Source: Methanovulcanius yangii
GTDB lineage: Archaea; Halobacteriota; Methanomicrobia; Methanomicrobiales; Methanomicrobiaceae
Reading direction: 5' to 3'
NCBI RefSeq assembly: GCF_018687785.1
Contig: NZ_LTBL01000001.1
Span: 1-64,000 of the forward strand
Length of the DNA stretch: 64,000 nt
Part shown: positions 1 to 64,000 of the stretch, one piece after another
How the letters are laid out: each line of letters starts with the position of its first letter
How positions within the stretch are numbered: position 1 is the first letter of the stretch
Position numbers and translations under genes: made by a program
Notes under the pieces: model-generated
The model's input: the letters and a program-made list of their open reading frames with translations, nothing else
Database searches by the model: none
What the model was told of the DNA's origin: nothing

Positions 1-232
1 GGTGAATATCCCGCCGTCCTGACTGACAAGAAGGCATGCGCAGAGAACAGTGAACGCCTCCACCGCAAGCGCATCGCCCCCTGGCGGTATCTGCCTGAAA
101 GTCTGTCCTGTTGGCCGGGAAATCGGGTGCATTTCCGTCGTGAGGATATCGGCATGTACGCGGATAAGGAGCATTTCCCTGCCCATCACCGTGCCTGGAA
201 GCATGTCCGGTCATACGGGGGGAAAAAAGTGA
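1..232 (+). pseudogene. C-terminal fragment of QueG-like Fe-S protein (copy A)
   Basis: This is the 3' end of the gene found whole at 18046-18852, cut by the window start. It carries an extra G just before the second cysteine motif (CGICLKVC in copy B) and two extra A near base 120, so the frame is lost twice. The stop at 230-232 matches the stop of the intact copy. The fragment has no independent function and is best read as an error-containing duplicate. Confidence 0.85.
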
Positions 233-332
233 TTTTGGCGGGGAAGGCCCTCCCTTCCCCCTCCCCTTCCTCAGTGGGAATGTCTCCTCTTTCGGTCGCG
301 GCAGAGGGGTGGTGAATTTCCGTGAACCGGGG

Positions 333-892
333 CTACCTGCCCGCCGGCGTATGCTCCTTCACGAGCCGCATCAGCTCCGTGAATAACCGGTCCCTCACAT
401 CCTGAACGACGAGTGCCTCGTCCAGGGTCAAAAGACAGCTATCCTGTGTCTGATAGCGTGACGGGGAAACCTGAATGGCATAGGTGTTGGGAGTCTGATC
501 CCAGAACCAGTCGGCACTCCCGAACTGGATATACTCCGGGTCGTTCCTTGCGATCACACGGAGATCCTCGCAGAGAAGATGGCCCCGGCGGCTGTTTTCG
601 ATGCAGAATGCCACGTAGGCGATACGGTAGGTTACCCTTCTGACCTGGGTTGCGCCGGGTTGCAGCCGTCTGATAGTGTGGATGTCCTGCGTTCCTGCAT
701 GGACAAAATGGCCGTAGCAGCTCTGGAGTGTGTAGCAGGAGGGCACCCGTGAGAAGGCCCGTATGAGGGGCAGCAGCGGAGGGTCGATCTCCCCGTTCCT
801 GATGACTGATGTGAGATCCTCCAGAGCCTTCTCGGGCCCGTGTCGAATCCTGCGAAGGTGATCATGGGGCGGGGAGGGGTGAACGTCTCCAT
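333..892 (-). pseudogene. Broken copy of the Taw3-like hypothetical gene (copy A)
   Basis: This corresponds to the intact gene at 18954-19514. One base is missing near 835, where copy B reads ctcgcggcc and this copy reads ctcgggcc, so the N-terminal 30 or so residues fall out of frame with the rest. The downstream part, including the SCYTLQSCYGHF segment, is unchanged. The break is probably a sequencing or assembly error. Confidence 0.85.
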
Positions 893-1077
893 AGGGGGGA
901 CAATGATTCTTCTCCGTATAAAGGAGTATGGTGGGGGGGTTCGGAGATGCAGGGACGGGAGAACCGGCAACGCGATGCCTCCCGAAAGGGTCTGCTCTGC
1001 TTCATCGGCATCGTATGTCCTTCATCTCCCGGGAGGGCGGGTGGTATGGAGAAGGGGGCCCTGATGGCATCTGGTGC

Positions 1078-1930
1078 TCAGTCCGACGGCGGCGACTCCC
1101 TCTTTCTCCACCAGATCTTCACATGATGAGAGTGTCCGGGGATGGTGTATGTGGTGCCGTCACTTCCCATATGGGCCAGAATATACTGTCGGAGCACGTC
1201 CTTCTGGGCCGTGGTGGCTGCAAGGACTGGGGGGCAAAGTACTCCACGGCTGCCTCGGAAGGTCGGGAAGACATAGGTGTGGGGGAAGGGTACGGATTCG
1301 ACACTGGGGTAAATCCCCATGCTATAGAGCAGGTTGTATATGATGTCGCATTTCGGCGGGCTGGCAAATTCCCTGCCGTGGAGTGCCGGCACAGGGCACA
1401 TGACATCATCTCCAGGGGGTCAGGCCCGCAAACCAATAGATGGCGAGATAGTCTGACGAGGCTGCAATCATCGTCCCGATGGCATCTTTGATATCCGGCA
1501 CGTTCAGGGAGTTTCTGGCAAAGACGATGTCATATGGCCCATCCAGATCGGCGGAAACATCCACATCCTCCCAGAGTTTCTGCAGGGTGTCGACGTTTGA
1601 CACACTTTCGGTCGCTAGGTTCTCCCGGAGTACGGTATACATCCCCCCGATGGTTCGACGGCGGTGACGTGAGCGACCTTCCGGGCAAGCGGGATGGTAA
1701 TTGACCCCGGTCCTGCCCGATGTCCAGCACGCGGGCAGTGGGGGCCAGAGGAAGGCCGGCGAGAACGGGGTCGACACGGGCATTACGATGCTCCAGTGAT
1801 TTCCGGTAATAATCACGTGCCGCATCCTCGTTGTCCCAGTAGGCAGCCCTGTCTGTTCCATGCTGGCATCGCGGTACCTGTTCCACTGCCGCTTCCATTT
1901 TGTATTCCAGTCTGTCGCATTCAAAGTCAT
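1078..1930 (-). pseudogene. Broken copy of the SAM methyltransferase gene (copy A)
   Basis: This corresponds to the intact 285-residue methyltransferase at 19702-20559. At least five one-base differences scatter the reading across three frames: near 1229, 1258, 1388, 1420 and 1650, mostly in runs of G or C. The start (TTG GAG AAG AG then ATG, as in copy B) and the C-terminal residues are preserved. It is not a functional second methyltransferase unless resequencing shows the indels are real. Confidence 0.85.
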
Positions 1931-2217
1931 CTCTTCTCCAAATATCCCATCTCAGAGTATTTCCTCCCGCACCGGCTGACAGCTGCAGGCAGATGCGGAT
2001 GGCCCGGCAAAACCTGCCGTGCACAGCGTACATGGCAGAATGGAGTGTTCGGACAGATAAATGTGGCAGACCCTTCCCGGTGCGACACCGGCAAGCAGTC
2101 ACCGGCGATGCATCCCATGGGGGCTGAGAAGATGTCCGGGGGCCGGGAGGGTGAATACCGCCTCTTCCGGCATTCTTTTGCCATTCGTCCTGCAAATGAA
2201 TACAGGACTGATGAGGT

Positions 2218-3384
2218 TTGATAGTACTGGATGAACCCTATGTATCCCGGTATCTTGTGGACACCATAGTGACGATGGACCTTCCTGTTCTCAGAAATGC
2301 AACATCAGTGAGAATGAACACGGACGGACGGATGCGCCTCGTCGACGGAGCTGAAGTAGTGCGGTGCGTACACGAGGGCGATTGCCGGATGTATACCAAC
2401 TCGGAGCATGCGATAGGATGGATTGCGGAGCATCTGGGCGAAACGGACCTTGCGAAAACCATCGCCCTCTTCAAGGACAAGGCAGCATTTCGAAAACTCA
2501 TCTCCGGCTGTATCCTACGTTTTTCTTCCGGTCGGTCCCCTTCGGAGAACTGGATATGCTTGATGTTGCGCTCCTCCCGAAACCGTTTGTCATCAAACCG
2601 GCGGTTGGCTTCTTCAGTGCGGGTGTGCATGTCGTCCGCACGGACGAGGAATGGACGGACGTCCTTGACGCCATAAAGACGGGTATGGAAGATATCGCTG
2701 CAGGCTATCCGCCGGAAGTCTGTGACGCCGGGACCTTCATCATCGAAGAGTATATCGAAGGAACGGAACTTGCGGTGGATGCGTATTTTAATGCGCAGGG
2801 TGAACCGGTGGTACTCAATATTCTTGCCCATCTCTTCTCCTCAGTTGATGATGTCGACGACCGGGTCTATCTGACCTCAAGGAAGATTGTTGCGGAGCAG
2901 CTTGCGCCGGTAACCCACCTTCTCCGGCGGATTCAGGCACTGATGGGAATCACAAATTTTCCCCTGCATATTGAATTGCGGGTGAATGATGACGGAAAGG
3001 TCGTTCCCATCGAGGTGAACCCCTCCGCTTTGCCGGGTGGTGCACGACGGACATTGCGGAATATGCTGGGGCATTAATGTCTACAGGTTCTATTTCGAAG
3101 GGATGGTGCCCGACTGGGATCGGTTGCTGCAGGAAGTGGGTGATGATGTGTATGCCCTCTTGGTGGTGCAGCCGCCTGCGGGCACGGTCCGGAGACGATT
3201 GCCGGGTTTGATTACGAAACCTTTGTCGCAGGGTTTTCCGAACCGCTTGAATTGCGTCCGGTAGAGTATCCCGGTATCCGGTCTTTGGATTTTTATTCAC
3301 ACGGATGAAAGAGGAGTCCTCTCCGAGGCGGAGGCCTATCTGCGCTCCGATATGCAGGATGTCATCCGCTTCAGGGAGAGGTGA
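2218..3384 (+). pseudogene. Broken copy of the ATP-grasp gene (copy A)
   Basis: This corresponds to the intact 390-residue ATP-grasp gene at 20849-22021. Single bases are missing at about 2510, 3024, 3069, 3188, 3271 and 3308, giving several short overlapping reading frames instead of one. Start and stop contexts match copy B. It is interpreted as an error-laden duplicate, not as a decayed paralogue, because no substitutions accompany the indels. Confidence 0.85.
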
Positions 3385-3497
3385 TCCTCAGGAAGGAAGA
3401 GTGGGAGCGGCGGATTGGGACCGGGCGCCCCGAGTCGCAGCGCCCAGGTCACCTGATCGAATTATTCACGTGGTGTTCTGAATGGGCGAACCGGTGG

Positions 3498-4068
3498 TCA
3501 ACGGCTCCGGCCGACCACAGGACGCTTTTTCGCAGCAGATGCCTGCAAAAAAGGAGAAGATAATCAGGTAGAGGGTCAGGACGGCAGTGAAGGCACCGCC
3601 GAAATAGTAGATCATCAGGGGGATGAACGGCAGCTTTACCGAACGCATATAGAGAAAGACCCCGAAAATGCGATGCGCATGCCCTTTTCCTGGAAATCGG
3701 CAAGCATTGAATACCATACATAGACGGGGCGGTTGCGATGATGCCTGCCACCACTGCAAGAATCCATCCCTTGATACCCGATTCATATCCCAGGTGGCGG
3801 GCAATCGCCTGCGGACGAACAAAGAGGTCGATTACGAAGAACAACACGAAGACCAGAACCAGGACCGGGAGAATCTGGAGGATGATCCCGATGAATGTCC
3901 GGACGGCTTCACTGAAGACCCCGTAATCCCGGAATGCCAGGATGAGGTAGCATGCAACGGCAATTCCAGAAAGATCATGGGAAACGCCGGTTGCCCCTCC
4001 CGCCTTCGGACCGGTGCCGTTGTCTTTCATCCTGTCTCCCTGCGAGGTCTTTTTCTGCATCCGTTCAT
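3498..4068 (-). pseudogene. Broken copy of permease half 1 (copy A)
   Basis: This corresponds to 22135-22713. Missing bases near 3521, 3662, 3732 and 3970-4010 split the hydrophobic protein into short frames. The gene order relative to permease half 2 and the four-base ATGA overlap between them are kept. It is part of the redundant contig end. Confidence 0.85.
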
Positions 4069-4576
4069 GCCCCCACCCCTATCAGGATGAGGGTGGCCTG
4101 TGTGAGGACGGCGATGATGACGGCAAAGAAAACCCGCAGAGGTTGCGTGTGATTGCAAACCTGCTTCCGAGAGTATTCATCTCGACCGGCAATTGGATGA
4201 GGCCCACCGTCACCCAGGCGATGATAAAAGCGGTCACTGCTGTGAGGCTTACGCCGAAATTCAGGAGCTCTCCTCCGATGACGTAGCTCGTGACCGGGTT
4301 TCCTGCTGCAATACTGCCGATCGTCGCCCCCGCAAAGGGATCGGCAACAGGGTTTCCGGTAAATACCGTCCCATACATCTCCGGCGGAATGAGTGTCAGT
4401 GCAAGGCTGATGAGAAGAATTATGCCGATGATCTGGGGAATTATCTGCAGGAAGGTCCGGTATGTCCTGATAGCACTGCTCTTCACATCCATATATCTGA
4501 TTGTGTGGTGCCGCGCCAAAATACCTGCCGTGGCGGAGGCAAAGGGTTGCCCGCGTGCGGTTTCGTCCTCCTTCAA
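4065..4576 (-). pseudogene. Broken copy of permease half 2 (copy A)
   Basis: This corresponds to 22710-23222. The first 150 or so residues are identical to copy B. One A is missing from the run near 4127, so the last membrane segment is replaced by an out-of-frame serine-rich tail. It is interpreted as an error. Confidence 0.85.
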
Positions 4577-4693
4577 CGAATGGGTCCGGGGCTGTCGAAA
4601 CGGCCGTCCGTCTTTGTGGTATGCCTGTCGCGCAGAGACAACCGCCCCCCCTCCGTTGGCAGTTGTCGTTTTTGCGGAAATTAAGCAGTGCGT

Positions 4694-5156
4694 CTACCAG
4701 ACTTCAGGGAATGCCATGTTCGTGAATATGTCTTCCAGGCGTGCCTTGTGATGCGACTCCATGTTGGCCAGGTTCGTGAAGATCTGCTTCTGCTGCGGCC
4801 CGGTACTCAGCTCGGCCAGTTCCCGGTACATATCGCGTGAGAGTTCCTCTTTTTGATGGCCAGTGCAATACCGTCGGCGGGTTTCATCTCCGTCGTCATC
4901 GTCGGAAGTTCGAGGGTTCGGATATCTTGTAGTCCTGTGCCTCGTCGAACTCCAGGGACTTGATCGGTTTTGTCAGGAATTCCTCAAGGGTTTCCCTGTG
5001 TTTGCGTTCTTCGTCTGCGAGTTCTCCAAAGATCTTCTTCAGGGTCTCGTCATTTGTGCAGCTTTCGATCTCGCGGTAGAAGGTGTAGGATTCCACCTCT
5101 TTTTCAATTGCTCCGGATAATATGCTCCTGTACTCTTCTTTTTTCAATGGTATCAC
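4694..5156 (-). pseudogene. Broken copy of the ferritin-like gene (copy A)
   Basis: This corresponds to the intact 154-residue gene at 23342-23806. One base is lost near 4850 (run of T) and another near 4917 (gggt against gggtt), so only the N-terminal half reads through. The remaining sequence matches copy B wherever compared. Confidence 0.85.
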
Positions 5157-5652
5157 CCCTTTACGAGGATGAGGGAATAGTGCAGGTGATGATATAAAAA
5201 ATATTACCGGCGTCTACGACGGCTGCTGCACGGGTGGTCAGGCTTTTCTCCTCCCTCCCGTCTGCGCTCTCCTCTCGGGTTGCCGGATGCGACGGTGACG
5301 GTGGTTTGGCAATACGGGAATATGGGGCATCACAGAAATCCCCGGAATGGATTGAATCGAAAACTGATGCGTAATTTGGGTTGAAACTCACTTTTGGCCA
5401 TGTAAATGTGGTGATCTTCCAAATGATCAGGGTATTGTCCGGGAATATGTAAGGGGGGGGATCTCCTGCCCCGATACAGGGATACATGGCTGAGATCAGC
5501 GCAATTTGCAATTCGGGGGGGGAGATCAAAAATATCTCAATTCGAACGTATTTTGCCCATCCGGACAAAATTATTGGGTTTTTCCTCAACACTTAATATG
5601 GATGGCACAGATAGGTTAGAAGACCGGACCACCCTCCAGGGAATGTTTTTTT

Positions 5653-6016
5653 ATGCACGTGTATTCATCAAATCAGCAGAAAATCGCCGAACGAATCGAT
5701 CCCGAAACACTCAAATCAAACTGGAAAGACTGGGAGTGGCAAATTGGCCACTCCATCCGTGACATTGACACGGTTGAACGCCTCCTTGGCATTCAGTTCC
5801 CGGCTGACCGCCGTGAAGAGCTTGAAGAGACCATTGCACGCTTTCCTCTTTGCATCACGCCATATTATCTCTCCCTCATTGAGGCAGGTGATTATGATAA
5901 TGATCCTGTCTTCATGCAGGCCTTTCCTTCGATCTCCGAACTCATTGTCGAAGAATACGACCTGCCCGATCCCCTTGCCGAGGATGCGGACAGCCCTGTC
6001 CCTGCATCACCCACCG
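5653..6016 (+). pseudogene. N-terminal fragment of ablA ending at a chimeric junction
   Basis: The first 120 or so residues match lysine 2,3-aminomutase at 24304. One C is missing near 6000 and homology ends at base 6016, before the radical SAM cysteines. The sequence that follows encodes a different gene on the opposite strand. The catalytic core is absent, so no enzyme can be made from here. The junction is the right-hand end of the duplicated block and probably a false join. Confidence 0.9.
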
Positions 6017-6205
6017 ATACATATGGTCGGTCTTCTTCAGGATGGACTCGAGACGAAGGATGGTCGCCCGTATCCCCTCAAGCACGCGGCCGGTCTCAAA
6101 ATGGGCTTCACTGATGATAAGGCCTGCCTGAATGACGATCGAGAGGGGTTGATCCCAATCCCTTCCTGGAAATGCTCCCTCGCTGGTTTCAGCCGTTTGT
6201 TTCAT
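6017..6205 (-). CDS. Hypothetical protein, C-terminus cut by the junction
   Basis: A short reading frame starts at an ATG (6203-6205) with GGGGAG about nine bases upstream. An earlier in-frame ATG at 6236-6238 is possible. About 63 residues are read before the junction at 6016, after which the frame runs into copy A sequence and is not genuine. The visible part is probably helical, with a mix of charged and aliphatic residues and no cysteine motif. The family is not recognised. It lies downstream of the AOR-MoaD genes on the same strand, about 245 bases away, so a link to that operon is possible but unproven. Confidence 0.45.
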
Positions 6206-6449
6206 GACATGTGTCTCCCCTGTTTCAATCTCGGCCATGATGGGTTATGGTGGTTCGGCCGTGCCATCGCGACATGGCATGTACACCCGTGGGGTTTTGG
6301 TCATGCGCTTTCACCGGATGCCCTCGTCCGTTGGTATCTGGTATGTAACCTCTCATGCTACATAATATTCGGGATATATCCGGGAACGGGATCCCTGAAG
6401 CAAGTGAAGGGATAATCTCCGCCAAATGGGGTATATTGGTCCGAAATGC

Positions 6450-6742
6450 TCATCCACCGGCCACAGGGGGGAAGAGGGCAATGATATCACCGTCTTCGAT
6501 CACCGTTTCCATTCCATCTAAAAATGAATGTTCCGTCCATTTTTCAGGATATTGACATACTTTTTGAGTTCTCCCGTTTCCGTGAACACCATGTCCCCGA
6601 GCCCGGCGTACCTGGTGGTGAGCAGATCCAGCAGCATGCCGACGGTGGTTCCTCCGTTAATGTCGAGGGCAATGGTCGCATCCGCAACCTCGCGAAAGGT
6701 TGCGAAGGTTTTGACGGTGATCGATATGGGCTGTTGTGCCAT
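6450..6742 (-). CDS. MoaD/ThiS-like ubiquitin-fold sulfur carrier (one-base frameshift)
   Basis: This small beta-grasp protein resembles MoaD, which carries sulfur as a C-terminal thiocarboxylate for molybdopterin or tungstopterin synthesis. The uninterrupted frame ends early at 6518. Adding one T to the T run near 6527 restores a tail reading FLDGMETVIEDGD, then LFPPVAGG and a stop at 6450-6452. The di-glycine end is the family hallmark. The intact protein would have about 97 residues. It follows the aldehyde ferredoxin oxidoreductase gene by 90 bases on the same strand, which fits a pterin-dependent enzyme. The frameshift is probably an error. Confidence 0.8.
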
Positions 6743-6832
6743 GGTCTTTGATAAGGGCCGGTCTTTCCCCGGATATGGACTGTCCCGGATTTTCAGACCG
6801 GCCCGGCTCTCCGCAGGTATTTCCCTTTCTCT

Positions 6833-8603
6833 TCAGTGTATTGCCAGTTCCTTCAGTTTTTCCGTGGTTGGGACTCCTTTTTCATCCCATCCCCGGAGAG
6901 CGTAATATTCCTTCAGGAGTTCGTCACGCTTCCAGACCATTCCTTTCGGGGCCCCCTCCTGGAGGGGTTCTGCCAGAAGCCGCGGAGGGAGGGTATCGGT
7001 CTCCATTCCAATCCCGCGATCGAGATTGAAGAGTTTCTGGAGGTTCCAAATCCGCTCGCCCACCTTCATGAGCCTGCGGCATCGAACCGGATGCCGGTCG
7101 CGGCGGTCATGAGGTCGGCATAGTCATCGGCATCGAGGGCAAAGGAGGTGAAGAGACACATGCCGCTTGCATCGATTGCCGCTGTGAGGTCCTGGAAGGT
7201 CTTCACCCACTCCGGTTTGTTTACGGTCTCGTACGGGTCGAGTTTCTCCGGTGCACCAAGGACTCGGGGGATATCATATACGCGTAGACATGATCGCCTC
7301 CCCGGACCGAAGTCGCATAGGCAAGCCCGTGTCCCTGGAGCCCCGCGGATCATATGCCGGAAGCTCCTGTTTTTTCACGCTCATGGAAAGTTCCGGGTGG
7401 CCATGGCGTTCGGCAAACCGGTAGGAACCATCCGCAAGCTCTTCCCCGATTCCCTCGCGTGTCGCCATCTGCCTGAGCACGGCGAGCATCCCTTCGGCAT
7501 CGCCGAACCGGATGGGATGTGTGATATACCCCTTCTCTGCCATCTCCATGAGGCAGGCGATGGTCGCTCCGGCTGAGACTGCATCAAGGCCGTACTCGTT
7601 ACAGATGTTATTTGCGAGGGTGATCGATTTGAGGTCGTCAATGCCGCAGTCGGGGCCGAATGCCCAGTCCGGTTCGTACTCGGGCCCTTCCCCGGTTATC
7701 CCTCGAAATCATGTATTCGTCCGCACTGGACGATACATGCATAACACCCCTTCGGTTTTTTGAATATCGTCTCCTTGATGGTCTCTCCCGACACTTTCTC
7801 CGCTCCCTCAAAATGGGCGCTCTGGAAATTATTTGTCGGGAGAATGTAGTTCTCGTTGATGATGTTGACCAGAACAGCGGTTCCGTAGTCATGGAGGGCC
7901 TGCGCGATGCCGTCGGCCTCAATCTTTTTCCGTATACGGTCCTTGACAAGATTGAGTTTGTCGTCGTCGGCGACTGCAATCTCCTGCTCGCCCCGTACTG
8001 CAAGGGCTTTGAGGTTTTTCGATCCCATGACGGCCCCGCTGCCCCCCTTCCTGCGGCCCGGTACTTTTCATTGATGACGCAGGTGATAAGGGAAAGCTTC
8101 TCGCCGGAGGGTCCGATGCAGGCGACCCGTATCTTTTTGTCATCATGTATCTGCTGGATGATGTCCGTCGTCTCACTGGTCGTTTTTCCCCAGATCTCCG
8201 CGGCGTCATACAGGGACACCTCTCCGTTGTCCAGGAAGAGGTAGACCGGCCGGGGTGCCTTTCCGGCGATAACCACCGCATCGAATCCCGCCTTCTTCAT
8301 CTTCCATCCGAAGACACCGCCGCTGTTGGAACTGATGGCGCATCCAGTCAGGGGAGAGAGGGTTGAGATCTCATATCTGCTTCCCAGCGGAATGCCCGTC
8401 CCTGTGAGCGGCCCGGAGGCAAAGACAAGGACATTGTCCTCGCTCAGCGGGTCAATATCCGGGAGCACCATGTCGGTCAGGAACCTGATCCCAAACCCTC
8501 TCCCGCCGATATAGTCCTCTTTCAATGACGCAGGAGTAGGTTTGACCTTTACCGTCCCCGCTGTCAGATCGATATACGCAATATTGCCTGCATATGCATC
8601 CAT
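6833..8603 (-). CDS. aor: Aldehyde ferredoxin oxidoreductase (five apparent one-base frameshifts)
   Basis: This is a tungsten-pterin enzyme that oxidises aldehydes to acids and reduces ferredoxin. The N-terminus shows the AOR signature: Gly-Arg-Gly-Phe-Gly near residue 35, then [17 protein letters not shown] and [16 protein letters not shown]. The motif CYACIVQC supplies iron-sulfur cysteines. The reading is broken near 8044, 7701, 7344, 7262 and 7073. Adding one base at each place, mostly in a G/C run, restores a continuous protein of about 590 residues, close to the family's 600. The start at 8603 has GGTGAT upstream. A MoaD-like gene follows. I expect an intact gene in the organism. Confidence 0.9.
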
Positions 8604-8634
8604 CACAATCACCAACCTCAACTACAGATTCCTC

Positions 8635-8645
8635 ATATTTAAGGG
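8635..8645 (-). promoter_or_regulatory. Candidate TATA box of the AOR operon
   Basis: On the minus strand the segment reads CTTAAATATGA and lies about 35 bases before the AOR start codon. That is a suitable distance for an archaeal TATA element serving a transcript with a very short leader. It was picked by eye only. Confidence 0.4.
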
Positions 8646-8761
8646 TATTGTGGGATGGCTCGTTATTTGGCAATCCCTGCTTGAAAAGAGGAATTCGCCC
8701 GAATGAGGGGAATATCCGGGGAATCAGATGCATTATTAAGGAAAATACGGTGAAATGGGCT

Positions 8762-10656
8762 TTAGTCGAGGATTCTGTGTTCGGCACTCTTAAGGATCTT
8801 TTCCAGCATTTCCGGATATGATACCCCCGCGAGGGCCGCCATCTTTGCGAGATGACCGTCCCAGCACCACCCGGGATTCGGGTTGACTTCAAGGAGCCGG
8901 GGGGTGCCGTTGTGATCGAGACGCCAGTCAAACCGTGCATAGTCCCTGCATTTCAGCCTCCCGAAGAGCTTGAGGCAGCTTGCCACGAGGAACCGCTGCA
9001 CATCCTCGGAGAGATGAGCCCGTACGGACCTGAGGTTCCAGTACGGGGAGGACGGGTCCCACTTTGCCTCGTAGCCGCAGATCCGCGGTAGGACGAGGGG
9101 AGTGCGGAGTAGTCCTCCTCGATGATCGGCAGCACCTCATACATGTCCGGGAGGTTTCCAATGATGCCGACACTGATGTCACTGCCGGAGAGGAACTCCT
9201 CGACGAGGATGGAGGTCTCCTGTCCACACCTGGTCCTGACATCCTCGATCGCCTCCTGCAGCTCTTCGATATCTCCACAGACACTCTTCCTGGTAATTCC
9301 TACACTGGAATCCCCAAGGTTGGGTTTGACGATAACCGGGAACCTGAGAGGCTGTTCGATGAATGAACTGTCGCCGGGAGTGATCATGAATGCCTTCGGG
9401 ACCGGGATGTCAAGTTCATGCGCAACACCACGCACAAGGGACTTATCGTAGCAGTAGGCAAGACACTGGGGGTTCCCGCCGGTATACGGGATGTCGAGCA
9501 TCTCCAGGACGGCCGGAATATGAAGTTCCCTGAGGGGATCGTTGAAATATCCTTCATCACAGAGGTTGAAGATGAAATCCGCCTTCTTACCCTTCTGCTG
9601 AAGGGTTTTGATAAGTGTCGCATGGTTGTCTACGTAGGTGAATGAGTAACCATCGCACTTCGAAAGGGCCGATTTAAGCTGCTCGATGGTGTAAAAATCA
9701 TCCTCGTCAAAGACGCATGACGGACGGACCCTGTCCTTCAGCCGCGGGTCACCCATCACGACGGTCACGCTGCGTTTTGCCTTTGCCACCTGCTTTCTGG
9801 ACGTCCACTCCTTCCGTACCCGTGCCGTGATGACCAGACGCCTGCCCATCATGCCGAGATCGTGGTTTTTCCGGGATTTCGGGATGATGGTGTCGTGGAA
9901 GGTGATGTCGTGGTAGCCGCATGCCCCAAGCATCTCTTCGATGCGTTCCCGGCTATAGAGTCGCTCCGCATAAAACTGGTCCGCAAGCACTCCTTTTCGG
10001 ACATGAGTGATCACCTCGCGTGAAATGAGTTTTTCGCCGTCCTCCGAGAGGCTTCGTTCACGGCAGACGAAGTAGTTCTGGTCGATCCACTCCCAGCTGC
10101 GGGGTTCATAATGTTCCTTCAGCCACGCGCCGTCGGCGATATCCAGGAGGAGTGTTCCTCCCGGCTTTGCCACCCGGAACACTTCTTTGAGGATGCTTTG
10201 ATCATCTTCATATGATTCGAAATAACCGAAACTGTTGCCGGGGATGAGGACATGGTCGAAGGTGTCGGCCTGAAAGGCAAGTTTTCGTGCATCACCTTCG
10301 CGGAAACTGATAGCCAGTCCTTCATTTTTTGCCTGCTTCTTCGCACGGGTGATGAGATAATGGGAGCGATCCAGCCCGGTAACGTCAGAGAATCCCCGTC
10401 GTGCAAGCTCGAGCGAGTGCCGTCCCTGTCCGCAGCAGAGATCAAGAATGGTATCGCCGGGACAGAGGTTCAGGGCACTGCAAAAGAGATCGACTTCTTC
10501 CGAGGTAATGGAGGTGTCCTCGATCACATCACCATCCGTACGGAGGTAGTTTGCGTTGAAGATCTCCCTCCACCAGTCGGCCCTGACATAGCTCTCCAGG
10601 CTTTCAACAGGGCCAATATAACTGGTTATTTTAGAATTAGGCGCAATTTTACTCAT
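8762..10656 (-). CDS. SAM methyltransferase fused to a D-Ala-D-Ala-ligase-like ATP-grasp domain (one frameshift)
   Basis: Residues 1-280 form a class I methyltransferase: motif I reads ILDLCCGQGRHSLELARRG near 71, followed by a post-I Asp. From about residue 290 an ATP-grasp domain begins, with FNLCDEGYFNDPLRE and GNPQCLAYCYDKSLVR like D-alanine-D-alanine ligases, then VIVKPNLGDSSVGI and, near the C-terminus, a metal-binding LLEVNPNPG. One base is missing in the G run at 9097-9100; restoring it gives 631 residues ending at 8762. The substrate is unknown; such enzymes ligate amino or carboxyl groups. The gene is monocistronic, divergent from the gene at 10943. Confidence 0.85.
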
Positions 10657-10712
10657 TAATTTGCCTTATGAAATGTATGGTACCTCTGTTTACGTAATAA
10701 AGCTATCTGCGC

Positions 10713-10749
10713 CGCCTAAAATTTCATCTTATTAAAGTGTTTTTAGGCG
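10713..10749. repeat. 9-bp inverted repeat between divergent genes
   Basis: CGCCTAAAA (10713-10721) and TTTTAGGCG (10741-10749) are perfect inverted arms with a 19-base AT-rich spacer. A further half-copy, TTAGGCG, occurs at 10637-10643 beside the start codon of the minus-strand fusion gene. The position between divergent genes suggests a regulator site, but no regulator is identified. Confidence 0.5.
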
Positions 10750-10942
10750 TTCTCTGTGAATTCGCCGCACATGCAGAAGGCATGCGCGCATCGCCGATTC
10801 AACCTGAGCCTCCTGTTGTCCCTGTGGATGTCCGCTGGCTGCCGGGGTGCCCCCACATTGCCTGGTCGCCCTCTGGTTTGATATCGGTGCATGGTCAATA
10901 GAAGACTATGCCGCACCTGTCCCGTTCACGTTTCGGGGATAT

Positions 10943-11580
10943 ATGACGATATTCCTTCAGGTGATGATCATCTTCATAATCATCGACAGTATGATGGTCG
11001 GGAACTACTCCTATGTCTTTGGCGGTTTTATTGTTCTTCTCCTCACCATGGTCCCGATGATCATGGAGCGGGAAGTACATATTACAGTCCCGTGGTGGCT
11101 GACATTTCTCATCGTTCTCTCCCTCTACATCCATATCGGCGGCCAGTATTTTGACTGGTATACCACACTATACCCGTATTACGACAAAATAGCGCATTTC
11201 ATATCGGGAACGACCGTCGCGCTCATCGGATTTACTCTGGTGCTCCTCCTCGATCAATACACCGAGAACAACTTCAACCGTCCGGTCATCATCTTCCTGA
11301 TTGTCATGCTGACGGTAGCAGTCGGCGGGCTCTGGGAGATCTTTGAATATACCGTCGACACATTCCTGGGAATAGAGATGCAGCACGGGCTTGACGATAC
11401 CATGCTGGATATGATCTTCGTCCTCCTGGGGCGGTCATCGTTGCTGCCCTCGGCAATATCTATCTGAGGAAGATTTCAAAACGGGACCTCTCCCGTCTCT
11501 TCCTGGGAAATCCCGACCTTGCGGAGAAGGTCTATGAATGCATTTCAGAACTTCCTGTCCGGCGAAGAAAACAGGAATGA
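10943..11580 (+). CDS. YjdF/DUF2238-like multi-pass membrane protein (one frameshift)
   Basis: About six hydrophobic segments, with YDKIAHFISG and GGLWEIFEYTVD, match the YjdF/DUF2238 inner-membrane family, whose function is unknown. I start at the ATG at 10943, preceded by CGGGGATAT; longer in-frame starts lack a ribosome site. The uninterrupted frame runs into the wrong phase at the GGGG near 11428. Adding one G restores a hydrophilic tail (LRKISKRDLSRLFLGNP) and a stop at 11580, giving about 212 residues. The gene ends 35 bases before the convergent polyprenyl synthetase. Confidence 0.75.
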
Positions 11581-11614
11581 GGTAGAGAGGATTGGGCCAC
11601 AACCATTCACTGAA

Positions 11615-12720
11615 TCACACCTCATAGGCCATATTGACGAGATTTGCACAAATTACGCGGAGCATGAGCTTTCCCGGCGAGGGGGGAATCCGGCGGGAGA
11701 ATGCCGCCCACTCCGCTTCGATATGTCGTATAGCCTCGCCGGAACAGTCTTCCAGGGCTCCCGATGCCCGTACAAGATCGATACCTTCCTGGAGGACGAC
11801 ATCCTGCATCCGGAGTTCGGGTGTGCAGAGGATGGCGGTCAACCGGTCGGAGCGATCCCGGTCCAGCAGATCGAGGGCCCGGAGGATGACATAGGTCGGT
11901 TTGCCGTTTCTGAGATCCTCGCCAGCCACCTTTCCCCATTTTTCGTCGCCGGAGAAGTTCAGCACATCATCGATGATCTGAAAACCGATTCCCATGGTCC
12001 TGCCGAACCGGAGGCAGGCCGCTCTCGTCTCCGGTGTCACGTCCTGCAGGATGCAGGCAAGCTCCGCGACCCCTTCCGTCGCCGATGCCGTCTTGTAGGC
12101 GTACATCTGGAGGATCTGCTCGTCGAGGTGCCCCTCCCGCCACGTCGTCAGAGCGGCGGGGGAGAGATTCCTTGACCAGTAGATGTCCTGCCCCTGGCCG
12201 AGGTGCGCCCGCAAAGAGGTATTGGTCATCAGCCTGAGCACGTCGTGCTTCTGGTCGGGGGTAAGGTCCGGGCAGGACGATACGATGCTTTGAGGAAAGA
12301 AGTAGAGGGTGCTTGCCGCGTTGATGGCAATATCCGTTCCATATCTCTGGTGAATGGTGGTGTCACCCCGCCGGAGCAGCGACTCGTCCTCGATATCATC
12401 GATGATGAGAGCCGCCGAATGAAGGAGTTCGGTCATCACGAAGAGTTTCTCCGTCTCTTCGGTGGACCTGACGCCTACCGCATCGGCTATGAGAATGCCG
12501 AAGATCGGCCGCCAGTGCTTTCCGCCCCGTGAGAGGAGGTCCCAGACCGGTCGCGAGATGGTCTCGGTAAAGGGAGTGTAATCAAGGATGGGTTGTGTCT
12601 CACCGAAGAGAGAGGCGCACCATGCTTCATCGATCTCGCGGGGGAAGAGCTGTTCGAGCCGTTCGTTGATCTTCCCTTCAAATCGTCCGACAAAGTCCGC
12701 TACGTCCGCAATGAATCCAT
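11615..12720 (-). CDS. Polyprenyl diphosphate synthase
   Basis: A trans-prenyltransferase that condenses isopentenyl diphosphate units for archaeal lipid or quinone chains. The substrate-binding region reads RGGKHWRPIFG, the first Asp-rich site is IIDDIEDE, and the second is FQIIDDVLNFSG, with GEDLRNGKPTYVILRAL following. The domain is about 370 residues, the normal size. In the sequence as given it has no start codon of its own in frame and is continuous with the CrtC-like gene upstream. An ATG at 12718-12720 lies one base out of frame; one extra base near 12703 would give a start MDSLRT followed by VADFVG. I favour a separate gene with a one-base error, but a true fusion is not excluded. 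Confidence 0.85.
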
Positions 12721-13879
12721 AGCCGCAGAGTTCCAGCTGGCCGCGTCCGGATACGCCTTCTTCTCCTATCTTCCCCGTGACACTCCCCGACCCTTCCCAG
12801 AGACCGCCGTCCATCCCGATGATCTCGATCTCCTGCTGATCCGTTGCGGGAGAGAAATGCAATATCGCATCGATAGCGGGTATCGCAAACTCCCATTTCA
12901 CCGGGTAGTGAATGTGAGTCCGCGGGCTCTCCCACGTACGAATGGGGCGTGCCGTTATCCGGGGGTGCCATTCTGCAGTGCCGTCCTCAGAAAAGAGGAT
13001 GCAAAATGTTGAGACCGTCTCCTTTGACCGGAGGTTTCGCCGGTGCATGAGCATCAGGCAGCGCCCGTCATCCAGCTGTATGCCGCACCAGTCCCAGCCG
13101 AGAGGATGGTAACAGGGTCGGCCGTCCGTTTCGATACATCCGGTCTCCTCCTGCTCTGTGAGGAACCATTCAGTCCCGCCGGACTGGTAATCGCACCATG
13201 CCTCCCCGGAGACCGGCGCCCCTCCTGCGACACCATTGAGCTTCAGGCGCGGGCAGGTGACATATTCCATGCCGATGGCACCCGACGGCGCGATGGATGA
13301 AAGGTCAGTAAACGGGACCTGGGGAATGAGGGCGCATGACATCATCTCCCCGTGGGTCGGGTCATGGAAGGTGATGATGATCTCCTCGTCAAGAAACGTG
13401 ATTCGGGCGTCGTCCCAAGTCACCGAGAAAGGGGTCTTCTCGGTCTCCATCGTCGTCGGCGGGCAGTTAATGGGGGGATAGAGGCCGTGCTCCTCAATCT
13501 CCCTCCTGATGGTGTCACTGACGTACCTGCTCACGCCGAGTCTGTCCGGGAACGTGTCGAGCTGCCTGAGGTACCAGTTGTGCAGCGACGCATCCACCCG
13601 CACTTCCCGGTGGTGAACGCCCGTTGCCGCATCGACAACAGAGCAGAGATACATCGCACCAGGGCTCCGTATTGCCTCACCCGACGGACCGGCATCATCC
13701 GCAAGCCGGAGTGAAAAGAAACAGATGGTAAAATCCCGCCGGCCAAAATCTTCCCCCTCAAAATAACCCTGTATATACCACCATCGGACAAAGGGGTCGG
13801 CATCCCCGGAGAACATCCGGCGGGCCATATCGGCGGCAAGACCGGGTGGTCCGGTCTTCTCCGCAACTATTCTTTCCAC
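12678..13879 (-). CDS. CrtC-like (carotenoid 1,2-hydratase/lipocalin-fold) protein
   Basis: The region resembles the hydroxyneurosporene synthase (CrtC) family of paired lipocalin-like domains: FVRWWYIQGYFEG near the N-terminus, then GWDWCGIQLDDGRCLMLM and YPVKWEFAIP further on. The family includes water-adding enzymes on terpenoids and structural relatives, and the substrate here is unknown. I choose the GTG at 13877-13879 because a TATA-like box lies about 28 bases upstream, giving a near-leaderless transcript. The frame continues without a stop into polyprenyl synthetase. If one base is missing near 12703, the gene instead ends at 12678 and overlaps the synthetase. Adjacency to a prenyl synthase suggests an isoprenoid role. 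Confidence 0.65.
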
Positions 13880-13902
13880 CTCATTCCCTGAAAGTCGGCA
13901 TG

Positions 13903-13913
13903 CCAAAATATAA
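13903..13913 (-). promoter_or_regulatory. Candidate TATA box of the CrtC-like/prenyl synthase genes
   Basis: The minus strand reads CTTATATTTTGG here, about 28 bases before the GTG start at 13879. This spacing fits an archaeal promoter whose transcript starts at or next to the start codon. It was found by eye. Confidence 0.5.
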
Positions 13914-13988
13914 GATTTCGGAATGTACGATGTCAAAACAACGAAATGGGATGCAATAGAGAGGTGTCGGTCCCATCCTGCCCGTCGG

Positions 13989-16756
13989 TTATTCGGTGCA
14001 GGGGATGTCCTCCGGTGAAATCCTGTGTATGATCCCGTTTCCTCCGTCCATCTCCACCCACTGGCCGTCTTCAAACCGCTCAGTCGCCCGGGTGACCCCC
14101 ACGATGCAGGGAATGCCATACTCCCGAGCGATGATCGACCCGTGCTGGAGGAGCCCCCCACCTCAAGGATGACCCCGCCGGCTGTCAGGAAGAGGGGTGT
14201 CCACCCCGGGTCCGAGGCGCTGATGACGAGAATATCCCCCGGAAAAACCTCTTTTTCAGTCGGATGGTGAAGCACCCTGACCGGACCGCGGGCGGTTCCG
14301 TCGGAGACGCCGTATCCGGAAATCTCTGCCCCGTTATCCTCCCCATCCGTGTTGGGGCGGATGATCCGCCCCGAGGAGTCGATGACCGGTGGGTACCGGC
14401 TGACCCGGTTCATCCTGCCGAAGCGTGTCCGGTTTGCGGCAACGGCGGGCTGCATCCGGACCCCGGGATTGTCGAGTGCGGCCTGGATATCTGCAATGGA
14501 GAGGCAGAAGACCTCATTTGCATGCCCGATCTGGTTCCTGGATGCGAGAATCTCTCCCGCGGCAAGGGCACGCCTGCGCACCCTTGCGGTGACCATGACG
14601 AGGTAATATTTATGATCTTCACGGGTGCCCCCGAAGATGTCGAGCAGGGTCTCCATCCGAACGAAGAGACGTTCCTGCAGCCTGCCTTTTTTCCTGCTGT
14701 AGTCACGCAGGAGGCGGCACGCCTCCTCACGGCGGCGGCGCTCGTTCTCAAACCGCTCCGCGGGTCCCTGCCCCCTGAGATCTGCCTCTCTGTAGGTTCG
14801 TATCTGGGAAAGGGCAAGGAGCGGGTCGTTGGCGTACCCCGGTGATGCAGGATCGATCTCCCGCGGTCCCCGGAACCCGTATTCTTCCATGAAGTCCGTC
14901 CATTCCTTCATGAACTCCTCGGGCATCTCTCCCTGACGAATCCGCTCCGCAAGCATGGTGACGTCGTCGTCGATTTCGCCCCCTGCAAGAAGGGAGAGGC
15001 GTGACAGGGAGAGCGCCATCCCTGTCGTCCGGTTATTCGGGAGGGCACGGTCAACCCTGTCGGCAAGCGCCCGGATGTCATCGGGTGCTCCGGCAAACAT
15101 CCTGCGGACCGTCATGCGGGCGCACTCGGAGTTGATCAGGGTTGCACCGGTCTTCTCCTTCACCCACCAGACGATCAGCCGCCCGGCCTTCTCACAGTAC
15201 TCACTGAACGGGAGATCCTGCAACTCGAGTTCATCGAGTGACGCAAGGAACTCAGCCTCCGATCTCCTGCACTCACGGGATACCGCCTCAGGGGAGAGAA
15301 ATCCCCGTCCCGCATGGAGAAGGAGGTCGCGGGACTGCCAGAGGGAGGCCGCCGTCATGCCCCGGAGAAGAGCCGGACGGACGGGATTTTTCCATGCTGC
15401 GGGGTCGCAGTCCCGTATGATCGCTGCGGAGGAGGTGTCCAGTCCCCCAAACAGAAGGTCGATCATGCGTGGATGCATGATCCACAGGAGATTGGAGATG
15501 TTAAGGTACATCCGTCCCTCCGTCACCTGGGCAATGCCGCAGATTGCATCCCGGCCCGCACAGGAGTTGCCGGTGAGCGACTCTACCGTACAACCCAGAA
15601 TCCCGTCCATCCATGAAGACCCGAGCGGCGAGAGGGCGCCCTGCATCCCGTGTTCGACGAGTGTCAGGTCAAGGTACATCCGTACCGGCTCCCCTCCGCC
15701 GCCGGTCCTCAGGGCTTCCGGCAGCGGCACCATGGTGGTGATGGGGCGGGCTTGGAGGATCATCAAATTGCCGTCCTTTCCTGCCCATTCGACATCGACG
15801 GCATCACCGAATACCTCTTCCGCCTTCAGGACGAGGTCACGCAGAACGAAGGGGTCGTATCCATCCAGGCAGAACCGTTCGCTGTGGTAACCGTGACATT
15901 CCCTCACTCCGCCGCCGGGACGGGCGAAGCAGGCGATCTCCTTCGCCCCGGTCTTCCGGTCGACGATCGTTGACCCCTGCCGGGTGAGCACTAGTTCATC
16001 GGGTGATGTCCGGCCGGTAACGATTGTCTCCCCCAGTCCCCATCCGGCATTGATAACGATCTCCTCCCTGCTGTTGGTGACCGGGTTTGCGGAGAACGCG
16101 ATGCCGGAGATATCGGCGGGAACCAGTTTCTGGACGATGACCGCCATTGCCGGAGGGCCCGGGTCGCGTCGGTGGGCCCTGTGGTAGGAGAGGACCCGGC
16201 CCTCAAATGAAGAGGCAAAGACCCTGCGAATCGCATCCTCGAGCCCGTTCGTCGTCACCCCGATCTCGGTCCGGTAGATGCCCGCAAACGATGCCTCCTG
16301 CTCGTCCTCCGCGGGTGACGACGATCGTACCGCCCAGATGCCGGGATCGGTGCCAAGGCGCCGGAGTGCAGACGCCAGCACCTCTCCCTGAAGTGGAGAA
16401 AACGCAAGGCCTGTGCAGTGATCCTGCAGTGCCTTCACACCGGATTCCGCGATCGGGGTGCCGGATGCCGCCATGGAGCGCCAGACCTCCGTTGCCATCA
16501 CCGATGCGGACCATGACGCAAAGAACGCGGTGGTGAGAACACACCCCGGGGGGACGGGAAGCCCTGCCCTGCACAGCTCCAGGAGGGAGAATGCCTTTCC
16601 ACCAACCTCTTCGATGGCGGCCGACCCCTCGTCACCCGGAAACAGAATCGAGCATCTGGACGAATGTACCCGTGGTTTTCCCGTCGGGAAGTCTACGGGG
16701 TGATGGGGTTCCTGTTCCTGCGCTCCGGACGAATCCGCCGCAGGCGTGTGCTCCAT
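13989..16756 (-). CDS. Rifampin-phosphotransferase-like PEP/ATP dikinase (one frameshift)
   Basis: The N-terminal third is a pyruvate-phosphate-dikinase-type ATP-binding domain: VGGKAFSLLELCRAGLPVPPG, WAVRSSSPAEDEQEASFAGIYRT and DVEWAGKDGNLMILQARPI. A long middle domain follows. The C-terminus is a swivelling phospho-His domain. Order and length (about 922 residues) fit rifampin phosphotransferases (ATP, substrate and His domains) better than PEP synthases, which carry a C-terminal barrel. One C is missing near 14156; restored, the His loop reads GGLLQHGSIIAREYGIP and the gene stops at 13989-13991. The start at 16756 is the nearest ATG before the conserved domain. The substrate is unknown. 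Confidence 0.8.
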
Positions 16757-16890
16757 AGTACAGAAAATCTCTCTGCCTGATGACTTGAATATGCTGGAAC
16801 AGGACCCGTCCGATGAGCGGGGGAGGGATGTGGGGATGCACGAAACATTAGGGCAATGACATCCGATCCGTATAATATCCAAAAAAATAT

Positions 16891-17712
16891 TCAGATGTAT
16901 TCGACACTCAGGGGATCTCTCTTCGGCACTCCTTTGCTCCGGAGCTTGGGTAAACCAAATATCAGTGCGTAATTCGGGAGATAGCCTTTTGGAATATGCA
17001 GTTCCTCCTGGATCGGGAGGTATTCCTCCGCTGCCAGCTTGAGAGTCCCCAGCCAGCATGACCCGACCCCGTAGGCCTTGGCCACGAGTTCGAACCAGGT
17101 GAGGGCGATGGCAGCGTCCGTGACGGCAAATGGGTTGTTGGTGGGTACTGCCGCGAAGATGATATGCGGAGCATTCCGGCAGACGAGGTCGATTCCCTGA
17201 TCATAGGCCTCTATCATTCCGTTGAAGATGTCGGCATACGGGTGATCAGGCTGTTCGCTCATCACTTTTTGCATCCACTCGATGGCAAGGGCGGATATCC
17301 TCCGGACCTTTTCGGTGTCCATGATGACAATGTAGTGGACCTTCTGCCGGTTTGCAGCGGTCGGTGCAAACCGCACGGTCTCCATCACATCGTCAAGGAC
17401 GCGGGGGTCCACCGGCTTTTTGCGGAATTGCCGGATGGACCGGCGGGACTGCATGAACTTGCCGAACTGGTCCGGTTTGATGTCCAGGGCCCGGGGATTG
17501 AAGTTTGCCGGATAGTCTCCTTTGAAATCTACTTTCAGTGCGTCAAAAGGACAGAAAACCTCGCAATGACCACATCTCATGCAGCGTTTCTCCTTGTCTT
17601 CGGTCACCAGAGGATAGTCGCCCTTCTCCATCGAGATAATGAAGGCAGGGCAGACATTGACACAGACTCCGCATTTCGTGCAGTCATCCCTGCTTACGGC
17701 AATGACACTCAT
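16891..17712 (-). CDS. Ferredoxin-nitroreductase fusion protein
   Basis: Residues 1-70 hold two 4Fe-4S motifs, CTKCGVCVNVCP and CMRCGHCEVFCP. The rest is an FMN nitroreductase domain with SRRSIRQFRKKPVD and RFAPTAANRQ, followed by a GVGSCWLGTL segment. Such fusions pass ferredoxin-level electrons to a flavin; the natural substrate is unknown. I use the ATG at 17712, which puts the first cluster at the N-terminus. An ATG at 17808 would add 32 residues, and neither has a clear ribosome site. It is transcribed divergently from the QueG-like gene, sharing a 330-base intergenic region. Confidence 0.85.
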   Translation of the reverse strand: MSVIAVSRDDCTKCGVCVNVCPAFIISMEKGDYPLVTEDKEKRCMRCGHCEVFCPFDALKVDFKGDYPANFNPRALDIKPDQFGKFMQSRRSIRQFRKKPVDPRVLDDVMETVRFAPTAANRQKVHYIVIMDTEKVRRISALAIEWMQKVMSEQPDHPYADIFNGMIEAYDQGIDLVCRNAPHIIFAAVPTNNPFAVTDAAIALTWFELVAKAYGVGSCWLGTLKLAAEEYLPIQEELHIPKGYLPNYALIFGLPKLRSKGVPKRDPLSVEYI

Positions 17713-18045
17713 GGGGGTCATGATGGTGGTGGAGGTGATAAATGCTCTCCTGTGGGAATCAGTGAATCGGTAAAATGCAGTGTATTTTTGGAGATATTCG
17801 TCATTCATGTATGTATTATCAATTTCATCGGATGAAACGAGTGAATATCACCTGGATGCCGTATTCGCCATGATATGTGTTCGTTTAGAACAATCGCGAT
17901 ATGAATGTGGGTTTGAATGATCATCCGTGGGTGCCGGCGGACCGTTGCATCGCCAGGAGGGATGTAGGAATTCCGGTACCGGATAAGAGGCACTGACTTC
18001 CGGAGAATCTTTCAAATACCACTGCGATAGCTCATAGTGATTACA

Positions 18046-18852
18046 ATGGATGAAGATCTCAGGGAGTCGATTCGTCAACGGTGCCGTACAATGGACATCC
18101 CGCTCGTGGGAATCGCCGGTGTGAAGCGGTGGGAGCATCCGCCCTTTACCCCATGGATGCCGGAGGCATTCTATCCGCAGTCCATCTTTCCTGAGGCCAG
18201 GTCGGTGATCGTAATCGGCCTTCCGGTCGACCTTCCTGTCCTTGAGACTGCACCCTCCATCTATTATCACGAGCTCTACACCACTGTCAATACCCTCCTG
18301 GACCAGTATACCTATCGGCTCGCCTCGTACCTGAATGGAGAGGGGTATCCGTCGGTCTTCGTCCCCCGCGACGGCTACGGGAGCATCGATGTCCTGCTCG
18401 AAAACCCCGTTGCCTTCTTTTCTCACCGGCATGCCGCGTACATGGCCGGTCTGGGAACGTTCGGCGTAAATAACATGCTTCTGACCCCGGAATACGGGCC
18501 ACGGGTCAGGTTCGGTTCGGTACTTACAACCGCCGAACTGCCCGAGGACCCGGTCATGGAAGAGGAACTCTGTACCAGATGTATGGAGTGCGTGCTTCGC
18601 TGTCCCGCGGGCGCACTGGAGGAAGGTGAATATCCCGCCGTCCTGACTGACAAGAAGGCATGCGCAGAGAACAGTGAACGCCTCCACCGCAAGCGCATCG
18701 CCCCCTGCGGTATCTGCCTGAAAGTCTGTCCTGTTGGCCGGGATCGGGTGCATTTCCGTCGTGAGGATATCGGCATGTACGCGGATAAGGAGCATTTCCC
18801 TGCCCATCACCGTGCCTGGAAGCATGTCCGGTCATACGGGGGGAAAAAGTGA
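18046..18852 (+). CDS. QueG-like double-cluster 4Fe-4S protein
   Basis: A 268-residue relative of epoxyqueuosine reductase. It has the family's N-terminal region (ARSVIVIGLPVD) and two 4Fe-4S motifs near the C-terminus, CTRCMECVLRCP and CGICLKVCPVGR. Canonical QueG is longer and cobalamin-dependent, and archaea generally do not make queuosine. A different reductase role is therefore likely, as in many methanogen homologues. The ATG at 18046 is preferred over a GTG nine bases upstream. The 3' half is duplicated at 1-232. Confidence 0.8.
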   Translation: MDEDLRESIRQRCRTMDIPLVGIAGVKRWEHPPFTPWMPEAFYPQSIFPEARSVIVIGLPVDLPVLETAPSIYYHELYTTVNTLLDQYTYRLASYLNGEGYPSVFVPRDGYGSIDVLLENPVAFFSHRHAAYMAGLGTFGVNNMLLTPEYGPRVRFGSVLTTAELPEDPVMEEELCTRCMECVLRCPAGALEEGEYPAVLTDKKACAENSERLHRKRIAPCGICLKVCPVGRDRVHFRREDIGMYADKEHFPAHHRAWKHVRSYGGKK

Positions 18853-18953
18853 TTTTGGCGGGGAAGGCCCTCCCCTTCCCCCTCCCCTTCCTCAGTGGGA
18901 ATGTCTCCTCTTTCGGTCGCGGCAGAGGGGTGGTGAATTTCCGTGAACCGGGG

Positions 18954-19514
18954 CTACCTGCCCGCCGGCGTATGCTCCTTCACGAGCCGCATCAGCTCCG
19001 TGAATAACCGGTCCCTCACATCCTGAACGACGAGTGCCTCGTCCAGGGTCAAAAGACAGCTATCCTGTGTCTGATAGCGTGACGGGGAAACCTGAATGGC
19101 ATAGGTGTTGGGAGTCTGATCCCAGAACCAGTCGGCACTCCCGAACTGGATATACTCCGGGTCGTTCCTTGCGATCACACGGAGATCCTCGCAGAGAAGA
19201 TGGCCCCGGCGGCTGTTTTCGATGCAGAATGCCACGTAGGCGATACGGTAGGTTACCCTTCTGACCTGGGTTGCGCCGGGTTGCAGCCGTCTGATAGTGT
19301 GGATGTCCTGCGTTCCTGCATGGACAAAATGGCCGTAGCAGCTCTGGAGTGTGTAGCAGGAGGGCACCCGTGAGAAGGCCCGTATGAGGGGCAGCAGCGG
19401 AGGGTCGATCTCCCCGTTCCTGATGACTGATGTGAGATCCTCCAGAGCCTTCTCGCGGCCCGTGTCGAATCCTGCGAAGGTGATCATGGGGCGGGGAGGG
19501 GTGAACGTCTCCAT
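18954..19514 (-). CDS. Hypothetical protein with distant Taw3/TYW3-like motif
   Basis: A 186-residue protein. REKALEDLTSVIRNGEIDPP followed by SCYTLQSCYGHF recalls the start of Taw3, the archaeal wybutosine N4-methyltransferase, where a short helix precedes a Ser-Cys-Ser-Gly segment. The remainder is not clearly Taw3. I choose the ATG at 19514: a TATA-like TTTATACGG on the minus strand lies about 30 bases upstream and there is no ribosome site, so the message would be leaderless. Function is not assigned. Confidence 0.6.
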   Translation of the reverse strand: METFTPPRPMITFAGFDTGREKALEDLTSVIRNGEIDPPLLPLIRAFSRVPSCYTLQSCYGHFVHAGTQDIHTIRRLQPGATQVRRVTYRIAYVAFCIENSRRGHLLCEDLRVIARNDPEYIQFGSADWFWDQTPNTYAIQVSPSRYQTQDSCLLTLDEALVVQDVRDRLFTELMRLVKEHTPAGR

Positions 19515-19701
19515 AGGGGGGACAATGATTCTTCTCCGTATAAAGGAGTATGGTGGGGGGGTTCGGAGATGCAGGGACGGGAGAACCGGCAACGCGATGC
19601 CTCCCGAAAGGGTCTGCTCTGCTTCATCGGCATCGTATGTCCTTCATCTCCCCGGGGAGGGCGGGTGGTATGGAGAAGGGGGCCCTGATGGCATCTGGTG
19701 C

Positions 19702-20559
19702 TCAGTCCGACGGCGGCGACTCCCTCTTTCTCCACCAGATCTTCACATGATGAGAGTGTCCGGGGATGGTGTATGTGGTGCCGTCACTTCCCATATGGGC
19801 CAGAATATACTGTCGGAGCACGTCCTTCTGGGCCGTGGTGGCTGCAAGGACCTGGGGGGCAAAGTACTCCACGGCTGCCTCGGAGGTCGGGAAGACATAG
19901 GTGTGGGGGAAGGGTACGGATTCGACACTGGGGTAAATCCCCATGCTATAGAGCAGGTTGTATATGATGTCGCATTTCGGCGGGCTGGCAAATTCCCTGC
20001 CGTGGAGTGCCGGCCACAGGGCACATGACATCATCTCCCAGGGGGTCAGGCCCGCAAACCAATAGATGGCGAGATAGTCTGACGAGGCTGCAATCATCGT
20101 CCCGATGGCATCTTTGATATCCGGCACGTTCAGGGAGTTTCTGGCAAAGACGATGTCATATGGCCCATCCAGATCGGCGGAAACATCCACATCCTCCCAG
20201 AGTTTCTGCAGGGTGTCGACGTTTGACACACTTTCGGTCGCTAGGTTCTCCCGGAGTACGGTATACATCCCCCCCGATGGTTCGACGGCGGTGACGTGAG
20301 CGACCTTCCGGGCAAGCGGGATGGTAATTGACCCCGGTCCTGCCCCGATGTCCAGCACGCGGGCAGTGGGGGCCAGAGGAAGGCCGGCGAGAACGGGGTC
20401 GACACGGGCATTACGATGCTCCAGTGATTTCCGGTAATAATCACGTGCCGCATCCTCGTTGTCCCAGTAGGCAGCCCCTGTCTGTTCCATGCTGGCATCG
20501 CGGTACCTGTTCCACTGCCGCTTCCATTTTGTATTCCAGTCTGTCGCATTCAAAGTCAT
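19702..20559 (-). CDS. Class I SAM-dependent methyltransferase
   Basis: A 285-residue protein with motif I ARVLDIGAGPGSITIPLARK, an acidic motif II in VTAVEPSGG, and motif IV near DGPYDIVFARNSL. It resembles small-molecule methyltransferases of the UbiE/Methyltransf_25 type. The substrate is unknown. GGAGAAGAG lies immediately upstream of the ATG at 20559. It is divergent from the ATP-grasp gene, with a 289-base gap holding no other gene. Confidence 0.85.
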   Translation of the reverse strand: MTLNATDWNTKWKRQWNRYRDASMEQTGAAYWDNEDAARDYYRKSLEHRNARVDPVLAGLPLAPTARVLDIGAGPGSITIPLARKVAHVTAVEPSGGMYTVLRENLATESVSNVDTLQKLWEDVDVSADLDGPYDIVFARNSLNVPDIKDAIGTMIAASSDYLAIYWFAGLTPWEMMSCALWPALHGREFASPPKCDIIYNLLYSMGIYPSVESVPFPHTYVFPTSEAAVEYFAPQVLAATTAQKDVLRQYILAHMGSDGTTYTIPGHSHHVKIWWRKRESPPSD

Positions 20560-20848
20560 CTCTTCTCCAAATATCCCATCTCAGAGTATTTCCTCCCGCA
20601 CCGGCTGACAGCTGCAGGCAGATGCGGATGGCCCGGCAAAACCTGCCGTGCACAGCGTACATGGCAGAATGGAGTGTTCGGACAGATAAATGTGGCAGAC
20701 CCTTCCCGGTGCGACACCGGCAAGCAGTCACCGGCGATGCATCCCCATGGGGGCTGAGAAGATGTCCGGGGGGCCGGGAGGGTGAATACCGCCTCTTCCG
20801 GCATTCTTTTGCCATTCGTCCTGCAAATGAATACAGGACTGATGAGGT

Positions 20849-22021
20849 TTGATAGTACTGGATGAACCCTATGTATCCCGGTATCTTGTGGACACCATAG
20901 TGACGATGGACCTTCCTGTTCTCAGAAATGCAACATCAGTGAGAATGAACACGGACGGACGGATGCGCCTCGTCGACGGAGCTGAAGTAGTGCGGTGCGT
21001 ACACGAGGGCGATTGCCGGATGTATACCAACTCGGAGCATGCGATAGGATGGATTGCGGAGCATCTGGGCGAAACGGACCTTGCGAAAACCATCGCCCTC
21101 TTCAAGGACAAGGCAGCATTTCGAAAACTCATCTCCGGCCTGTATCCTACGTTTTTCTTCCGGTCGGTCCCCTTCGGAGAACTGGATATGCTTGATGTTG
21201 CGCTCCTCCCGAAACCGTTTGTCATCAAACCGGCGGTTGGCTTCTTCAGTGCGGGTGTGCATGTCGTCCGCACGGACGAGGAATGGACGGACGTCCTTGA
21301 CGCCATAAAGACGGGTATGGAAGATATCGCTGCAGGCTATCCGCCGGAAGTCTGTGACGCCGGGACCTTCATCATCGAAGAGTATATCGAAGGAACGGAA
21401 CTTGCGGTGGATGCGTATTTTAATGCGCAGGGTGAACCGGTGGTACTCAATATTCTTGCCCATCTCTTCTCCTCAGTTGATGATGTCGACGACCGGGTCT
21501 ATCTGACCTCAAGGAAGATTGTTGCGGAGCAGCTTGCGCCGGTAACCCACCTTCTCCGGCGGATTCAGGCACTGATGGGAATCACAAATTTTCCCCTGCA
21601 TATTGAATTGCGGGTGAATGATGACGGAAAGGTCGTTCCCATCGAGGTGAACCCCCTCCGCTTTGCCGGGTGGTGCACGACGGACATTGCGGAATATGCC
21701 TGGGGCATTAATGTCTACAGGTTCTATTTCGAAGGGATGGTGCCCGACTGGGATCGGTTGCTGCAGGAAGTGGGTGATGATGTGTATGCCCTCTTGGTGG
21801 TGCAGCCGCCTGCGGGCACGGTCCCGGAGACGATTGCCGGGTTTGATTACGAAACCTTTGTCGCAGGGTTTTCCGAACCGCTTGAATTGCGTCCGGTAGA
21901 GTATCCCCGGTATCCGGTCTTTGGATTTTTATTCACACGGATGAAAGGAGGAGTCCTCTCCGAGGCGGAGGCCTATCTGCGCTCCGATATGCAGGATGTC
22001 ATCCGCTTCAGGGAGAGGTGA
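20849..22021 (+). CDS. ATP-grasp ligase of unknown substrate
   Basis: A 390-residue ATP-grasp protein. KPFVIKPAVGFFSAGVHVV is the nucleotide-binding loop, FIIEEYIEGTELAVDAYF the central strand, and ELRVNDDGKVVPIEVNP the metal site. It resembles carbamoyl-phosphate-synthase-like amino acid ligases. The start is a TTG at 20849 with GATGAGG just upstream; no ATG precedes the conserved N-terminus in frame. It sits alone between a divergent methyltransferase and convergent permease genes. The product cannot be predicted. Confidence 0.8.
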   Translation: MIVLDEPYVSRYLVDTIVTMDLPVLRNATSVRMNTDGRMRLVDGAEVVRCVHEGDCRMYTNSEHAIGWIAEHLGETDLAKTIALFKDKAAFRKLISGLYPTFFFRSVPFGELDMLDVALLPKPFVIKPAVGFFSAGVHVVRTDEEWTDVLDAIKTGMEDIAAGYPPEVCDAGTFIIEEYIEGTELAVDAYFNAQGEPVVLNILAHLFSSVDDVDDRVYLTSRKIVAEQLAPVTHLLRRIQALMGITNFPLHIELRVNDDGKVVPIEVNPLRFAGWCTTDIAEYAWGINVYRFYFEGMVPDWDRLLQEVGDDVYALLVVQPPAGTVPETIAGFDYETFVAGFSEPLELRPVEYPRYPVFGFLFTRMKGGVLSEAEAYLRSDMQDVIRFRER

Positions 22022-22134
22022 TCCTCAGGAAGGAAGAGTGGGAGCGGCGGATTGGGACCGGGCGCCCCGAGTCGCAGCGCCCAGGTCACCTGATCGAATT
22101 ATTCACGTGGTGTTCTGAATGGGCGAACCGGTGG

Positions 22135-22713
22135 TCAACGGCTCCGGCCGACCCACAGGACCGCTTTTTCGCAGCAGATGCCTGCAAAAAAGGAGAAGAT
22201 AATCAGGTAGAGGGTCAGGACGGCAGTGAAGGCACCGCCGAAATAGTAGATCATCAGGGGGATGAACGGCAGCTTTACCGAACGCATATAGAGAAAGACC
22301 CCCGAAAATGCGATGCGCATGCCCTTTTCCTGGAAATCGGCAAGCATTGAATACCATACATAGACGGGGCCGGTTGCGATGATGCCTGCCACCACTGCAA
22401 GAATCCATCCCTTGATACCCGATTCATATCCCAGGTGGCGGGCAATCGCCTGCGGACGAACAAAGAGGTCGATTACGAAGAACAACACGAAGACCAGAAC
22501 CAGGACCGGGAGAATCTGGAGGATGATCCCGATGAATGTCCGGACGGCTTCACTGAAGACCCCGTAATCCCGGAATGCCAGGATGAGGTAGCATGCAACG
22601 GCAATTCCCAGAAAGATCATGGGAAACGCCGGTTGCCCCCTCCCGCCCTTCGGACCGGTGCCGTTGTCTTTCATCCTGTCTCCCTGCGAGGTCTTTTTCT
22701 GCATCCCGTTCAT
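22135..22713 (-). CDS. Permease, second half of a split COG0701-type transporter
   Basis: A 192-residue membrane protein with four or five hydrophobic segments and the family phrase ATGPVYVWYSMLADFQEKGM. COG0701/DUF318 permeases are usually single proteins of about 300 residues; here two adjacent genes encode halves. It starts inside the stop of the preceding gene (ATGA overlap at 22710-22713), so translation is coupled. The transported solute is unknown; relatives handle organoarsenicals or thiols. Confidence 0.75.
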   Translation of the reverse strand: MNGMQKKTSQGDRMKDNGTGPKGGRGQPAFPMIFLGIAVACYLILAFRDYGVFSEAVRTFIGIILQILPVLVLVFVLFFVIDLFVRPQAIARHLGYESGIKGWILAVVAGIIATGPVYVWYSMLADFQEKGMRIAFSGVFLYMRSVKLPFIPLMIYYFGGAFTAVLTLYLIIFSFFAGICCEKAVLWVGRSR

Positions 22714-23222
22714 GCCCCCACCCCTATCAGGATGAGGGTGGCCTGTGTGAGGACGGCGATGATGACGGCAAAGAAAAACCCGCAGAGGTTGCGTGTGATT
22801 GCAAACCTGCTTCCGAGAGTATTCATCTCGACCGGCAATTGGATGAGGCCCACCGTCACCCAGGCGATGATAAAAGCGGTCACTGCTGTGAGGCTTACGC
22901 CGAAATTCAGGAGCTCTCCTCCGATGACGTAGCTCGTGACCGGGTTTCCTGCTGCAATACTGCCGATCGTCGCCCCCGCAAAGGGATCGGCAACAGGGTT
23001 TCCGGTAAATACCGTCCCATACATCTCCGGCGGAATGAGTGTCAGTGCAAGGCTGATGAGAAGAATTATGCCGATGATCTGGGGAATTATCTGCAGGAAG
23101 GTCCGGTATGTCCTGATAGCACTGCTCTTCACATCCATATATCTGATTGTGTGGTGCCGCGCCAAAATACCTGCCGTGGCGGAGGCAAAGGGTTGCCCGC
23201 GTGCGGTTTCGTCCTCCTTCAA
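22710..23222 (-). CDS. Permease, first half of a split COG0701-type transporter
   Basis: A 170-residue membrane protein. About four hydrophobic segments, with IGSIAAGNPVTSYVIGGELL and QLPVEMNTLG, match the predicted permease family COG0701. The ATG at 23222 gives a 28-residue hydrophilic extension. A start at 23138 (MDVKSS) would fit the membrane part better. The stop overlaps the second half's start by four bases. The two probably assemble as one transporter. Confidence 0.75.
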   Translation of the reverse strand: MKEDETARGQPFASATAGILARHHTIRYMDVKSSAIRTYRTFLQIIPQIIGIILLISLALTLIPPEMYGTVFTGNPVADPFAGATIGSIAAGNPVTSYVIGGELLNFGVSLTAVTAFIIAWVTVGLIQLPVEMNTLGSRFAITRNLCGFFFAVIIAVLTQATLILIGVGA

Positions 23223-23341
23223 CGAATGGGTCCGGGGCTGTCGAAACGGCCGTCCGTCTTTGTGGTATGCCTGTCGCGCAGAGACAACCGCCCCCCCCCT
23301 CCGTTGGCAGTTGTCGTTTTTGCGGAAATTAAGCAGTGCGT

Positions 23342-23806
23342 CTACCAGACTTCAGGGAATGCCATGTTCGTGAATATGTCTTCCAGGCGTGCCTTGTGAT
23401 GCGACTCCATGTTGGCCAGGTTCGTGAAGATCTGCTTCTGCTGCGGCCCGGTACTCAGCTCGGCCAGTTCCCGGTACATATCGCGTGAGAGTTCCTCTTT
23501 TTTGATGGCCAGTGCAATACCGTCGGCGGGTTTCATCTCCGTCGTCATCGTCGGAAGTTCGAGGGTTTCGGATATCTTGTAGTCCTGTGCCTCGTCGAAC
23601 TCCAGGGACTTGATCGGTTTTGTCAGGAATTCCTCAAGGGTTTCCCTGTGTTTGCGTTCTTCGTCTGCGAGTTCTCCAAAGATCTTCTTCAGGGTCTCGT
23701 CATTTGTGCAGCTTTCGATCTCGCGGTAGAAGGTGTAGGATTCCACCTCTTTTTCAATTGCTCCGGATAATATGCTCCTGTACTCTTCTTTTTTCAATGG
23801 TATCAC
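23342..23806 (-). CDS. Ferritin-like (rubrerythrin-type) di-iron protein
   Basis: A 154-residue four-helix protein. EKEVESYTFYREI, then ADEERKHRETLEEFL, and in the second half KKEELSRDMYRELAEL and ANMESHHKARLEDIF, supply the repeated Glu and ExxH iron ligands of the ferritin/rubrerythrin fold. There is no rubredoxin domain. Such proteins reduce peroxide or store iron in anaerobes. A GGGGTGAT ribosome site precedes the ATG at 23806. Confidence 0.85.
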   Translation of the reverse strand: MIPLKKEEYRSILSGAIEKEVESYTFYREIESCTNDETLKKIFGELADEERKHRETLEEFLTKPIKSLEFDEAQDYKISETLELPTMTTEMKPADGIALAIKKEELSRDMYRELAELSTGPQQKQIFTNLANMESHHKARLEDIFTNMAFPEVW

Positions 23807-24303
23807 CCCTTTACGAGGATGAGGGAATAGTGCAGGTGATGATATAAAAAATATTACCGGCGTCTACGACGGCTGCTGCACGGGTGGTCAGGCTTTTCTC
23901 CTCCCTCCCGTCTGCGCTCTCCTCTCGGGTTGCCGGATGCGACGGTGACGGTGGTTTGGCAATACGGGAATATGGGGCATCACAGAAAATCCCCGGAATG
24001 GATTGAATCGAAAACTGATGCGTAATTTGGGTTGAAACTCACTTTTGGCCATGTAAATGTGGTGATCTTCCAAATGATCAGGGTATTGTCCGGGAATATG
24101 TAAGGGGGGGATCTCCTGCCCCGATACAGGGATACCATGGCTGAGATCAGCGCAATTTGCAATTCGGGGGGGGAGATCAAAAATATCTCAATTCGAACGT
24201 ATTTTGCCCATCCGGACAAAATTATTGGGTTTTTCCTCAACACTTAATATGGATGGCACAGATAGGTTAGAAGACCGGACCACCCTCCAGGGAATGTTTT
24301 TTT

Positions 24304-25617
24304 ATGCACGTGTATTCATCAAATCAGCAGAAAATCGCCGAACGAATCGATCCCGAAACACTCAAATCAAACTGGAAAGACTGGGAGTGGCAAATTGGCC
24401 ACTCCATCCGTGACATTGACACGGTTGAACGCCTCCTTGGCATTCAGTTCCCGGCTGACCGCCGTGAAGAGCTTGAAGAGACCATTGCACGCTTTCCTCT
24501 TTGCATCACGCCATATTATCTCTCCCTCATTGAGGCAGGTGATTATGATAATGATCCTGTCTTCATGCAGGCCTTTCCTTCGATCTCCGAACTCATTGTC
24601 GAAGAATACGACCTGCCCGATCCCCTTGCCGAGGATGCGGACAGCCCTGTCCCCTGCATCACCCACCGGTATCCCGACAGGGTGCTCTTTCTGGTGAGTA
24701 ATATCTGCGCCATGTACTGCAGACACTGTACCCGAAAACGCAAGGTTGGGGATATTGATTCGATTCCTGATGTCGCGGATATCAAAAAGGGCATAGCATA
24801 TATCGCAGATCATCCGCAAGTCCGTGATGTACTTCTCTCCGGGGGCGATCCGTTGATGCTTCCGGACGATTATCTTGACTGGATACTGTCCGAACTTTCA
24901 GCCATCGAGCATGTCGAGGTGGTACGTATCGGTTCACGGGTGCCTGTCGTGCTCCCGTACAGGATTACCGATGAGCTCGTCGCCATCCTGAAAAAACATC
25001 ACCCGCTCTATATCAACACGCATTTCAATCATCCACGTGAGATCACGGCTTCATCCCGGGAAGCACTGAAGAAACTCGCGGATGCAGGCATCCCCCTCGG
25101 GAACCAGACGGTCCTTCTTGCCGGGGTGAACGACTGTCCGCGGATCATGAAGAGCCTCGTGCACAAACTCGTACACAACCGCGTTCGCCCCTACTACCTC
25201 TACCAGTGCGATCTCTCGGAGGGACTTGCGCATTTCCGCACTCCCGTTGGGAAGGGCATTGAGATCATCGAAAGCCTCATAGGCCACACCAGTGGATTTG
25301 CCGTTCCCACCTATGTCATCGATGCTCCCGGCGGAGCGGGCAAGATACCCATCATGCCCAATTATCTCATCTCCTGGTCGACGAACAAAGTAGTCCTGCG
25401 TAATTACGAGGGCGTCATCTCGACATATCGTGAACCGGACTGCTACCGCAATGTTTTCTGTGACCGGAACTGTGAGGCCTGCACCCTGCAGCTGAAGCTG
25501 GACGATGCCGATGAATCGGAGGCGGTGGGAATTGGAAAGCTCCTCTGTGATTATGATGAGACGATTCTTCTCGTTCCGCAGAACACCGACCGCGTGGACC
25601 GCAGGGATGACGACTGA
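24304..25617 (+). CDS. ablA: Lysine 2,3-aminomutase
   Basis: A radical SAM and PLP enzyme that converts L-lysine to beta-lysine. The cluster motif is [30 protein letters not shown] contains the PLP lysine and its Asp partner, and [10 protein letters not shown] is typical of the family. A cysteine-bearing C-terminal segment (FCDRNCEAC) is also present. It is 437 residues, the normal size. The stop overlaps the acetyltransferase gene by 11 bases, so the two make N-epsilon-acetyl-beta-lysine, a salt-stress osmolyte of methanogens. The first 120 residues are duplicated at 5653-6016. No ribosome site is evident at the ATG. Confidence 0.95.
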
Positions 25618-26473
25618 TACCATTACGACGATAGGGTCCTCGGTCATCCAGCACGGACGGCTCAACGACCGTATCTACCTGATGAAACTCTCGCGGGAGG
25701 ACGCGTCCTCCCTTGTCCCCCACCTCGACGACCTCGCATCTGACAGAGGGTACTCGAAGATCTTCGCAAAGGTTCCTGCCTTCACGGTCCGGGAATTTTT
25801 AGCCGCCGGGTATCGTATTGAGGCACGGGTGCCCGGGTTTTTCCATGGTGTTGAGGATGGTGTTTTTCTGGGGAAGTATTTCCACGAGGATCGCCGCGAT
25901 TCTGCGGACCCGGAGATCGGCCAGGTGGTCGCAGATGCCCTCGCACATGCCGGCGACTCCGGCAGCAAATCATCCTGTCCGAAATGGCATATTACCCGGG
26001 CCGGGCCTGGTGATGCGAAGTATCTGGCAGCACTCTACGGACAGGTCTTTGAGACCTATCCGTTTCCCATCACCGACCCGCGGTATATCCGTGAGACGAT
26101 GGCTGATAGCGTCAGGTATTTTATCGTGGAACATGAGGGGACGGTGATCGCTGCCTCTTCTGCCGAGATGGACCCGCAGGCGATGAACGCCGAAATGACG
26201 GATCTGGCCGTCCTTCCGGCATACCGGGGACAGGGGATATCGTCGTGCCTTCTCCGGCATATGGAAGGAGCGATGAAAGAGGCAGGGATACGCACCGCCT
26301 ATACCATCGCCCGCGCCGCGTATCCCCCGGTCAATCTTCTCTTTGCCCGCGCCGGATATCGCTTCGGGGGGACGCTGGTCAATAATACCAGTATATGCGG
26401 TTCCTTTGAGAGCATGAATGTCTGGTATAAGACTCTCAGCGCCATTTCCTCGCCGCGGGACCATGGGCGATAA
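25607..26473 (+). CDS. ablB: Beta-lysine N6-acetyltransferase
   Basis: A 288-residue GNAT protein immediately behind ablA, overlapping it by 11 bases. It acetylates beta-lysine with acetyl-CoA to give the osmolyte N-epsilon-acetyl-beta-lysine. The acetyl-CoA loop is [14 protein letters not shown]; the N-terminal 130 residues form the AblB-specific domain (DRIYLMKL and GVFLGKYF). The start at 25607 is the ATG after GCAGGG; a longer frame only reads back through ablA. The context makes the assignment firm. Confidence 0.93.
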
Positions 26474-26538
26474 TCTCCCGGAGGCGATCCCGGAGGCGAC
26501 AGGTTGAGAGACTCAGGTGATCCGGTGGTGGGGATGCC

Positions 26539-27122
26539 TCACTCCGGCACCCGGTAGGGAGCAATTGCGTTGTCCCATATCTCCCTCAACTCCTCGGGGG
26601 GGAGCCGAGAAACGCCCTGAGATATAGTCCGTAGAGAAGGGTCGTAACAAACCGGCTCAGTTCCCCGCAGTCGGCATCCGCCCGGATTCTCCCGTCCTTT
26701 TGCATTTGCTCAAGAAATCTGTGAAGGGTTTCCGCATCCACGCGGGCGTCTTCCTGCAGGAATTGTTTCAGGTGGTTGTCGGTGATCGACAGAAACATCA
26801 GTTCAAGGGACAGGGTAAACCTACCGGAAAGCGAGGTCTCTACCATCCCGAAGAGCATATCGAAGAAATCGAGATCCCGGTTGTTCCGGAATTCCTCCAG
26901 CGACTCCAGTTCGAATTTTCCCCGTGTATATTCAGCTGCCTTGACGAAGAGGTCCTCTTTACCGCGAAAATAGGTGTAGATGGCGCCCTTGCTCACCCCT
27001 ACGTCGCGGGCGATGTCCGCCATCGTTGTCGCACGGTAGCCCTTCTTCATGAATATTTCCAGGGCTGCCCCGATGATGCGCCGCCTCGCCTCTTCCTTGT
27101 ACTCCGGGACCACCTTTGGCAT
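26539..27122 (-). CDS. TetR-family repressor (frameshift near C-terminus)
   Basis: The N-terminal 50 residues are a TetR helix-turn-helix: AALEIFMKKGYRATTMADIA and VSKGAIYTYFRGKEDLF. The remainder is the ligand-binding core. The frame as given stops at 26586 after LGSPPRS. One more C in the seven-base run at 26598-26604 would extend it by EELREIWDNAIAPYRVPE to a stop at 26539-26541, giving 194 residues. I therefore place the true end at 26539. It is divergent from the exporter operon at 27280, with a palindromic operator between them, so it should repress both. Confidence 0.88.
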
Positions 27123-27185
27123 ACTGTTTGTTTGTCCTCCTATCCTATAACTATATCGCGTTCATAATGATGACTACAAAAATTT

Positions 27186-27206
27186 ATAATGAACAATGTT
27201 CATTAT
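27186..27206. promoter_or_regulatory. TetR operator overlapping divergent TATA boxes
   Basis: ATAATGAAC and GTTCATTAT are perfect 9-base inverted arms separated by AAT. The site overlaps TTTATAATG on the plus strand and TTATAAATTT on the minus strand, both plausible TATA boxes. Repressor bound here would block TBP at both the repressor gene and the exporter operon. Confidence 0.75.
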
Positions 27207-27279
27207 TATTTGGTCATACCGGAGATAGCAACCATAATAAGAATCCGGATCATTGACACAAACAGGAGAGGAAGACACG

Positions 27280-28494
27280 ATGTTGAAGGAAATCGCTGCT
27301 CTGCTCTGCATAGCGCTGCTCTGTATCGTCCCGGCACTCGCCGGGCTCAATGAACCGACCGTGATCATCACCGATACGGAGGTGACTCCCGCGGTGCTCA
27401 TGCCCGGGGAGACCGGTGTCATTACCGTAACACTGGAAAATACCGCGAAGGCGTCGGTGACGACGACCTCCACCACCCAGACGACAACGAGCACCGAGGT
27501 CAACCCGACCATCAACAGCGTCTACCTCGATGGTGGCAGGGATATCGATGTGCTTGGAGGGAACTCACAATATTCGGGGGATCTCGGCCCGGAGCAGTCC
27601 ATCCGCCTCTCGTTTTATATCCGGGCGCCTGAGACGGATGGCATCTATTTCCCTCTCCTCAGGGTACGGGTCCAGGGGGCCGAAAGCCTCCTCTATCCGA
27701 TACCGGTCAATGTGAACGTGCCGGTCTCCGTCGTCAGGCAGCCGATGCTCCTCATCAGCCAGTCCGGTGAGGACCATGTGCGGCCGGGTGACGAGGTGGA
27801 GGTGCATCTCGGCGTTACCAACGGCGGTCAGAGTTCCGCCGATGACATATTCATCCGCATCGTCGAGACGGATCCGTCGCTCGCTCCAAAGACGTCCGGT
27901 TCCTATCATGTGGAGAGTCTTGAGGGAGGCGAGTCAACCGACCTTATCCTGAATATGATCACCGACACCGACCTCGAACCGGGTATCCGTGATGTCGCCC
28001 TCGACGTGAGCTATTATACCGTCGACGGCGTTCTCGTCTCCCAGACGGATACCGTCTCCCTTGACGTCCGTGGTCGTGCGGCACTTGGGATCGCCTCCAT
28101 CAAGACGGACCCGGTGCGGGTGATGCAGGGCGACCAGTACGACCTGATCATCCGCCTTGAGAACACCGGTACCGGGGATGCGACCTCCACGAAGGCGTCG
28201 ATCGATCTCCCGTTTGCCGGCAACAGGGAATCGTTCATCGGGAAGATCAAGCCGGACAACGATGCCCCCGCCGTATTTACGCTCGATGCGGAGGATGCCC
28301 GGGACTATGACTATACCCTGACCGTCACCTACGAAGATGACTGGGGCGAGCACATCGAGGAATTCCCCCTCACGATGCCCGTCCGCTCGAACGGTGACGG
28401 TGGGGCTGTCGCCTTTGGCATCCTTCTCATCGCTCTCGTGGCGGGCGGTGGCTGGTACTACTTCGTCTACCGGAAAAAGGAAGAACAGGACTGA
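27280..28494 (+). CDS. Secreted, membrane-anchored Ig-like/CARDB (COG1361-type) protein
   Basis: A 404-residue protein with an N-terminal signal peptide (AALLCIALLCIVPALAG) and one C-terminal transmembrane helix followed by a short basic tail (YRKKEEQD). The extracellular part has repeated beta-rich modules with phrases such as VTLENTAK and IRLENTGTGDA, typical of COG1361/S-layer-like proteins. GGAGAGGAAG precedes the ATG at 27280. It is first in an operon with an FtsX-type permease and ATPase. It may act as the extracellular partner of that transporter, as membrane-fusion proteins do in MacAB systems; this is inference. Confidence 0.85.
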   Translation: MLKEIAALLCIALLCIVPALAGLNEPTVIITDTEVTPAVLMPGETGVITVTLENTAKASVTTTSTTQTTTSTEVNPTINSVYLDGGRDIDVLGGNSQYSGDLGPEQSIRLSFYIRAPETDGIYFPLLRVRVQGAESLLYPIPVNVNVPVSVVRQPMLLISQSGEDHVRPGDEVEVHLGVTNGGQSSADDIFIRIVETDPSLAPKTSGSYHVESLEGGESTDLILNMITDTDLEPGIRDVALDVSYYTVDGVLVSQTDTVSLDVRGRAALGIASIKTDPVRVMQGDQYDLIIRLENTGTGDATSTKASIDLPFAGNRESFIGKIKPDNDAPAVFTLDAEDARDYDYTLTVTYEDDWGEHIEEFPLTMPVRSNGDGGAVAFGILLIALVAGGGWYYFVYRKKEEQD

Positions 28495-28500
28495 GCGCTG

Positions 28501-29715
28501 ATGTTTGAGAACCTCAGGGTCTCGGTGTTTCTGGCGGCGCGAGCCCTGCAGCGGGGCGGCAGGGGCAGGGTGCTGATGAACATCATCGTCATCGCCTTTG
28601 TCTTTACGAATATGATCTTCCTGCCATCGGTCATCTCCGGGGCAGTGGAGTCGTACAATGTCCAGACCATCGACTTCATGACCTCGGATATCGTGATCGA
28701 ACCGCGGGAGGACGCACGGTATATCGAGGATGCCGACACCCTCCTCAGCCGGGTGAACCGGATTCCCGGCGTCGTCCGCGCCTCCGCACGGTATTCAATG
28801 CCCGCCTCGGTGGATTTTGAGGAGAATGTGGTCTCCATCGAAATCAAGGCATTCGACCCCCGCGATGAGGTGGAAGTGACAAAGATTCATGAATATATGC
28901 AGGACGGGAATTTCCTTGGGAGCGGGGACCGGGACGAGATCCTCCTCGGGGTGCTCGTGGCCGGGCATGAGGACAAATCTAAGGATTTCTATGATTCTCT
29001 TGGTGGTGCCGCGGTCGGCGATGTGGTCACGGTCAGGTACGCCAACGGCGTCGTCCGTGAGTACCGGATTAAGGGAATCGTCCAGACGAAATCCTATATT
29101 GCCGACTACATGGCGTTTGTGACCGCCGATGAGATGGAGAGCGTCCTCGGAGGGGCGGAGCCGAACACCCGGGCGACCGAGATCCTCGTCAAGGCGACCG
29201 ATGACGCCGACCTGAATGCCCTCAAGCGCATGATCCTCGGGTTTGGGGTGGGTGAGCAGGTGAAGACCTGGGAGGATGCCACATCGGACATCGTGGCCGA
29301 ATCGGTCGAGTCCTTCAATATCATCAACAACATCACCATCATCGGAAGCCTCATCATCGCAATCGTGGTGATCTTCATTTTGATCACCATCAAGACCTTC
29401 ACCAACCGGAAGCAGATTGGAATTCTGAAGGCAATAGGGATAAAAAAAAGCGTCATCATCAATTCGTACGTGATGCAGGTGTTTTTTATCACCACCTTCG
29501 GTGTCCTTCTCGGACTTCTCCTCCTCGAGGGGATGGTGCTCTACTTTACCGCCTATCCGATCGAGTTCCCGGACGGGACCGTCACCCCGATCGTGGATGC
29601 GGGCATGCTCATTGAAAACACTGTCATGCTGTATGTCTCCTCGGCGGTTGCAGGATTCATTCCTGCCTGGCGGATCACCAATGAAAAAATCCTCGATGCA
29701 ATGAGAGGTGCCTGA
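28501..29715 (+). CDS. FtsX/MacB-type ABC transporter permease
   Basis: A 404-residue protein with one N-terminal helix, a large extracellular domain (residues 50-250), and three C-terminal helices around ITIIGSLIIAIVVIFILITI and TFGVLLGLLLLEGM. This is the MacB/FtsX topology, which works by mechanotransmission on lipoproteins, peptides or drugs rather than by transport through a pore. It starts six bases after the upstream stop and overlaps the ATPase start by one base (TGATG). Substrate unknown. Confidence 0.9.
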   Translation: MFENLRVSVFLAARALQRGGRGRVLMNIIVIAFVFTNMIFLPSVISGAVESYNVQTIDFMTSDIVIEPREDARYIEDADTLLSRVNRIPGVVRASARYSMPASVDFEENVVSIEIKAFDPRDEVEVTKIHEYMQDGNFLGSGDRDEILLGVLVAGHEDKSKDFYDSLGGAAVGDVVTVRYANGVVREYRIKGIVQTKSYIADYMAFVTADEMESVLGGAEPNTRATEILVKATDDADLNALKRMILGFGVGEQVKTWEDATSDIVAESVESFNIINNITIIGSLIIAIVVIFILITIKTFTNRKQIGILKAIGIKKSVIINSYVMQVFFITTFGVLLGLLLLEGMVLYFTAYPIEFPDGTVTPIVDAGMLIENTVMLYVSSAVAGFIPAWRITNEKILDAMRGA

Positions 29716-30404
29716 TGATTACCGCCCGCGACCTGAAGAAGGTCTACACGATGGGTCTCGTGAAGGTGCATGCATTAAACGGCGTCTCCCTCGATATCAA
29801 AGCAGGTGAATTCGTCGGGATCATGGGGTCGTCCGGCTCGGGAAAATCGACGCTCCTGCATATGCTTGGTCTTCTGGACGAGCCCACCGAAGGGAATATC
29901 ACCATCGGCGGACAGGAGGTGCTGGAGTTTTCCGATAACCGGAAAGGACAGTTCCGTCTCAATACGTTCGGGTTCATCTTCCAGGATTATGCCCTGGTCC
30001 CTGAGCTGACGGCAATTGAGAATGTCATTCTTCCCGCCATCGCACGGGGCGTGCCATTGGCCGCCGCCTACGCATCGGGATATGATTACCTCGATAGGGT
30101 GGAGCTCTCCGAAAGGAAGGATCACCTCCCTGCAGAACTCTCCGGCGGGGAGCAGCAGCGGGTCGCCATCGCCCGTGCGCTGGTGAACAACCCCGACATT
30201 CTCTTTGCCGACGAGCCCTGTGCAAATCTTGACAGTACGAACTCACGGGTGGTGCTGGATCTCTTCCGTCAGATCAATGAGGACCTGAACCAGACGGTGA
30301 TCATGGTCTCCCATGAGGACTGGCACCGGGAATATTTTGACCGGATTATCCGCCTGCGTGACGGCAAGATTGAACGGGAGGAGACACTCAGGCACAAGCA
30401 ATGA
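29715..30404 (+). CDS. LolD/MacB-type ABC transporter ATPase
   Basis: A 229-residue ATPase with Walker A GSSGSGKST, Q-loop in FIFQDYALVPELT, signature LSGGEQQRVAIARAL, Walker B DILFADEPCANLD and a switch His in VSHE. It powers the permease encoded just before it, and the stop and start codons overlap. The set is controlled by the divergent TetR repressor at 26539-27122. Confidence 0.93.
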   Translation: MITARDLKKVYTMGLVKVHALNGVSLDIKAGEFVGIMGSSGSGKSTLLHMLGLLDEPTEGNITIGGQEVLEFSDNRKGQFRLNTFGFIFQDYALVPELTAIENVILPAIARGVPLAAAYASGYDYLDRVELSERKDHLPAELSGGEQQRVAIARALVNNPDILFADEPCANLDSTNSRVVLDLFRQINEDLNQTVIMVSHEDWHREYFDRIIRLRDGKIEREETLRHKQ

Positions 30405-30438
30405 GGAGAGATACCAATCGTCTGCGAAAAAAAAGAGG

Positions 30439-30948
30439 TTATTTCCGGGACTTCTCTATGGTCATCCGGCACGAGGGATCGCCCATGCACATGTGCCTGT
30501 CCGAGGTGACGCGGAAATCCGGGTTGAGGCTCTCGATTGCCGCCTTCCCATACGCACCACAGAGTTGACAGGTATGCCGCCCTTCCGCATCAAAGCGGGC
30601 GGTATTTGATGCCATCGGGCACTCCTCGGTAATAAGGGTCGCCCCGGTACTCGACTCTTTTTCAACCCGTCCCCGAAGGTGCGGACCCAGCATAACCCTG
30701 GAGATCTCCTGGAATGTCCGTGCCACATCTCCTGCGGAGGAGACATTACATCCGAGCTGTCTGGCGATTTCTCCCTGTTTGCTACCCACCTGCCCCCAGA
30801 TCTCCCTTTCCGCCTGATCGAACTCCTTACGATGTTCCGGCGCAATCTTCATAAACGCCTGTTCATAGGCGAACGGAAGCATGTCCGCACACCTGGTTGC
30901 TATATCCCAGCGCCGCTCTGCTGAAATCTGTTTCATCATCTGTGCCAT
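30439..30948 (-). CDS. Conserved Cys-rich protein, function unknown
   Basis: A 169-residue protein. The first 100 residues are mainly helical. The C-terminal third has six cysteines: EECP, then CQLCG, then MCMGDPSCRM. The layout weakly recalls L-2-amino-thiazoline-4-carboxylate hydrolase-like and V4R-type Cys-rich domains in methanogens, but I cannot assign it. CGGGAGGTAG lies eight bases before the ATG at 30948; the longer frame to 31020 has no such site. It converges with the ABC exporter operon. Confidence 0.7.
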   Translation of the reverse strand: MAQMMKQISAERRWDIATRCADMLPFAYEQAFMKIAPEHRKEFDQAEREIWGQVGSKQGEIARQLGCNVSSAGDVARTFQEISRVMLGPHLRGRVEKESSTGATLITEECPMASNTARFDAEGRHTCQLCGAYGKAAIESLNPDFRVTSDRHMCMGDPSCRMTIEKSRK

Positions 30949-31442
30949 TTCGGTACTACCTCCCGGGGCATGCGGCCGGTTTTGTCCCCGGTTTCGGGGG
31001 TACCCGTTCTGAACTGCCACGCAGGTTCGCTGTGAGACGATCCAGAGGTGAGTGCCGGCCGGCTGCCACCGTAGATCACCTCCTCCACAGGACTTTCCCG
31101 CATTAAAGATTGTGGTCCATATTTGCGCCTCTGGGGAAATGGACGGTATTTTACTGAATATCTCCCGGAAATATACTGCTCACGGGGATTGATGGTATAC
31201 GCTACCCTCTGGGCACATCCGAAGCCTATACAAATGCCATGAGAGGGATTGACAGGCTGAAGATTACAAAATTGCGGCGAATGCCTGCAATCGTCATGAT
31301 ATGGAATCAATTCTCATTATTGTTTCACTCTCTTCCTCATCCCTGCGAGTATCCGGTCCGGCCGATGGCAGACAAAAAGGTATATGGCGGTGATGATGAC
31401 ATAGAATCCAAAAGCCAGCCGCTTAGGGAGAGGAAGACAAAC
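30949..31442. other. Intergenic region, no gene recognised
   Basis: About 490 bases separate two divergent genes. Reading frames here overlap each other without ribosome sites or recognisable domains. The region must contain the promoters of both neighbours. I see no convincing repeat or structured RNA. Confidence 0.5.
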
Positions 31443-31835
31443 ATGAGCGAAGAGGGAAACAGCTGTATTGCATTCAGCCTGAAATTTGCGACTGCCACGG
31501 GCGTATCTGCGCTTGTCGATGCAACGAAACGACAGATGACCGCCTGCAGCATTCCGGAAGAGAAGATAGATGCCATCTGCCTCGCCATTGAGGAGGTGTT
31601 TCTGGACATCCTGGAGAACAGCTATCCCACCCATCGCGGATATCTGGCCTTCAGCTGCTCCTATGAAGATGGAGAGCTTCTCATTAGGGTCTCGGATCAC
31701 GCCCCCTCCCGCAATATTCTTCAGGAGGAAGGCTCTTCCCTGGCATCCCTTCTCCAGTCCACGTTTGATGAGGCCACCCATTCACTGACAGGCGAGGGGA
31801 ACCGGTACGAGATGAAGGTGTGGATGGAGACTTGA
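31443..31835 (+). CDS. RsbW-like anti-sigma/serine kinase ATPase domain protein
   Basis: A 130-residue GHKL-fold ATPase. AICLAIEEVFLDILENSY is the N-box helix and LLIRVSDHAPS covers the G1 region. The family acts as anti-sigma kinases in bacteria; archaea lack sigma factors, so the partner must differ, perhaps a STAS-domain protein. No STAS or PP2C gene is nearby. The ATG at 31443 follows GGGAGAGGAAG. Longer in-frame starts lack support. Confidence 0.75.
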   Translation: MSEEGNSCIAFSLKFATATGVSALVDATKRQMTACSIPEEKIDAICLAIEEVFLDILENSYPTHRGYLAFSCSYEDGELLIRVSDHAPSRNILQEEGSSLASLLQSTFDEATHSLTGEGNRYEMKVWMET

Positions 31836-32043
31836 TTTTCGACGGGTGTGATTGCCATCCCTTCCTGCTAGGATTTTCGCGACGGTATCACCTGTGGTGA
31901 AAATGAGACCTGTTCCTTACCCTGACATGACAATAATAATCCCTGTTTTTTTGCCCCAAACCCATTTTCATTACAAAATGTCCTCAATTTTTTCATTGCA
32001 CCAATCAAAAACGCTTTATGGCAATCTTCTGTAAATACAACTA

Positions 32044-32514
32044 ATGATATCGACCACCGCAGCCGTTCTGACCATGCTTTTCGGATTCATGCTCGGGTAT
32101 GCCCTGTATGAGTGGAAGCGATACCGTCTCGGGGGGATCATTGCCGTTCCGCTGATTGTGGTATATACAATGGAGAACTGGATCTCCCTGCCCGTCATCA
32201 TCGTTGCCATCATGCTCTGTTACATCGCAGTGAATGTGATCTCAAGCCAGACGCTCCTCTACGGGAGACGGCTCCTGTACATGGTCATGATGTTTTCGAT
32301 CATAGTGACCTTCATCATCGCCTGGCTGGTTTCGATGGTGTACCCGGAACCGATCCCCTCTCTGGTGATCTTTTCCCTTTTCCCGGGGCTGATCGCCTAT
32401 AACATCCGCAAGGACAGCGTGGACTTCGATTCCAGTACGAACAGCGTCCTGATGCTCGTCCTCCAGTTCATATTTGTCTGGGGATTTGCATTCGGTATCT
32501 CCATGGTGGTCTGA
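32044..32514 (+). CDS. pgsC: PgsC/CapC-like membrane protein
   Basis: A 156-residue protein with five hydrophobic segments, of the size and character of PgsC/CapC, the membrane subunit of poly-gamma-glutamate synthase. It is followed after 13 bases by the PgsB-like ligase, the conserved gene order. A TATA-like CTTTATGG about 28 bases before the ATG suggests a leaderless message. PgsA/CapA and the PgdS-type hydrolase are not in the window. Confidence 0.8.
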   Translation: MISTTAAVLTMLFGFMLGYALYEWKRYRLGGIIAVPLIVVYTMENWISLPVIIVAIMLCYIAVNVISSQTLLYGRRLLYMVMMFSIIVTFIIAWLVSMVYPEPIPSLVIFSLFPGLIAYNIRKDSVDFDSSTNSVLMLVLQFIFVWGFAFGISMVV

Positions 32515-32527
32515 TGCGAGGTGACCT

Positions 32528-33745
32528 ATGAAAGCGTTTGTACCCCACCTGAACCACTTGATTGATGGAATGGACTTCCGTGAGCGTATCGCGGCCATTC
32601 CACAGCGCATCATCGTCGAGGGCACCCGCGGTAAATCCTCGGCGGTCGAGATGATCGAGGAGGCCCTCCGCATCCATGCCGGGGCAAAGACCCTCGCCAA
32701 GACGACCGGGGAGCATCCGCTCCTCATCCACAACGGGGAGAAGATCCCCCTGTACCGCGAACGCGAAACTGCCGTCTTCCTCGATTTCGACAACATCCCC
32801 GCCATCCTCGAGTTCGATGATATCGATACCCTGATCTTCGAGAACCAGGCGATCACCCCGTACACGATGCAGTACGTCCACGAGCTTATTCACCCGCAGC
32901 ATGTGATCATCCCGAACATCAGGATCGACCACCCCGAGGGGCTCGGGGATGACCTGCACGAAATGACCACGAATTTTGTGAAGAACATGCTTGCCACCCC
33001 GTCGAAGAAGGATGTCTACTACAGCGAGGTGATCCGGCAGGTGCATGACATAGTCGTCCCGGTGTTCCGTGAGTTCGAAGAACAGTATCCCGGGCTCATC
33101 ACCTTCCATGACATCCCGATTCCGAAACGCAAACGCCACCTGCCGGGTGCCGAAACGGCCTATCTGATCGATTATTTCCTTGAGTACTGCTACGGCTTAT
33201 CCCTCGGTCCTGAGGTCTTTCTGGAGCAGATCACGGACCGGTTCACCATCCATAGGGGGCCTCAGGGGGTCGAGTATTTCGACGGGGCGAAGATCAACGA
33301 CCCCATCTCGTTTATCCAGGTCATGAATTACATCCTTCCGAAGACGGAGAAAAACTTCTCGCTCGTGGCCTATTTCCGCCCCGACCGGGTGGACCGCGTG
33401 CGGATTTTCGAGGACTTCACCAGGGAGATCAACGAACGTTTCGGGGACCGGATCGACCATATATGGCTCGCCGGGCACGGGACGCAGCACTTCCGGCAGC
33501 TGATGCCCGACGAACTGCGGGCAAAGACCACCGCCGGTGTGACGGAGAAGGATCTCTGCACCATCGTCGAAACGGCCGCTGGGCAGGACACCGTCATCGT
33601 AACGATGGTAAACCGCGTCAACACCTTCATGGACTGCCTCATCGCACTGCTGGAAGGAAAGGAGCCGAAGGAGGGGTGCACCATCTGCGAGTACGACCCG
33701 GTCACCGGCCTGCCCCATGCACATCTGCAGCCGATGGACTATTGA
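32528..33745 (+). CDS. pgsB: PgsB/CapB-like Mur-ligase-family amide ligase
   Basis: A 405-residue Mur ligase central-domain protein. The P-loop reads IVEGTRGKSSAVEMI and ENQAITPY is the family's second motif. PgsB/CapB polymerises glutamate through gamma-amide bonds, with PgsC in the membrane. Only these two subunits are adjacent here. Archaeal homologues are found without pgsA, so the product could be a poly-gamma-glutamate surface polymer or another gamma-linked peptide. GAGGTGACCT lies just before the ATG. Confidence 0.85.
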   Translation: MKAFVPHLNHLIDGMDFRERIAAIPQRIIVEGTRGKSSAVEMIEEALRIHAGAKTLAKTTGEHPLLIHNGEKIPLYRERETAVFLDFDNIPAILEFDDIDTLIFENQAITPYTMQYVHELIHPQHVIIPNIRIDHPEGLGDDLHEMTTNFVKNMLATPSKKDVYYSEVIRQVHDIVVPVFREFEEQYPGLITFHDIPIPKRKRHLPGAETAYLIDYFLEYCYGLSLGPEVFLEQITDRFTIHRGPQGVEYFDGAKINDPISFIQVMNYILPKTEKNFSLVAYFRPDRVDRVRIFEDFTREINERFGDRIDHIWLAGHGTQHFRQLMPDELRAKTTAGVTEKDLCTIVETAAGQDTVIVTMVNRVNTFMDCLIALLEGKEPKEGCTICEYDPVTGLPHAHLQPMDY

Positions 33746-33864
33746 AGGTGGGATCTCCCCCCGCTCCCCAGTACTAAAAGGGGTCTTTCATCCCCCGGTC
33801 CCACGATAATTCATGCCTGCCCGTGGAGCAACCATTATCATTTCCTCTGTATATATCAGAGTCC

Positions 33865-34092
33865 ATGGACCCGATCCTCAAGGCGCAAAAAAGTTTCAAC
33901 GGCGTGCAGGTATCCTTCCTCTCCGGTGATGTAACCCACTCGGTACTTTTCAGTTATGAAAACCTGATCGAGTTGGGCATCAATGTGTCCAGCCTACTGG
34001 ACCACCCGGAATATTATGGGGTCGACAGGAACGGACGCATCGTCCGGACGGATTTCTGCAAAATGGACCTGCATTCCTGCGAAGAAAAGTGA
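33865..34092 (+). CDS. Small hypothetical protein
   Basis: Seventy-five residues from the ATG at 33865 (MDPILKAQKSF); an in-frame ATG at 33823 would add 14. There are no membrane segments and one C-terminal cysteine pair region (DFCKMDLHSCEEK). I do not recognise it. A TATATATC lies only ten bases before the shorter start, too close to be its promoter. It converges with trkA. Confidence 0.5.
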   Translation: MDPILKAQKSFNGVQVSFLSGDVTHSVLFSYENLIELGINVSSLLDHPEYYGVDRNGRIVRTDFCKMDLHSCEEK

Positions 34093-34168
34093 TGCGGGGT
34101 GACTCCCGCACCAAAAAAGGAAATTCATTGACAGTCGTTGGCTCCGAAATCCTCTGGAGTATCCGGCG

Positions 34169-34852
34169 TTATGGTGCCGGTTCCGGTGTCTCCTCTCCTT
34201 CTTCCTCGTCCCTGAATCCATCATAGATATTTTCGACGAACTCGACACGGGTGGCGATGATGATCTCGTCGCCCTCCTTTACTACCGGATTCTGGTTGTA
34301 CAGGAGAAAATCGCTGTTCCTGTAGAGGCCGATGAAGGCGCTGTTTTTTGGGAGGCTAATCGCCGCCAGCTCGGTCCCATCGAATTTCTTCCCTGCAATC
34401 ACGCTGATGAACCGGACGTCTCCCCGCATCATCGTCGAGAGTTCTATGGTGTCGATGCCACGCAGCGTATGGTAGATGCTAATGGACGTTGTCTGCGGCG
34501 AGTTGACGACATGATGAAAGCCCAGCCGTTTTGCCACCGTCATAAATCCGACATCTTCGGTTGTGATGATGATATTGGGGACGTTGAAGACCTTTGCAAT
34601 GAGCCCGATGATGATGTTGTCCTGGTCGTGATCGGTGCAGGCAACGATTGCATCCGCCTTCTCGATCTCCGCCTTCTCCAGGATATCGGGCCGGGTTCCT
34701 TCCGCATTGATGACAGTGCAGTCGAGCGTCTCGGAGAGTTCCTTTGCGAGAGTCGGGTTTCGCTCGATGAGTATTACTTCCGATCCGGTCCGGATCAGTA
34801 TTTTGGCCAGGTTGACCCCGAGGGCTGTGCCCTCAACGATGATGACCCGCAT
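34169..34852 (-). CDS. trkA: TrkA-type NAD-binding potassium uptake regulator
   Basis: A 227-residue protein: an N-terminal RCK_N Rossmann domain (VEGTALGVNLAKIL, ILIERNPTLAKELSE) and a C-terminal RCK_C domain around NSAFIGLYRNSDFLL and GDEIIIATR. It binds nucleotide on the cytoplasmic side and gates TrkH. The Rossmann glycine motif is atypical (Gly-Thr-Ala-Leu-Gly). It starts five bases after the trkH stop on the same strand. The last 15 residues are acidic and Pro-rich. Confidence 0.92.
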   Translation of the reverse strand: MRVIIVEGTALGVNLAKILIRTGSEVILIERNPTLAKELSETLDCTVINAEGTRPDILEKAEIEKADAIVACTDHDQDNIIIGLIAKVFNVPNIIITTEDVGFMTVAKRLGFHHVVNSPQTTSISIYHTLRGIDTIELSTMMRGDVRFISVIAGKKFDGTELAAISLPKNSAFIGLYRNSDFLLYNQNPVVKEGDEIIIATRVEFVENIYDGFRDEEEGEETPEPAP

Positions 34853-34857
34853 GGTTC

Positions 34858-36285
34858 CTACCTCTTAACCCATGTTCGGGGGAAGAACAATATAAAGAGT
34901 GGTATGATCTCGATTCTTCCGAGGAGCATGTCTATGATGAGCACCCCTTTCAGGATATCCGGCATCGCTGCACTGGTGATGCCGCAGGAAAGACCGACGG
35001 TCCCCAGCGCACTCGAGACCTCGAAGAGGGCGTTATCCAGCCCGAAGCCATGGAGCATGAAGATAAAACTGGAGGTCACGAGAATCATTGAGTAGAGAAA
35101 GACGAATGTGAGGATGTTGTAGACCATCTCGCTCTCAATCACTTCTTCGCCAATTTTGAGTGGGGTGAGGGCCTCTCTTGGAAGGAAGTACCGGATGAAG
35201 ACCAGGTGCACGACTTTCAGGAGGATGACCAGCCTGAGGATCTTGATGCCGCCGGCCGTTGACCCGACGGACCCTCCGACCCACATCAGAACGGTAAGGA
35301 CTGCCTTTGCCCCCTCCGGCAGCATATTGATGTCCACCGTAGCAAATCCGGCCGTGCTCAGTGCCGATAATGCCTGGAACACGGTGACCGACACCGCCTC
35401 ACCGAACGGGAGGCTTCCTGCGAGGGTGAAGATCATGAGAAGAATACCGACGAGAGCGAAAATCAGGAAATACCTGAACTGGATATCGGTGAAAAACGCC
35501 TTTTTATCCTCGAACATTTTGGGATAGAGACTGAAATTGAACGCTCCCATCAGGCAGCTGATAGTGATGAGAAATGGAATGACAAATCCGGAAAATCCGG
35601 CGACGGACTCGGATTTTGTGGAGAAGCCGCCTGTGGAGACGGAAGAGAGGGCATGACAGACGGCATCGAAGGGAGACATGCCGCCGAACATGAGGATAAT
35701 AAATGAGACTGCGGTGAGTACACAGTAGATCTTCACCAGCAGGGTGGCCGTTGCCATGACTGTCGGCCGGGTCTTTTGCTCCCCGGCATTGACGGCATAC
35801 AGACGGTAGGCGCTGATGCCGGGGGTCACGAAGACCATCAGGATGATGATGACGATGCCGATGCCGCCTATCCATTGGAGCCATGACCGGGCGAAGAGAA
35901 ATACCGGTCCGACGTCTGCCGGGGCAACGGAGAGGCCGGTTGTGGTCACCCCCGAGACCGCCTCGAAGAAGGCATCCAGAAAGGGCATCCCTGTCGAGAG
36001 GCTGAAGGGGATGGCGCTCAGAAGAGCGGTGAATGGGAAGATGAGCGCTGCAATGACGAGTGATTCCTTCCATTCGAGGTCCGCCTCGGGAAGCAGGCGG
36101 TGAAAGAGATAGCCAAGGGCGATGATTGTGCACCCGATGACTGCGTAAATGGAGGCAATGGAAAAATCCCCGAAGTATATGGCAACAATGAGGGGCACTG
36201 TAAGGGCCGCCCCCGCACCCATCATCAGCACTGCAAGGTACTTCAGGACGATCATGGGTTTGACGGGGGAAACCAGCTCGTACAT
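34858..36285 (-). CDS. trkH: TrkH/KtrB-type potassium transporter
   Basis: A 475-residue membrane protein with the four pore repeats of the Trk/Ktr superfamily: SGVTTTGLSV, SSVSTGGFSTKS, SALSTAGFATVD and SALGTVGLS, each carrying the selectivity-filter glycine. It forms the K+ channel-like subunit that partners TrkA. I place the start at the ATG at 36285 (MYELVSPVKPM); a TTG at 36327 would add 14 residues, and neither has a clear ribosome site. Confidence 0.92.
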   Translation of the reverse strand: MYELVSPVKPMIVLKYLAVLMMGAGAALTVPLIVAIYFGDFSIASIYAVIGCTIIALGYLFHRLLPEADLEWKESLVIAALIFPFTALLSAIPFSLSTGMPFLDAFFEAVSGVTTTGLSVAPADVGPVFLFARSWLQWIGGIGIVIIILMVFVTPGISAYRLYAVNAGEQKTRPTVMATATLLVKIYCVLTAVSFIILMFGGMSPFDAVCHALSSVSTGGFSTKSESVAGFSGFVIPFLITISCLMGAFNFSLYPKMFEDKKAFFTDIQFRYFLIFALVGILLMIFTLAGSLPFGEAVSVTVFQALSALSTAGFATVDINMLPEGAKAVLTVLMWVGGSVGSTAGGIKILRLVILLKVVHLVFIRYFLPREALTPLKIGEEVIESEMVYNILTFVFLYSMILVTSSFIFMLHGFGLDNALFEVSSALGTVGLSCGITSAAMPDILKGVLIIDMLLGRIEIIPLFILFFPRTWVKR

Positions 36286-36394
36286 GGGAATAGTCGTATT
36301 ATGGGAAGAGAGGAGATAATCCTTCAATCAGGCGTTTCCGACACCGGGTGCGGGCCTTTCCTGCGGTCTGTTCAGTCTTATACCAACTTTTCAT

Positions 36395-36745
36395 CTATGT
36401 TATTTTAAACTCAACTGCTTCTTTTTCAAGGAAATACCCGAGTACGGTCCTGATGACGACCACCACGGCAAGCATGATGAGCTCCTCCTGGGTGGGGGCG
36501 ATGATCGTTGCAAGGATATCCGCTGCAATGAGAAACTCAAGCCCGAAGACAATCTTGCTTGTCAGATACATCCTAATCTGGTTGTACTTGATGTCGACTT
36601 TGTTGAATTCGAGAAGAATGACCGACACGGCCGCCCTGATGCCGCCATAGATGATGAGGGCTGCTCCCGCAACCTCAAAGAAGAACGTGAGAATCTGGAG
36701 AAGGGTATAGAAGCCTGCGTAGATGTCGACGGCCAGAAGACTCAT
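36395..36745 (-). CDS. DUF1622-family small membrane protein
   Basis: A 116-residue protein with three hydrophobic segments and the phrase EVAGAALIIYGGIRAAVSVI, typical of DUF1622. The central NKVDIKYNQIRMYLTSKIVF loop is basic. Function unknown. I start at the ATG at 36743-36745; the longer frame upstream lacks hydrophobic or conserved sequence. It lies on the same strand as trkHA, 70 bases upstream of trkH. Confidence 0.75.
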   Translation of the reverse strand: MSLLAVDIYAGFYTLLQILTFFFEVAGAALIIYGGIRAAVSVILLEFNKVDIKYNQIRMYLTSKIVFGLEFLIAADILATIIAPTQEELIMLAVVVVIRTVLGYFLEKEAVEFKIT

Positions 36746-36831
36746 AGTCAGAGAATGGGACGAACATAATAAAATACTTGTCCCGGACGGCAATACGGAC
36801 TGCATTCCCCGTCCGGGACGCCTCGGCCAGC

Positions 36832-37392
36832 CTAAAGGCCGAAATATTCCAGTCCTGCGAGCACCGCCGCAATCAGGATGCAGAACGGAATGATGACATA
36901 CCACGGATTGACCTTCAGGGCATCGGGGATCGTCATGGACCGGAAGACACCTCTGGAAAGGATCTTCTCGTCGAGGGCGGGATAGGCCGCGGCAAAGATC
37001 CCCGCCCCGACGAGAATCCCCGTCACCCCGCCGAAGAGGGCGTCGAGGGCGCCGTGGCCAACCGCTCCGGCGACGGTGCCGGGGCAGTAGCCGAGGACGG
37101 CAAATCCCATCCCGAAGATGATGCCCCCTACAACCGTCGATCCGATGGAGCCGGGCTTTGGGTGCAGTTCGACCAGTCCACGGCCCAGCATCAGATAGAT
37201 CCCGATCATCCCTACGAGCACCGCGGTGAGCATCACCTTGACGACCGTAAAGTCCGTAAGGAGGAGCTGACCGAGGATCACGTTGTATTCGGTCACACCC
37301 CCGATGTAGAGGAATACTCCGAAACAGAGGCCGATGAGAAGTCCGATGGCGAGTTGCAGGCGGTTGTTTTCATGCAGGTGGTCAAGCGTCAT
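36832..37392 (-). CDS. YeeE/YedE-family membrane protein (half 2)
   Basis: A 186-residue protein with four or five hydrophobic segments and GMGFAVLGYCPGTVAGAVG, whose Cys-Pro-Gly is the family signature. YeeE-type proteins import thiosulfate or other sulfur species through conserved cysteines. GAGGTG lies five bases before the ATG at 37392. It follows a second YeeE-like gene after nine bases; the two probably form one transporter. Confidence 0.85.
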   Translation of the reverse strand: MTLDHLHENNRLQLAIGLLIGLCFGVFLYIGGVTEYNVILGQLLLTDFTVVKVMLTAVLVGMIGIYLMLGRGLVELHPKPGSIGSTVVGGIIFGMGFAVLGYCPGTVAGAVGHGALDALFGGVTGILVGAGIFAAAYPALDEKILSRGVFRSMTIPDALKVNPWYVIIPFCILIAAVLAGLEYFGL

Positions 37393-37401
37393 CGTCACAC
37401 C

Positions 37402-37902
37402 TCACCAGAACACCCCGTACAGGAGAAACGCCGTCACGATGCCTGAGATGAAGAAGACAACGACGGCAATCCAGCTGGATACCGCAAGCTGCAGTGTCCC
37501 GCTGATCCCGTGCCCGCTGGTGCATCCGCCCGCCCAGCGCGAGCCGAGTCCCATGAGGATGCCGCCTGCAAAGGCGACGGCGAGGCGGAGGGCCGTGTCA
37601 TACCCGAAGGTGTCACCGAAGAGCGTCGGCACCCATTCCAAAGCGAATCCGCCCGTCAGCATTGCCGCGGCAAATGCCCCGAGAAAGACCCCCGCGACCA
37701 GCATCCATTCCCAGTCCACGACGGGGGCAAACTTCCGGTAGTAGGGTTTCTCCTCCGTCTTCTTCCCCCGGAAGAGGCGTTCGATCATCCCGCTCGTCCG
37801 TGCGTACGCAGTCGAACACCCGAGCGGTTTGTTCGAGAGCAGAAATGCTACCCAGCTCAGGATGCCTATTCCCGCCCCGGCGATATATGGTGTCCATTCC
37901 AT
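37402..37902 (-). CDS. YeeE/YedE-family membrane protein (half 1)
   Basis: A 166-residue membrane protein with SNKPLGCSTAYARTSGMIER near the N-terminus and GLGSRWAGGCTSGHGISGT near the C-terminus. The two cysteines match YeeE/YedE proteins, which conduct thiosulfate. GAGGTGAG lies six bases before the ATG at 37902. It is followed by the second half-gene and preceded by the rhodanese/metallo-beta-lactamase protein, an arrangement typical of sulfur-oxidation or sulfane-sulfur handling modules. Confidence 0.87.
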   Translation of the reverse strand: MEWTPYIAGAGIGILSWVAFLLSNKPLGCSTAYARTSGMIERLFRGKKTEEKPYYRKFAPVVDWEWMLVAGVFLGAFAAAMLTGGFALEWVPTLFGDTFGYDTALRLAVAFAGGILMGLGSRWAGGCTSGHGISGTLQLAVSSWIAVVVFFISGIVTAFLLYGVFW

Positions 37903-37936
37903 TGGTATCTCACCTCGTCTTCTTTCCAATGCACCC

Positions 37937-39307
37937 TTACGTCTTCATGAACCCTGCGGCGATGTAGCCCGTGATCCCCCCGGCGGCGTTATAGACGTCG
38001 GAGAAGCCCTTCTGCTTTAGAATACTGCAGGCGAGGCTCGAGCGGTGTCCACTCCGGCACATCGCGATTGTGGGTGTGTCCGGGTCGAGGTCTCCCGCCC
38101 GTGTCCTGAGGTCCATTGCCATGATATTGACGGCGCCCGGAATATGCCCGGCTTCGTACTCCTCCCGTGCCCGGACGTCGACGAGCACGGTTGCCGGGTC
38201 TTTCAGTTTCTCGTGCACCTCGGAAGGGGAGAGCTGATGGATGTGATCGGTGGTGTATCCTGCCATCACCCATGCATGCGTCCCCCCTTCGAGGTAGCCG
38301 ATGGTCCGGTCGAGGCCGACCCGCCTGAGTTGTATGACCGCCTCTTTGGCCTGTGTCGGGCTGTCGGTGACGAGGAGGATGTCCCTGTCCGGCGGGAGCA
38401 CCCATCCCGCGAAGGTCGGGAAGTTGCCGCCCATGTCGATGTGGTAGCTGTCGGGGATGTGCTGCCCCCCGAATGTGGCATAGTCGCGGATGCTCACCAC
38501 GATGGTATCCGCATCCTTCATCCTCTCGTGGAATTCAGCCGGTTTCATCGCCCGCAGGGAAGGCAGCGTTCTTACGAGTGCCGGTCCCTTCCGGTTGATG
38601 TCGCTGCACCGGGCGAAGTGGTCGGGTGCGGGGGGCATATTGACGGTCAGTGACCGGATGAACTCTTCCGTATCGCCGATTCGGAGCGCCGGGTTGTAGG
38701 TGTTTTCGTATCCGATCGTCGAAAACCGCATTGCCCCCATCGCCTTTCCGCAGAGGGATCCCGCTCCGTGTGCCGGGAATACCAGGCATTCGGGTGGCAG
38801 GGTCATGACCTTTGTGTGAAGGTTGTCGTACAGCTGTTCTGCGAGCACGCGGGCTTTTCCCGGGAAAAGGTCGGGGCGCCCCACGTCCCCGACGAAGAGG
38901 GTGTCCCCCGTGAATGCCGCCACCGGCGTACCCCCACGGGAGGTGTCTGCGACAACGTAGACCAGGCAGTCGGGGGTATGTCCGGGGGTCTCAAGGACAT
39001 GAAATTCCATGTCCTCGATGCGGAAGGTATCACCGCCGCTGAGAGGGACATGCTCGAAAGTGCAGTGCCCCGCGGCAGGGGCATAGATCCTCGCACCCGT
39101 CTGTTCGGCAAGATCCATATGTCCCGAGACGAAGTCGGCATGGAGATGCGTCTCAAGAATGTGAGTAATCTTCAAGCCCTCTGCCGCGGCTGCCTCGATA
39201 TAACGGTCCACGTCGCGGCCGGGATCAATGATCGCACAGCTCGTATTTCCTCCAATCAGGTATGAGCTGTGGGCAATTTTTTCGATAAAGAACTGTTTAA
39301 GGAGCAT
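37937..39307 (-). CDS. Persulfide-dioxygenase-like MBL-fold protein with tandem rhodanese domains
   Basis: A 456-residue protein. Residues 1-240 are an ETHE1/BlrB-type metallo-beta-lactamase: ETHLHADFVSGH, FTGDTLFVGDVGRPDLFP and FPAHGAGS supply metal ligands. Two rhodanese domains follow; the second has an active-site Cys in IAMCRSGHRSSLAC, while the first lacks it (VTDSPTQAKEA). Relatives oxidise glutathione or CoA persulfide or handle sulfane sulfur. I use the ATG at 39307, preceded by AGGATGG. It is the first gene of a run with the two YeeE-like genes, so a joint role in sulfur handling is likely. Confidence 0.9.
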   Translation of the reverse strand: MLLKQFFIEKIAHSSYLIGGNTSCAIIDPGRDVDRYIEAAAAEGLKITHILETHLHADFVSGHMDLAEQTGARIYAPAAGHCTFEHVPLSGGDTFRIEDMEFHVLETPGHTPDCLVYVVADTSRGGTPVAAFTGDTLFVGDVGRPDLFPGKARVLAEQLYDNLHTKVMTLPPECLVFPAHGAGSLCGKAMGAMRFSTIGYENTYNPALRIGDTEEFIRSLTVNMPPAPDHFARCSDINRKGPALVRTLPSLRAMKPAEFHERMKDADTIVVSIRDYATFGGQHIPDSYHIDMGGNFPTFAGWVLPPDRDILLVTDSPTQAKEAVIQLRRVGLDRTIGYLEGGTHAWVMAGYTTDHIHQLSPSEVHEKLKDPATVLVDVRAREEYEAGHIPGAVNIMAMDLRTRAGDLDPDTPTIAMCRSGHRSSLACSILKQKGFSDVYNAAGGITGYIAAGFMKT

Positions 39308-39336
39308 CGTATCCATCCTGAATCTGAATGATTGTC

Positions 39337-41133
39337 TTATAATACGAATAATATATAAACTAAACCCGACGCAAGGACGAGAAAGAGGAGGGTCATACCA
39401 GCGCCGGCCCGCAGGTAATCGCCATTGCGGTATCCACCCGGCGTCATCAGGAATGCATTGACCTGGTGGGTCGGAAGGATGAACGAATTTGAAGCACATA
39501 TGGCAACGAGGAGGGCAAGACCCCTCGGGTCGAGGTCCGCCGATGTGCCGATGATAATTACAAGGGGAACAAGGAGGACGGTGGCGGCGACATTTGACAT
39601 GAACAGGGAGAAAAAGGTGGCAAGCGCTGCAATGCCGAGGAGGATGAGGAACGGATGGGCCATCGAAAGAACGCTCATCATCGCATCTGCGATGTATGCA
39701 GCGGTTCCTGTCTGGTCCATGGCGATGCCCAGGGGGATCAGGCCTGCGAGGAGAAAGACGGTCCGCCAGTCGATGGCCCGGTACGCCTCGCCGATACTAA
39801 GAACCCTGCCGAGGATCATTGCAATGGCTCCGGTCAAAAGACCCAGGGCAATCGGGACGCCCGTGAAGGTAAGTCCAATGCCCCCGACGAGACAGACAAG
39901 GGCCAATGGACCTTTGCCGGATTCCACGCCCTTCTCTTCGGGAACGGTGCTTAGCACAAACTCCGGGCCCTGGCCGATGCGGTTGATCTTCTCCCACGAA
40001 CCGTAGACGACGAACGTGTCGCCGATCTCCATCGGAAGGTCGAAGAATTCCCGGCGGTGTTCCCCCTCCTTTGTGAGAGAGATGATGACCTCGAGGCCGT
40101 GCTCTTTGCGAAAAGAAACCTCCTTGAGGGTCTTTCCCATGTACGGCGAATGGGGGCGGACGATGATCTCGGCAAATCCGGCATGCTCTTCGCCGACCTC
40201 CTCGCTCATGCGCTGTTGGTTTCCTACGGGGACGAGGCCGTATTCTGTCCCGAACCGCTCTGCATCCTCTGCGGTTCCGAGGAGGGAGAGGATCTGGCCT
40301 TCGGCGAAGACAAAGTATCTCCACGGTGCATAGAGGATGTCCCGCCCGGTCTTTACCGCGAGAAGATGGAGGGAGTAGCGGGCTTTAAGGGATACATCCT
40401 CCCTGCTCATGCCGACGAGCTGACTCTCCTTCGGGACGATATAGTGGTGCATGTTCCGGGGCAGCTGCCATGTTTCGATGATCTCCTGCTGAACTGGTAC
40501 GACCGCTTCCGCTTCGCCGGACGGGAGCACGTATCTCCCCAGAAGGAGGAAGTACAGAATTCCTGACATAAGGAGGGCGAGGCCTATCGGAGTGACGGCA
40601 AAGATGCCGAATGGTTCGAGGCCCCCCTGGATGAGAAGATCGTTGAGGAGAATGAGGGGGGATGACCCCACCATCGTGATCGTTCCCCCGAGGATTGCCA
40701 TGAATCCCATCGGCATGATGAGGCGCGAGCGGGGGATGTCGGTCTTTTTTGAGATGCGCAAAACTGCAGGGAGGAAGAGTGCCGCCGACCCGATATTCTG
40801 CATGAACCCGGAGAGGATTCCTACGACCGAATAGATTACGGTGATCAGTTTCCGCTCGCTCGCACCGGCGACCCTCACGATTGTCCGTGCCAGACGCATC
40901 ATCACCCCTGTCCGGTCGACCCCGTAGCCGAGGATCATCACCGCCATCACCGAGATGACGGCGTTGCTGGCAAATCCGGAGAATGTCTGTGCCGGGGAGA
41001 CGAGACCCAGCCAGCCGAGCGTGAGCATGATGATGATGGAAATTATGTCGACCCTCAGTTTGTCGGTGACAAAGAGGATGACAGTGGCGGCAAGGACAAC
41101 AAGCACAAGGAAGATCTCTGGGGTCACGGGCAT
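39337..41133 (-). CDS. SLC13/DASS-type anion transporter with central RCK_C domains
   Basis: A 598-residue membrane protein. N- and C-terminal transmembrane blocks carry the SLC13 features, with MQNIGSAALFLPAVLRI and FSLFMSNVAATVLLVPLVII as the paired Asn/Thr-rich hairpins. Between about residues 205 and 390 lie two TrkA-C-like domains (VGMSREDVSLKARYSLHLLA, MGKTLKEVSFRKEHGLEVI). The layout matches SAC1-like sulfate/sodium transporters. The position next to YeeE and rhodanese genes suggests a sulfur oxyanion, but dicarboxylates are possible. A TATA-like CTATTTATTG lies about 40 bases upstream. Confidence 0.88.
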   Translation of the reverse strand: MPVTPEIFLVLVVLAATVILFVTDKLRVDIISIIIMLTLGWLGLVSPAQTFSGFASNAVISVMAVMILGYGVDRTGVMMRLARTIVRVAGASERKLITVIYSVVGILSGFMQNIGSAALFLPAVLRISKKTDIPRSRLIMPMGFMAILGGTITMVGSSPLILLNDLLIQGGLEPFGIFAVTPIGLALLMSGILYFLLLGRYVLPSGEAEAVVPVQQEIIETWQLPRNMHHYIVPKESQLVGMSREDVSLKARYSLHLLAVKTGRDILYAPWRYFVFAEGQILSLLGTAEDAERFGTEYGLVPVGNQQRMSEEVGEEHAGFAEIIVRPHSPYMGKTLKEVSFRKEHGLEVIISLTKEGEHRREFFDLPMEIGDTFVVYGSWEKINRIGQGPEFVLSTVPEEKGVESGKGPLALVCLVGGIGLTFTGVPIALGLLTGAIAMILGRVLSIGEAYRAIDWRTVFLLAGLIPLGIAMDQTGTAAYIADAMMSVLSMAHPFLILLGIAALATFFSLFMSNVAATVLLVPLVIIIGTSADLDPRGLALLVAICASNSFILPTHQVNAFLMTPGGYRNGDYLRAGAGMTLLFLVLASGLVYILFVL

Positions 41134-41553
41134 GCACCGGTTTTCGGTATGTTCAGATGGGGAGATGGTGCAATAAATAGATTGGGTGACCTTCGTCTCT
41201 CATATCTTCCCATCCGGGAGATGATCAGAAGCATCGGGCGGGTGCCGACCGGGATCGATTGACATGGTACAACATTCCCGTGAAAGTAAAATCCCTGTTA
41301 AGGCTGCCGGATTTCCATGATGCTCCGGTATAATCCCTGTGTTGATCAGACCTTTCATTCCTATGAAACGCCAAAGAGTCATACCGTCGGCGGGTAAGAT
41401 AACCTATGCCAGTCCTGACGCTAACGGTTCGAATGAGGCGTGCGACTTATGCCGGTGCCGGCTGATGACAGGGGAATATTCAGGTAGGCGGAGCTCCAAT
41501 GAAGGGTATACATGCTATACAATTTTGGGGACGAGGATGGAGAGGAACCGGAG
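41134..41553. other. Intergenic region between divergent transporter and MarR genes
   Basis: About 420 bases with no convincing gene. It holds the TATA-like box of the transporter on the minus strand (near 41168-41177) and an inverted repeat at 41506-41520. Short overlapping frames have no ribosome sites or recognisable domains. Confidence 0.5.
41506..41520. promoter_or_regulatory. Inverted repeat GTATA-N5-TATAC upstream of marR
   Basis: GTATA at 41506-41510 and TATAC at 41516-41520 flank five bases, 34 bases before the MarR start. The same pentamers recur in the opposite order just after the gene (42069-42085). They could be MarR half-sites or the promoter itself. Confidence 0.35.
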
Positions 41554-42054
41554 ATGATGGAGCGGTTCGTCCGTGTACTGAATATGGCGGCGGCCATCGA
41601 AAGCGAACCCGTCGATATCGGCCATGGAGTGCTGCTCTACCCCTCCGAAGTTCACCTGATCGATATCGCGGGGCGGTATCCGGATGAGGGTGTCAGCCGC
41701 CTTGCGATGCGACTGGGCATTACCAAGGGGGCGGTCTCCCAGACTGCAAAACGCCTCGAAGAGAAGGGATATCTCGAGCGGGTGAATCAGGAAGGGGACA
41801 AAAAAACCGTCCTGCTCCGCCTGACCGTGCGGGGTGAGGAAGCCTTCAACTGGCACCGGCGGTATCATGCACTGGTGAATCGGAGACTCAAAGAGGAAAT
41901 TCGCTCCCTGAGTGCCCGTGACCTGGAGAATCTGCAGCGGTTCTTTCTGCGTATCGAGGAGATCTTTGCAGCATGTCCGTCGGCGAGAGCGGCCATCGCG
42001 CTCCACCCGATGGGGGAGGAACAGGAGAACCCCCCTCCCGGTCATCTCCTGTGA
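41554..42054 (+). CDS. MarR-family transcriptional regulator
   Basis: A 166-residue winged-helix protein. LYPSEVHLIDIAGRYPDEG leads into the recognition segment AMRLGITKGAVSQTAKRLEE and the wing KGYLERVNQEGDKKTVLLRL. MarR proteins bind short palindromes and release them on ligand binding. GAGGAA lies before the paired ATGs at 41554 and 41557; an ATG at 41512 would add 14 acidic residues. Inverted repeats sit on both sides of the gene. The target may be itself or the GNAT gene that follows. Confidence 0.88.
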   Translation: MMERFVRVLNMAAAIESEPVDIGHGVLLYPSEVHLIDIAGRYPDEGVSRLAMRLGITKGAVSQTAKRLEEKGYLERVNQEGDKKTVLLRLTVRGEEAFNWHRRYHALVNRRLKEEIRSLSARDLENLQRFFLRIEEIFAACPSARAAIALHPMGEEQENPPPGHLL

Positions 42055-42068
42055 CATCGTAAAGGCGC

Positions 42069-42085
42069 TATACTAATATTGTATA
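42069..42085. promoter_or_regulatory. Inverted repeat TATAC-N7-GTATA between marR and GNAT gene
   Basis: TATAC (42069-42073) and GTATA (42081-42085) flank TAATATT. AT-rich sequence here may also serve as TATA box for the acetyltransferase gene 85 bases on. It shares its pentamers with the repeat before marR. Confidence 0.35.
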
Positions 42086-42169
42086 TGTGCTAAACATTTT
42101 CCATTCACTCTTCACTGGTCTGTGACGGGTGAGGGGGACGGGCATACGTCCGTCGCCGGGAGATCATCG

Positions 42170-42664
42170 ATGAACGAGTATACCTTCGGCCCCCTTGGGC
42201 CTGATGATGCGAACGAGGCAACTGAGATCTTTAACCACTATGTAAGGCACACCTTCGCCGCCTATCCGGAGGAACCGGTGCCCCCTGCCTTCTTTAATCA
42301 ACTGATGGCACATGCCGCCGGGTACCCGGCCGCGGCCGTCCGGGATGCCGACGGTGCACTGGCAGGGTTTGGTCTGCTCCGACCGCATCGTCCGATGGCG
42401 GTCTTTGCGGGAACTGCCGAGCTCACCTGTTTTATCCGGCCGGATAGGACCGGAAAGGGGGTCGGGGCACGGATTCTGGGAATTTTGGAAGAAGAGGGAG
42501 CCAAATCCGGAATCGTCACCATCCTTGCAGGCATTTCTTCGCATAACGAGGGGAGCATCAGGTTTCATGCACGCCATGGATTTCAGGAGTGCGGTCGCTT
42601 CGTGGGGGTGGGCATGAAGTTCGGCACCCTTTTCGATGAAGTCTGGATGCAGAAGATCCTCTGA
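42170..42664 (+). CDS. GNAT N-acetyltransferase (phosphinothricin-acetyltransferase-like)
   Basis: A 164-residue acetyltransferase. The N-terminus (DANEATEIFNHYVRHTFAAY) and the acetyl-CoA loop RPDRTGKGVGARIL, followed by NEGSIRFHARHGFQECGRF, match the PAT/YncA subgroup that acetylates amino groups of small molecules such as methionine sulfone or phosphinothricin. The actual substrate is unknown. The ATG at 42170 follows GGGAGATC; a GC-rich longer frame upstream has no support. Confidence 0.85.
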   Translation: MNEYTFGPLGPDDANEATEIFNHYVRHTFAAYPEEPVPPAFFNQLMAHAAGYPAAAVRDADGALAGFGLLRPHRPMAVFAGTAELTCFIRPDRTGKGVGARILGILEEEGAKSGIVTILAGISSHNEGSIRFHARHGFQECGRFVGVGMKFGTLFDEVWMQKIL

Positions 42665-42856
42665 AGACCACTCCGGATGTCTGTCTTTGGCAATATTCCG
42701 GGAGAATCCATATTGTAGATACCGTATCCTCGTCATGCGGCATTTGACTCGGCATACATCCTGCGGTATTTCTCTTAATTACGGCATGATGAGCCGGTAT
42801 CCGGGCCGGCGACTGCCTCGCCCGGCCGCTCCTGCACTCATTTTCACTGGATAATA

Positions 42857-42864
42857 ACTATATG
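42857..42864 (+). promoter_or_regulatory. Candidate TATA box of cooS-cooC
   Basis: AACTATAT lies in an AT-rich stretch about 65 bases before the cooS start codon. Transcription would begin near 42888, leaving a leader of about 40 bases with the GAAGGAGAG ribosome site. Confidence 0.5.
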
Positions 42865-42929
42865 CAATGTCGTCCATCTGCACCGATACTGGATACTTGT
42901 CTCACGTGAGGGAAGAAGGAGAGAGATGG

Positions 42930-44891
42930 ATGGACGAGAAACAAAAACCGGTCTTGATCGAACGAAAGCTTGAGACCTGCGAGATTGACCGGGCACGGAT
43001 GAGTCTTATGGACCCGAAACTCATCGAGGAGAAGGTTCAGGAGCGGACGATTGATGAAATGGCCCAGGAGATGCTTCGTCATACCCTGCGTGAAGGTGTC
43101 GAGACGGTATGGGACCGGTATGAGATGCAGCAGCCCGAGTGCAAGTACTGCGCGAGCGGCCTCTCCTGCAATCGTTGTGCGATGGGGCCGTGCCGGATCA
43201 TCCCCGAGCACAACCGCGAACGGGGGGTCTGCGGTGCGGACAGGGATCTCGTCGTTGCCCGCAATCTGCTCGACACCATCGCAACCGGTGCTGCCGCCCA
43301 CTCGGATCATGGCCGTGACATCGTCGAGACGCTGTTGAAGACCGGCAAGGGTACGGCCCAGGGATATGCCATCACAGACTCGGCAAAACTCAGGCGTATC
43401 GCCGTCGAACTGGGGGTTGAGACTGAGGGCCGCAGCGATGAAGACGTCGCGGTCGATGTTGGCCTGGGCCTCCTCGAGGAGTTCGGAACGGTGAAAAATG
43501 AGATCTGCTTTGCAAACCGTGCCCCCGGGCAGACGCAGGCCATCTGGGAGGCTGCCGGCATCCGCCCGCGCAGTGTCGACCGCGAGATCGTCGAGGCGAT
43601 GCACCGCGTCCACATGGGGGTGGGGGCAAGTTATGTGAACATCCTCCTCCACGGCCTGCGGACGGCCCTCGGCGACGGGTGGGGGGGTTCGATGATGGGA
43701 ACGGAGTGCTCCGATGTCCTCTTCGGGACGCCAACCATCAGGACCTCGCAGGTGAACCTCGGCGTTCTGAAGGAAGATTATGTGAACGTCTCACTCCATG
43801 GCCATAACCCGATGCTCTCGGAGATGGTCGTCCGGGCGTCGGAAGACCCCGAGATTCAAAGGCTCGCGGAGAAGATGGGAGCAAAGGGCGTCAATCTCGT
43901 GGGGCTGTGCTGCACCGGCAATGAACTCCTCATGCGAAAGGGCGTCCCGATGGCGGGCAACCACTTCAACCAGGAGCTCGTGATCACCACCGGCGCCCTT
44001 GAGGCGATGATCATCGACTACCAGTGCATCTTCCCCTCGCTGCCGCGAACGGCAAGCTGCTTCCACACGAAGATCGTCTCGACGAGCGAGAAGTCGAAGG
44101 TGGTCGGCTCCTACTACTATGACTTCAGACCGGAGAATGCCTATGAAACCGCAAAGGCAATCCTGAAAATGGCGGTTAACAACTTCCCGAACAGGGTTCC
44201 TGAAAAGGTGATCATCCCCGGCCAACCGGTCGACCTGATGGCCGGCTTTTCGGTAGAGGCCATCGAGGAGGCCCTCGGCGGAACCTTCCAGCCGCTCATC
44301 GATGCGATTGCGGCGGGGAAGATACGGGGTGCTGTGGGCATTGTCGGGTGCAACAACCCGAAGGTGAAGCATGACTACGGGCACGTGACCCTCGCAAGGG
44401 AGCTGATAAAACACGACATCCTGTGTGTCGAGACCGGATGTGCCGCCATTGCATCCGGCAAGGCGGGACTTCTGATGCCCGACGCCGCGTTTTTGGCCGG
44501 ACCCGGTCTCCGTGAGGTCTGCAAGGCCCTCGGCATTCCGCCGGTGCTGCACATGGGGTCGTGCGTGGACTGTTCCCGCATTCTCGTCCTTCTTGCGGAG
44601 CTTGCTAATGCGCTGGGTGTCGGCATTCATCAATTGCCGGTGGCAGGAGCGGCCCCGGAGTGGTATTCGCAGAAAGCCGTCTCCATCGGGTCGTATTTTG
44701 TCGCCTCGGGGGTCTATACCGTGCTCGGCGTGATGCCCAAGATCACCGGCAGCCAGAATGTTGCCGAGCTTCTTACCGGCGGGGTGGAAGGGGTGGTCCG
44801 GGCGGCATTTGCCGTGGAACCGGACCCTGAAGAAGCGGCGAAGCTCATCATCGCGCACATCGACGCGAAGAGAAAGGAGCTGGGACTGTAA
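42930..44891 (+). CDS. cooS: Monofunctional Ni-Fe-S carbon monoxide dehydrogenase, catalytic subunit
   Basis: A 653-residue enzyme oxidising CO to CO2 with ferredoxin-level electrons. CKYCASGLSCNRCAMGPC holds the B- and D-cluster cysteines. SLHGHNPMLSE, LCCTGNELLMR, GIVGCNNPK, ETGCAAIASGKAGL and HMGSCVDCSRI supply the C-cluster ligands and the acid-base His. This is the CooS type, distinct from the CdhA subunit of acetyl-CoA synthase complexes. GAAGGAGAG lies seven bases before the ATG at 42930. cooC follows. No cooF or hydrogenase gene is near, so the electron acceptor is encoded elsewhere. All key residues appear intact. Confidence 0.96.
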   Translation: MDEKQKPVLIERKLETCEIDRARMSLMDPKLIEEKVQERTIDEMAQEMLRHTLREGVETVWDRYEMQQPECKYCASGLSCNRCAMGPCRIIPEHNRERGVCGADRDLVVARNLLDTIATGAAAHSDHGRDIVETLLKTGKGTAQGYAITDSAKLRRIAVELGVETEGRSDEDVAVDVGLGLLEEFGTVKNEICFANRAPGQTQAIWEAAGIRPRSVDREIVEAMHRVHMGVGASYVNILLHGLRTALGDGWGGSMMGTECSDVLFGTPTIRTSQVNLGVLKEDYVNVSLHGHNPMLSEMVVRASEDPEIQRLAEKMGAKGVNLVGLCCTGNELLMRKGVPMAGNHFNQELVITTGALEAMIIDYQCIFPSLPRTASCFHTKIVSTSEKSKVVGSYYYDFRPENAYETAKAILKMAVNNFPNRVPEKVIIPGQPVDLMAGFSVEAIEEALGGTFQPLIDAIAAGKIRGAVGIVGCNNPKVKHDYGHVTLARELIKHDILCVETGCAAIASGKAGLLMPDAAFLAGPGLREVCKALGIPPVLHMGSCVDCSRILVLLAELANALGVGIHQLPVAGAAPEWYSQKAVSIGSYFVASGVYTVLGVMPKITGSQNVAELLTGGVEGVVRAAFAVEPDPEEAAKLIIAHIDAKRKELGL

Positions 44892-44905
44892 ACGAGGAAG
44901 AGGGA

Positions 44906-45787
44906 ATGGGCGGCAACAATTCCGGGATTCGTAAGGCGACGCGGTATTTCCGGACTCACCGGGCACCGTCACCGGGTAGCGGGATGCGTATCGTCATCGC
45001 CGGGAAGGGAGGGGTGGGCAAGACGACCACTTGCGCCATTCTTGCCTCCATATTTGCCGGCGCCGGGATGAATGTCCTCGCCGTCGATGAGGATCCCCAG
45101 CAGAACCTTGCCTTCTCCCTCGGGTATCCCCCCGAATTCGCATCGGAGATCGTGCCGCTCGCGCAGAATGCCGCATATATCGAGGAGAAGGTAGGGGTCC
45201 GGCCGGGCGGCGCCTGGGGCGGCGTCCTCCGGCTCAACCCGCAGGTTGCGGATGTGGTGGAGCGCTTCGGCATTGCCATCGACGATCGCATCAGCCTTCT
45301 TGTGATGGGCAGCGTCCTGAATGCCGCCGGAGGATGCCTATGTCCGGAAAACGCCCTTCTCGGAAGCGTCATCCGCTATATCCGCCTCCGGAGAGACGAG
45401 GTGATATTAATGGACACACAGGCGGGGGTCGAGCATTTCGGGCGGGCCATGTCGGACGGGTTCTCCCAGGCGGTGGTGGTAACCGAACCCTCATTCAATG
45501 CCTATACCGTGGCCGAGCATTCCGCCTTCCTTGCCCGCGACCTTGGCATCCGGCATGTACATCTGGTGATAAACAAGGTCCGTTCAGAGGCGGACATCTG
45601 TAAAATCGAGCGTTTCTCCGGGGGTGGCGTACAGTTCACTTCCGTCCACTATCTCCCGTACAATGAAGAGATTATCGAATCAGAACCTGATGTACTCCAT
45701 ATCGGTGAGATGAGTGTGGAAAATCCTGTCGTGGATTCACTGCGGGAACTTTACCATGATATCTGCGCTGTGGCAGGGCAGACATAA
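44906..45787 (+). CDS. cooC: CO dehydrogenase nickel-insertion ATPase
   Basis: A MinD/CooC-type P-loop ATPase that delivers nickel to the CooS C-cluster. The deviant Walker A is AGKGGVGKTTTCA, and GGCLCPENALL contains the Cys-x-Cys pair that binds nickel or zinc between dimer subunits. It lies 14 bases after cooS. GAGGAAGAGGGA directly precedes the ATG at 44906, giving 293 residues with a 26-residue basic N-terminal extension. The second ATG at 44984 (MRIVIAGKGG) corresponds to the usual family start but has a weaker ribosome site. The start is therefore open. Confidence 0.92.
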   Translation: MGGNNSGIRKATRYFRTHRAPSPGSGMRIVIAGKGGVGKTTTCAILASIFAGAGMNVLAVDEDPQQNLAFSLGYPPEFASEIVPLAQNAAYIEEKVGVRPGGAWGGVLRLNPQVADVVERFGIAIDDRISLLVMGSVLNAAGGCLCPENALLGSVIRYIRLRRDEVILMDTQAGVEHFGRAMSDGFSQAVVVTEPSFNAYTVAEHSAFLARDLGIRHVHLVINKVRSEADICKIERFSGGGVQFTSVHYLPYNEEIIESEPDVLHIGEMSVENPVVDSLRELYHDICAVAGQT

Positions 45788-45791
45788 AAAA

Positions 45792-46544
45792 TCAGATTGA
45801 GGCCTTCCTGAAGAGGGCGGCCCCGACAACGATCATCACCACAGTGCATCCTCCGAGGGCAGCCAGGCAGATGAGGGGACTTATGGACGATGTCCCGAGG
45901 AGCCCGTAGCGGATACCCTCGACCCCGTACGTGAGGGGGTCAAGGTAGGTTACCGCCCGCAGCCATTCGGGGAGGCTATCGATGGGGAAGAGCGCCCCCG
46001 AAAGCCCGAAGATCGGGAAGATGACGAAGTTCATGATCAGCTGGAAGCCGTGCATGTCCTCCATCTTCGAGGCGATTGCGATGCCGAAGGCGGCAAAGCA
46101 GATGCCTATGAGGAGCATGAAGGCGAAGGCAACCAAAAATCCGGAGATCCCCGAGAAGCGGATTCCGAGGGCAAGCGAGAGGACGAGGATGATCGCTCCC
46201 TGTATCAGGGCGGTCGTGGCCCCGCCGAAGGTCTGCCCCAGCATGATCTCCAGACGGGAGACAGGGGCGACGAGCGTCTCTTTTAAAAATCCAAACTGTT
46301 TGTCCCAGATGACCTGGATGCCGGAGAAGACCGAGGTGAAGAGCACGCTCATTGCAACGATGCCGGGAATGATGAACTCCAGATATCCCGTTCCGCCTGC
46401 CCCCGGGATGCGCACGACCGCATCAAGCCCAAATCCGAGGACCAGGAGGAAGAAAAGCGGCATACCCAGGCTCCCGACAATCCGGCTCTTCGACCGGAGG
46501 TAGCGTTTGATGTTTCTCAGCCAGAGGGTATAGACAATATCCAT
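45792..46544 (-). CDS. ABC-2-type multidrug transporter permease
   Basis: A 250-residue membrane protein with six hydrophobic segments of the DrrB/NodJ type: LRSKSRIVGSLGMPLFFLLV at the start and LPEWLRAVTYLDPLTYGVEG near the C-terminus, the ABC-2 family signature. It probably exports a hydrophobic compound or lipid. The start lies two bases after the ATPase stop, so the two are translated together. Confidence 0.92.
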   Translation of the reverse strand: MDIVYTLWLRNIKRYLRSKSRIVGSLGMPLFFLLVLGFGLDAVVRIPGAGGTGYLEFIIPGIVAMSVLFTSVFSGIQVIWDKQFGFLKETLVAPVSRLEIMLGQTFGGATTALIQGAIILVLSLALGIRFSGISGFLVAFAFMLLIGICFAAFGIAIASKMEDMHGFQLIMNFVIFPIFGLSGALFPIDSLPEWLRAVTYLDPLTYGVEGIRYGLLGTSSISPLICLAALGGCTVVMIVVGAALFRKASI

Positions 46545-46546
46545 GC

Positions 46547-47530
46547 CTACCGCCTCCCTGCCCTGTGCATCATGCGCATGCGGGCAGCGGTGCCCACCTC
46601 TTCCTCGCGAATGGTCTTGCCGGTGTAGTACAGGAAGACATCTTCCAGGGTGGGCTTGCGGATTGAAACCGACGAGACTTCGATTCCATGGGTCCCGAAA
46701 AGACCAATCAGTTCAACGATATGGGCCTCCGCATCCCTGAGGTGGATGGTGACATGACCATCGTGACATTCTGTCTGGGTAATCCAGTCCGCCGTCACGA
46801 GCGGTGCGATGGCGGCGGCATCCGGCGACGTGACGGTGATGACATCCCCGCCGATCTGGTCCTTGAGGTGGGCCGGGGTATCCATTGCGATGATTTTTCC
46901 ATGGTCGATGATGGCGATCCGGTCAGAGAGGCGGTCTGCTTCATCCATATAGTGGGTTGTGAGAATGATGGTGACTCCCTTCTCCGTGTTGAGCGATTTG
47001 ATGTAGCGCCAGAGATGATTTCTCGTCTGGGGGTCGAGGCCGAGGGTCGGTTCATCGAGGAAGAGGACCTTCGGTTCGTGCAGGAGACCGCGGGCAATCT
47101 CAAGCCGACGTCGCATGCCACCGGAGAAGGTCTTGACAAGGCTGTCCCTGCGGTCGTCGAGTTCGACCAGCTGCAGCAGTGTTGTGATCCGCTCTTCCCG
47201 TACCTCACGGGGGATGCGGTACAGCCTGCCGTGAAAGTCCATATTCTCCCGGGCTGTCAGTTCTTCATCGATGCTCTGGTCCTGAAAGACGATCCCGATT
47301 GATCTTCTCACGCCGTCCTGGTCATCACGTATGTCGACGCCGTTTACAAGCGCCGTTCCGGCGGTCGGTTCGAGAAGCGTCGCAAGCATGGAGATGGTCG
47401 TGGTCTTGCCTGCCCCGTTCGGGCCGAGGAGGCCGAATATCTCCCCTTCCCTGATGTCAAATGTGACACCGTCGACGGCGACGAAGCCGTCGAATTCTTT
47501 CGTAAGTCCTTCAACATGAATCGCTGTCAT
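46547..47530 (-). CDS. DrrA-type ABC transporter ATPase
   Basis: A 327-residue ATPase with Walker A GPNGAGKTTT, Q-loop IVFQDQSIDEELT, signature FSGGMRRRLEIARGL, Walker B VLFLDEPTLGLDP and switch region TTHYMDEAD. The C-terminal 90 residues match the daunorubicin-resistance DrrA extension. Its start overlaps the PadR stop by 20 bases. It powers the permease at 45792-46544. Confidence 0.94.
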   Translation of the reverse strand: MTAIHVEGLTKEFDGFVAVDGVTFDIREGEIFGLLGPNGAGKTTTISMLATLLEPTAGTALVNGVDIRDDQDGVRRSIGIVFQDQSIDEELTARENMDFHGRLYRIPREVREERITTLLQLVELDDRRDSLVKTFSGGMRRRLEIARGLLHEPKVLFLDEPTLGLDPQTRNHLWRYIKSLNTEKGVTIILTTHYMDEADRLSDRIAIIDHGKIIAMDTPAHLKDQIGGDVITVTSPDAAAIAPLVTADWITQTECHDGHVTIHLRDAEAHIVELIGLFGTHGIEVSSVSIRKPTLEDVFLYYTGKTIREEEVGTAARMRMMHRAGRR

Positions 47531-48014
47531 CCCTGGCGAGTCTCCTGAGTTGTTCTGTGCATTCGTTGATCATTCGTACTGCTGCCTCTGTGGTGTCGGC
47601 GGGGATATGGTCGATGGCATCTCTCATCTGCCAGAGCGCCTCCCCGAGGTTCGTCCGGTCTTCTCCGAAGACCTCCATATGCAGGTCCCGGAGGAGGAGA
47701 AATTTTTCCCGTTGACGGTGCCGCTCCTCCCTCACATACCGGAGGATCTCCCTGCCTTTTTCGGTGGTCCGGCACATTTTCTTCGAGCGCGGGCCCGTTT
47801 CCACGACGATGATGAGCCCCTCCTCCTCGAGATGGGTGAGGATGGGATAGAGAGTCCCTTTGCTTGGGACCCAGGCGCCGTTTGTCTTTTCTTCGATTTC
47901 CTTCAGGAGATCATAACCGGATTTCTCTTCTCCCCGGAGGGCGTGAAGGATATACAGGGCGAGAAAGCCCCGTTCCTTTCCGTGGGGCGAGGTAAATGAG
48001 AGCAGGCCTTTCAT
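47511..48014 (-). CDS. PadR-family repressor
   Basis: A 167-residue PadR regulator: FLALYILHALRGEEKSGYDL, then VPSKGTLYPILTHLEEEGLI, the winged-helix recognition region, and a C-terminal dimerising helix pair. It is first in the operon with the ABC exporter and overlaps the ATPase start. An inverted repeat 20 bases upstream of its ATG is a likely operator. GGAG is found ten bases before the ATG at 48014. PadR proteins usually lose DNA binding on contact with the exporter's substrate. Confidence 0.92.
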   Translation of the reverse strand: MKGLLSFTSPHGKERGFLALYILHALRGEEKSGYDLLKEIEEKTNGAWVPSKGTLYPILTHLEEEGLIIVVETGPRSKKMCRTTEKGREILRYVREERHRQREKFLLLRDLHMEVFGEDRTNLGEALWQMRDAIDHIPADTTEAAVRMINECTEQLRRLARDDSDSC

Positions 48015-48034
48015 GGTACGGGTGACTCCTTATT

Positions 48035-48054
48035 GTTCGAAAACGAACCGTTCG
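48035..48054. promoter_or_regulatory. Candidate PadR operator
   Basis: Three alternating half-sites GTTCG-AAAA-CGAAC-C-GTTCG form two overlapping perfect inverted repeats. They lie 20-40 bases before the PadR start codon, where a repressor would cover the promoter of the regulator-exporter operon. Confidence 0.65.
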
Positions 48055-48166
48055 ATATCGCACTATTTCTTTTCAATCGGAATAAAGGTTTGTCACTGCC
48101 CGCGGTGAATTGCCACCATGGAGTGGGGGCTTTGCGAGAATGCTGAGAAAAAGAAGAAATGAGGTG

Positions 48167-49087
48167 TCAGGATTCGGGCGGAATCAGGACGGCATCGATC
48201 ACATGAATGACACCATTGCTGCACTCGACATCGGTGACGAGGATGGCCGCCCCATTGACCTTGACACCCTCCGCGGTATCGATGGTGAGGGGACTTCCCT
48301 GGAGCGTCTCGATGGTTTCAGTGGAGATGACATCCGCCGCCATGAGCCGTCCTTCCGCCACGTGGTAGAGCAGGATGTCCGTGAGCGCTCCTTCCGGCTC
48401 TTCAAGGAGCCCTTCCACCGTTCCAGCGGGCAGCGCCGCAAAGGCGTCATCCGTCGGCGCAAAGACCGTGTAGTCCTTTGTTTCATCGCTCAGGGCGCCG
48501 TCAAGCCCTGCCGCCTGAACTGCCGTGACGAGCGTGGTGAACCTTCCGTCAGCGACCGCCGTCTCCACGATGTTGCCCTTCGGCAGCATCATCGCATCGA
48601 TGACATGGATGACGCCGTTGCTGCAGACGATATCTGCCGTGACGACCTGGGCTCCGTCGACCATTACCCCCTCTGTCGTATCAAACCGGAGCCGTTTGCC
48701 GAGAAGCGTCATTGCATCCGGCTGTGATGCCACATCCTCTGCCATCAGTTCTCCCGCTACCACATGGTAGAGGAGGATGTCCTTGAGATCCCCTTCAGGG
48801 TCCCCGAGGAGCGTCGCAACCGTTCCCTCGGGAAGTTTGTCAACCGCATCATCGGTCGGTGCAAAGACGGTGAACGGCCCTTCCCCGGAGAGCGTTCCTG
48901 TCAGTCCCGCCGCCTCGACCGCCGCAATGAGCGTCGTAAACGACCCTGCATCCTGTGCAGTTTCAATGATCGTTTTGGGCATGGGTGTGGGTGTCGGCGT
49001 CGCCTCCGGCTCTTCGGGAGTTGTACACCCGGCGACAAGCACCGCCGCCATCACCACTATGATACCCAGCAATGTCAGTGATTTCAT
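48167..49087 (-). CDS. Secreted lipoprotein with two FAS1 (fasciclin) domains
   Basis: A 306-residue protein. A signal peptide with a lipobox-like VLVAGC is followed by a Thr/Pro-rich linker and two FAS1 repeats. Each has TVFAPTDDA, DILLYHV and a final CSNGVIHVIDA segment. FAS1 domains mediate adhesion at cell surfaces. The repeats are clearly similar to each other, pointing to internal duplication. I choose the ATG at 49087, with GGGGGGTG eight or so bases upstream; an ATG nine bases earlier is too close to that site. Confidence 0.9.
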   Translation of the reverse strand: MKSLTLLGIIVVMAAVLVAGCTTPEEPEATPTPTPMPKTIIETAQDAGSFTTLIAAVEAAGLTGTLSGEGPFTVFAPTDDAVDKLPEGTVATLLGDPEGDLKDILLYHVVAGELMAEDVASQPDAMTLLGKRLRFDTTEGVMVDGAQVVTADIVCSNGVIHVIDAMMLPKGNIVETAVADGRFTTLVTAVQAAGLDGALSDETKDYTVFAPTDDAFAALPAGTVEGLLEEPEGALTDILLYHVAEGRLMAADVISTETIETLQGSPLTIDTAEGVKVNGAAILVTDVECSNGVIHVIDAVLIPPES

Positions 49088-49424
49088 TTCATACACCCCC
49101 CATCCTGTGATGGGATAGCGCGGTAATGGGTGTTCATTTACTTAATGGTTATCGGAGAGCACGGAACGGAAGTAAACCATAAAATGCAGCGCTATGATGG
49201 AAATCCTTGGAAAATACCCGGCATTCTGCAGATATTTGGCAGATACATAGAATCGCCGCATCCTTTCTGTCCAGCGCAGCTCATGCCCCCTGCATGCCGG
49301 TCGGTGCTCCGTCGTCTGCTTTTTGGTAGAGATGGCTTGCGCCGGATTCCGCCTTGTCGCCTGCAGCGGGTCGGACATACCCTTATATGGAAACACCAGC
49401 CATCACCGGGATGGTGATCCGGAT
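49088..49424. other. Intergenic region between divergent FAS1 and malic enzyme genes
   Basis: About 340 bases with no gene. A TATA-like CTTATATGG at 49382-49390 suits malic enzyme. The promoter of the FAS1 gene must lie in the first hundred bases. No strong repeat was seen. Confidence 0.5.
49382..49390 (+). promoter_or_regulatory. Candidate TATA box of the malic enzyme gene
   Basis: CTTATATGG lies about 40 bases before the ATG at 49425, allowing a transcript with a leader of some 15 bases that still contains the GGTGAT ribosome site. Confidence 0.5.
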
Positions 49425-50627
49425 ATGAATACCGAAGAGGCAGAGAGATACTATACAGAGGCGCTTGACCTGCACGAACGCCACCATGGAAAGATTGCCG
49501 TCAGTGTCAAGGTGCCGATGGAAACGAAGGATGACCTGTCCCGGGCCTATACCCCCGGCGTTGCCGGGGTCTGCCGGGCCATCGAAAAAGATCCCTCGCT
49601 TGCCTACCGGTATACGCTGAAAGGCAATTCCATTGCGATCATAAGCGATGGTTCTGCTGTCCTCGGGCTGGGAAATATCGGTGGTGTTGCCGCAATACCC
49701 GTCATGGAGGGGAAAGCGGCAATATTCAGGGAATTTGCCGGTATCGATGCATTTCCCATCTGTTTTGACCGGTATTTTCCCGATATTATCGAATCCATCC
49801 GGCATATTGCCCCGGTCTTCGGGGGCATCAACCTCGAAGATATTGCCGCCCCGCGGTGTTTTGAAATCGAGGAAGAACTGCAGGATCTCGGCATTCCGGT
49901 CATGCACGATGATCAGCACGGGACGGCGATTACCGTTCTTGCCGCCCTGATAAACGCATGCCGCGTCACCGGGAAAGAGTATGAGGATCTCAGGGTCGTC
50001 ATCTCCGGCGCCGGGGCTGCGGGATATGCCATTGCCCGGCTCCTCTGCTGTATCGGGTACCGACAGGGTATCTGCCGAAGGGTAGGCGCAATTATTGTGT
50101 GTGACCGGCAGGGCATCATTCACCGGCAGAGAAGAGGGCTCTATGATAACAAGTACAAATTCATCCTCGCCGACGAGACCAACCGTGAAGGGATGGCGGG
50201 GACACTCACCGATGCCGTCGAAGGAGCGGATGTATTCATCGGGGTGTCTGCCCCGGGACTTCTCAGTGCAGACATGGTGCGGCACATGAACGATGATCCT
50301 GTCATTTTTGCCCTTGCAAACCCCGTTCCCGAGATTTTGCCGGACGAAGCACGACGCGGAGGAGCCCGGATCGTCGCCACCGGGAGGAGCGATCTCCCGA
50401 ACCAGATCAACAATGCCCTTGCCTTCCCGGGAGTCTTCCGCGGTGCCCTCGATGCCCGTGCACCCCGCATCTCCGATGAAATGAAGGTTGCAGCGGCCCA
50501 TGGCCTTGCCGGGTATCTGCATGCACCGTCTGAAGAACACCTGCTGCCCTTTGTGACGGATCGCGGGGTCGCCCGGGCGGTGGCGGATGTGGTGATGGAA
50601 GCGGCAGAAAATGAAACGGGGCACTAG
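49425..50627 (+). CDS. Malic enzyme (oxaloacetate-decarboxylating malate dehydrogenase)
   Basis: A 400-residue short-form malic enzyme converting malate to pyruvate and CO2 with NAD(P). SRAYTPGVAGVCRAIEKDPS, ISDGSAVLGLGNIGGVAAIP and MEGKAAIFREFAGIDAFPI are the malate and metal region. MHDDQHGTAITVLAALINAC follows, then the nucleotide loop SGAGAAGYAIAR, and finally FALANPVPEI and ATGRSDLPNQINN. GGTGAT lies before the ATG at 49425; the longer frame from 49323 has no support. It probably supplies pyruvate or NADPH for biosynthesis. It converges with the sensor kinase gene, seven bases apart. Confidence 0.94.
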   Translation: MNTEEAERYYTEALDLHERHHGKIAVSVKVPMETKDDLSRAYTPGVAGVCRAIEKDPSLAYRYTLKGNSIAIISDGSAVLGLGNIGGVAAIPVMEGKAAIFREFAGIDAFPICFDRYFPDIIESIRHIAPVFGGINLEDIAAPRCFEIEEELQDLGIPVMHDDQHGTAITVLAALINACRVTGKEYEDLRVVISGAGAAGYAIARLLCCIGYRQGICRRVGAIIVCDRQGIIHRQRRGLYDNKYKFILADETNREGMAGTLTDAVEGADVFIGVSAPGLLSADMVRHMNDDPVIFALANPVPEILPDEARRGGARIVATGRSDLPNQINNALAFPGVFRGALDARAPRISDEMKVAAAHGLAGYLHAPSEEHLLPFVTDRGVARAVADVVMEAAENETGH

Positions 50628-50634
50628 ACGTTAT

Positions 50635-52938
50635 TCACGCAAACCGGAAGAGATCGGGCCCCATGGAAATCTCAAACCGTGCTCCCTCTCCCTCCGTTCC
50701 TGTTTCATGAATGGCAATGCCGGTGATGTCGAGGATGGCCCGGACCAGAAAGAGTCCGTACCCTGTGTTGCGCCCGAATCCACGATCAAATATTTTGGTC
50801 TTGAGCCTTGCGGGGACACCTTTTCCATTGTCCTCGATGGTCAGGACGCCACCGGCAGGTGTCGTATGAAATGAGATGGTGATGCGGCTTACATGCTCAC
50901 CATGGCGCAGGGCATTGTCAATGAGGTTGACGAAGACCTTGGTGAGGAGCGGGTCTGCATAGACCTCCAGCGGACCCGTCGCGGAAATGATCTCCAGCGA
51001 GGAGAGGCCCGATTCGGTCGAGACCTCGTTGACGATGTGGTCGATACGCTGCCACCGGGGGGCAAGCACCCCCATGTGCTGGTAGTCGCTGGTAAACGAG
51101 ATCTGTGTCTCGATCGTCTTTGCAAGGTCCTCAACCTTTGCGATATAGGCCGGAGCTTCATCCTGTGTAACGTCCTTCATCAGCTCGAGGTAGCCGAGAA
51201 GGGCCGTGAGGTGATTCAGGATGTCGTGGCGGGTTATGTCGGAGAGGAGATTGAGCTTCTCATTTGCCCGCTGCAGGGCTTCACGGTAGTTCCTGGTGTC
51301 GGTGATATCGATCATCGAAGCGATGATGAAGAGCGGATTCCCATCCTGTGTTTTCACAATCTTTGCAGATATATGGATGAAAAAGGGCGTTCCGTCTTTT
51401 TTCTTCACCTCGTATTCTCCGATGACCGAACCCGTCTTCCAGAACTCTGCCATTTCCTCTGATTTTCCCTCCTCTGCGAGCATGATGACCTTTCCCCTCT
51501 GTCCTGTCAGGTCTTCTTCCGCATCATATCCCCACATCTTTCTGAATGCCCTGTTCACGTAGGTAAGGTTTCCCTCGGGGTCGAGGATGGATATGGCCGT
51601 GGGGGAGGATTCGATGGCATTCTCCTTGATAAGGGTCATCTCCTGCAGGGCCCCTTCCGCCTCCTTAAGTTTGCGCAGGTCCATGATTGACACAACGGTC
51701 TGGCGGGTTCCGGGGATGAGGGCTACCGTGCCAAAGACATCAATAATCTGGCCGCTGGCACTTTTTATTGAAAATTCGTAGTTATTCGGGACACCTGCGG
51801 GGTCGATATGGCGAAGACGGGTATATTCCATGAGCCGGGGAAGATCCTTTTCACAAACCACGGACGTCCATTTGATCTTCCGTTCGATATTGGAAAGCGG
51901 GTATCCCGAGAGCCGGGCCATTTCCCTGTTGGCGTGGGAGACGGTGAGGTCGTCTTCAAGGATTACCGTCGCCGTGCCGGTCGTCTCAAAGAGGGTCCGG
52001 TAGAGTTCTTCCGAGCGCTGGAGGGCTGCCTCGGCCGTTCTCTGTTTTTCAGCCGACTCCATGGCGTGGAAGGCGAAGGCAAGGTCGTCTGCCAGATCTG
52101 CAAAGAGTTTACGCTCATCCTCGTCTTCTGCAAATTGTTTCGGGAGGGATGCCGATATGACCCCGAACATGCGACCCCTGCTCATGATCCTGACGATCAT
52201 ATTGCTCATGTACCTGTGCTCGGCATAGAGCGGGCACGAGGAACAGGTAACTTCGGGTTTGTCGTACATGACGAGCCCCCCTGTATTCAGGGCCTTTTTC
52301 ATGCATGAGGGAAACCTGCCCTCTATGATCTCCTCCCTGAAATGGACAAAATCAGTTCCGATGCCCGATTCTGCAAATTTCACGAAGGGGAGCGATTCAT
52401 CGGAGAGTCCGATCCATACATGATGGTATCCTCGTGTTTCCGTCAGCAGTTCACAGACCCGGTGTATGAGCTGATCAGGATCCTTCTCCATACTGATCAG
52501 CTGGTGAACGTTTCTTATGGCGAGAAGAACGCTGTTGAGGTGAGCGTTTTTCTTCTCCGATGTACGTCGCCGCACCCCCTGGTTGATCTTATGGACCAGT
52601 TCGGCAAACTGTGCTTTCGGAGCCCCTCCTTTCTGGAGATAGAAATCTGCACCGCTGTTTATGGCCTCGATGGCCACCTCTTCGCGGCCTCTCCCGGTAA
52701 ATATGATGAACGGGATATGCGGGTCATTTGTACGGACTGCCTGAAGAAATTCTATGCCGTTCATTCCCGGCATCTCGTAATCGGAAATGATGGCGTCGAA
52801 CGGTTCTGACGAGAGCAGTTCCAGAGCATCTGGTGCATTCGTGGCCGATATCACCTGCATATCCCCTGTTTTCTCGAGAAAAATTTTCCCGATCTCCAAC
52901 AGTGCCGGCTCGTCATCAACAAGAAGGATCCGTTTCAT
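50635..52938 (-). CDS. Hybrid sensor kinase: receiver, GAF, two PAS and kinase domains
   Basis: A 767-residue cytoplasmic protein. A receiver domain occupies residues 1-125, with phospho-acceptor Asp53 in ISDYEMPGMNG. A GAF domain follows (about 135-300, with a CSSCPLYAE segment), then two PAS domains (about 308-425 and 430-555). The kinase has an H-box ITRHDILNHLTALLGY with His571, N-box NLIDNALRHG, G1 DNGKGVP and G2 GYGLFLVR. The placement of the receiver at the N-terminus suggests that it relays signals from another kinase. The downstream target is unknown. Confidence 0.93.
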   Translation of the reverse strand: MKRILLVDDEPALLEIGKIFLEKTGDMQVISATNAPDALELLSSEPFDAIISDYEMPGMNGIEFLQAVRTNDPHIPFIIFTGRGREEVAIEAINSGADFYLQKGGAPKAQFAELVHKINQGVRRRTSEKKNAHLNSVLLAIRNVHQLISMEKDPDQLIHRVCELLTETRGYHHVWIGLSDESLPFVKFAESGIGTDFVHFREEIIEGRFPSCMKKALNTGGLVMYDKPEVTCSSCPLYAEHRYMSNMIVRIMSRGRMFGVISASLPKQFAEDEDERKLFADLADDLAFAFHAMESAEKQRTAEAALQRSEELYRTLFETTGTATVILEDDLTVSHANREMARLSGYPLSNIERKIKWTSVVCEKDLPRLMEYTRLRHIDPAGVPNNYEFSIKSASGQIIDVFGTVALIPGTRQTVVSIMDLRKLKEAEGALQEMTLIKENAIESSPTAISILDPEGNLTYVNRAFRKMWGYDAEEDLTGQRGKVIMLAEEGKSEEMAEFWKTGSVIGEYEVKKKDGTPFFIHISAKIVKTQDGNPLFIIASMIDITDTRNYREALQRANEKLNLLSDITRHDILNHLTALLGYLELMKDVTQDEAPAYIAKVEDLAKTIETQISFTSDYQHMGVLAPRWQRIDHIVNEVSTESGLSSLEIISATGPLEVYADPLLTKVFVNLIDNALRHGEHVSRITISFHTTPAGGVLTIEDNGKGVPARLKTKIFDRGFGRNTGYGLFLVRAILDITGIAIHETGTEGEGARFEISMGPDLFRFA

Positions 52939-53082
52939 GGCAAAACCAATTAATTGCTTTAAAACGTTTGCCGAGCAGCTGATAAAAATATGGATACGTG
53001 CCGGCGACCGAACGGGGATGAGTGGATGTCACCTCCCTTCGGGCGACTGCAGGTATTATGAACCTGGAGCATATCTTAGAGC

Positions 53083-54399
53083 ATGCAACCTCTCATTACA
53101 ACCGAACCCCCGGGGCCCAGGGCACGTGCCATTCTTGAACGTGATGCGGAGGTGATCTCGCAGTGTATGGTGCGCGAGTATCCGCTCGTCCTCGACCGTG
53201 CGGAGGGAATGAACCTCTGGGACGTCGACGGCAACCGGTACCTCGACTTCTCCGCGGGGATTGCCGTGATGAATGTCGGATGGAATCACCCTGATGTGGT
53301 ACGGGCTGTTACGGAACAGGTTCCGAAGCTCTCTCACGGGGCATTTCTCGATTTCTGTTCCGAAATGCCCATCCGGTTTGCGGAAAAACTGGTCTCAATG
53401 CTCCCCGCCGGGCTCGACCGAATCTATCTCTCCAATTCCGGAGCCGAAACGGTGGAGGCGGCGATGAAACTTGCCCGCTATCATACCCAGCGCAAATACT
53501 TCATCTCCTTCTATGGGGGATTTCACGGCAGGACCTATGGTGCAATGAGCCTGACTGCGGCCAAGGTCATCCAGCGTAAGGGATTCGGCCCGTTTTTGCC
53601 CGTGATCCATGTCCCATATCCCGACCCGTATCGTCCCTTCGGGTTCAGCACCGGAACCTGTGATGTGGACGTCATCCGTTATATAAAAGAGGAGATCTTC
53701 CGGACCGAGGTCTCCCCCGAGGAGGTGGCGGCAATCGTTGTCGAAGCCGTCCAGGGGGAAGGAGGGTATATCGTTCCGCCCAAGGACTTTCTACGTCAGC
53801 TCCGGGAAATCTGTGATGAACACGGCATTCTCCTCATCGTCGATGAGGTCCAGTCCGGATGCATGCGGACGGGCCGGTTCCTCGCGTCGGAGCACTTTGG
53901 GGTTGTCCCCGATATCGTGACCCTCTCTAAGGCAATCGGCGGCGGGTATCCCCTCGGCGTGACGGTTGCGTCCGATGAGATCATGACCTGGCCCCCCGGT
54001 TCCCATGCCAGCACCTTCGGTGGTAACAATGTATCGTGTGCCGCGGGACTTGCAGTCCTGAATATCCTGGATGCCCCCGGGTTTGGGGATCACGTCATGG
54101 AGATGGGAGCATACCTGATGGATCGTCTCATGATCCTCAGGGAGAAATACGAGATCATCGGCGACATACGCGGCATCGGACTGATGATCGGCATCGAGAT
54201 TGTACGGGACAGGGAAACAAAGCAGCGCGCCAGGGAGGAGCGCAATGCGGTTCTGAATGAAGCCTTCAAAAACGGACTGACACTGCTTCCCGCGGGCGAA
54301 TCGGTCATTCGTTTCTCTCCGCCGCTCCTCATCGAAAAGGAGGATATCGATACCGGAATTGAGATTCTCGACCGTGCCTTTGATGTTGTGTGCCGGTAA
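53083..54399 (+). CDS. Class III PLP-dependent aminotransferase (GabT/ArgD-like)
   Basis: A 438-residue aminotransferase. SNSGAETVEAAMKLARYHTQ and FYGGFHGRTYGAMSLTA are the cofactor-phosphate region, LLIVDEVQSGCMRTGRFLA holds the PLP Asp, and TLSKAIGGGYPLG holds the PLP Lys. It most resembles acetylornithine/4-aminobutyrate aminotransferases. Exact substrates cannot be read from sequence. Arginine genes are not adjacent. The ATG at 53083 has no strong ribosome site. Confidence 0.9.
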   Translation: MQPLITTEPPGPRARAILERDAEVISQCMVREYPLVLDRAEGMNLWDVDGNRYLDFSAGIAVMNVGWNHPDVVRAVTEQVPKLSHGAFLDFCSEMPIRFAEKLVSMLPAGLDRIYLSNSGAETVEAAMKLARYHTQRKYFISFYGGFHGRTYGAMSLTAAKVIQRKGFGPFLPVIHVPYPDPYRPFGFSTGTCDVDVIRYIKEEIFRTEVSPEEVAAIVVEAVQGEGGYIVPPKDFLRQLREICDEHGILLIVDEVQSGCMRTGRFLASEHFGVVPDIVTLSKAIGGGYPLGVTVASDEIMTWPPGSHASTFGGNNVSCAAGLAVLNILDAPGFGDHVMEMGAYLMDRLMILREKYEIIGDIRGIGLMIGIEIVRDRETKQRAREERNAVLNEAFKNGLTLLPAGESVIRFSPPLLIEKEDIDTGIEILDRAFDVVCR

Positions 54400-54424
54400 G
54401 TGGGGAACATCCACCCGGCACCAG

Positions 54425-54435
54425 ATATTTATATT
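54425..54435 (+). promoter_or_regulatory. Candidate TATA box of the HEAT-repeat gene
   Basis: ATATTTATATT lies 35-45 bases before the ATG at 54470, leaving a short leader that still includes the GGAGGGGAG ribosome site. Confidence 0.55.
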
Positions 54436-54469
54436 CTTACCGGAAAGTTTCAGGTACAGGAGGGGAGAT

Positions 54470-55018
54470 ATGCAAAATAAAATGCTCAGGCAGACGGGTG
54501 ACATCACAAGGGATCGCGAGCAGATTCTGGCATATATGAAGACGCGGCGGGACGATGTGCCGGAATACATCAGACTCCTAAAAAATCCTCACCAGCTCTA
54601 CCGGAGAAAGGCGGCCACCCGCCTGGGCGAGATCGGGGACAAGCGGGCGGTAGTTCCTCTCATAGGAGCACTGGAAGATAAGGCTCTTGAAGTGCAGTAT
54701 GTCACGGTAAAATCGCTGGGCATGCTAAGAGACAAACGGGCGGTCGAACCTCTCATCGGTTGTCTGACATCCGAAGAAAAATGGCTGCGGCAGGGGGCGG
54801 CCCATTCCCTTGGCCAGATTGGCGACTCCCGTGCGATAGACCCGCTCATACCTCTCCTGAACGACACCCATCACGATGTCAAGGCGCATGCGGCCTGGGC
54901 ACTCGGCCAGTTGGGCGACCCGAAGGCAGTCGAGCCACTGACACCGCTTCTCAAGGACGAACGTGAGGATGTGAGAAGAGCGGCGGAAGAGGCGATTGCA
55001 AAACTGAAGAACAAATAG
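54470..55018 (+). CDS. HEAT/PBS-lyase-repeat protein
   Basis: A 182-residue protein with four or five helical repeats of about 31 residues, each with a phrase such as GEIGDKRAVVPLIGAL, LRDKRAVEPLIGCL, GQIGDSRAIDPLIPLL or GQLGDPKAVEPLTPLL. These HEAT-like repeats make protein-binding surfaces; some relatives attach bilins, but nothing here points to pigment. AGGAGGGGAG directly precedes the ATG at 54470. Confidence 0.92.
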   Translation: MQNKMLRQTGDITRDREQILAYMKTRRDDVPEYIRLLKNPHQLYRRKAATRLGEIGDKRAVVPLIGALEDKALEVQYVTVKSLGMLRDKRAVEPLIGCLTSEEKWLRQGAAHSLGQIGDSRAIDPLIPLLNDTHHDVKAHAAWALGQLGDPKAVEPLTPLLKDEREDVRRAAEEAIAKLKNK

Positions 55019-55256
55019 ATACGGTGCCTGTCCCCGCCAATTTTTTTAATCGGCAGGCTGCGCCTCTGAAAAATTGGGAAATTGTACCCTTTTTTGCATG
55101 CAGATAGTGTAACCAGCCACGGATGAGTTGTCATCAGGGCATACGGTGCAATCAGGGTTTCATCGAAAGCCGGCAGAACCATTATTGGGCGGGGGGACAA
55201 TTCTCCCGTAACCTCAGACGGGATGATCAATGTCGGACTGAGGGGGGGTGATCCTG

Positions 55257-56033
55257 ATGAAGAAACATTTTTTAGTTGGAGGAATTCTGATACTTGCCGT
55301 TCTGGTTCTTGCCGGGACGGCGGTGGCGGCACCGCCCGAAGATCAGAAACTTTCGGTGGAGGAGATCCGTGGAGAACTGGTTGCGATTCAAAGCGAGATT
55401 GATGAGATCAACGAGCACCTCGACGAAGGCGCAGATCTCAGTGAAATCGAGGCGCGAATCAGCACGATTGAAGCGAACATTACTGTACTGGAGGGAGCTC
55501 TTGCATTGCTGGAAGGGAATGTGAGCACGCTCGAAGGGGATATGCAGACCCTTACGGGGACGGAATATGCCACGGAAGTGGCCGGAGGTTCACAGGCACA
55601 TGAGAACCGTGCGCCCTATATGGGGCTGAATTATATCATCTGTATGCAGGGACTGTATCCAGCACGCTCCTTTGCTTCGGCAAGTGGCGATGACGAGGGT
55701 CTTGTTGTTGCAAGTGGCATCGGCGAAGGGACTCTGGGAGAGGTGACCCTCTTTGCCGGTAATTTTGCCCCCCGGAACTGGGCGTTCTGTCAGGGGCAGC
55801 TACTTCCGATTAGCCAGAATGCGGCCCTGTTCTCCATCCTCGGGACAACCTACGGTGGAGACGGGAGAACCACGTTTGCTCTCCCTGACCTGAGGGGCCG
55901 GGTGGTGGTAGGAGATGGCTACGGGCCGGGGCTCTCGTCTGTCCGTCTGGGGCAGACGGGCGGTGTGGAACAGGTGACATTAACCACCAGTCAACTTCCC
56001 GCCCACCTTCACGGGTTCTCCCTGTATCTCTGA
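55257..56033 (+). CDS. Secreted coiled-coil protein with phage tail-collar domain
   Basis: A 258-residue protein. It has a signal peptide (GILILAVLVLAGTAVAA), then a coiled coil of heptads (residues 35-100; IRGELVAIQSEIDEINEHL and further leucine/isoleucine heptads), then NYIICMQGLYPAR. Last comes a tail-collar (MdpB/phage short-fibre) domain with WAFCQGQLLPISQNAAL, GTTYGGDGRTTFALPDLRG and LPAHLHGF. The domain is known in phage fibres and in secreted bacterial proteins. The coiled coil suggests a trimer. A GGGGGGGTGAT ribosome site precedes the ATG at 55257. Confidence 0.88.
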   Translation: MKKHFLVGGILILAVLVLAGTAVAAPPEDQKLSVEEIRGELVAIQSEIDEINEHLDEGADLSEIEARISTIEANITVLEGALALLEGNVSTLEGDMQTLTGTEYATEVAGGSQAHENRAPYMGLNYIICMQGLYPARSFASASGDDEGLVVASGIGEGTLGEVTLFAGNFAPRNWAFCQGQLLPISQNAALFSILGTTYGGDGRTTFALPDLRGRVVVGDGYGPGLSSVRLGQTGGVEQVTLTTSQLPAHLHGFSLYL

Positions 56034-56323
56034 GAATTCCCTCTCCATTTTTATACGTCAGCAAAAGGACAGATGATGCACTGGAAAATATGGATGTGAG
56101 CAGTGCCGGGGGTGCGTGAACAGACGTGGTGTGTCTCGTTTGTGATGAGCTGTATCGAATGGGTTATAGGGAACCGACGCAGATCACATCCATTTGAAAG
56201 TATTACTCAATAATAATTTAGTCTTATTTATTATGATAAATTTTTAAATACGTAAATTGAGGGGATCTATGCGGAGATGAGCAGGCTGGCGATGCCCGGG
56301 GGTGGATGTGGCATGTTCGGCCG
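56034..56323. other. AT-rich intergenic region between convergent genes
   Basis: About 290 bases without a gene. From 56200 to 56260 it is very AT-rich, with ATTTATTATGATAAATTTTT as a run of T and A, in contrast to the surrounding GC-rich genes. It probably contains transcription terminators for both convergent genes. Confidence 0.45.
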
Positions 56324-57448
56324 CTACCTTTCAGACGGTTCATCCACCGGCACCCTGCACTCCCGGAGAAGCTCTGGATAATCATCAAACCACACGGCGT
56401 CCGGGTTGCGGGGGAATACCATGAACTTCCCAATATCCTCCCGGCGGGCGGCCTGATGGTACTTGAAGTAGATGCACTCATCGTCGAGCCCGATGGTGCG
56501 GATCTTTCCCGTCCGGTGCGACATCGCAAAGACCGGCCGTTTCGCAAGCCCTGAACAGTGCGATTTTGCCTGCTCAAATATCTGATATGCCTCTTCCACG
56601 GGAACGGCAAAGTGGCGGTTTCCAAGAGTCGGGCGGCACTGGAAGATATAATACGGGGCGACACCTGCAAAGGAGAGGTTTCGCAGGAGGTCGGCGAGGA
56701 CACTGGGGTTGTCATTGATCCCGCGGAGGAGTGGTGTCTGGTTGGCGAGGATGGCGCCTGCCTTCTGGAGGAGGTCGAGTCCCTCGATAGCCACATCCGT
56801 CAGTTCCCGCGGATGCACGAAATGGGTGACGACATAGATGCGCTGTTCCGGGGTGCTGAACTTCCGGATCATCTCCAGCAGCGAGGGGTCGTTCATCACC
56901 CGGTACGGGTTTGTGACGGGGATCCGTGATCCGATGCGGACGATCTTCACATGCTCGATAGCCCTGACTTCCCGGATGATCGCCTCAAGACGCCGGGTGG
57001 AGAGAAAGAGCGGGTCCCCGCCGGAAAGAAGAACGTTCGTTATCTCCGGGTGGGCCCTTATATATGCAAGTCCCTGCGAGAGATCCCGTGCCACCTCGGT
57101 GTTCATCCGCATGAAGAGGCGCTTTCGAAAGCAGTAGCGGCAGTACCCCGCACAGCGGTTGGTAAGGAGGAGAAGGGCGGTCTGGTCATATTTATGCTCG
57201 ACGCCGGGAGCAACCACATAGGCACTCTCCTGCGAAGCATCAAGGCTTCCCCATTCCTCAAGCTCCTTCGGGTCGGGGATGGCAATCCTTCGGATGGGGT
57301 CGTCCGGGTCCTCCCAGTTAATAAGGGAGAGATAGTAGGTGTTTGAGCGAAAAGGGAATTTTTCTGTCACCTTTCCGAGGCGGAGATGTTCTTCTTCAGA
57401 CAACTGGGGAATGTCCCTGATATTTGTGAGATATTTTGGTCCGCCCAT
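56324..57448 (-). CDS. KamA-family radical SAM protein
   Basis: A 374-residue lysine-2,3-aminomutase-like enzyme. The cluster motif is CAGYCRYCFRKRLFM and the family phrase is [11 protein letters not shown]. Unlike AblA at 24304, it lacks the PGGAGK segment; SHRTGKIRTIG is the only similar lysine, so PLP binding is uncertain. It is shorter and has no acetyltransferase next to it, so it is not a second osmolyte gene. The ATG at 57448 follows a GGTGCC. The substrate is unknown. Confidence 0.85.
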   Translation of the reverse strand: MGGPKYLTNIRDIPQLSEEEHLRLGKVTEKFPFRSNTYYLSLINWEDPDDPIRRIAIPDPKELEEWGSLDASQESAYVVAPGVEHKYDQTALLLLTNRCAGYCRYCFRKRLFMRMNTEVARDLSQGLAYIRAHPEITNVLLSGGDPLFLSTRRLEAIIREVRAIEHVKIVRIGSRIPVTNPYRVMNDPSLLEMIRKFSTPEQRIYVVTHFVHPRELTDVAIEGLDLLQKAGAILANQTPLLRGINDNPSVLADLLRNLSFAGVAPYYIFQCRPTLGNRHFAVPVEEAYQIFEQAKSHCSGLAKRPVFAMSHRTGKIRTIGLDDECIYFKYHQAARREDIGKFMVFPRNPDAVWFDDYPELLRECRVPVDEPSER

Positions 57449-57624
57449 GATACAGGCACCAATCTCCCTTTTGGTATTTGACAATTCCTGTGGAATGAAT
57501 GATCGCCCATTCCTTTCATGGGAATGACCGAAACAGGTGGCTTTCACCTCTCCTCCCTGTCCATGCACGTGGCGACGGCTCTTGAATTCGATGGCAAAAA
57601 AAAATGAAAAATGTTGGAATAGTG

Positions 57625-58455
57625 TTATTTCCCGCTCAGTTTCCCTTCAATCCCGTCGATATTCCTGCTGATCTTCTCCTGGATCTCCTCGAGTTTGTGG
57701 TTCAGCTCCCGTATGCCGGTTACATCCAGTATCACCTCGCGGTCCATCTTGTCGAACCGGGGGTAGGTGAGGAGACGCTGATAATCGCGGGTGAAATGGT
57801 AGTGATAATGCCCGTAAAAATAGACGAGCGTGTACGTGAAGAGATTCTGGAGGCGCCGTGCCGAGGTGTACACCTCCTGCCGGGTATCATATCTGCATCG
57901 GATATCCTTCTCCTTGAACATCCGGACAGAGAGATCATAGTCCTCCAGAAGAGAGATGCTCCGATGGCCGTTGATACGGTCGTAACTGGTACGCGTCATC
58001 GCCATATTCGACCCGATGAGCCAGTAGAAGTTGAAGAGGTGGAAGATGTTGTACTGTTTTCTCCAGAGGGAGAGAAGTTCCGACCGAAGCGTCTGCTCGT
58101 AGAAGAGGATGGGGCCGGTGCAGACATCGTAGCCGCCGTCAGCAAGGGTGCCCTGTATGAGTTCCAGCCAGTTGGAGGGGTGAAGCGTATCGGCGTCGGT
58201 AAAGACGAGGAGGTCGCCGCATGATGCTTCAACCCCGTTTTTGCGGGCGCCGCCGATCCCCTTTCTCTCCTGCATGACCACCTTGTCGGCGTGTGCTTCG
58301 GCGATGGTCCGGGTGCCGTCGGTGGAATTTCCGTCCACCACGATGATCTCGAACTCACTGCGGTCCAGGGTCTGGTTGTTAAGCGAGTTAAGGCAACCCT
58401 CCAATGCCTCTTCTTCATTCAGGGTTGGAATGATAACGGACAACATCACGCTCAC
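57625..58455 (-). CDS. Family 2 glycosyltransferase
   Basis: A 276-residue GT-A glycosyltransferase. LSVIIPTLNEEEALEGCLNS starts the fold, VVDGNSTDGT binds the nucleotide sugar, and FTDADTLHP is the DXD-type motif; LLEDYDLSVRM carries the catalytic Asp. No membrane anchor is obvious, but a hydrophobic patch (IFHLFNFYWLIGS) may touch the membrane. The start is a GTG at 58455 overlapping the prenyltransferase stop (GTGA). An ATG nine bases on is an alternative. The acceptor is likely a lipid, given the UbiA neighbour; that is inference. Confidence 0.9.
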   Translation of the reverse strand: MSVMLSVIIPTLNEEEALEGCLNSLNNQTLDRSEFEIIVVDGNSTDGTRTIAEAHADKVVMQERKGIGGARKNGVEASCGDLLVFTDADTLHPSNWLELIQGTLADGGYDVCTGPILFYEQTLRSELLSLWRKQYNIFHLFNFYWLIGSNMAMTRTSYDRINGHRSISLLEDYDLSVRMFKEKDIRCRYDTRQEVYTSARRLQNLFTYTLVYFYGHYHYHFTRDYQRLLTYPRFDKMDREVILDVTGIRELNHKLEEIQEKISRNIDGIEGKLSGK

Positions 58456-59291
58456 CGTACCCGGAATCCATAGTCATTCCGGAACCAGCCGTACCAGCGT
58501 TCCGCTTCCTTCACCAGAATGTCCCTGCATCCGTACACCGGATAGACAAGGAGGAATGCAAGGGCCATCCCATGGATGACGGTGTCGATACCGAACCACC
58601 ACGCTGTCGCCTCCAGAACGGCAACGGAGAGTGCTGCAACAATGGCGAGCAGTCCGACACCGTTCCTGAGCCCGATGCCGACCACCGTCGTATAGGTCGT
58701 TCCCAGGTCTTCATGATAATCAAGGATTTCATGGATGATCAGTGCTTCACAGCAGATGAGGGTGCAGAGGACAGCATAGGCAACTGCCGGGGAAAAGATA
58801 CTCGTGAGGTCCCCCCCCGCGAGGGTATACCCTGCAAGGAACGGGAGGCCCCCGAACATGATGCCGTGGCAGAGAATGTCGGCTGCAAACCTGTCCTTGA
58901 GACGGAGGGGGCGGGCAGAGTAGGCGGTGAGAGCAGCAAGGCTCAGCAGGGTGAAGAGAAATCCGGCAATCGAGATGGCAAATGAGACGAGAAGGGGAAT
59001 GACGGCAAGGGCCGCACAGAGAACCTGTGTTCCCCGCATCGTCACACCGCTGCCGGTCAGCGGATTTTTTCCGCCGGCCGTCTTTCCGGCATGGCGCCGG
59101 TCGATCTCGACGTCATAGAGATTGTTTATTACAAATCCGTATGCGGTCACAAAGCAGAAGAGCACCACCACAGTTACCATGTCGGTGACGACGCCGGCGG
59201 CGAGGCATGCTCCGGCAAGGGGGAACAGCGGATAAAATTTGATCCAGTCCCCGGTACGAAGCATTTTCCTGTATCCCTGTAATCTGTCCAT
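58452..59291 (-). CDS. UbiA-family prenyltransferase
   Basis: A 279-residue membrane protein with about eight helices. NNLYDVEIDRRHAGKTAG is the first Asp-rich motif (Asn-x3-Asp) and HEILDYHEDLGTTYTTVVG the second. Members attach prenyl chains to aromatic or glycerol-phosphate acceptors. In archaea they include geranylgeranylglyceryl phosphate prenyltransferase (UbiA-1), but this one is not specific enough to name. The ATG at 59291 is preferred; a longer frame upstream has no domain. Its stop overlaps the glycosyltransferase start, so a lipid-glycosylating pair is plausible. Confidence 0.9.
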   Translation of the reverse strand: MDRLQGYRKMLRTGDWIKFYPLFPLAGACLAAGVVTDMVTVVVLFCFVTAYGFVINNLYDVEIDRRHAGKTAGGKNPLTGSGVTMRGTQVLCAALAVIPLLVSFAISIAGFLFTLLSLAALTAYSARPLRLKDRFAADILCHGIMFGGLPFLAGYTLAGGDLTSIFSPAVAYAVLCTLICCEALIIHEILDYHEDLGTTYTTVVGIGLRNGVGLLAIVAALSVAVLEATAWWFGIDTVIHGMALAFLLVYPVYGCRDILVKEAERWYGWFRNDYGFRVR

Positions 59292-59428
59292 ATTGTGTCG
59301 TTCCTGTAATCTGTCGGTTGGGTGTTGTCGTTGGATTTTGTTGTCCGGTGAAATCCGGTGGAAGTCAATGAGCGTCTTCGTGCACTGTCCGATGGAATGG
59401 GGCGGGAGGGCCATGACGAAAAATACCC

Positions 59429-60013
59429 TTATGGGTTCTTCGCCAGTCCGCACCACATCGACCTGACCGCCTGTTCAACTGTTTCTTCGATACCGCCGGG
59501 GAGTCTCCCGAAGGCGTGGAGATGGATGAGCATGAAGTTCGGATACCAGAAATGTGCCAGGAAGACCTCGCGGTTGATTCCGGCAAGGAGTCCGGTGGAT
59601 GCCGCCTTGTGATAAAGGTCATCCAATGCAGAAATCCCAAAAATCGCCTCCGGCGTTGTCTTTTCCGTGAGATTCGGCGATGAGGAGAACTGTTCGAAGA
59701 AGAGGGCCTTTTTCGGATTTTTAAACATCCAGTAGAGCACCTCACGCTTCACATTTTTTATCTGCTCCTCCACTGGTGTTCCCGGGCGTATCGCCTCATC
59801 CACCGCATCGGCAAGTGCGGCAGTGATGGAGGTATGCAGTGAATCGATCAGCTCTTCTTTTGTACTGAAGTACCGGAAAAGGGTGCCTGCAGAGACGCCG
59901 GCACGGTCTGATATCTGTTTCGTCGGGGTTGCATGAAACCCCTGGGTCGAGAAGAGATCGATTGCCGCCTCCATCAGTGCTTTCCGTTTCTCTTCTGACA
60001 AATGCCTGCTCAT
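59429..60013 (-). CDS. TetR-family repressor
   Basis: A 194-residue TetR regulator: AAIDLFSTQGFHATPTKQIS and VSAGTLFRYFSTKEELIDSL form the DNA-binding domain, followed by a ligand domain. The ATG at 60013 follows GGAGGG. A palindrome 68-81 bases upstream is the likely operator. The prenyltransferase and glycosyltransferase lie downstream on the same strand, 137 bases away, and may be under the same control. Confidence 0.92.
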   Translation of the reverse strand: MSRHLSEEKRKALMEAAIDLFSTQGFHATPTKQISDRAGVSAGTLFRYFSTKEELIDSLHTSITAALADAVDEAIRPGTPVEEQIKNVKREVLYWMFKNPKKALFFEQFSSSPNLTEKTTPEAIFGISALDDLYHKAASTGLLAGINREVFLAHFWYPNFMLIHLHAFGRLPGGIEETVEQAVRSMWCGLAKNP

Positions 60014-60080
60014 TCGAATCCCTCCTCTCCATTGCGTCGGTAGAATCCCCGGGGTACGGGGTGATCTGCGCATAAATAAG

Positions 60081-60094
60081 TGAGTGATCACTCA
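60081..60094. promoter_or_regulatory. TetR operator
   Basis: TGAGTGATCACTCA is a perfect 14-base palindrome. On the minus strand it sits directly before CTTATTTATGC, a plausible TATA box for the TetR gene, so repressor binding would block BRE/TATA recognition. The sequence matches sites often seen with TetR proteins, which bind about this far upstream. Confidence 0.75.
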
Positions 60095-60287
60095 TTATAT
60101 GGCTTCTTCTTTGATTCGCTCCAAAGCACGCAAAATAAACGTCTGAATCCTTGTGGTTACAGAAGTGCAAAGGACCGGAAAAAATTAGAGGGGAAATCAT
60201 GAGAAAAGGCCCGATTCAATCCAGAACTCTTATTGCATACCGTGAAAACAGATCCATTATACGATATTTTTCCGTCGTACAGCGCAT

Positions 60288-62003
60288 ATGGCAGGTAAGA
60301 TAGCATCCCGCACCGTCTCCCTTCTGCTGGTTCTGCTGATGCTGTTCTCAAGTATCGGCATAGTCTGGTCCATCTCCACGGAGTCGCAGGAAGCTCTCAT
60401 GGAGTCGGTTCAGGATGAACTGATGTCCGTTGCGGGTACCACCGCATCGCAGATCGACGGGGATGCCTTCTCCCGGATACAGGTGGGAAGTGAAGGCACG
60501 CCGGAGTACCTTGCAATCAGGGATCAGCTCCGCCAGGTGAAAATGGCTGTGCCTGATATTTTATACATCTACACGATGCAAAACGACGACGGACTGCTGG
60601 AATTCGTGGTCGATGCGGATTACGGCTATGCCGATGACGCCTCCCTCGTCGGTGACGCATATCCCGAGGCCGAACCCGAGATGTACATGGGATTTGAAGG
60701 CCTTTCTGCAGACGAGGAGTTTACGACCGACCAGTGGGGAACAGTCCTTTCCGGTTTCGCCCCCATACATGACAGCAGCGGCAATGTGGTCGGAATCGTC
60801 GGTGTCGACATGGACAGCTCCGTTATCCTGGAGGAGATCGACTATCTCAACACGATCTTTTATGGTGCAGTCTTTGGGGTGATGGTTGCCGGTGCCCTTG
60901 GATTTTTCTTCATCGAACGGCGGCGTGTCATCGCCGAAAGGAAGATTGCGGTAAGCGAGAAGAAATACCGGCAGCTCTTCGAACAGGCGGGGGACTGCAT
61001 TTTGATCTTCGAGGCGGAAGGGAAGGATGCAGGGCGGATCGTGTCTGCAAACAGGGCGGCGGCGATGATGCACGGATACTCCACGGATGAACTTCTCACC
61101 ATGAGGATCAGCGATCTCGACAGTCCCGAATCAAGGGTTGGGGCCGGGGAACGCATGCAGCGGGTATTGGGCGGGGAAGAGGTGCGTGGAGAGGTCACGC
61201 ATGTACGCAAGGACGGGACAACCTTTCCTATGGAGATCAACGGAAGTCTCCTCTTGATTGATGCAAAGAAGATGATCCTTGCGATCGACCGCGATATCTC
61301 CGAACGCAAGCACACGGAGAAAATTCTTGAACTGGCAACGAAGAAGCAGAATCTCCTCAATCTCATCACATTCAGCGACATAAAAAACGCGATGTTCAGC
61401 CTTCGCGGATATATAGAACTGGAAAAGGAGTTCATGAAGGATGGCCAGGGTTTGGTGCTTCTCGAAAAGGAGGAGGCGCTCATCCAGCAGGTGGAGCACT
61501 GGATTCGGTTTGCAAAGGACTACCAGAACCTTGGTGCGGTCCCTCCGACCTGGCAGAATGTCACCAATGCCTATCTCTATGCCATCTCCCACCTCGATAC
61601 CATGCACCTGCACCAGAGCTCGGAGGTGGAAGGACTCGAGGTGTATGCGGACTCACTCCTGGAGACAGTGTTCTACACTCTGGTGGAAAATTCACTTGAG
61701 CATGGGGAATCGGTAACGGAGATCACGCTGACATCGTATGAGACAGAGGAGGGCCTGACCATCGTCTTCCAGGACAACGGCATAGGTATCCCCGCCGGGA
61801 TGAAAGAGACTATCTTTGACCGCAGGCATGAGAAGAAGAAGGGGATGAGCCTCTTTCTTGTGCGAGAGATTCTGGAGATTACCGGTATTGCCATCGTGGA
61901 GACCGGCCTCGCCGGGGAGGGTGTACGGTTCGAAATGCATGTGCCCCTGAATCATTATCGCCATGTAGCCCGCGGGGACGGTCACTCCCCTTCGAATAAC
62001 TGA
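60288..62003 (+). CDS. Membrane sensor with extracellular Cache-like, PAS and GHKL ATPase domains, lacking the H-box His
   Basis: A 571-residue protein. A first helix (residues 9-29) and a second (about 194-214) bracket an extracellular sensor domain of the Cache type (GIVGVDMDSSVILEE). A PAS domain follows (residues 225-345). The dimerisation segment reads ITFSDIKNAMFSLRGYIELE: Ser363 stands where the related kinase at 50635 has His571 (ITRHDILNH). The ATPase part keeps TLVENSLEHGE, QDNGIGIP and GMSLFLVREIL. It could be a kinase-dead sensor or use another acceptor. ACGATATTTTTCC lies about 25 bases before the ATG, implying a leaderless message. Confidence 0.9.
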   Translation: MAGKIASRTVSLLLVLLMLFSSIGIVWSISTESQEALMESVQDELMSVAGTTASQIDGDAFSRIQVGSEGTPEYLAIRDQLRQVKMAVPDILYIYTMQNDDGLLEFVVDADYGYADDASLVGDAYPEAEPEMYMGFEGLSADEEFTTDQWGTVLSGFAPIHDSSGNVVGIVGVDMDSSVILEEIDYLNTIFYGAVFGVMVAGALGFFFIERRRVIAERKIAVSEKKYRQLFEQAGDCILIFEAEGKDAGRIVSANRAAAMMHGYSTDELLTMRISDLDSPESRVGAGERMQRVLGGEEVRGEVTHVRKDGTTFPMEINGSLLLIDAKKMILAIDRDISERKHTEKILELATKKQNLLNLITFSDIKNAMFSLRGYIELEKEFMKDGQGLVLLEKEEALIQQVEHWIRFAKDYQNLGAVPPTWQNVTNAYLYAISHLDTMHLHQSSEVEGLEVYADSLLETVFYTLVENSLEHGESVTEITLTSYETEEGLTIVFQDNGIGIPAGMKETIFDRRHEKKKGMSLFLVREILEITGIAIVETGLAGEGVRFEMHVPLNHYRHVARGDGHSPSNN

Positions 62004-62121
62004 GTGCAGTTGCCTGCTGCCGCGGGAGCGGCACCCGGGGAATGGGATTTTCCAAATTTGTACGTATTTTTTGGGCATACACCGCTCCATTCAGGGAGAC
62101 GGCAGGTGGTTCCGGGCCTCG

Positions 62122-62191
62122 GGGCCTCCAGTATTGACCCGGAGGACTTGTTCTCCTCCGGCAGAAAGGAGTAAAACCCATCTGGAGGCCC
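62122..62191. ncRNA. Nested inverted repeat, candidate structured RNA
   Basis: The outer stem pairs GGGCCTCCAG (62122-62131) with CTGGAGGCCC (62182-62191), ten perfect pairs. The inner hairpin pairs CCGGAGGA (62139-62146) with TCCTCCGG (62154-62161) around a seven-base loop. A third segment, CAGAAAGGAGTAAAACCCAT, is single-stranded on the 3' side. The element lies after the sensor stop and before the promoter of the TusA operon, so it could be a 3' UTR structure, a terminator or an independent small RNA. No known riboswitch class was recognised. Confidence 0.4.
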
Positions 62192-62257
62192 GATGTATTG
62201 CTGATCGAAAAATATTGATTTTTCTGTGCCATCGACGCCATCGCGGGCGTCATTAGC

Positions 62258-62267
62258 TTTTTATATT
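62258..62267 (+). promoter_or_regulatory. Candidate TATA box of the TusA-DsrE-NifS-like operon
   Basis: CTTTTTATATTCC in this segment lies about 80 bases before the first start codon of the operon. Transcription would begin near 62292, with a 50-base leader containing GGAGGGCAT just before the start. Confidence 0.5.
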
Positions 62268-62342
62268 CCCCCGGAAATAGGGAGGACTGTCACCCGATAT
62301 CGTCACGGATACCCGGTGTTTTGAGAGGAGGGCATTTCATCA

Positions 62343-62585
62343 ATGACTGCTGAACCAGAGGCCGACGCCGAACTAGACTGTATCGGCATGTTCTGCCCGA
62401 TGCCGATTGCCATGACCAGGGAGGAGATTGAAAAGATTGCCCCCGGGCAGGTGCTGAAGGTCGAGGCAGACGACCCGGCGGCCGAGGAGGACATCCTCCG
62501 GTGGGCACGGCGTACCGGGCATGAGATTGTGAAATTTGAGAAGGAGGAGGGAATTATGACCTTCTATATCAGGAGGAAGACGTAA
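62343..62585 (+). CDS. TusA-family sulfur carrier
   Basis: An 80-residue protein of the TusA/SirA fold. LDCIGMFCPMPIAMTREEI has the Cys-Pro-x-Pro motif with the sulfur-bearing Cys18, and an additional Cys13. Family members carry persulfide between desulfurases and acceptors in thiolation or sulfur oxidation. It starts the operon followed immediately (no gap) by the DsrE-like gene and then the NifS-like gene. GAGAGGAGGG precedes the ATG. Confidence 0.92.
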   Translation: MTAEPEADAELDCIGMFCPMPIAMTREEIEKIAPGQVLKVEADDPAAEEDILRWARRTGHEIVKFEKEEGIMTFYIRRKT

Positions 62586-62945
62586 ATGGGGAAGATATTG
62601 TATGTGCAGACCAGCGGCACCGATACGCCGGAGCGGTTGTACGGACCGTTCATCCTCGGGGCGACGGCGGTGGCCATGGACGTCTCGGCATGTATTTTTT
62701 TCATGATCAAGGGCATCACGGTCATGAAAAAAGGTGAGGCGGAGAAGATCCGTATGGGGTCTTTTCCACCACTCCGTGAAGTGATTGATCAGGCGGCGGC
62801 AGCCGGGGTGGATTTTTATGTCTGCGAACAGAGCACCCGGCTTCTGGGGATGGAACGGGGAGACTTCATTGAGGGAGTTCGAATCGCAGGAGCGGCGACC
62901 CTGAATGACCTCGCCCTTGAGGCGGACGCGGTGATCTCATTCTAA
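62586..62945 (+). CDS. DsrE/DsrF-like sulfur relay protein
   Basis: A 119-residue DsrE-fold protein. ILYVQTSGTDTPERLYGPFI begins the fold and FYVCEQSTRLLGM carries Cys80 at the position of the DsrE active cysteine. An additional Cys36 lies in the first helix. DsrE-type proteins accept persulfide from TusA. It begins one base after the tusA-like stop and is followed after 13 bases by the NifS-like gene. The three together make a plausible sulfur-trafficking unit. Confidence 0.9.
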   Translation: MGKILYVQTSGTDTPERLYGPFILGATAVAMDVSACIFFMIKGITVMKKGEAEKIRMGSFPPLREVIDQAAAAGVDFYVCEQSTRLLGMERGDFIEGVRIAGAATLNDLALEADAVISF

Positions 62946-62958
62946 AAGGGGGAGAGGG

Positions 62959-64000
62959 ATGATATATCTGGACCATAGCTCCGCCATGCCGGTCGACGAG
63001 AGGGTGGCTGCCTTTGCCTCTCCCTATCTGATGCAGCACTATGGCAATCCGTCCTCCCTGCACACGCGGGGGCTGGTGGCGAAGCGTGTGCTGGAGGAGG
63101 CACGGGGGAAGGTGGCAAAGCTTATCAATGCGGAGTCTCCGGAGACGATTCTCTTTACCAGCTGTGCCACCGAGTCGAACAACCTGGCCATCCGGGGGAC
63201 GGCACTCCGGAACAATAAAGCGGGGATGAGGGTGGTCTCGTCGGCCGTCGAGCATATCTCGGTCATAAACCCGATGAAAGAGCTTCAAAAGCAGGGATAT
63301 GCGTATGATGTTGTTCCGGTCAGTCCCGAAGGGTATGTGGATCTGGACATGCTGGCAGAGATGGTGACGAAGGATACGGTCGTTACATCGGTCAATTATG
63401 CGAATGACGAGATTGGCACGATCGAACGGATACGCGACGTCAGTCGCATCGTTCATGAAGAGGGTCGGTATCTCCATGTCAATGCGACGGCGGCAGCGGG
63501 ACGAATCCCCGTGGATGTGCAGGCGGACGGGATCGATCTTCTGACACTGTCCTCCAACGACATGTACGGCCCGCGGGGCGCCGCCGCCCTGTATGTCAGA
63601 AAAGGGGTGAAGCTCCAGACGCTTCTTCCCGGCGGCGGGCAGGAACGGGGGATTCGCTCCGGGACGGAGAACCTCTTCGCCATCGCCGGTATGGGGGAGG
63701 CGGCGATGATTGCCGGCCGGGAGATGGGCGCCGAAGGACGCCGCCTCCATGAAATCGCTGGTGCATACCTGAAGGATATACTGATGATCGAGGACGCCCA
63801 CCTGACCGGCCCCGCGACGGGGCGACTCCCCGGCCACCTGAGTTTTCGGTTTGGCAGGATCGAGGGGGAGAGTATCCTCCTCAACCTCGATACGGCTTTT
63901 GGCATCCAGGTGACGACGGGCTCGGCATGTTCGTCCCGGACGCTGGAACCGTCCCATGTCCTCCTTGCCATCGGCCTGAAGCACGAGGAGGCGCACGGCT
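62959..64000 (+). CDS. Cysteine-desulfurase homologue lacking the PLP lysine (partial)
   Basis: 347 residues are present and the frame is open at the window end. The fold matches NifS/IscS: YLDHSSAMPVDERV, SCATESNNLAIRG, SSAVEHISVINPM and GSACSSRTLEPSHVLLAIGL. His99 and the persulfide Cys324 are kept. Where IscS has HVDAxQ, this reads HVNATA (Asn175, Ala178), and the PLP-lysine motif SxHKxxGPKG reads SSNDMYGPRG, with Asp201 in place of Lys. Ordinary PLP chemistry therefore seems impossible. It is the third gene of the TusA-DsrE operon, with GGGGGAGAG before the ATG. It may act as a sulfur-accepting scaffold. Confidence 0.9.
   Translation, partial: MIYLDHSSAMPVDERVAAFASPYLMQHYGNPSSLHTRGLVAKRVLEEARGKVAKLINAESPETILFTSCATESNNLAIRGTALRNNKAGMRVVSSAVEHISVINPMKELQKQGYAYDVVPVSPEGYVDLDMLAEMVTKDTVVTSVNYANDEIGTIERIRDVSRIVHEEGRYLHVNATAAAGRIPVDVQADGIDLLTLSSNDMYGPRGAAALYVRKGVKLQTLLPGGGQERGIRSGTENLFAIAGMGEAAMIAGREMGAEGRRLHEIAGAYLKDILMIEDAHLTGPATGRLPGHLSFRFGRIEGESILLNLDTAFGIQVTTGSACSSRTLEPSHVLLAIGLKHEEAHG

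Follow-up and report, generated by a model that had tools for sequence, protein, structure and literature searches.

The 64,000 nucleotides of Methanovulcanius yangii DNA analysed here (the window) form the start of a 2,278,866-base contig and contain a minus-strand frame in which a CrtC-like, double-lipocalin sequence runs straight into a polyprenyl synthetase. The locus raises the question of whether this is a true fusion or two genes merged by a missing base, and of what such a protein would do. A preliminary description had considered the two readings equally simple. When the frame from 13879 to 11615 was translated, no stop was met over 754 aa, and relatives as little as 36-38 % identical retain this single frame. 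No ATG, GTG or TTG occurs between residues 375 and 449, where the only alternative codons are CTG at 382 and ATT at 390; the synthase has no in-frame start of its own, as had been described. The aligned first codon is also V by translation in both congeners (VERI/VARI/VAEI). An AlphaFold2 model built from a three-row alignment was too poor for use (pLDDT 32.9). The features of the locus are collected in Table 1.

Table 1. Features of the fusion locus and of the gene directly upstream, in window coordinates unless residues are given.
Feature	Position	Strand	Remarks
CrtC-like/polyprenyl synthetase fusion gene	11615..13879	minus	754 aa; probable GTG start at 13879
Double-lipocalin (CrtC/AttH-like) half	12710..13879	minus	residues about 1-390
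CrtC N-terminal lipocalin (PF07143), sub-threshold	residues 32-96		E 0.005; 17.9 bits vs cut-off 22.5 (Pfam)
Codon of D230	13190..13192	minus	aligned with acid Asp268 of RgCrtC via Roseobacter CrtC
Lipocalin_9 (PF17186)	12719-13099	minus	residues 261-387; E 7e-22 (Pfam)
Inter-domain linker	12566..12718	minus	residues 388-438; colinear in alignments, gap-free in two congeners
Polyprenyl synthetase domain (PF00348)	11825..12565	minus	residues 439-685; E 4e-54; profile 2-235/251
First Asp motif DDIED	12386-12400	minus	window protein
Second Asp motif DDVLN	11957-11971	minus	fifth position Asn, not Asp
PEP-synthase/rifampin-phosphotransferase-like gene	13989..16684, approximate	minus	directly upstream; broken in window by lost C at 14153

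The contig closes with 22 kb that match window positions 1-22049, the pattern of a circular chromosome whose ends were left untrimmed, and the locus is assembled three times (in the window, at C1:2249774-2252035 and at C1:2268438-2270699), with all 754 aa identical in the three copies. A stretch of about 18.66 kb occurs twice in tandem at this end of the contig (overlap and duplication together involve window 1-22049 and 18625-24668 and C1:2244159-2278866), its copies differing by indels only, and may be a real duplication or a product of assembly. Since the tandem may be an assembly product, with reads possibly shared, the three copies were not counted as independent loci. Compared from window 6013 to about 22049, they differ by single-base indels only, nearly all in runs of one base. 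Eleven single bases present in both other copies are missing from the window copy, at positions 6519 to 14153; 4 bases are absent from the contig-end copy, near its end. Deletions in the window copy break frames, such as that of the DUF2238 gene at 10847-11467, which encodes 224 aa in another copy. At 8953-10656, a methyltransferase domain is joined to a D-Ala-D-Ala-ligase-like ATP-grasp domain in a protein of 567 aa with a lost base at 9086; this protein has 631-632 aa in two congeners.

The coordinates 11615-13879 given in the preliminary description cover only part of the window's open frame, which continues to 17059 and, from its first start codon, would encode 1814 aa, passing through a gene that contains PPDK_N. 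Between stops this frame counts 1861 codons, versus 856 in the other two copies. Taken as it stands, it could be read as one three-part protein with dikinase-like, CrtC-like and synthase parts, but it is exclusive to the window copy, the dikinase-like gene and the fusion lie apart in G001, G002, G008 and G390, and we regard such a protein as next to impossible. The 1814-aa frame is an artefact of the C lost at 14153, which merges the upstream dikinase-like gene with the fusion. Because the other two copies have the extra C, the dikinase-like gene stops on its own in them and the fusion is separate. The region is thus prone to deletions, as had been stated, but the relevant one is at 14153, upstream of the fusion, and not near 12703. 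The case shows how a true fusion can be told from a homopolymer artefact only about 270 bases upstream of it.

At the junction itself, the preliminary description had offered two overlapping genes merged by one base lost near 12703, with the synthase beginning MDSLRT at 12720. Single bases are indeed missing elsewhere from the window copy (the 11 within the comparable part of 6013-22049), and MDSLRT is encoded at 12720, but its own frame meets TAG after six codons and its ATG is absent from both congeners. No homopolymer of four or more bases was found between 12650 and 12760, and no indel distinguishes the copies within window 11428-14152. Alignment of the window sequence with the two congeners gave zero gaps over residues 370-445, where changes at codon positions 1/2/3 numbered 34/19/103 (228 codon pairs, three sequences). 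The same fusion is, moreover, carried by other families and phyla. Given that the copies agree, the congeners are gap-free and the ATG is unconserved, we rejected the loss of a single base and put its probability close to zero. The two readings are therefore not equally simple, the fusion being backed by three identical copies and by relatives. Almost certainly, the 754-aa frame is a genuine two-domain fusion of CrtC-like and prenyl synthase parts.

A search for the same fusion in relatives, as the preliminary description had advised, covered 60 near genomes, with the source genome counted among them, and recovered it in five. These are the window's own genome, its congeners G001 and G002 (77-78 % identity to the window protein), G008 from the same family (56 %) and G036 from the same order (38 %). 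Among 199 genomes of the order, 15 matched at E 1e-60, a listing threshold that weakly scoring separate genes could escape. Twelve of these carry the protein whole and in a single frame, two are broken inside a domain (G499 at model 277/301; G453, with matches 9-313 and 539-723), and one, G284, holds a C-terminal remnant of 176 codons; in none of the 15 is the frame split into two genes at the domain boundary. Across the phylum (392 genomes, 1e-40), 38 genomes matched, comprising six whole fusions, the G284 remnant and 31 matches to essentially the synthase half only. Lipocalin_9 was detected in 11 of 294 phylum genomes. The five in the window's order all have it as the fusion; the other six lie elsewhere in the phylum, where its frames measure 95-592 codons. 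Between families, the fusion diverges down to about 36 % identity. A second, partial copy of the fusion C-terminus, 61 % identical to the window protein, lies on a 3.5-kb contig of G002 (L044, G002:C144).

The bacterial search was confined to a plasmid collection, so the spread that it gives is a lower bound; 262 records matched and two covered at least 80 % of the query. On plasmids, Tolypothrix PCC 7601 and 7712 and Streptomyces canus carry the fusion architecture, while in Nitrosomonas stercoris the N-terminal half is degenerate and Pfam detects only the synthase that follows it. The Tolypothrix PCC 7601 protein is 1509 aa long and carries sulfotransferase and glycosyltransferase domains, with the lipocalin/synthase pair as its C-terminal half. 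Close to the gene of this protein (L075:9463-13992) are genes with ABC-exporter annotations (membrane fusion protein, DevC, ATPase). The neighbour of the S. canus fusion is a divergent ABC transporter pair, and a similar pair accompanies the unfused Streptomyces NBC_01431 synthase; in two Streptomyces relatives of the synthase, no lipocalin half is detectable. For five S. canus plasmids (L099:4004-4717, H7-H11), the match to the fusion is limited to its C-terminal part (query 525-746) and lies, in each, no more than about 5 kb from an end of the record. The bacterial records are annotated as "polyprenyl synthetase family protein" or "hypothetical protein". The constituent domains are all from known families and the joined genes are already in public records; their combination is undescribed in the papers found by our literature search, most subscription journals being outside its coverage.

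A synthase-domain tree was built with every other haloarchaeal row (12 of 23), omitting the fragments L044 and L099 and counting identical domains once; the whole fusions of G421, G427, G437 and G474 stand outside the tree and the alignments. The eight archaeal fusions formed one group (100/100), which joins the bacterial fusions and two unfused Streptomyces synthases (98/86), a join made uncertain by long bacterial branches. The three bacterial fusions group together only with the two unfused Streptomyces rows included. A 100/99 branch separates the archaeal fusions from the IdsA-type synthases of the order.

The synthase half, which continues past the PF00348 match to the C-terminus of the protein at 11618, passes the cut-off of that family (184 bits vs 27), as do matches in 11 of 11 members, and its best structure matches are the GGPP synthases 1wy0 and yeast 2dh4. 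In addition to the two Asp motifs (Table 1), the window protein has GKHWRP, LLH, RRG, GQGQD and KTAS; together these correspond to the family motifs, with the Asp-rich pair and the IPP-binding K, R and H. The second Asp motif departs further in another clade (NDIHC in G036, DDIQS in G210 and G316). The residues that an active enzyme would need are present in this half, and elongation is predicted. Five residues before the first Asp, the fusion has Ala and the genome's own IdsA has Phe. A small residue also occurs at this place in some C20 synthases, and a chain-length prediction from it was rejected for that reason.

In the lipocalin half, Lipocalin_9 was recognized with 78.4 bits against a cut-off of 26.2 and matches 10 of 11 members, and PF07143, for which the window protein falls below the cut-off, matches 7 of 11 at E <=0.01. 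The N-terminal half also matches the structure 2ich, a putative AttH (profile E 1.4e-27). In a study on the Rubrivivax gelatinosus CrtC (PMC4717167), where an AttH from Nitrosomonas europaea served as template, Ala mutants of His239, Trp241, Tyr266 and Asp268 are reported as inactive, protonation of the alkene followed by addition of water is proposed as the mechanism, and some activity on the C20 geranylgeraniol is noted. The Roseobacter CrtC has, by our own reading, the H-x-W and Y-x-D pair at the same spacing, and the R. gelatinosus residue numbers were placed through it rather than through the Rubrivivax sequence. So placed, D230 aligns with Asp268, Trp228 with Tyr266 and Tyr206 roughly with Trp241, and His239 aligns with no His. 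The Asp is kept in eight of eight aligned archaeal members; Glu takes its place in S. canus and Ser in N. stercoris. The earlier label "CrtC-like" therefore holds at the level of the family group, but only the acid Asp of the four essential CrtC residues is clearly kept. The Trp-x-Asp motif is common to the fusion and two stand-alone archaeal relatives, and since the latter share it, it need not mean hydration. None of the four window neighbours scanned together with the fusion is a carotenoid gene.

The gene directly upstream was delimited by mapping its end at 13989 from an unbroken copy and its start near 16684 from a profile match; its frame is unbroken in two other copies, and its length is 884-902 aa in G002, G008 and G390. 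In G001, G002, G008, G390 and the window's own genome, it directly precedes the fusion on the same strand, and match coordinates place it directly upstream in G421, G427, G437 and G453 too. These nine are all the family-f1/f4 fusion matches except G284, in which the fusion is a remnant and the dikinase-like gene is absent; the synteny of G284 with G390 suggests that the two were lost together. Five f5 fusion genomes (G036, G210, G316, G474, G499) gave no dikinase-like match at 1e-100, and inspection of three f5 loci showed no such gene near the fusion. The profile matches 12 of 199 genomes, taken as the same set as in the fusion search: nine with a fusion match, with a best copy of at least 1357 bits, and three without (G007, 943 bits; G042 and G037, about 381). 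In G001, two in-frame TGA codons occur in the dikinase-like gene (L119, G001:C40:8065-10731), from decay or error.

The encoded protein has an ATP-binding domain first, then a large middle part and a His domain, which in G008 ends at 888 of 894 and leaves no space for a further domain. Its best structure matches, 5fbs and 5hv1, are labelled PEP synthase; we take them to be the Listeria rifampin phosphotransferase. For the G002 protein, the best NCBIfam score among the matches listed was 393 bits against a cut-off of 945, and the cut-offs of rifampin phosphotransferase (NF041857, 336 bits vs 999) and PEP synthase (TIGR01418, 229.8 bits vs 739.75) were missed as well.

Given these features of the sequence, the protein most likely makes a prenyl diphosphate, with its lipocalin half predicted to acid-catalyse hydration or cyclisation of the chain. 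The synthase half would elongate allylic diphosphates with IPP, which we infer from the Asp motifs and the IPP-binding K, R and H in the window protein. The lipocalin half would then take up the hydrophobic chain, the fusion handing the product straight from one site to the other, and D230 would protonate a prenyl double bond. Acid catalysis on a prenyl chain by this half appears likely from the alignments. In line with the mechanism proposed for carotenoid 1,2-hydratase, water could quench the resulting cation, leaving a tertiary alcohol, and where the upstream phosphotransferase-like enzyme is present, it may spend ATP to phosphorylate or ligate the product. Sulfotransferases and glycosyltransferases commonly modify hydroxyl groups, and we counted in favour of such tailoring both the Tolypothrix pair fused behind domains of these kinds and the phosphotransferase-like gene upstream in nine fusion genomes. 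A hydratase mechanism is our best guess for the lipocalin half, held tentatively; as three of the four essential CrtC residues are not kept as such, we do not call it a carotenoid hydratase.

The lipocalin half could instead be a protonation-initiated cyclase, making the fusion a bifunctional terpene synthase with a logic comparable to that of fungal prenyltransferase-terpene synthase chimeras. The aromatics Trp228 and Tyr206 are about where CrtC has Tyr and Trp, and the CrtC authors compare its acid Asp and aromatics with squalene-hopene cyclase (PMC4717167). The N-terminal half, however, matches no cyclase family in Pfam, and class II-like chemistry would be an analogy only; we consider this reading unlikely. 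Alternatively, the half may perform no chemistry but bind the finished chain and aid its release or its transfer to a partner or the membrane. Lipocalin folds commonly bind hydrophobic ligands, N. stercoris retains the synthase with neither the Asp nor a lipocalin that Pfam can see, and the two Streptomyces synthase relatives with no detectable lipocalin half point the same way. Against such a carrier stands the Asp, present in all eight aligned archaeal members though they are as little as about 36 % identical, and we hold this role to be improbable too.

With acid catalysis as the preferred reading, we tentatively propose a thinly spread archaeal and bacterial family that would build a prenyl chain and hydrate or cyclise it in one protein, and which in two methanogen families may work with an ATP-dependent phosphotransferase-like partner in a pathway of two genes, leading to a modified isoprenoid undescribed in these organisms. 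If the mechanism is true, some methanogens would possess an enzyme dedicated to a functionalised isoprenoid that lies outside their known lipid pathway, and CrtC-type chemistry would be coupled to chain synthesis in one polypeptide. The upstream gene is a genetically linked partner of the fusion.

Compared with known systems, the lipocalin half resembles CrtC (PF07143; Rubrivivax, Thiocapsa, Roseobacter) as a related lipocalin-type family with the acid Asp at the aligned place, and by analogy may share its action on prenyl-type chains. It differs from CrtC in its fusion to a prenyl synthase, in the loss of His239 and in the replacement of Tyr266 and Trp241. AttH is likewise similar in fold, as the match to 2ich indicates, but stands alone, while the half described here is fused. 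Like GGPP synthase and the long-chain trans-prenyl diphosphate synthases, the synthase half is a whole domain with DDxxD, the IPP-binding residues, GQxxD and KT; unlike them, it has DDxxN as its second motif and no start codon of its own, and it is 30 % identical to the genome's own IdsA-type synthase, from which it forms a separate lineage. The neighbouring gene shares with rifampin phosphotransferase, PigC and PEP synthase the order of an ATP-binding domain, a large middle part and a final His domain, and departs from them in scoring, for the G002 protein, far below the NCBIfam cut-offs listed.

Follow-up and report, generated by a model that had tools for sequence, protein, structure and literature searches.

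The crystal structure of the IscS-IscU complex from Archaeoglobus fulgidus is widely used as a picture of Fe-S cluster assembly. A. fulgidus IscS (IscS 2; PDB 4EB5, 4EB7 and 4HVK, with 4R5F a variant carrying Lys at the site) has no desulfurase activity (PMC7585200; PMC5176006) because its PLP-site Lys is replaced by Asp (PMC7585200); its Cys ligates the [2Fe-2S] cluster held by IscU (PMC7585200; PMC5176006), and PLP is present in the crystal structure (PMC9769115). Another IscS without the lysine, IscS1 of Methanosarcina acetivorans, was published in 2020, and the four genes adjoining iscS1-iscU1 were called unknown function (PMC7585200). In Escherichia coli, IscS is the distribution hub from which sulfur flows to TusA and to IscU; the docking sites of these two proteins on IscS lie side by side, overlap and give access to Cys328 (PMC11302665). 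The E. coli IscS variants K206A, D180G and Q183E each lose activity, and K206A binds some PLP and makes intermediates very slowly (PMC9978102). The minimal ISC system of archaea (MIS, MisS-MisU) has an iscS-iscU core of two genes without carriers like IscA (PMC12442378; PMC12192291), and its cysteine desulfurase is described as active. DsrE3A and TusA exchange sulfur groups (PMC4175335), and the tusA-dsrE2/dsrE3A clusters of sulfur oxidisers adjoin Hdr-like or Dsr oxidation genes.

The window analysed here, a 64,000-nucleotide stretch of the Methanovulcanius yangii genome, ends inside an iscS gene that lacks the lysine codon; the labels iscS* and IscS* are used for such a gene and its protein. 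Genome sequence read past the window end shows a gene unit, tusA–dsrE–iscS*–iscU, with all four genes on the + strand:

62343..62585, + strand: tusA, TusA-family sulfur carrier, 80 aa (PF01206, E=7e-26)
62394-62396, + strand: codon of TusA Cys18 in the CPxP motif (Cys18-Pro19 seen)
62586..62945, + strand: dsrE, DsrE-family sulfur carrier, 119 aa (PF02635, E=8e-19)
62823-62825, + strand: codon of DsrE Cys80, conserved (52/52 neighbours)
62959-64107, + strand: iscS*, 382 aa (PF00266, Aminotran_5, E=2e-64)
63253..63255, + strand: codon of His99 (E. coli His104), kept in 61/61 and 80/80 relatives
63481..63492, + strand: Asn175-Ala176-Thr177-Ala178, replacing DAxQ (alignment with canonical IscS)
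63556..63561, + strand: Asn200-Asp201, replacing the catalytic His-Lys (alignment)
63928..63930, + strand: codon of Cys324, the persulfide or cluster-ligand Cys of the mobile loop, kept in 61/61 and 80/80 relatives
64121-64546, + strand: iscU, 141 aa (PF01592, NifU_N, E=8.5e-50)
655241-656819, about 655 kb, same genome: canonical IscS with intact HK motif, then a second IscU

The dsrE start is the base directly after the tusA stop, gaps of 13 bp separate dsrE from iscS* and iscS* from iscU, and a purine-rich stretch precedes the start codon of each of the four genes. The iscS* frame is unbroken from its ATG at 62959, and the window (to 64000) omits the last 35 residues. The first-pass annotation had named the two upstream genes as TusA- and DsrE-like, which the Pfam matches confirm, and had suggested that IscS* is itself a scaffold; the separate adjoining IscU, hidden by the window end, is more likely to have that role. 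Archaeal structure matches of this IscU include 7C8M and 4EB5 chain C.

The upstream protein belongs to the TusA family by its PF01206 match and conserved CPxP cysteine, but its score does not reach the NCBIfam equivalog cut-off set for TusA of the E. coli type. A selenium role via a YedF-like TusA was rejected: the score falls well short of the cut-off, and M. maripaludis, whose TusAD genes are selenium-regulated, has no IscS. The nearest solved structure for the window DsrE is 3MC3 (SSO1125, DsrE3A type; E=3.5e-18), which is DsrE3A of S. solfataricus (PMC4175335). A TusA beside a DsrE3A-like protein resembles the clusters of sulfur oxidisers, but the carriers here adjoin iscS*-iscU instead of oxidation genes. 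The CX7C pair of DsrE3A is absent since only one Cys is conserved in window-type DsrE proteins, and the neighbours differ from the dihydrolipoamide dehydrogenase linkage of DsrE3A. Elsewhere in the window, the frame at 55248-56033 has a signal-like start, a coiled-coil-like part and, in a methanogen, a C-terminal phage tail-collar-like domain, and the frame at 56324-57568 (- strand) resembles a KamA-type lysine 2,3-aminomutase with a CRYCFRKR motif.

Two proteins served as references for aligning IscS*: A. fulgidus IscS and the canonical paralogue from its own genome, to which it is 38% identical. Equivalent sites are given in E. coli numbering (206, 180, 183, 104 and 328). Asp201 replaces the Schiff-base Lys that holds PLP (E. 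coli 206), Asn175 replaces the Asp that contacts the pyridine nitrogen (E. coli 180) and Ala178 replaces Gln (E. coli 183), exactly the three changes listed by the first-pass annotation. Two more were found: Asn200 for His (E. coli 205) and Ile350, whose codon lies past the window end, for Arg (E. coli Arg354). In E. coli IscS, Arg354 holds the substrate carboxylate. His99, Asn149, Ser198 and Cys324 (E. coli 328, the persulfide Cys) are retained. IscS* shares with canonical IscS/NifS proteins (E. coli IscS, M. acetivorans IscS2 and the 655 kb paralogue) the fold, these residues and an IscU partner; the canonical proteins, in contrast, keep the Lys (23/23), His, Gln, Asp and Arg. With all five equivalents changed, and a score of 387.6 against a NifS cut-off of 530.75, IscS* does not have the features of an active cysteine desulfurase. 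Nor is the unit a MIS system: the iscS-iscU pair is there, but the catalytic residues are missing and two sulfur carriers are added.

The closest solved relative of IscS* is A. fulgidus IscS 2 (4EB5, E=6e-109 over the full length). The two proteins are about half identical and share the SSND-x-YGP-x-G and DAxA signatures, the absence of the PLP-site Lys (Asp201), the mobile-loop Cys (Cys324) and an IscU encoded by the next gene, 13 bp downstream in the window genome and present in the crystal for A. fulgidus. They differ in that A. fulgidus IscS 2 has Asp where IscS* has Asn175, and its locus has dsrE directly upstream and not tusA, although the paralogue locus at 165 kb has both carriers; both A. 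fulgidus copies fall in the IscS* clade. In the genome taken as A. fulgidus, the two lysine-less iscS copies (loci L071 and L086) each have an iscU; these two iscU genes differ at 6 bases yet encode one and the same protein sequence. IscS* is therefore a new member of the known A. fulgidus type, and the first-pass view of an undescribed system does not hold for the protein itself, as a relative with the same signature has been crystallised and reported inactive and M. acetivorans IscS1 has been in print since 2020. The description of the fold as being without PLP is likewise unproven; with PLP seen in the A. fulgidus crystal (PMC9769115) and some still bound by E. coli K206A (PMC9978102), an IscS* free of PLP should not be assumed.

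The loss of catalytic residues is also what a dying enzyme gene would show. Among 141 clade sequences, however, position 201 is Lys in none and Asp in 120, position 200 is Asn in 140, position 178 is Ala in 125 and Gln in 1, and His99 and Cys324 are present in all 141. The change to Asn175 is local, with Asp retained in 48/61 and 76/80 relatives. Close iscS* pairs have dN/dS of 0.05-0.16, and the operon is intact. Since the lysine is missing throughout the clade while His99 and Cys324 are invariant under this constraint, iscS* is neither an error nor a decayed gene, and a decayed, mis-sequenced or frame-shifted iscS is so improbable as to be negligible. This agrees with the first-pass description of a conserved, in-frame desulfurase fold (unbroken over 62959-64107) that keeps His99 and Cys324 and has lost its catalytic residues.

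Linkage was examined in a phylum sample, in which 394 genomes were queried with the protein and 80 loci, besides the window's two, were taken from the block of strong matches. The sample holds 84 IscS genes, 61 lysine-less and 23 with Lys. Site 201 of the lysine-less proteins is Asp in 54, Gln in 5, Glu in 1 and Pro in 1, and all 61 have His99, Cys324 and Asn at 200. TusA and/or DsrE lie upstream of 60 of the 61 genes (both in 45, TusA alone or DsrE alone in some loci), and IscU lies downstream of 60. Beside canonical iscS, TusA/DsrE were found in 0/23 cases and IscU in 12/23, these 23 being mostly the canonical genes most like the query. The difference in TusA/DsrE linkage gives a Fisher p of about 1e-19, for genes that are related by descent: the lysine-less genes form one clade (61 rows, IQ-TREE support 100/99) that includes A. 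fulgidus IscS and lies apart from canonical IscS, so the counts are not independent events. Among neighbours of lysine-less iscS, TusA Cys18 is present in 57/57, DsrE Cys80 in 52/52 and DsrE Cys36 in 1/52, and the IscU set of three Cys plus Asp is complete in 61 of 63 rows; the two exceptions are frames read only in part.

A broader scan covered one genome per species in 84,980 species, from which the best 80 relatives were taken; this set overlaps the phylum sample in some genomes. All 80 are lysine-less (66 Asp, 8 Gln, 3 Ala, 1 Glu, 1 Asn and 1 Gly) and all have His99 and Cys324. TusA or DsrE is upstream in 77/80, and in two of the remaining three loci a contig end cuts the sequence short. 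The hosts include Methanoculleus, Methanothrix, Methanophagales, Methanoperedens, Thermoplasmata, Bathyarchaeota, Hadarchaeum and several bacterial lineages, among them two chromosome-level Deltaproteobacteria bins, while some draft bacterial bins may be misassigned.

Several loci vary on this arrangement. In a Methanoculleus-type subgroup (L061, L066-L070, L214-L221), the lysine is replaced by Gln (in one case by Pro), position 178 is Asp, and dsrE is preceded by two or three tusA-like genes in tandem. At L053 (4495-10687), tusA-dsrE lies about 4 kb from iscS*, with a 2-oxoacid oxidoreductase-like pair and a ferredoxin-like frame between. In eight loci from two archaeal families (L072, L073, L085, L088-L090, L097 and L100), IscU is part of an open frame of 444-467 aa; in L072 (3639-4970, - strand), the one locus checked against Pfam, the remainder of the frame is a thioredoxin-reductase-like FAD domain, with a flavodoxin gene next in line.

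The M. acetivorans locus, recognised by the STGSACFS motif and IscU1 Cys45/72/116 (Table 1 of PMC7585200), has the order tusA, dsrE2-type gene, iscS1, iscU1. As in the window genome, a lysine-less IscS-IscU pair (MA0808/MA0807) has tusA and a DsrE-family gene directly upstream. IscS1 nevertheless differs from IscS* in having Thr for the Lys, Asp for His99 and His for the Gln, in keeping Arg350 and in belonging to its own clade, and IscU1 has a C-terminal FeS_assembly_P domain unlike the IscU of the window genome. Across 30 Methanosarcinaceae loci, Thr at 201, Asp at 99, His at 178 and the retained Cys324 are each seen in 30/30. The DsrE of these loci matches 3PNX and 2QS7 (DsrE2 type), as opposed to the DsrE3A-type 3MC3, and BLASTP aligns just 39 of its residues with the window DsrE. 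The idea that all lysine-less IscS proteins are one type was rejected, as there are two separate clades with different substitutions; the AU test (p=0.29) still allows the lysine to have been lost once. TusA and DsrE are present in 29/30 Methanosarcinaceae loci, in the gene order of the window operon. Together with 60/61 and 77/80 in the first clade and 0/23 beside canonical genes, this strongly bears out the co-occurrence that the first-pass annotation had named as the thing to look for.

The same annotation stated that many methanogens lack a normal cysteine desulfurase. This is not so for the window genome, which has the canonical IscS-IscU pair at 655 kb and one SufB/D-type gene, and a lack of desulfurase in the organism was accordingly rejected as an explanation. 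It does fit the Archaeoglobaceae. The desulfurase motif HK-x-x-GP-x-G, which a divergent desulfurase could escape, was searched in 65 genomes with lysine-less IscS and is absent from 19, all from one family taken as Archaeoglobaceae (19/19). It is present in the other 46, several of which have the SufS-type HKMLGPTG only. A search of the genome taken as A. fulgidus with canonical IscS as query returned the two lysine-less genes, one weak class-V match and nothing else. Because all 19 genomes are without the motif, it is improbable that a canonical IscS or SufS feeds the IscU of Archaeoglobaceae. In methanogens, Fe-S sulfur can derive from sulfide with no need for cysteine (PMC12192291; PMC10500019).

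On balance, tusA-dsrE-iscS*-iscU is probably an Fe-S assembly operon in which a dead desulfurase, IscS*, serves as the sulfur-accepting docking partner of IscU and passes persulfide from TusA/DsrE through Cys324 to IscU. The linkage points to carried sulfur, and not cysteine breakdown by IscS*, as the supply for the clusters. From the gene linkage, residues, operon conservation, carrier cysteines and IscU partner we infer the direction and steps of transfer. Sulfane sulfur would ride on TusA Cys18 and DsrE Cys80 and pass to Cys324, and from there either to IscU or into a [2Fe-2S] cluster forming on it, which Cys324 would ligate transiently. Without the lysine, IscS* cannot start sulfur flow in the usual way, and since TusA, Cys324 and IscU are retained despite its loss, reversed flow is the simplest reading: the IscS-to-TusA flow of E. 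coli would run backwards. The sulfur load of TusA would then not come from IscS*; its source would be the separate canonical IscS in the window genome, and an inorganic one (sulfide, polysulfide or rhodanese) in organisms that, like the Archaeoglobaceae, show no canonical desulfurase. The IscU–thioredoxin-reductase-like frame of eight loci and the L072 flavodoxin fit the need to reduce sulfane sulfur.

In favour of this relay, the carriers lie upstream of 60/61 and 77/80 lysine-less genes and beside none of 23 canonical ones, the sulfur-carrying residues are invariant (IscS* Cys324, TusA Cys18, DsrE Cys80, the three Cys plus Asp of IscU), and a second lysine-less clade with another DsrE type has the same gene order in 29/30 loci. 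Further support comes from the missing desulfurase motif in Archaeoglobaceae, from the neighbouring docking sites of TusA and IscU on E. coli IscS (PMC11302665) and from the sulfur exchange between DsrE3A and TusA (PMC4175335). Against it, His99 is also lost in that second clade and some loci have one carrier only. TusA and DsrE have many clients, including tRNA thiolation and Hdr-like sulfur oxidation, so the linkage may mean a shared sulfur supply to IscU that bypasses Cys324, and the counts overstate independence if IscS* and its operon partners descended as one unit, as may be the case. In the main rival to the reversed relay, which follows the published reading of the A. fulgidus protein, IscS* would be a structural partner and cluster-ligand donor only, free sulfide would feed the cluster, and TusA/DsrE would serve another user such as tRNA thiolation or supply IscU directly. 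The inactive A. fulgidus relative with its Cys on the [2Fe-2S] cluster (PMC7585200; PMC5176006) and the cysteine-independent use of sulfide by methanogens (PMC12192291; PMC10500019) speak for it, but it leaves unexplained why the carriers lie upstream in both lysine-less lineages and beside none of 23 canonical genes, and why the carrier cysteines are invariant. We consider it unlikely, yet a contender to be taken seriously.

IscS* could instead be a slow PLP enzyme that binds PLP without a Schiff base and uses another group as base, taking sulfur from cysteine or another substrate. PLP in the A. fulgidus structure (PMC9769115), the residual PLP and very slow intermediates of E. coli K206A (PMC9978102) and the retained His99 are compatible with such an enzyme; it is improbable given that K206A, D180G and Q183E each inactivate the E. 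coli protein, IscS* is changed at all three sites and at the His205 and Arg354 equivalents, and the A. fulgidus relative is reported inactive. Quite improbable, too, is a distribution hub that receives persulfide from canonical IscS via TusA and whose main clients are thiolation or cofactor enzymes, IscU being only one of those served. E. coli IscS acts as such a hub (PMC11302665) and the window genome has a canonical IscS, but the constant neighbour is IscU (60/61), the loci read show no linked thiolation enzyme, and the operon is kept in organisms without any canonical desulfurase motif.

Counting against the relay, no report of persulfide transfer to any lysine-less IscS was found in the literature, and TusA/DsrE carriers are unmentioned in the accessible literature on A. 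fulgidus IscS. The literature searched, which excludes most subscription journals, yielded no account of the tusA-dsrE-iscS*-iscU association or of its second occurrence in another lineage, and the operon is for this reason described as not found and not as never described. More tentatively than for the window operon, we propose that the unit is a widespread anaerobe system in which persulfide on TusA/DsrE passes via a dead desulfurase to IscU, with no desulfurase step at the assembly site; the carried sulfur is possibly inorganic, and the system was possibly assembled twice with different DsrE types. How Fe-S sulfur is supplied without cysteine in sulfide-grown archaea and other anaerobes is an open question, to which the operon offers a concrete, testable answer. 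A relay of this kind would explain the puzzling inactive IscS of A. fulgidus, and would aid the reading of the many genomes whose annotation lists such genes as active cysteine desulfurases.
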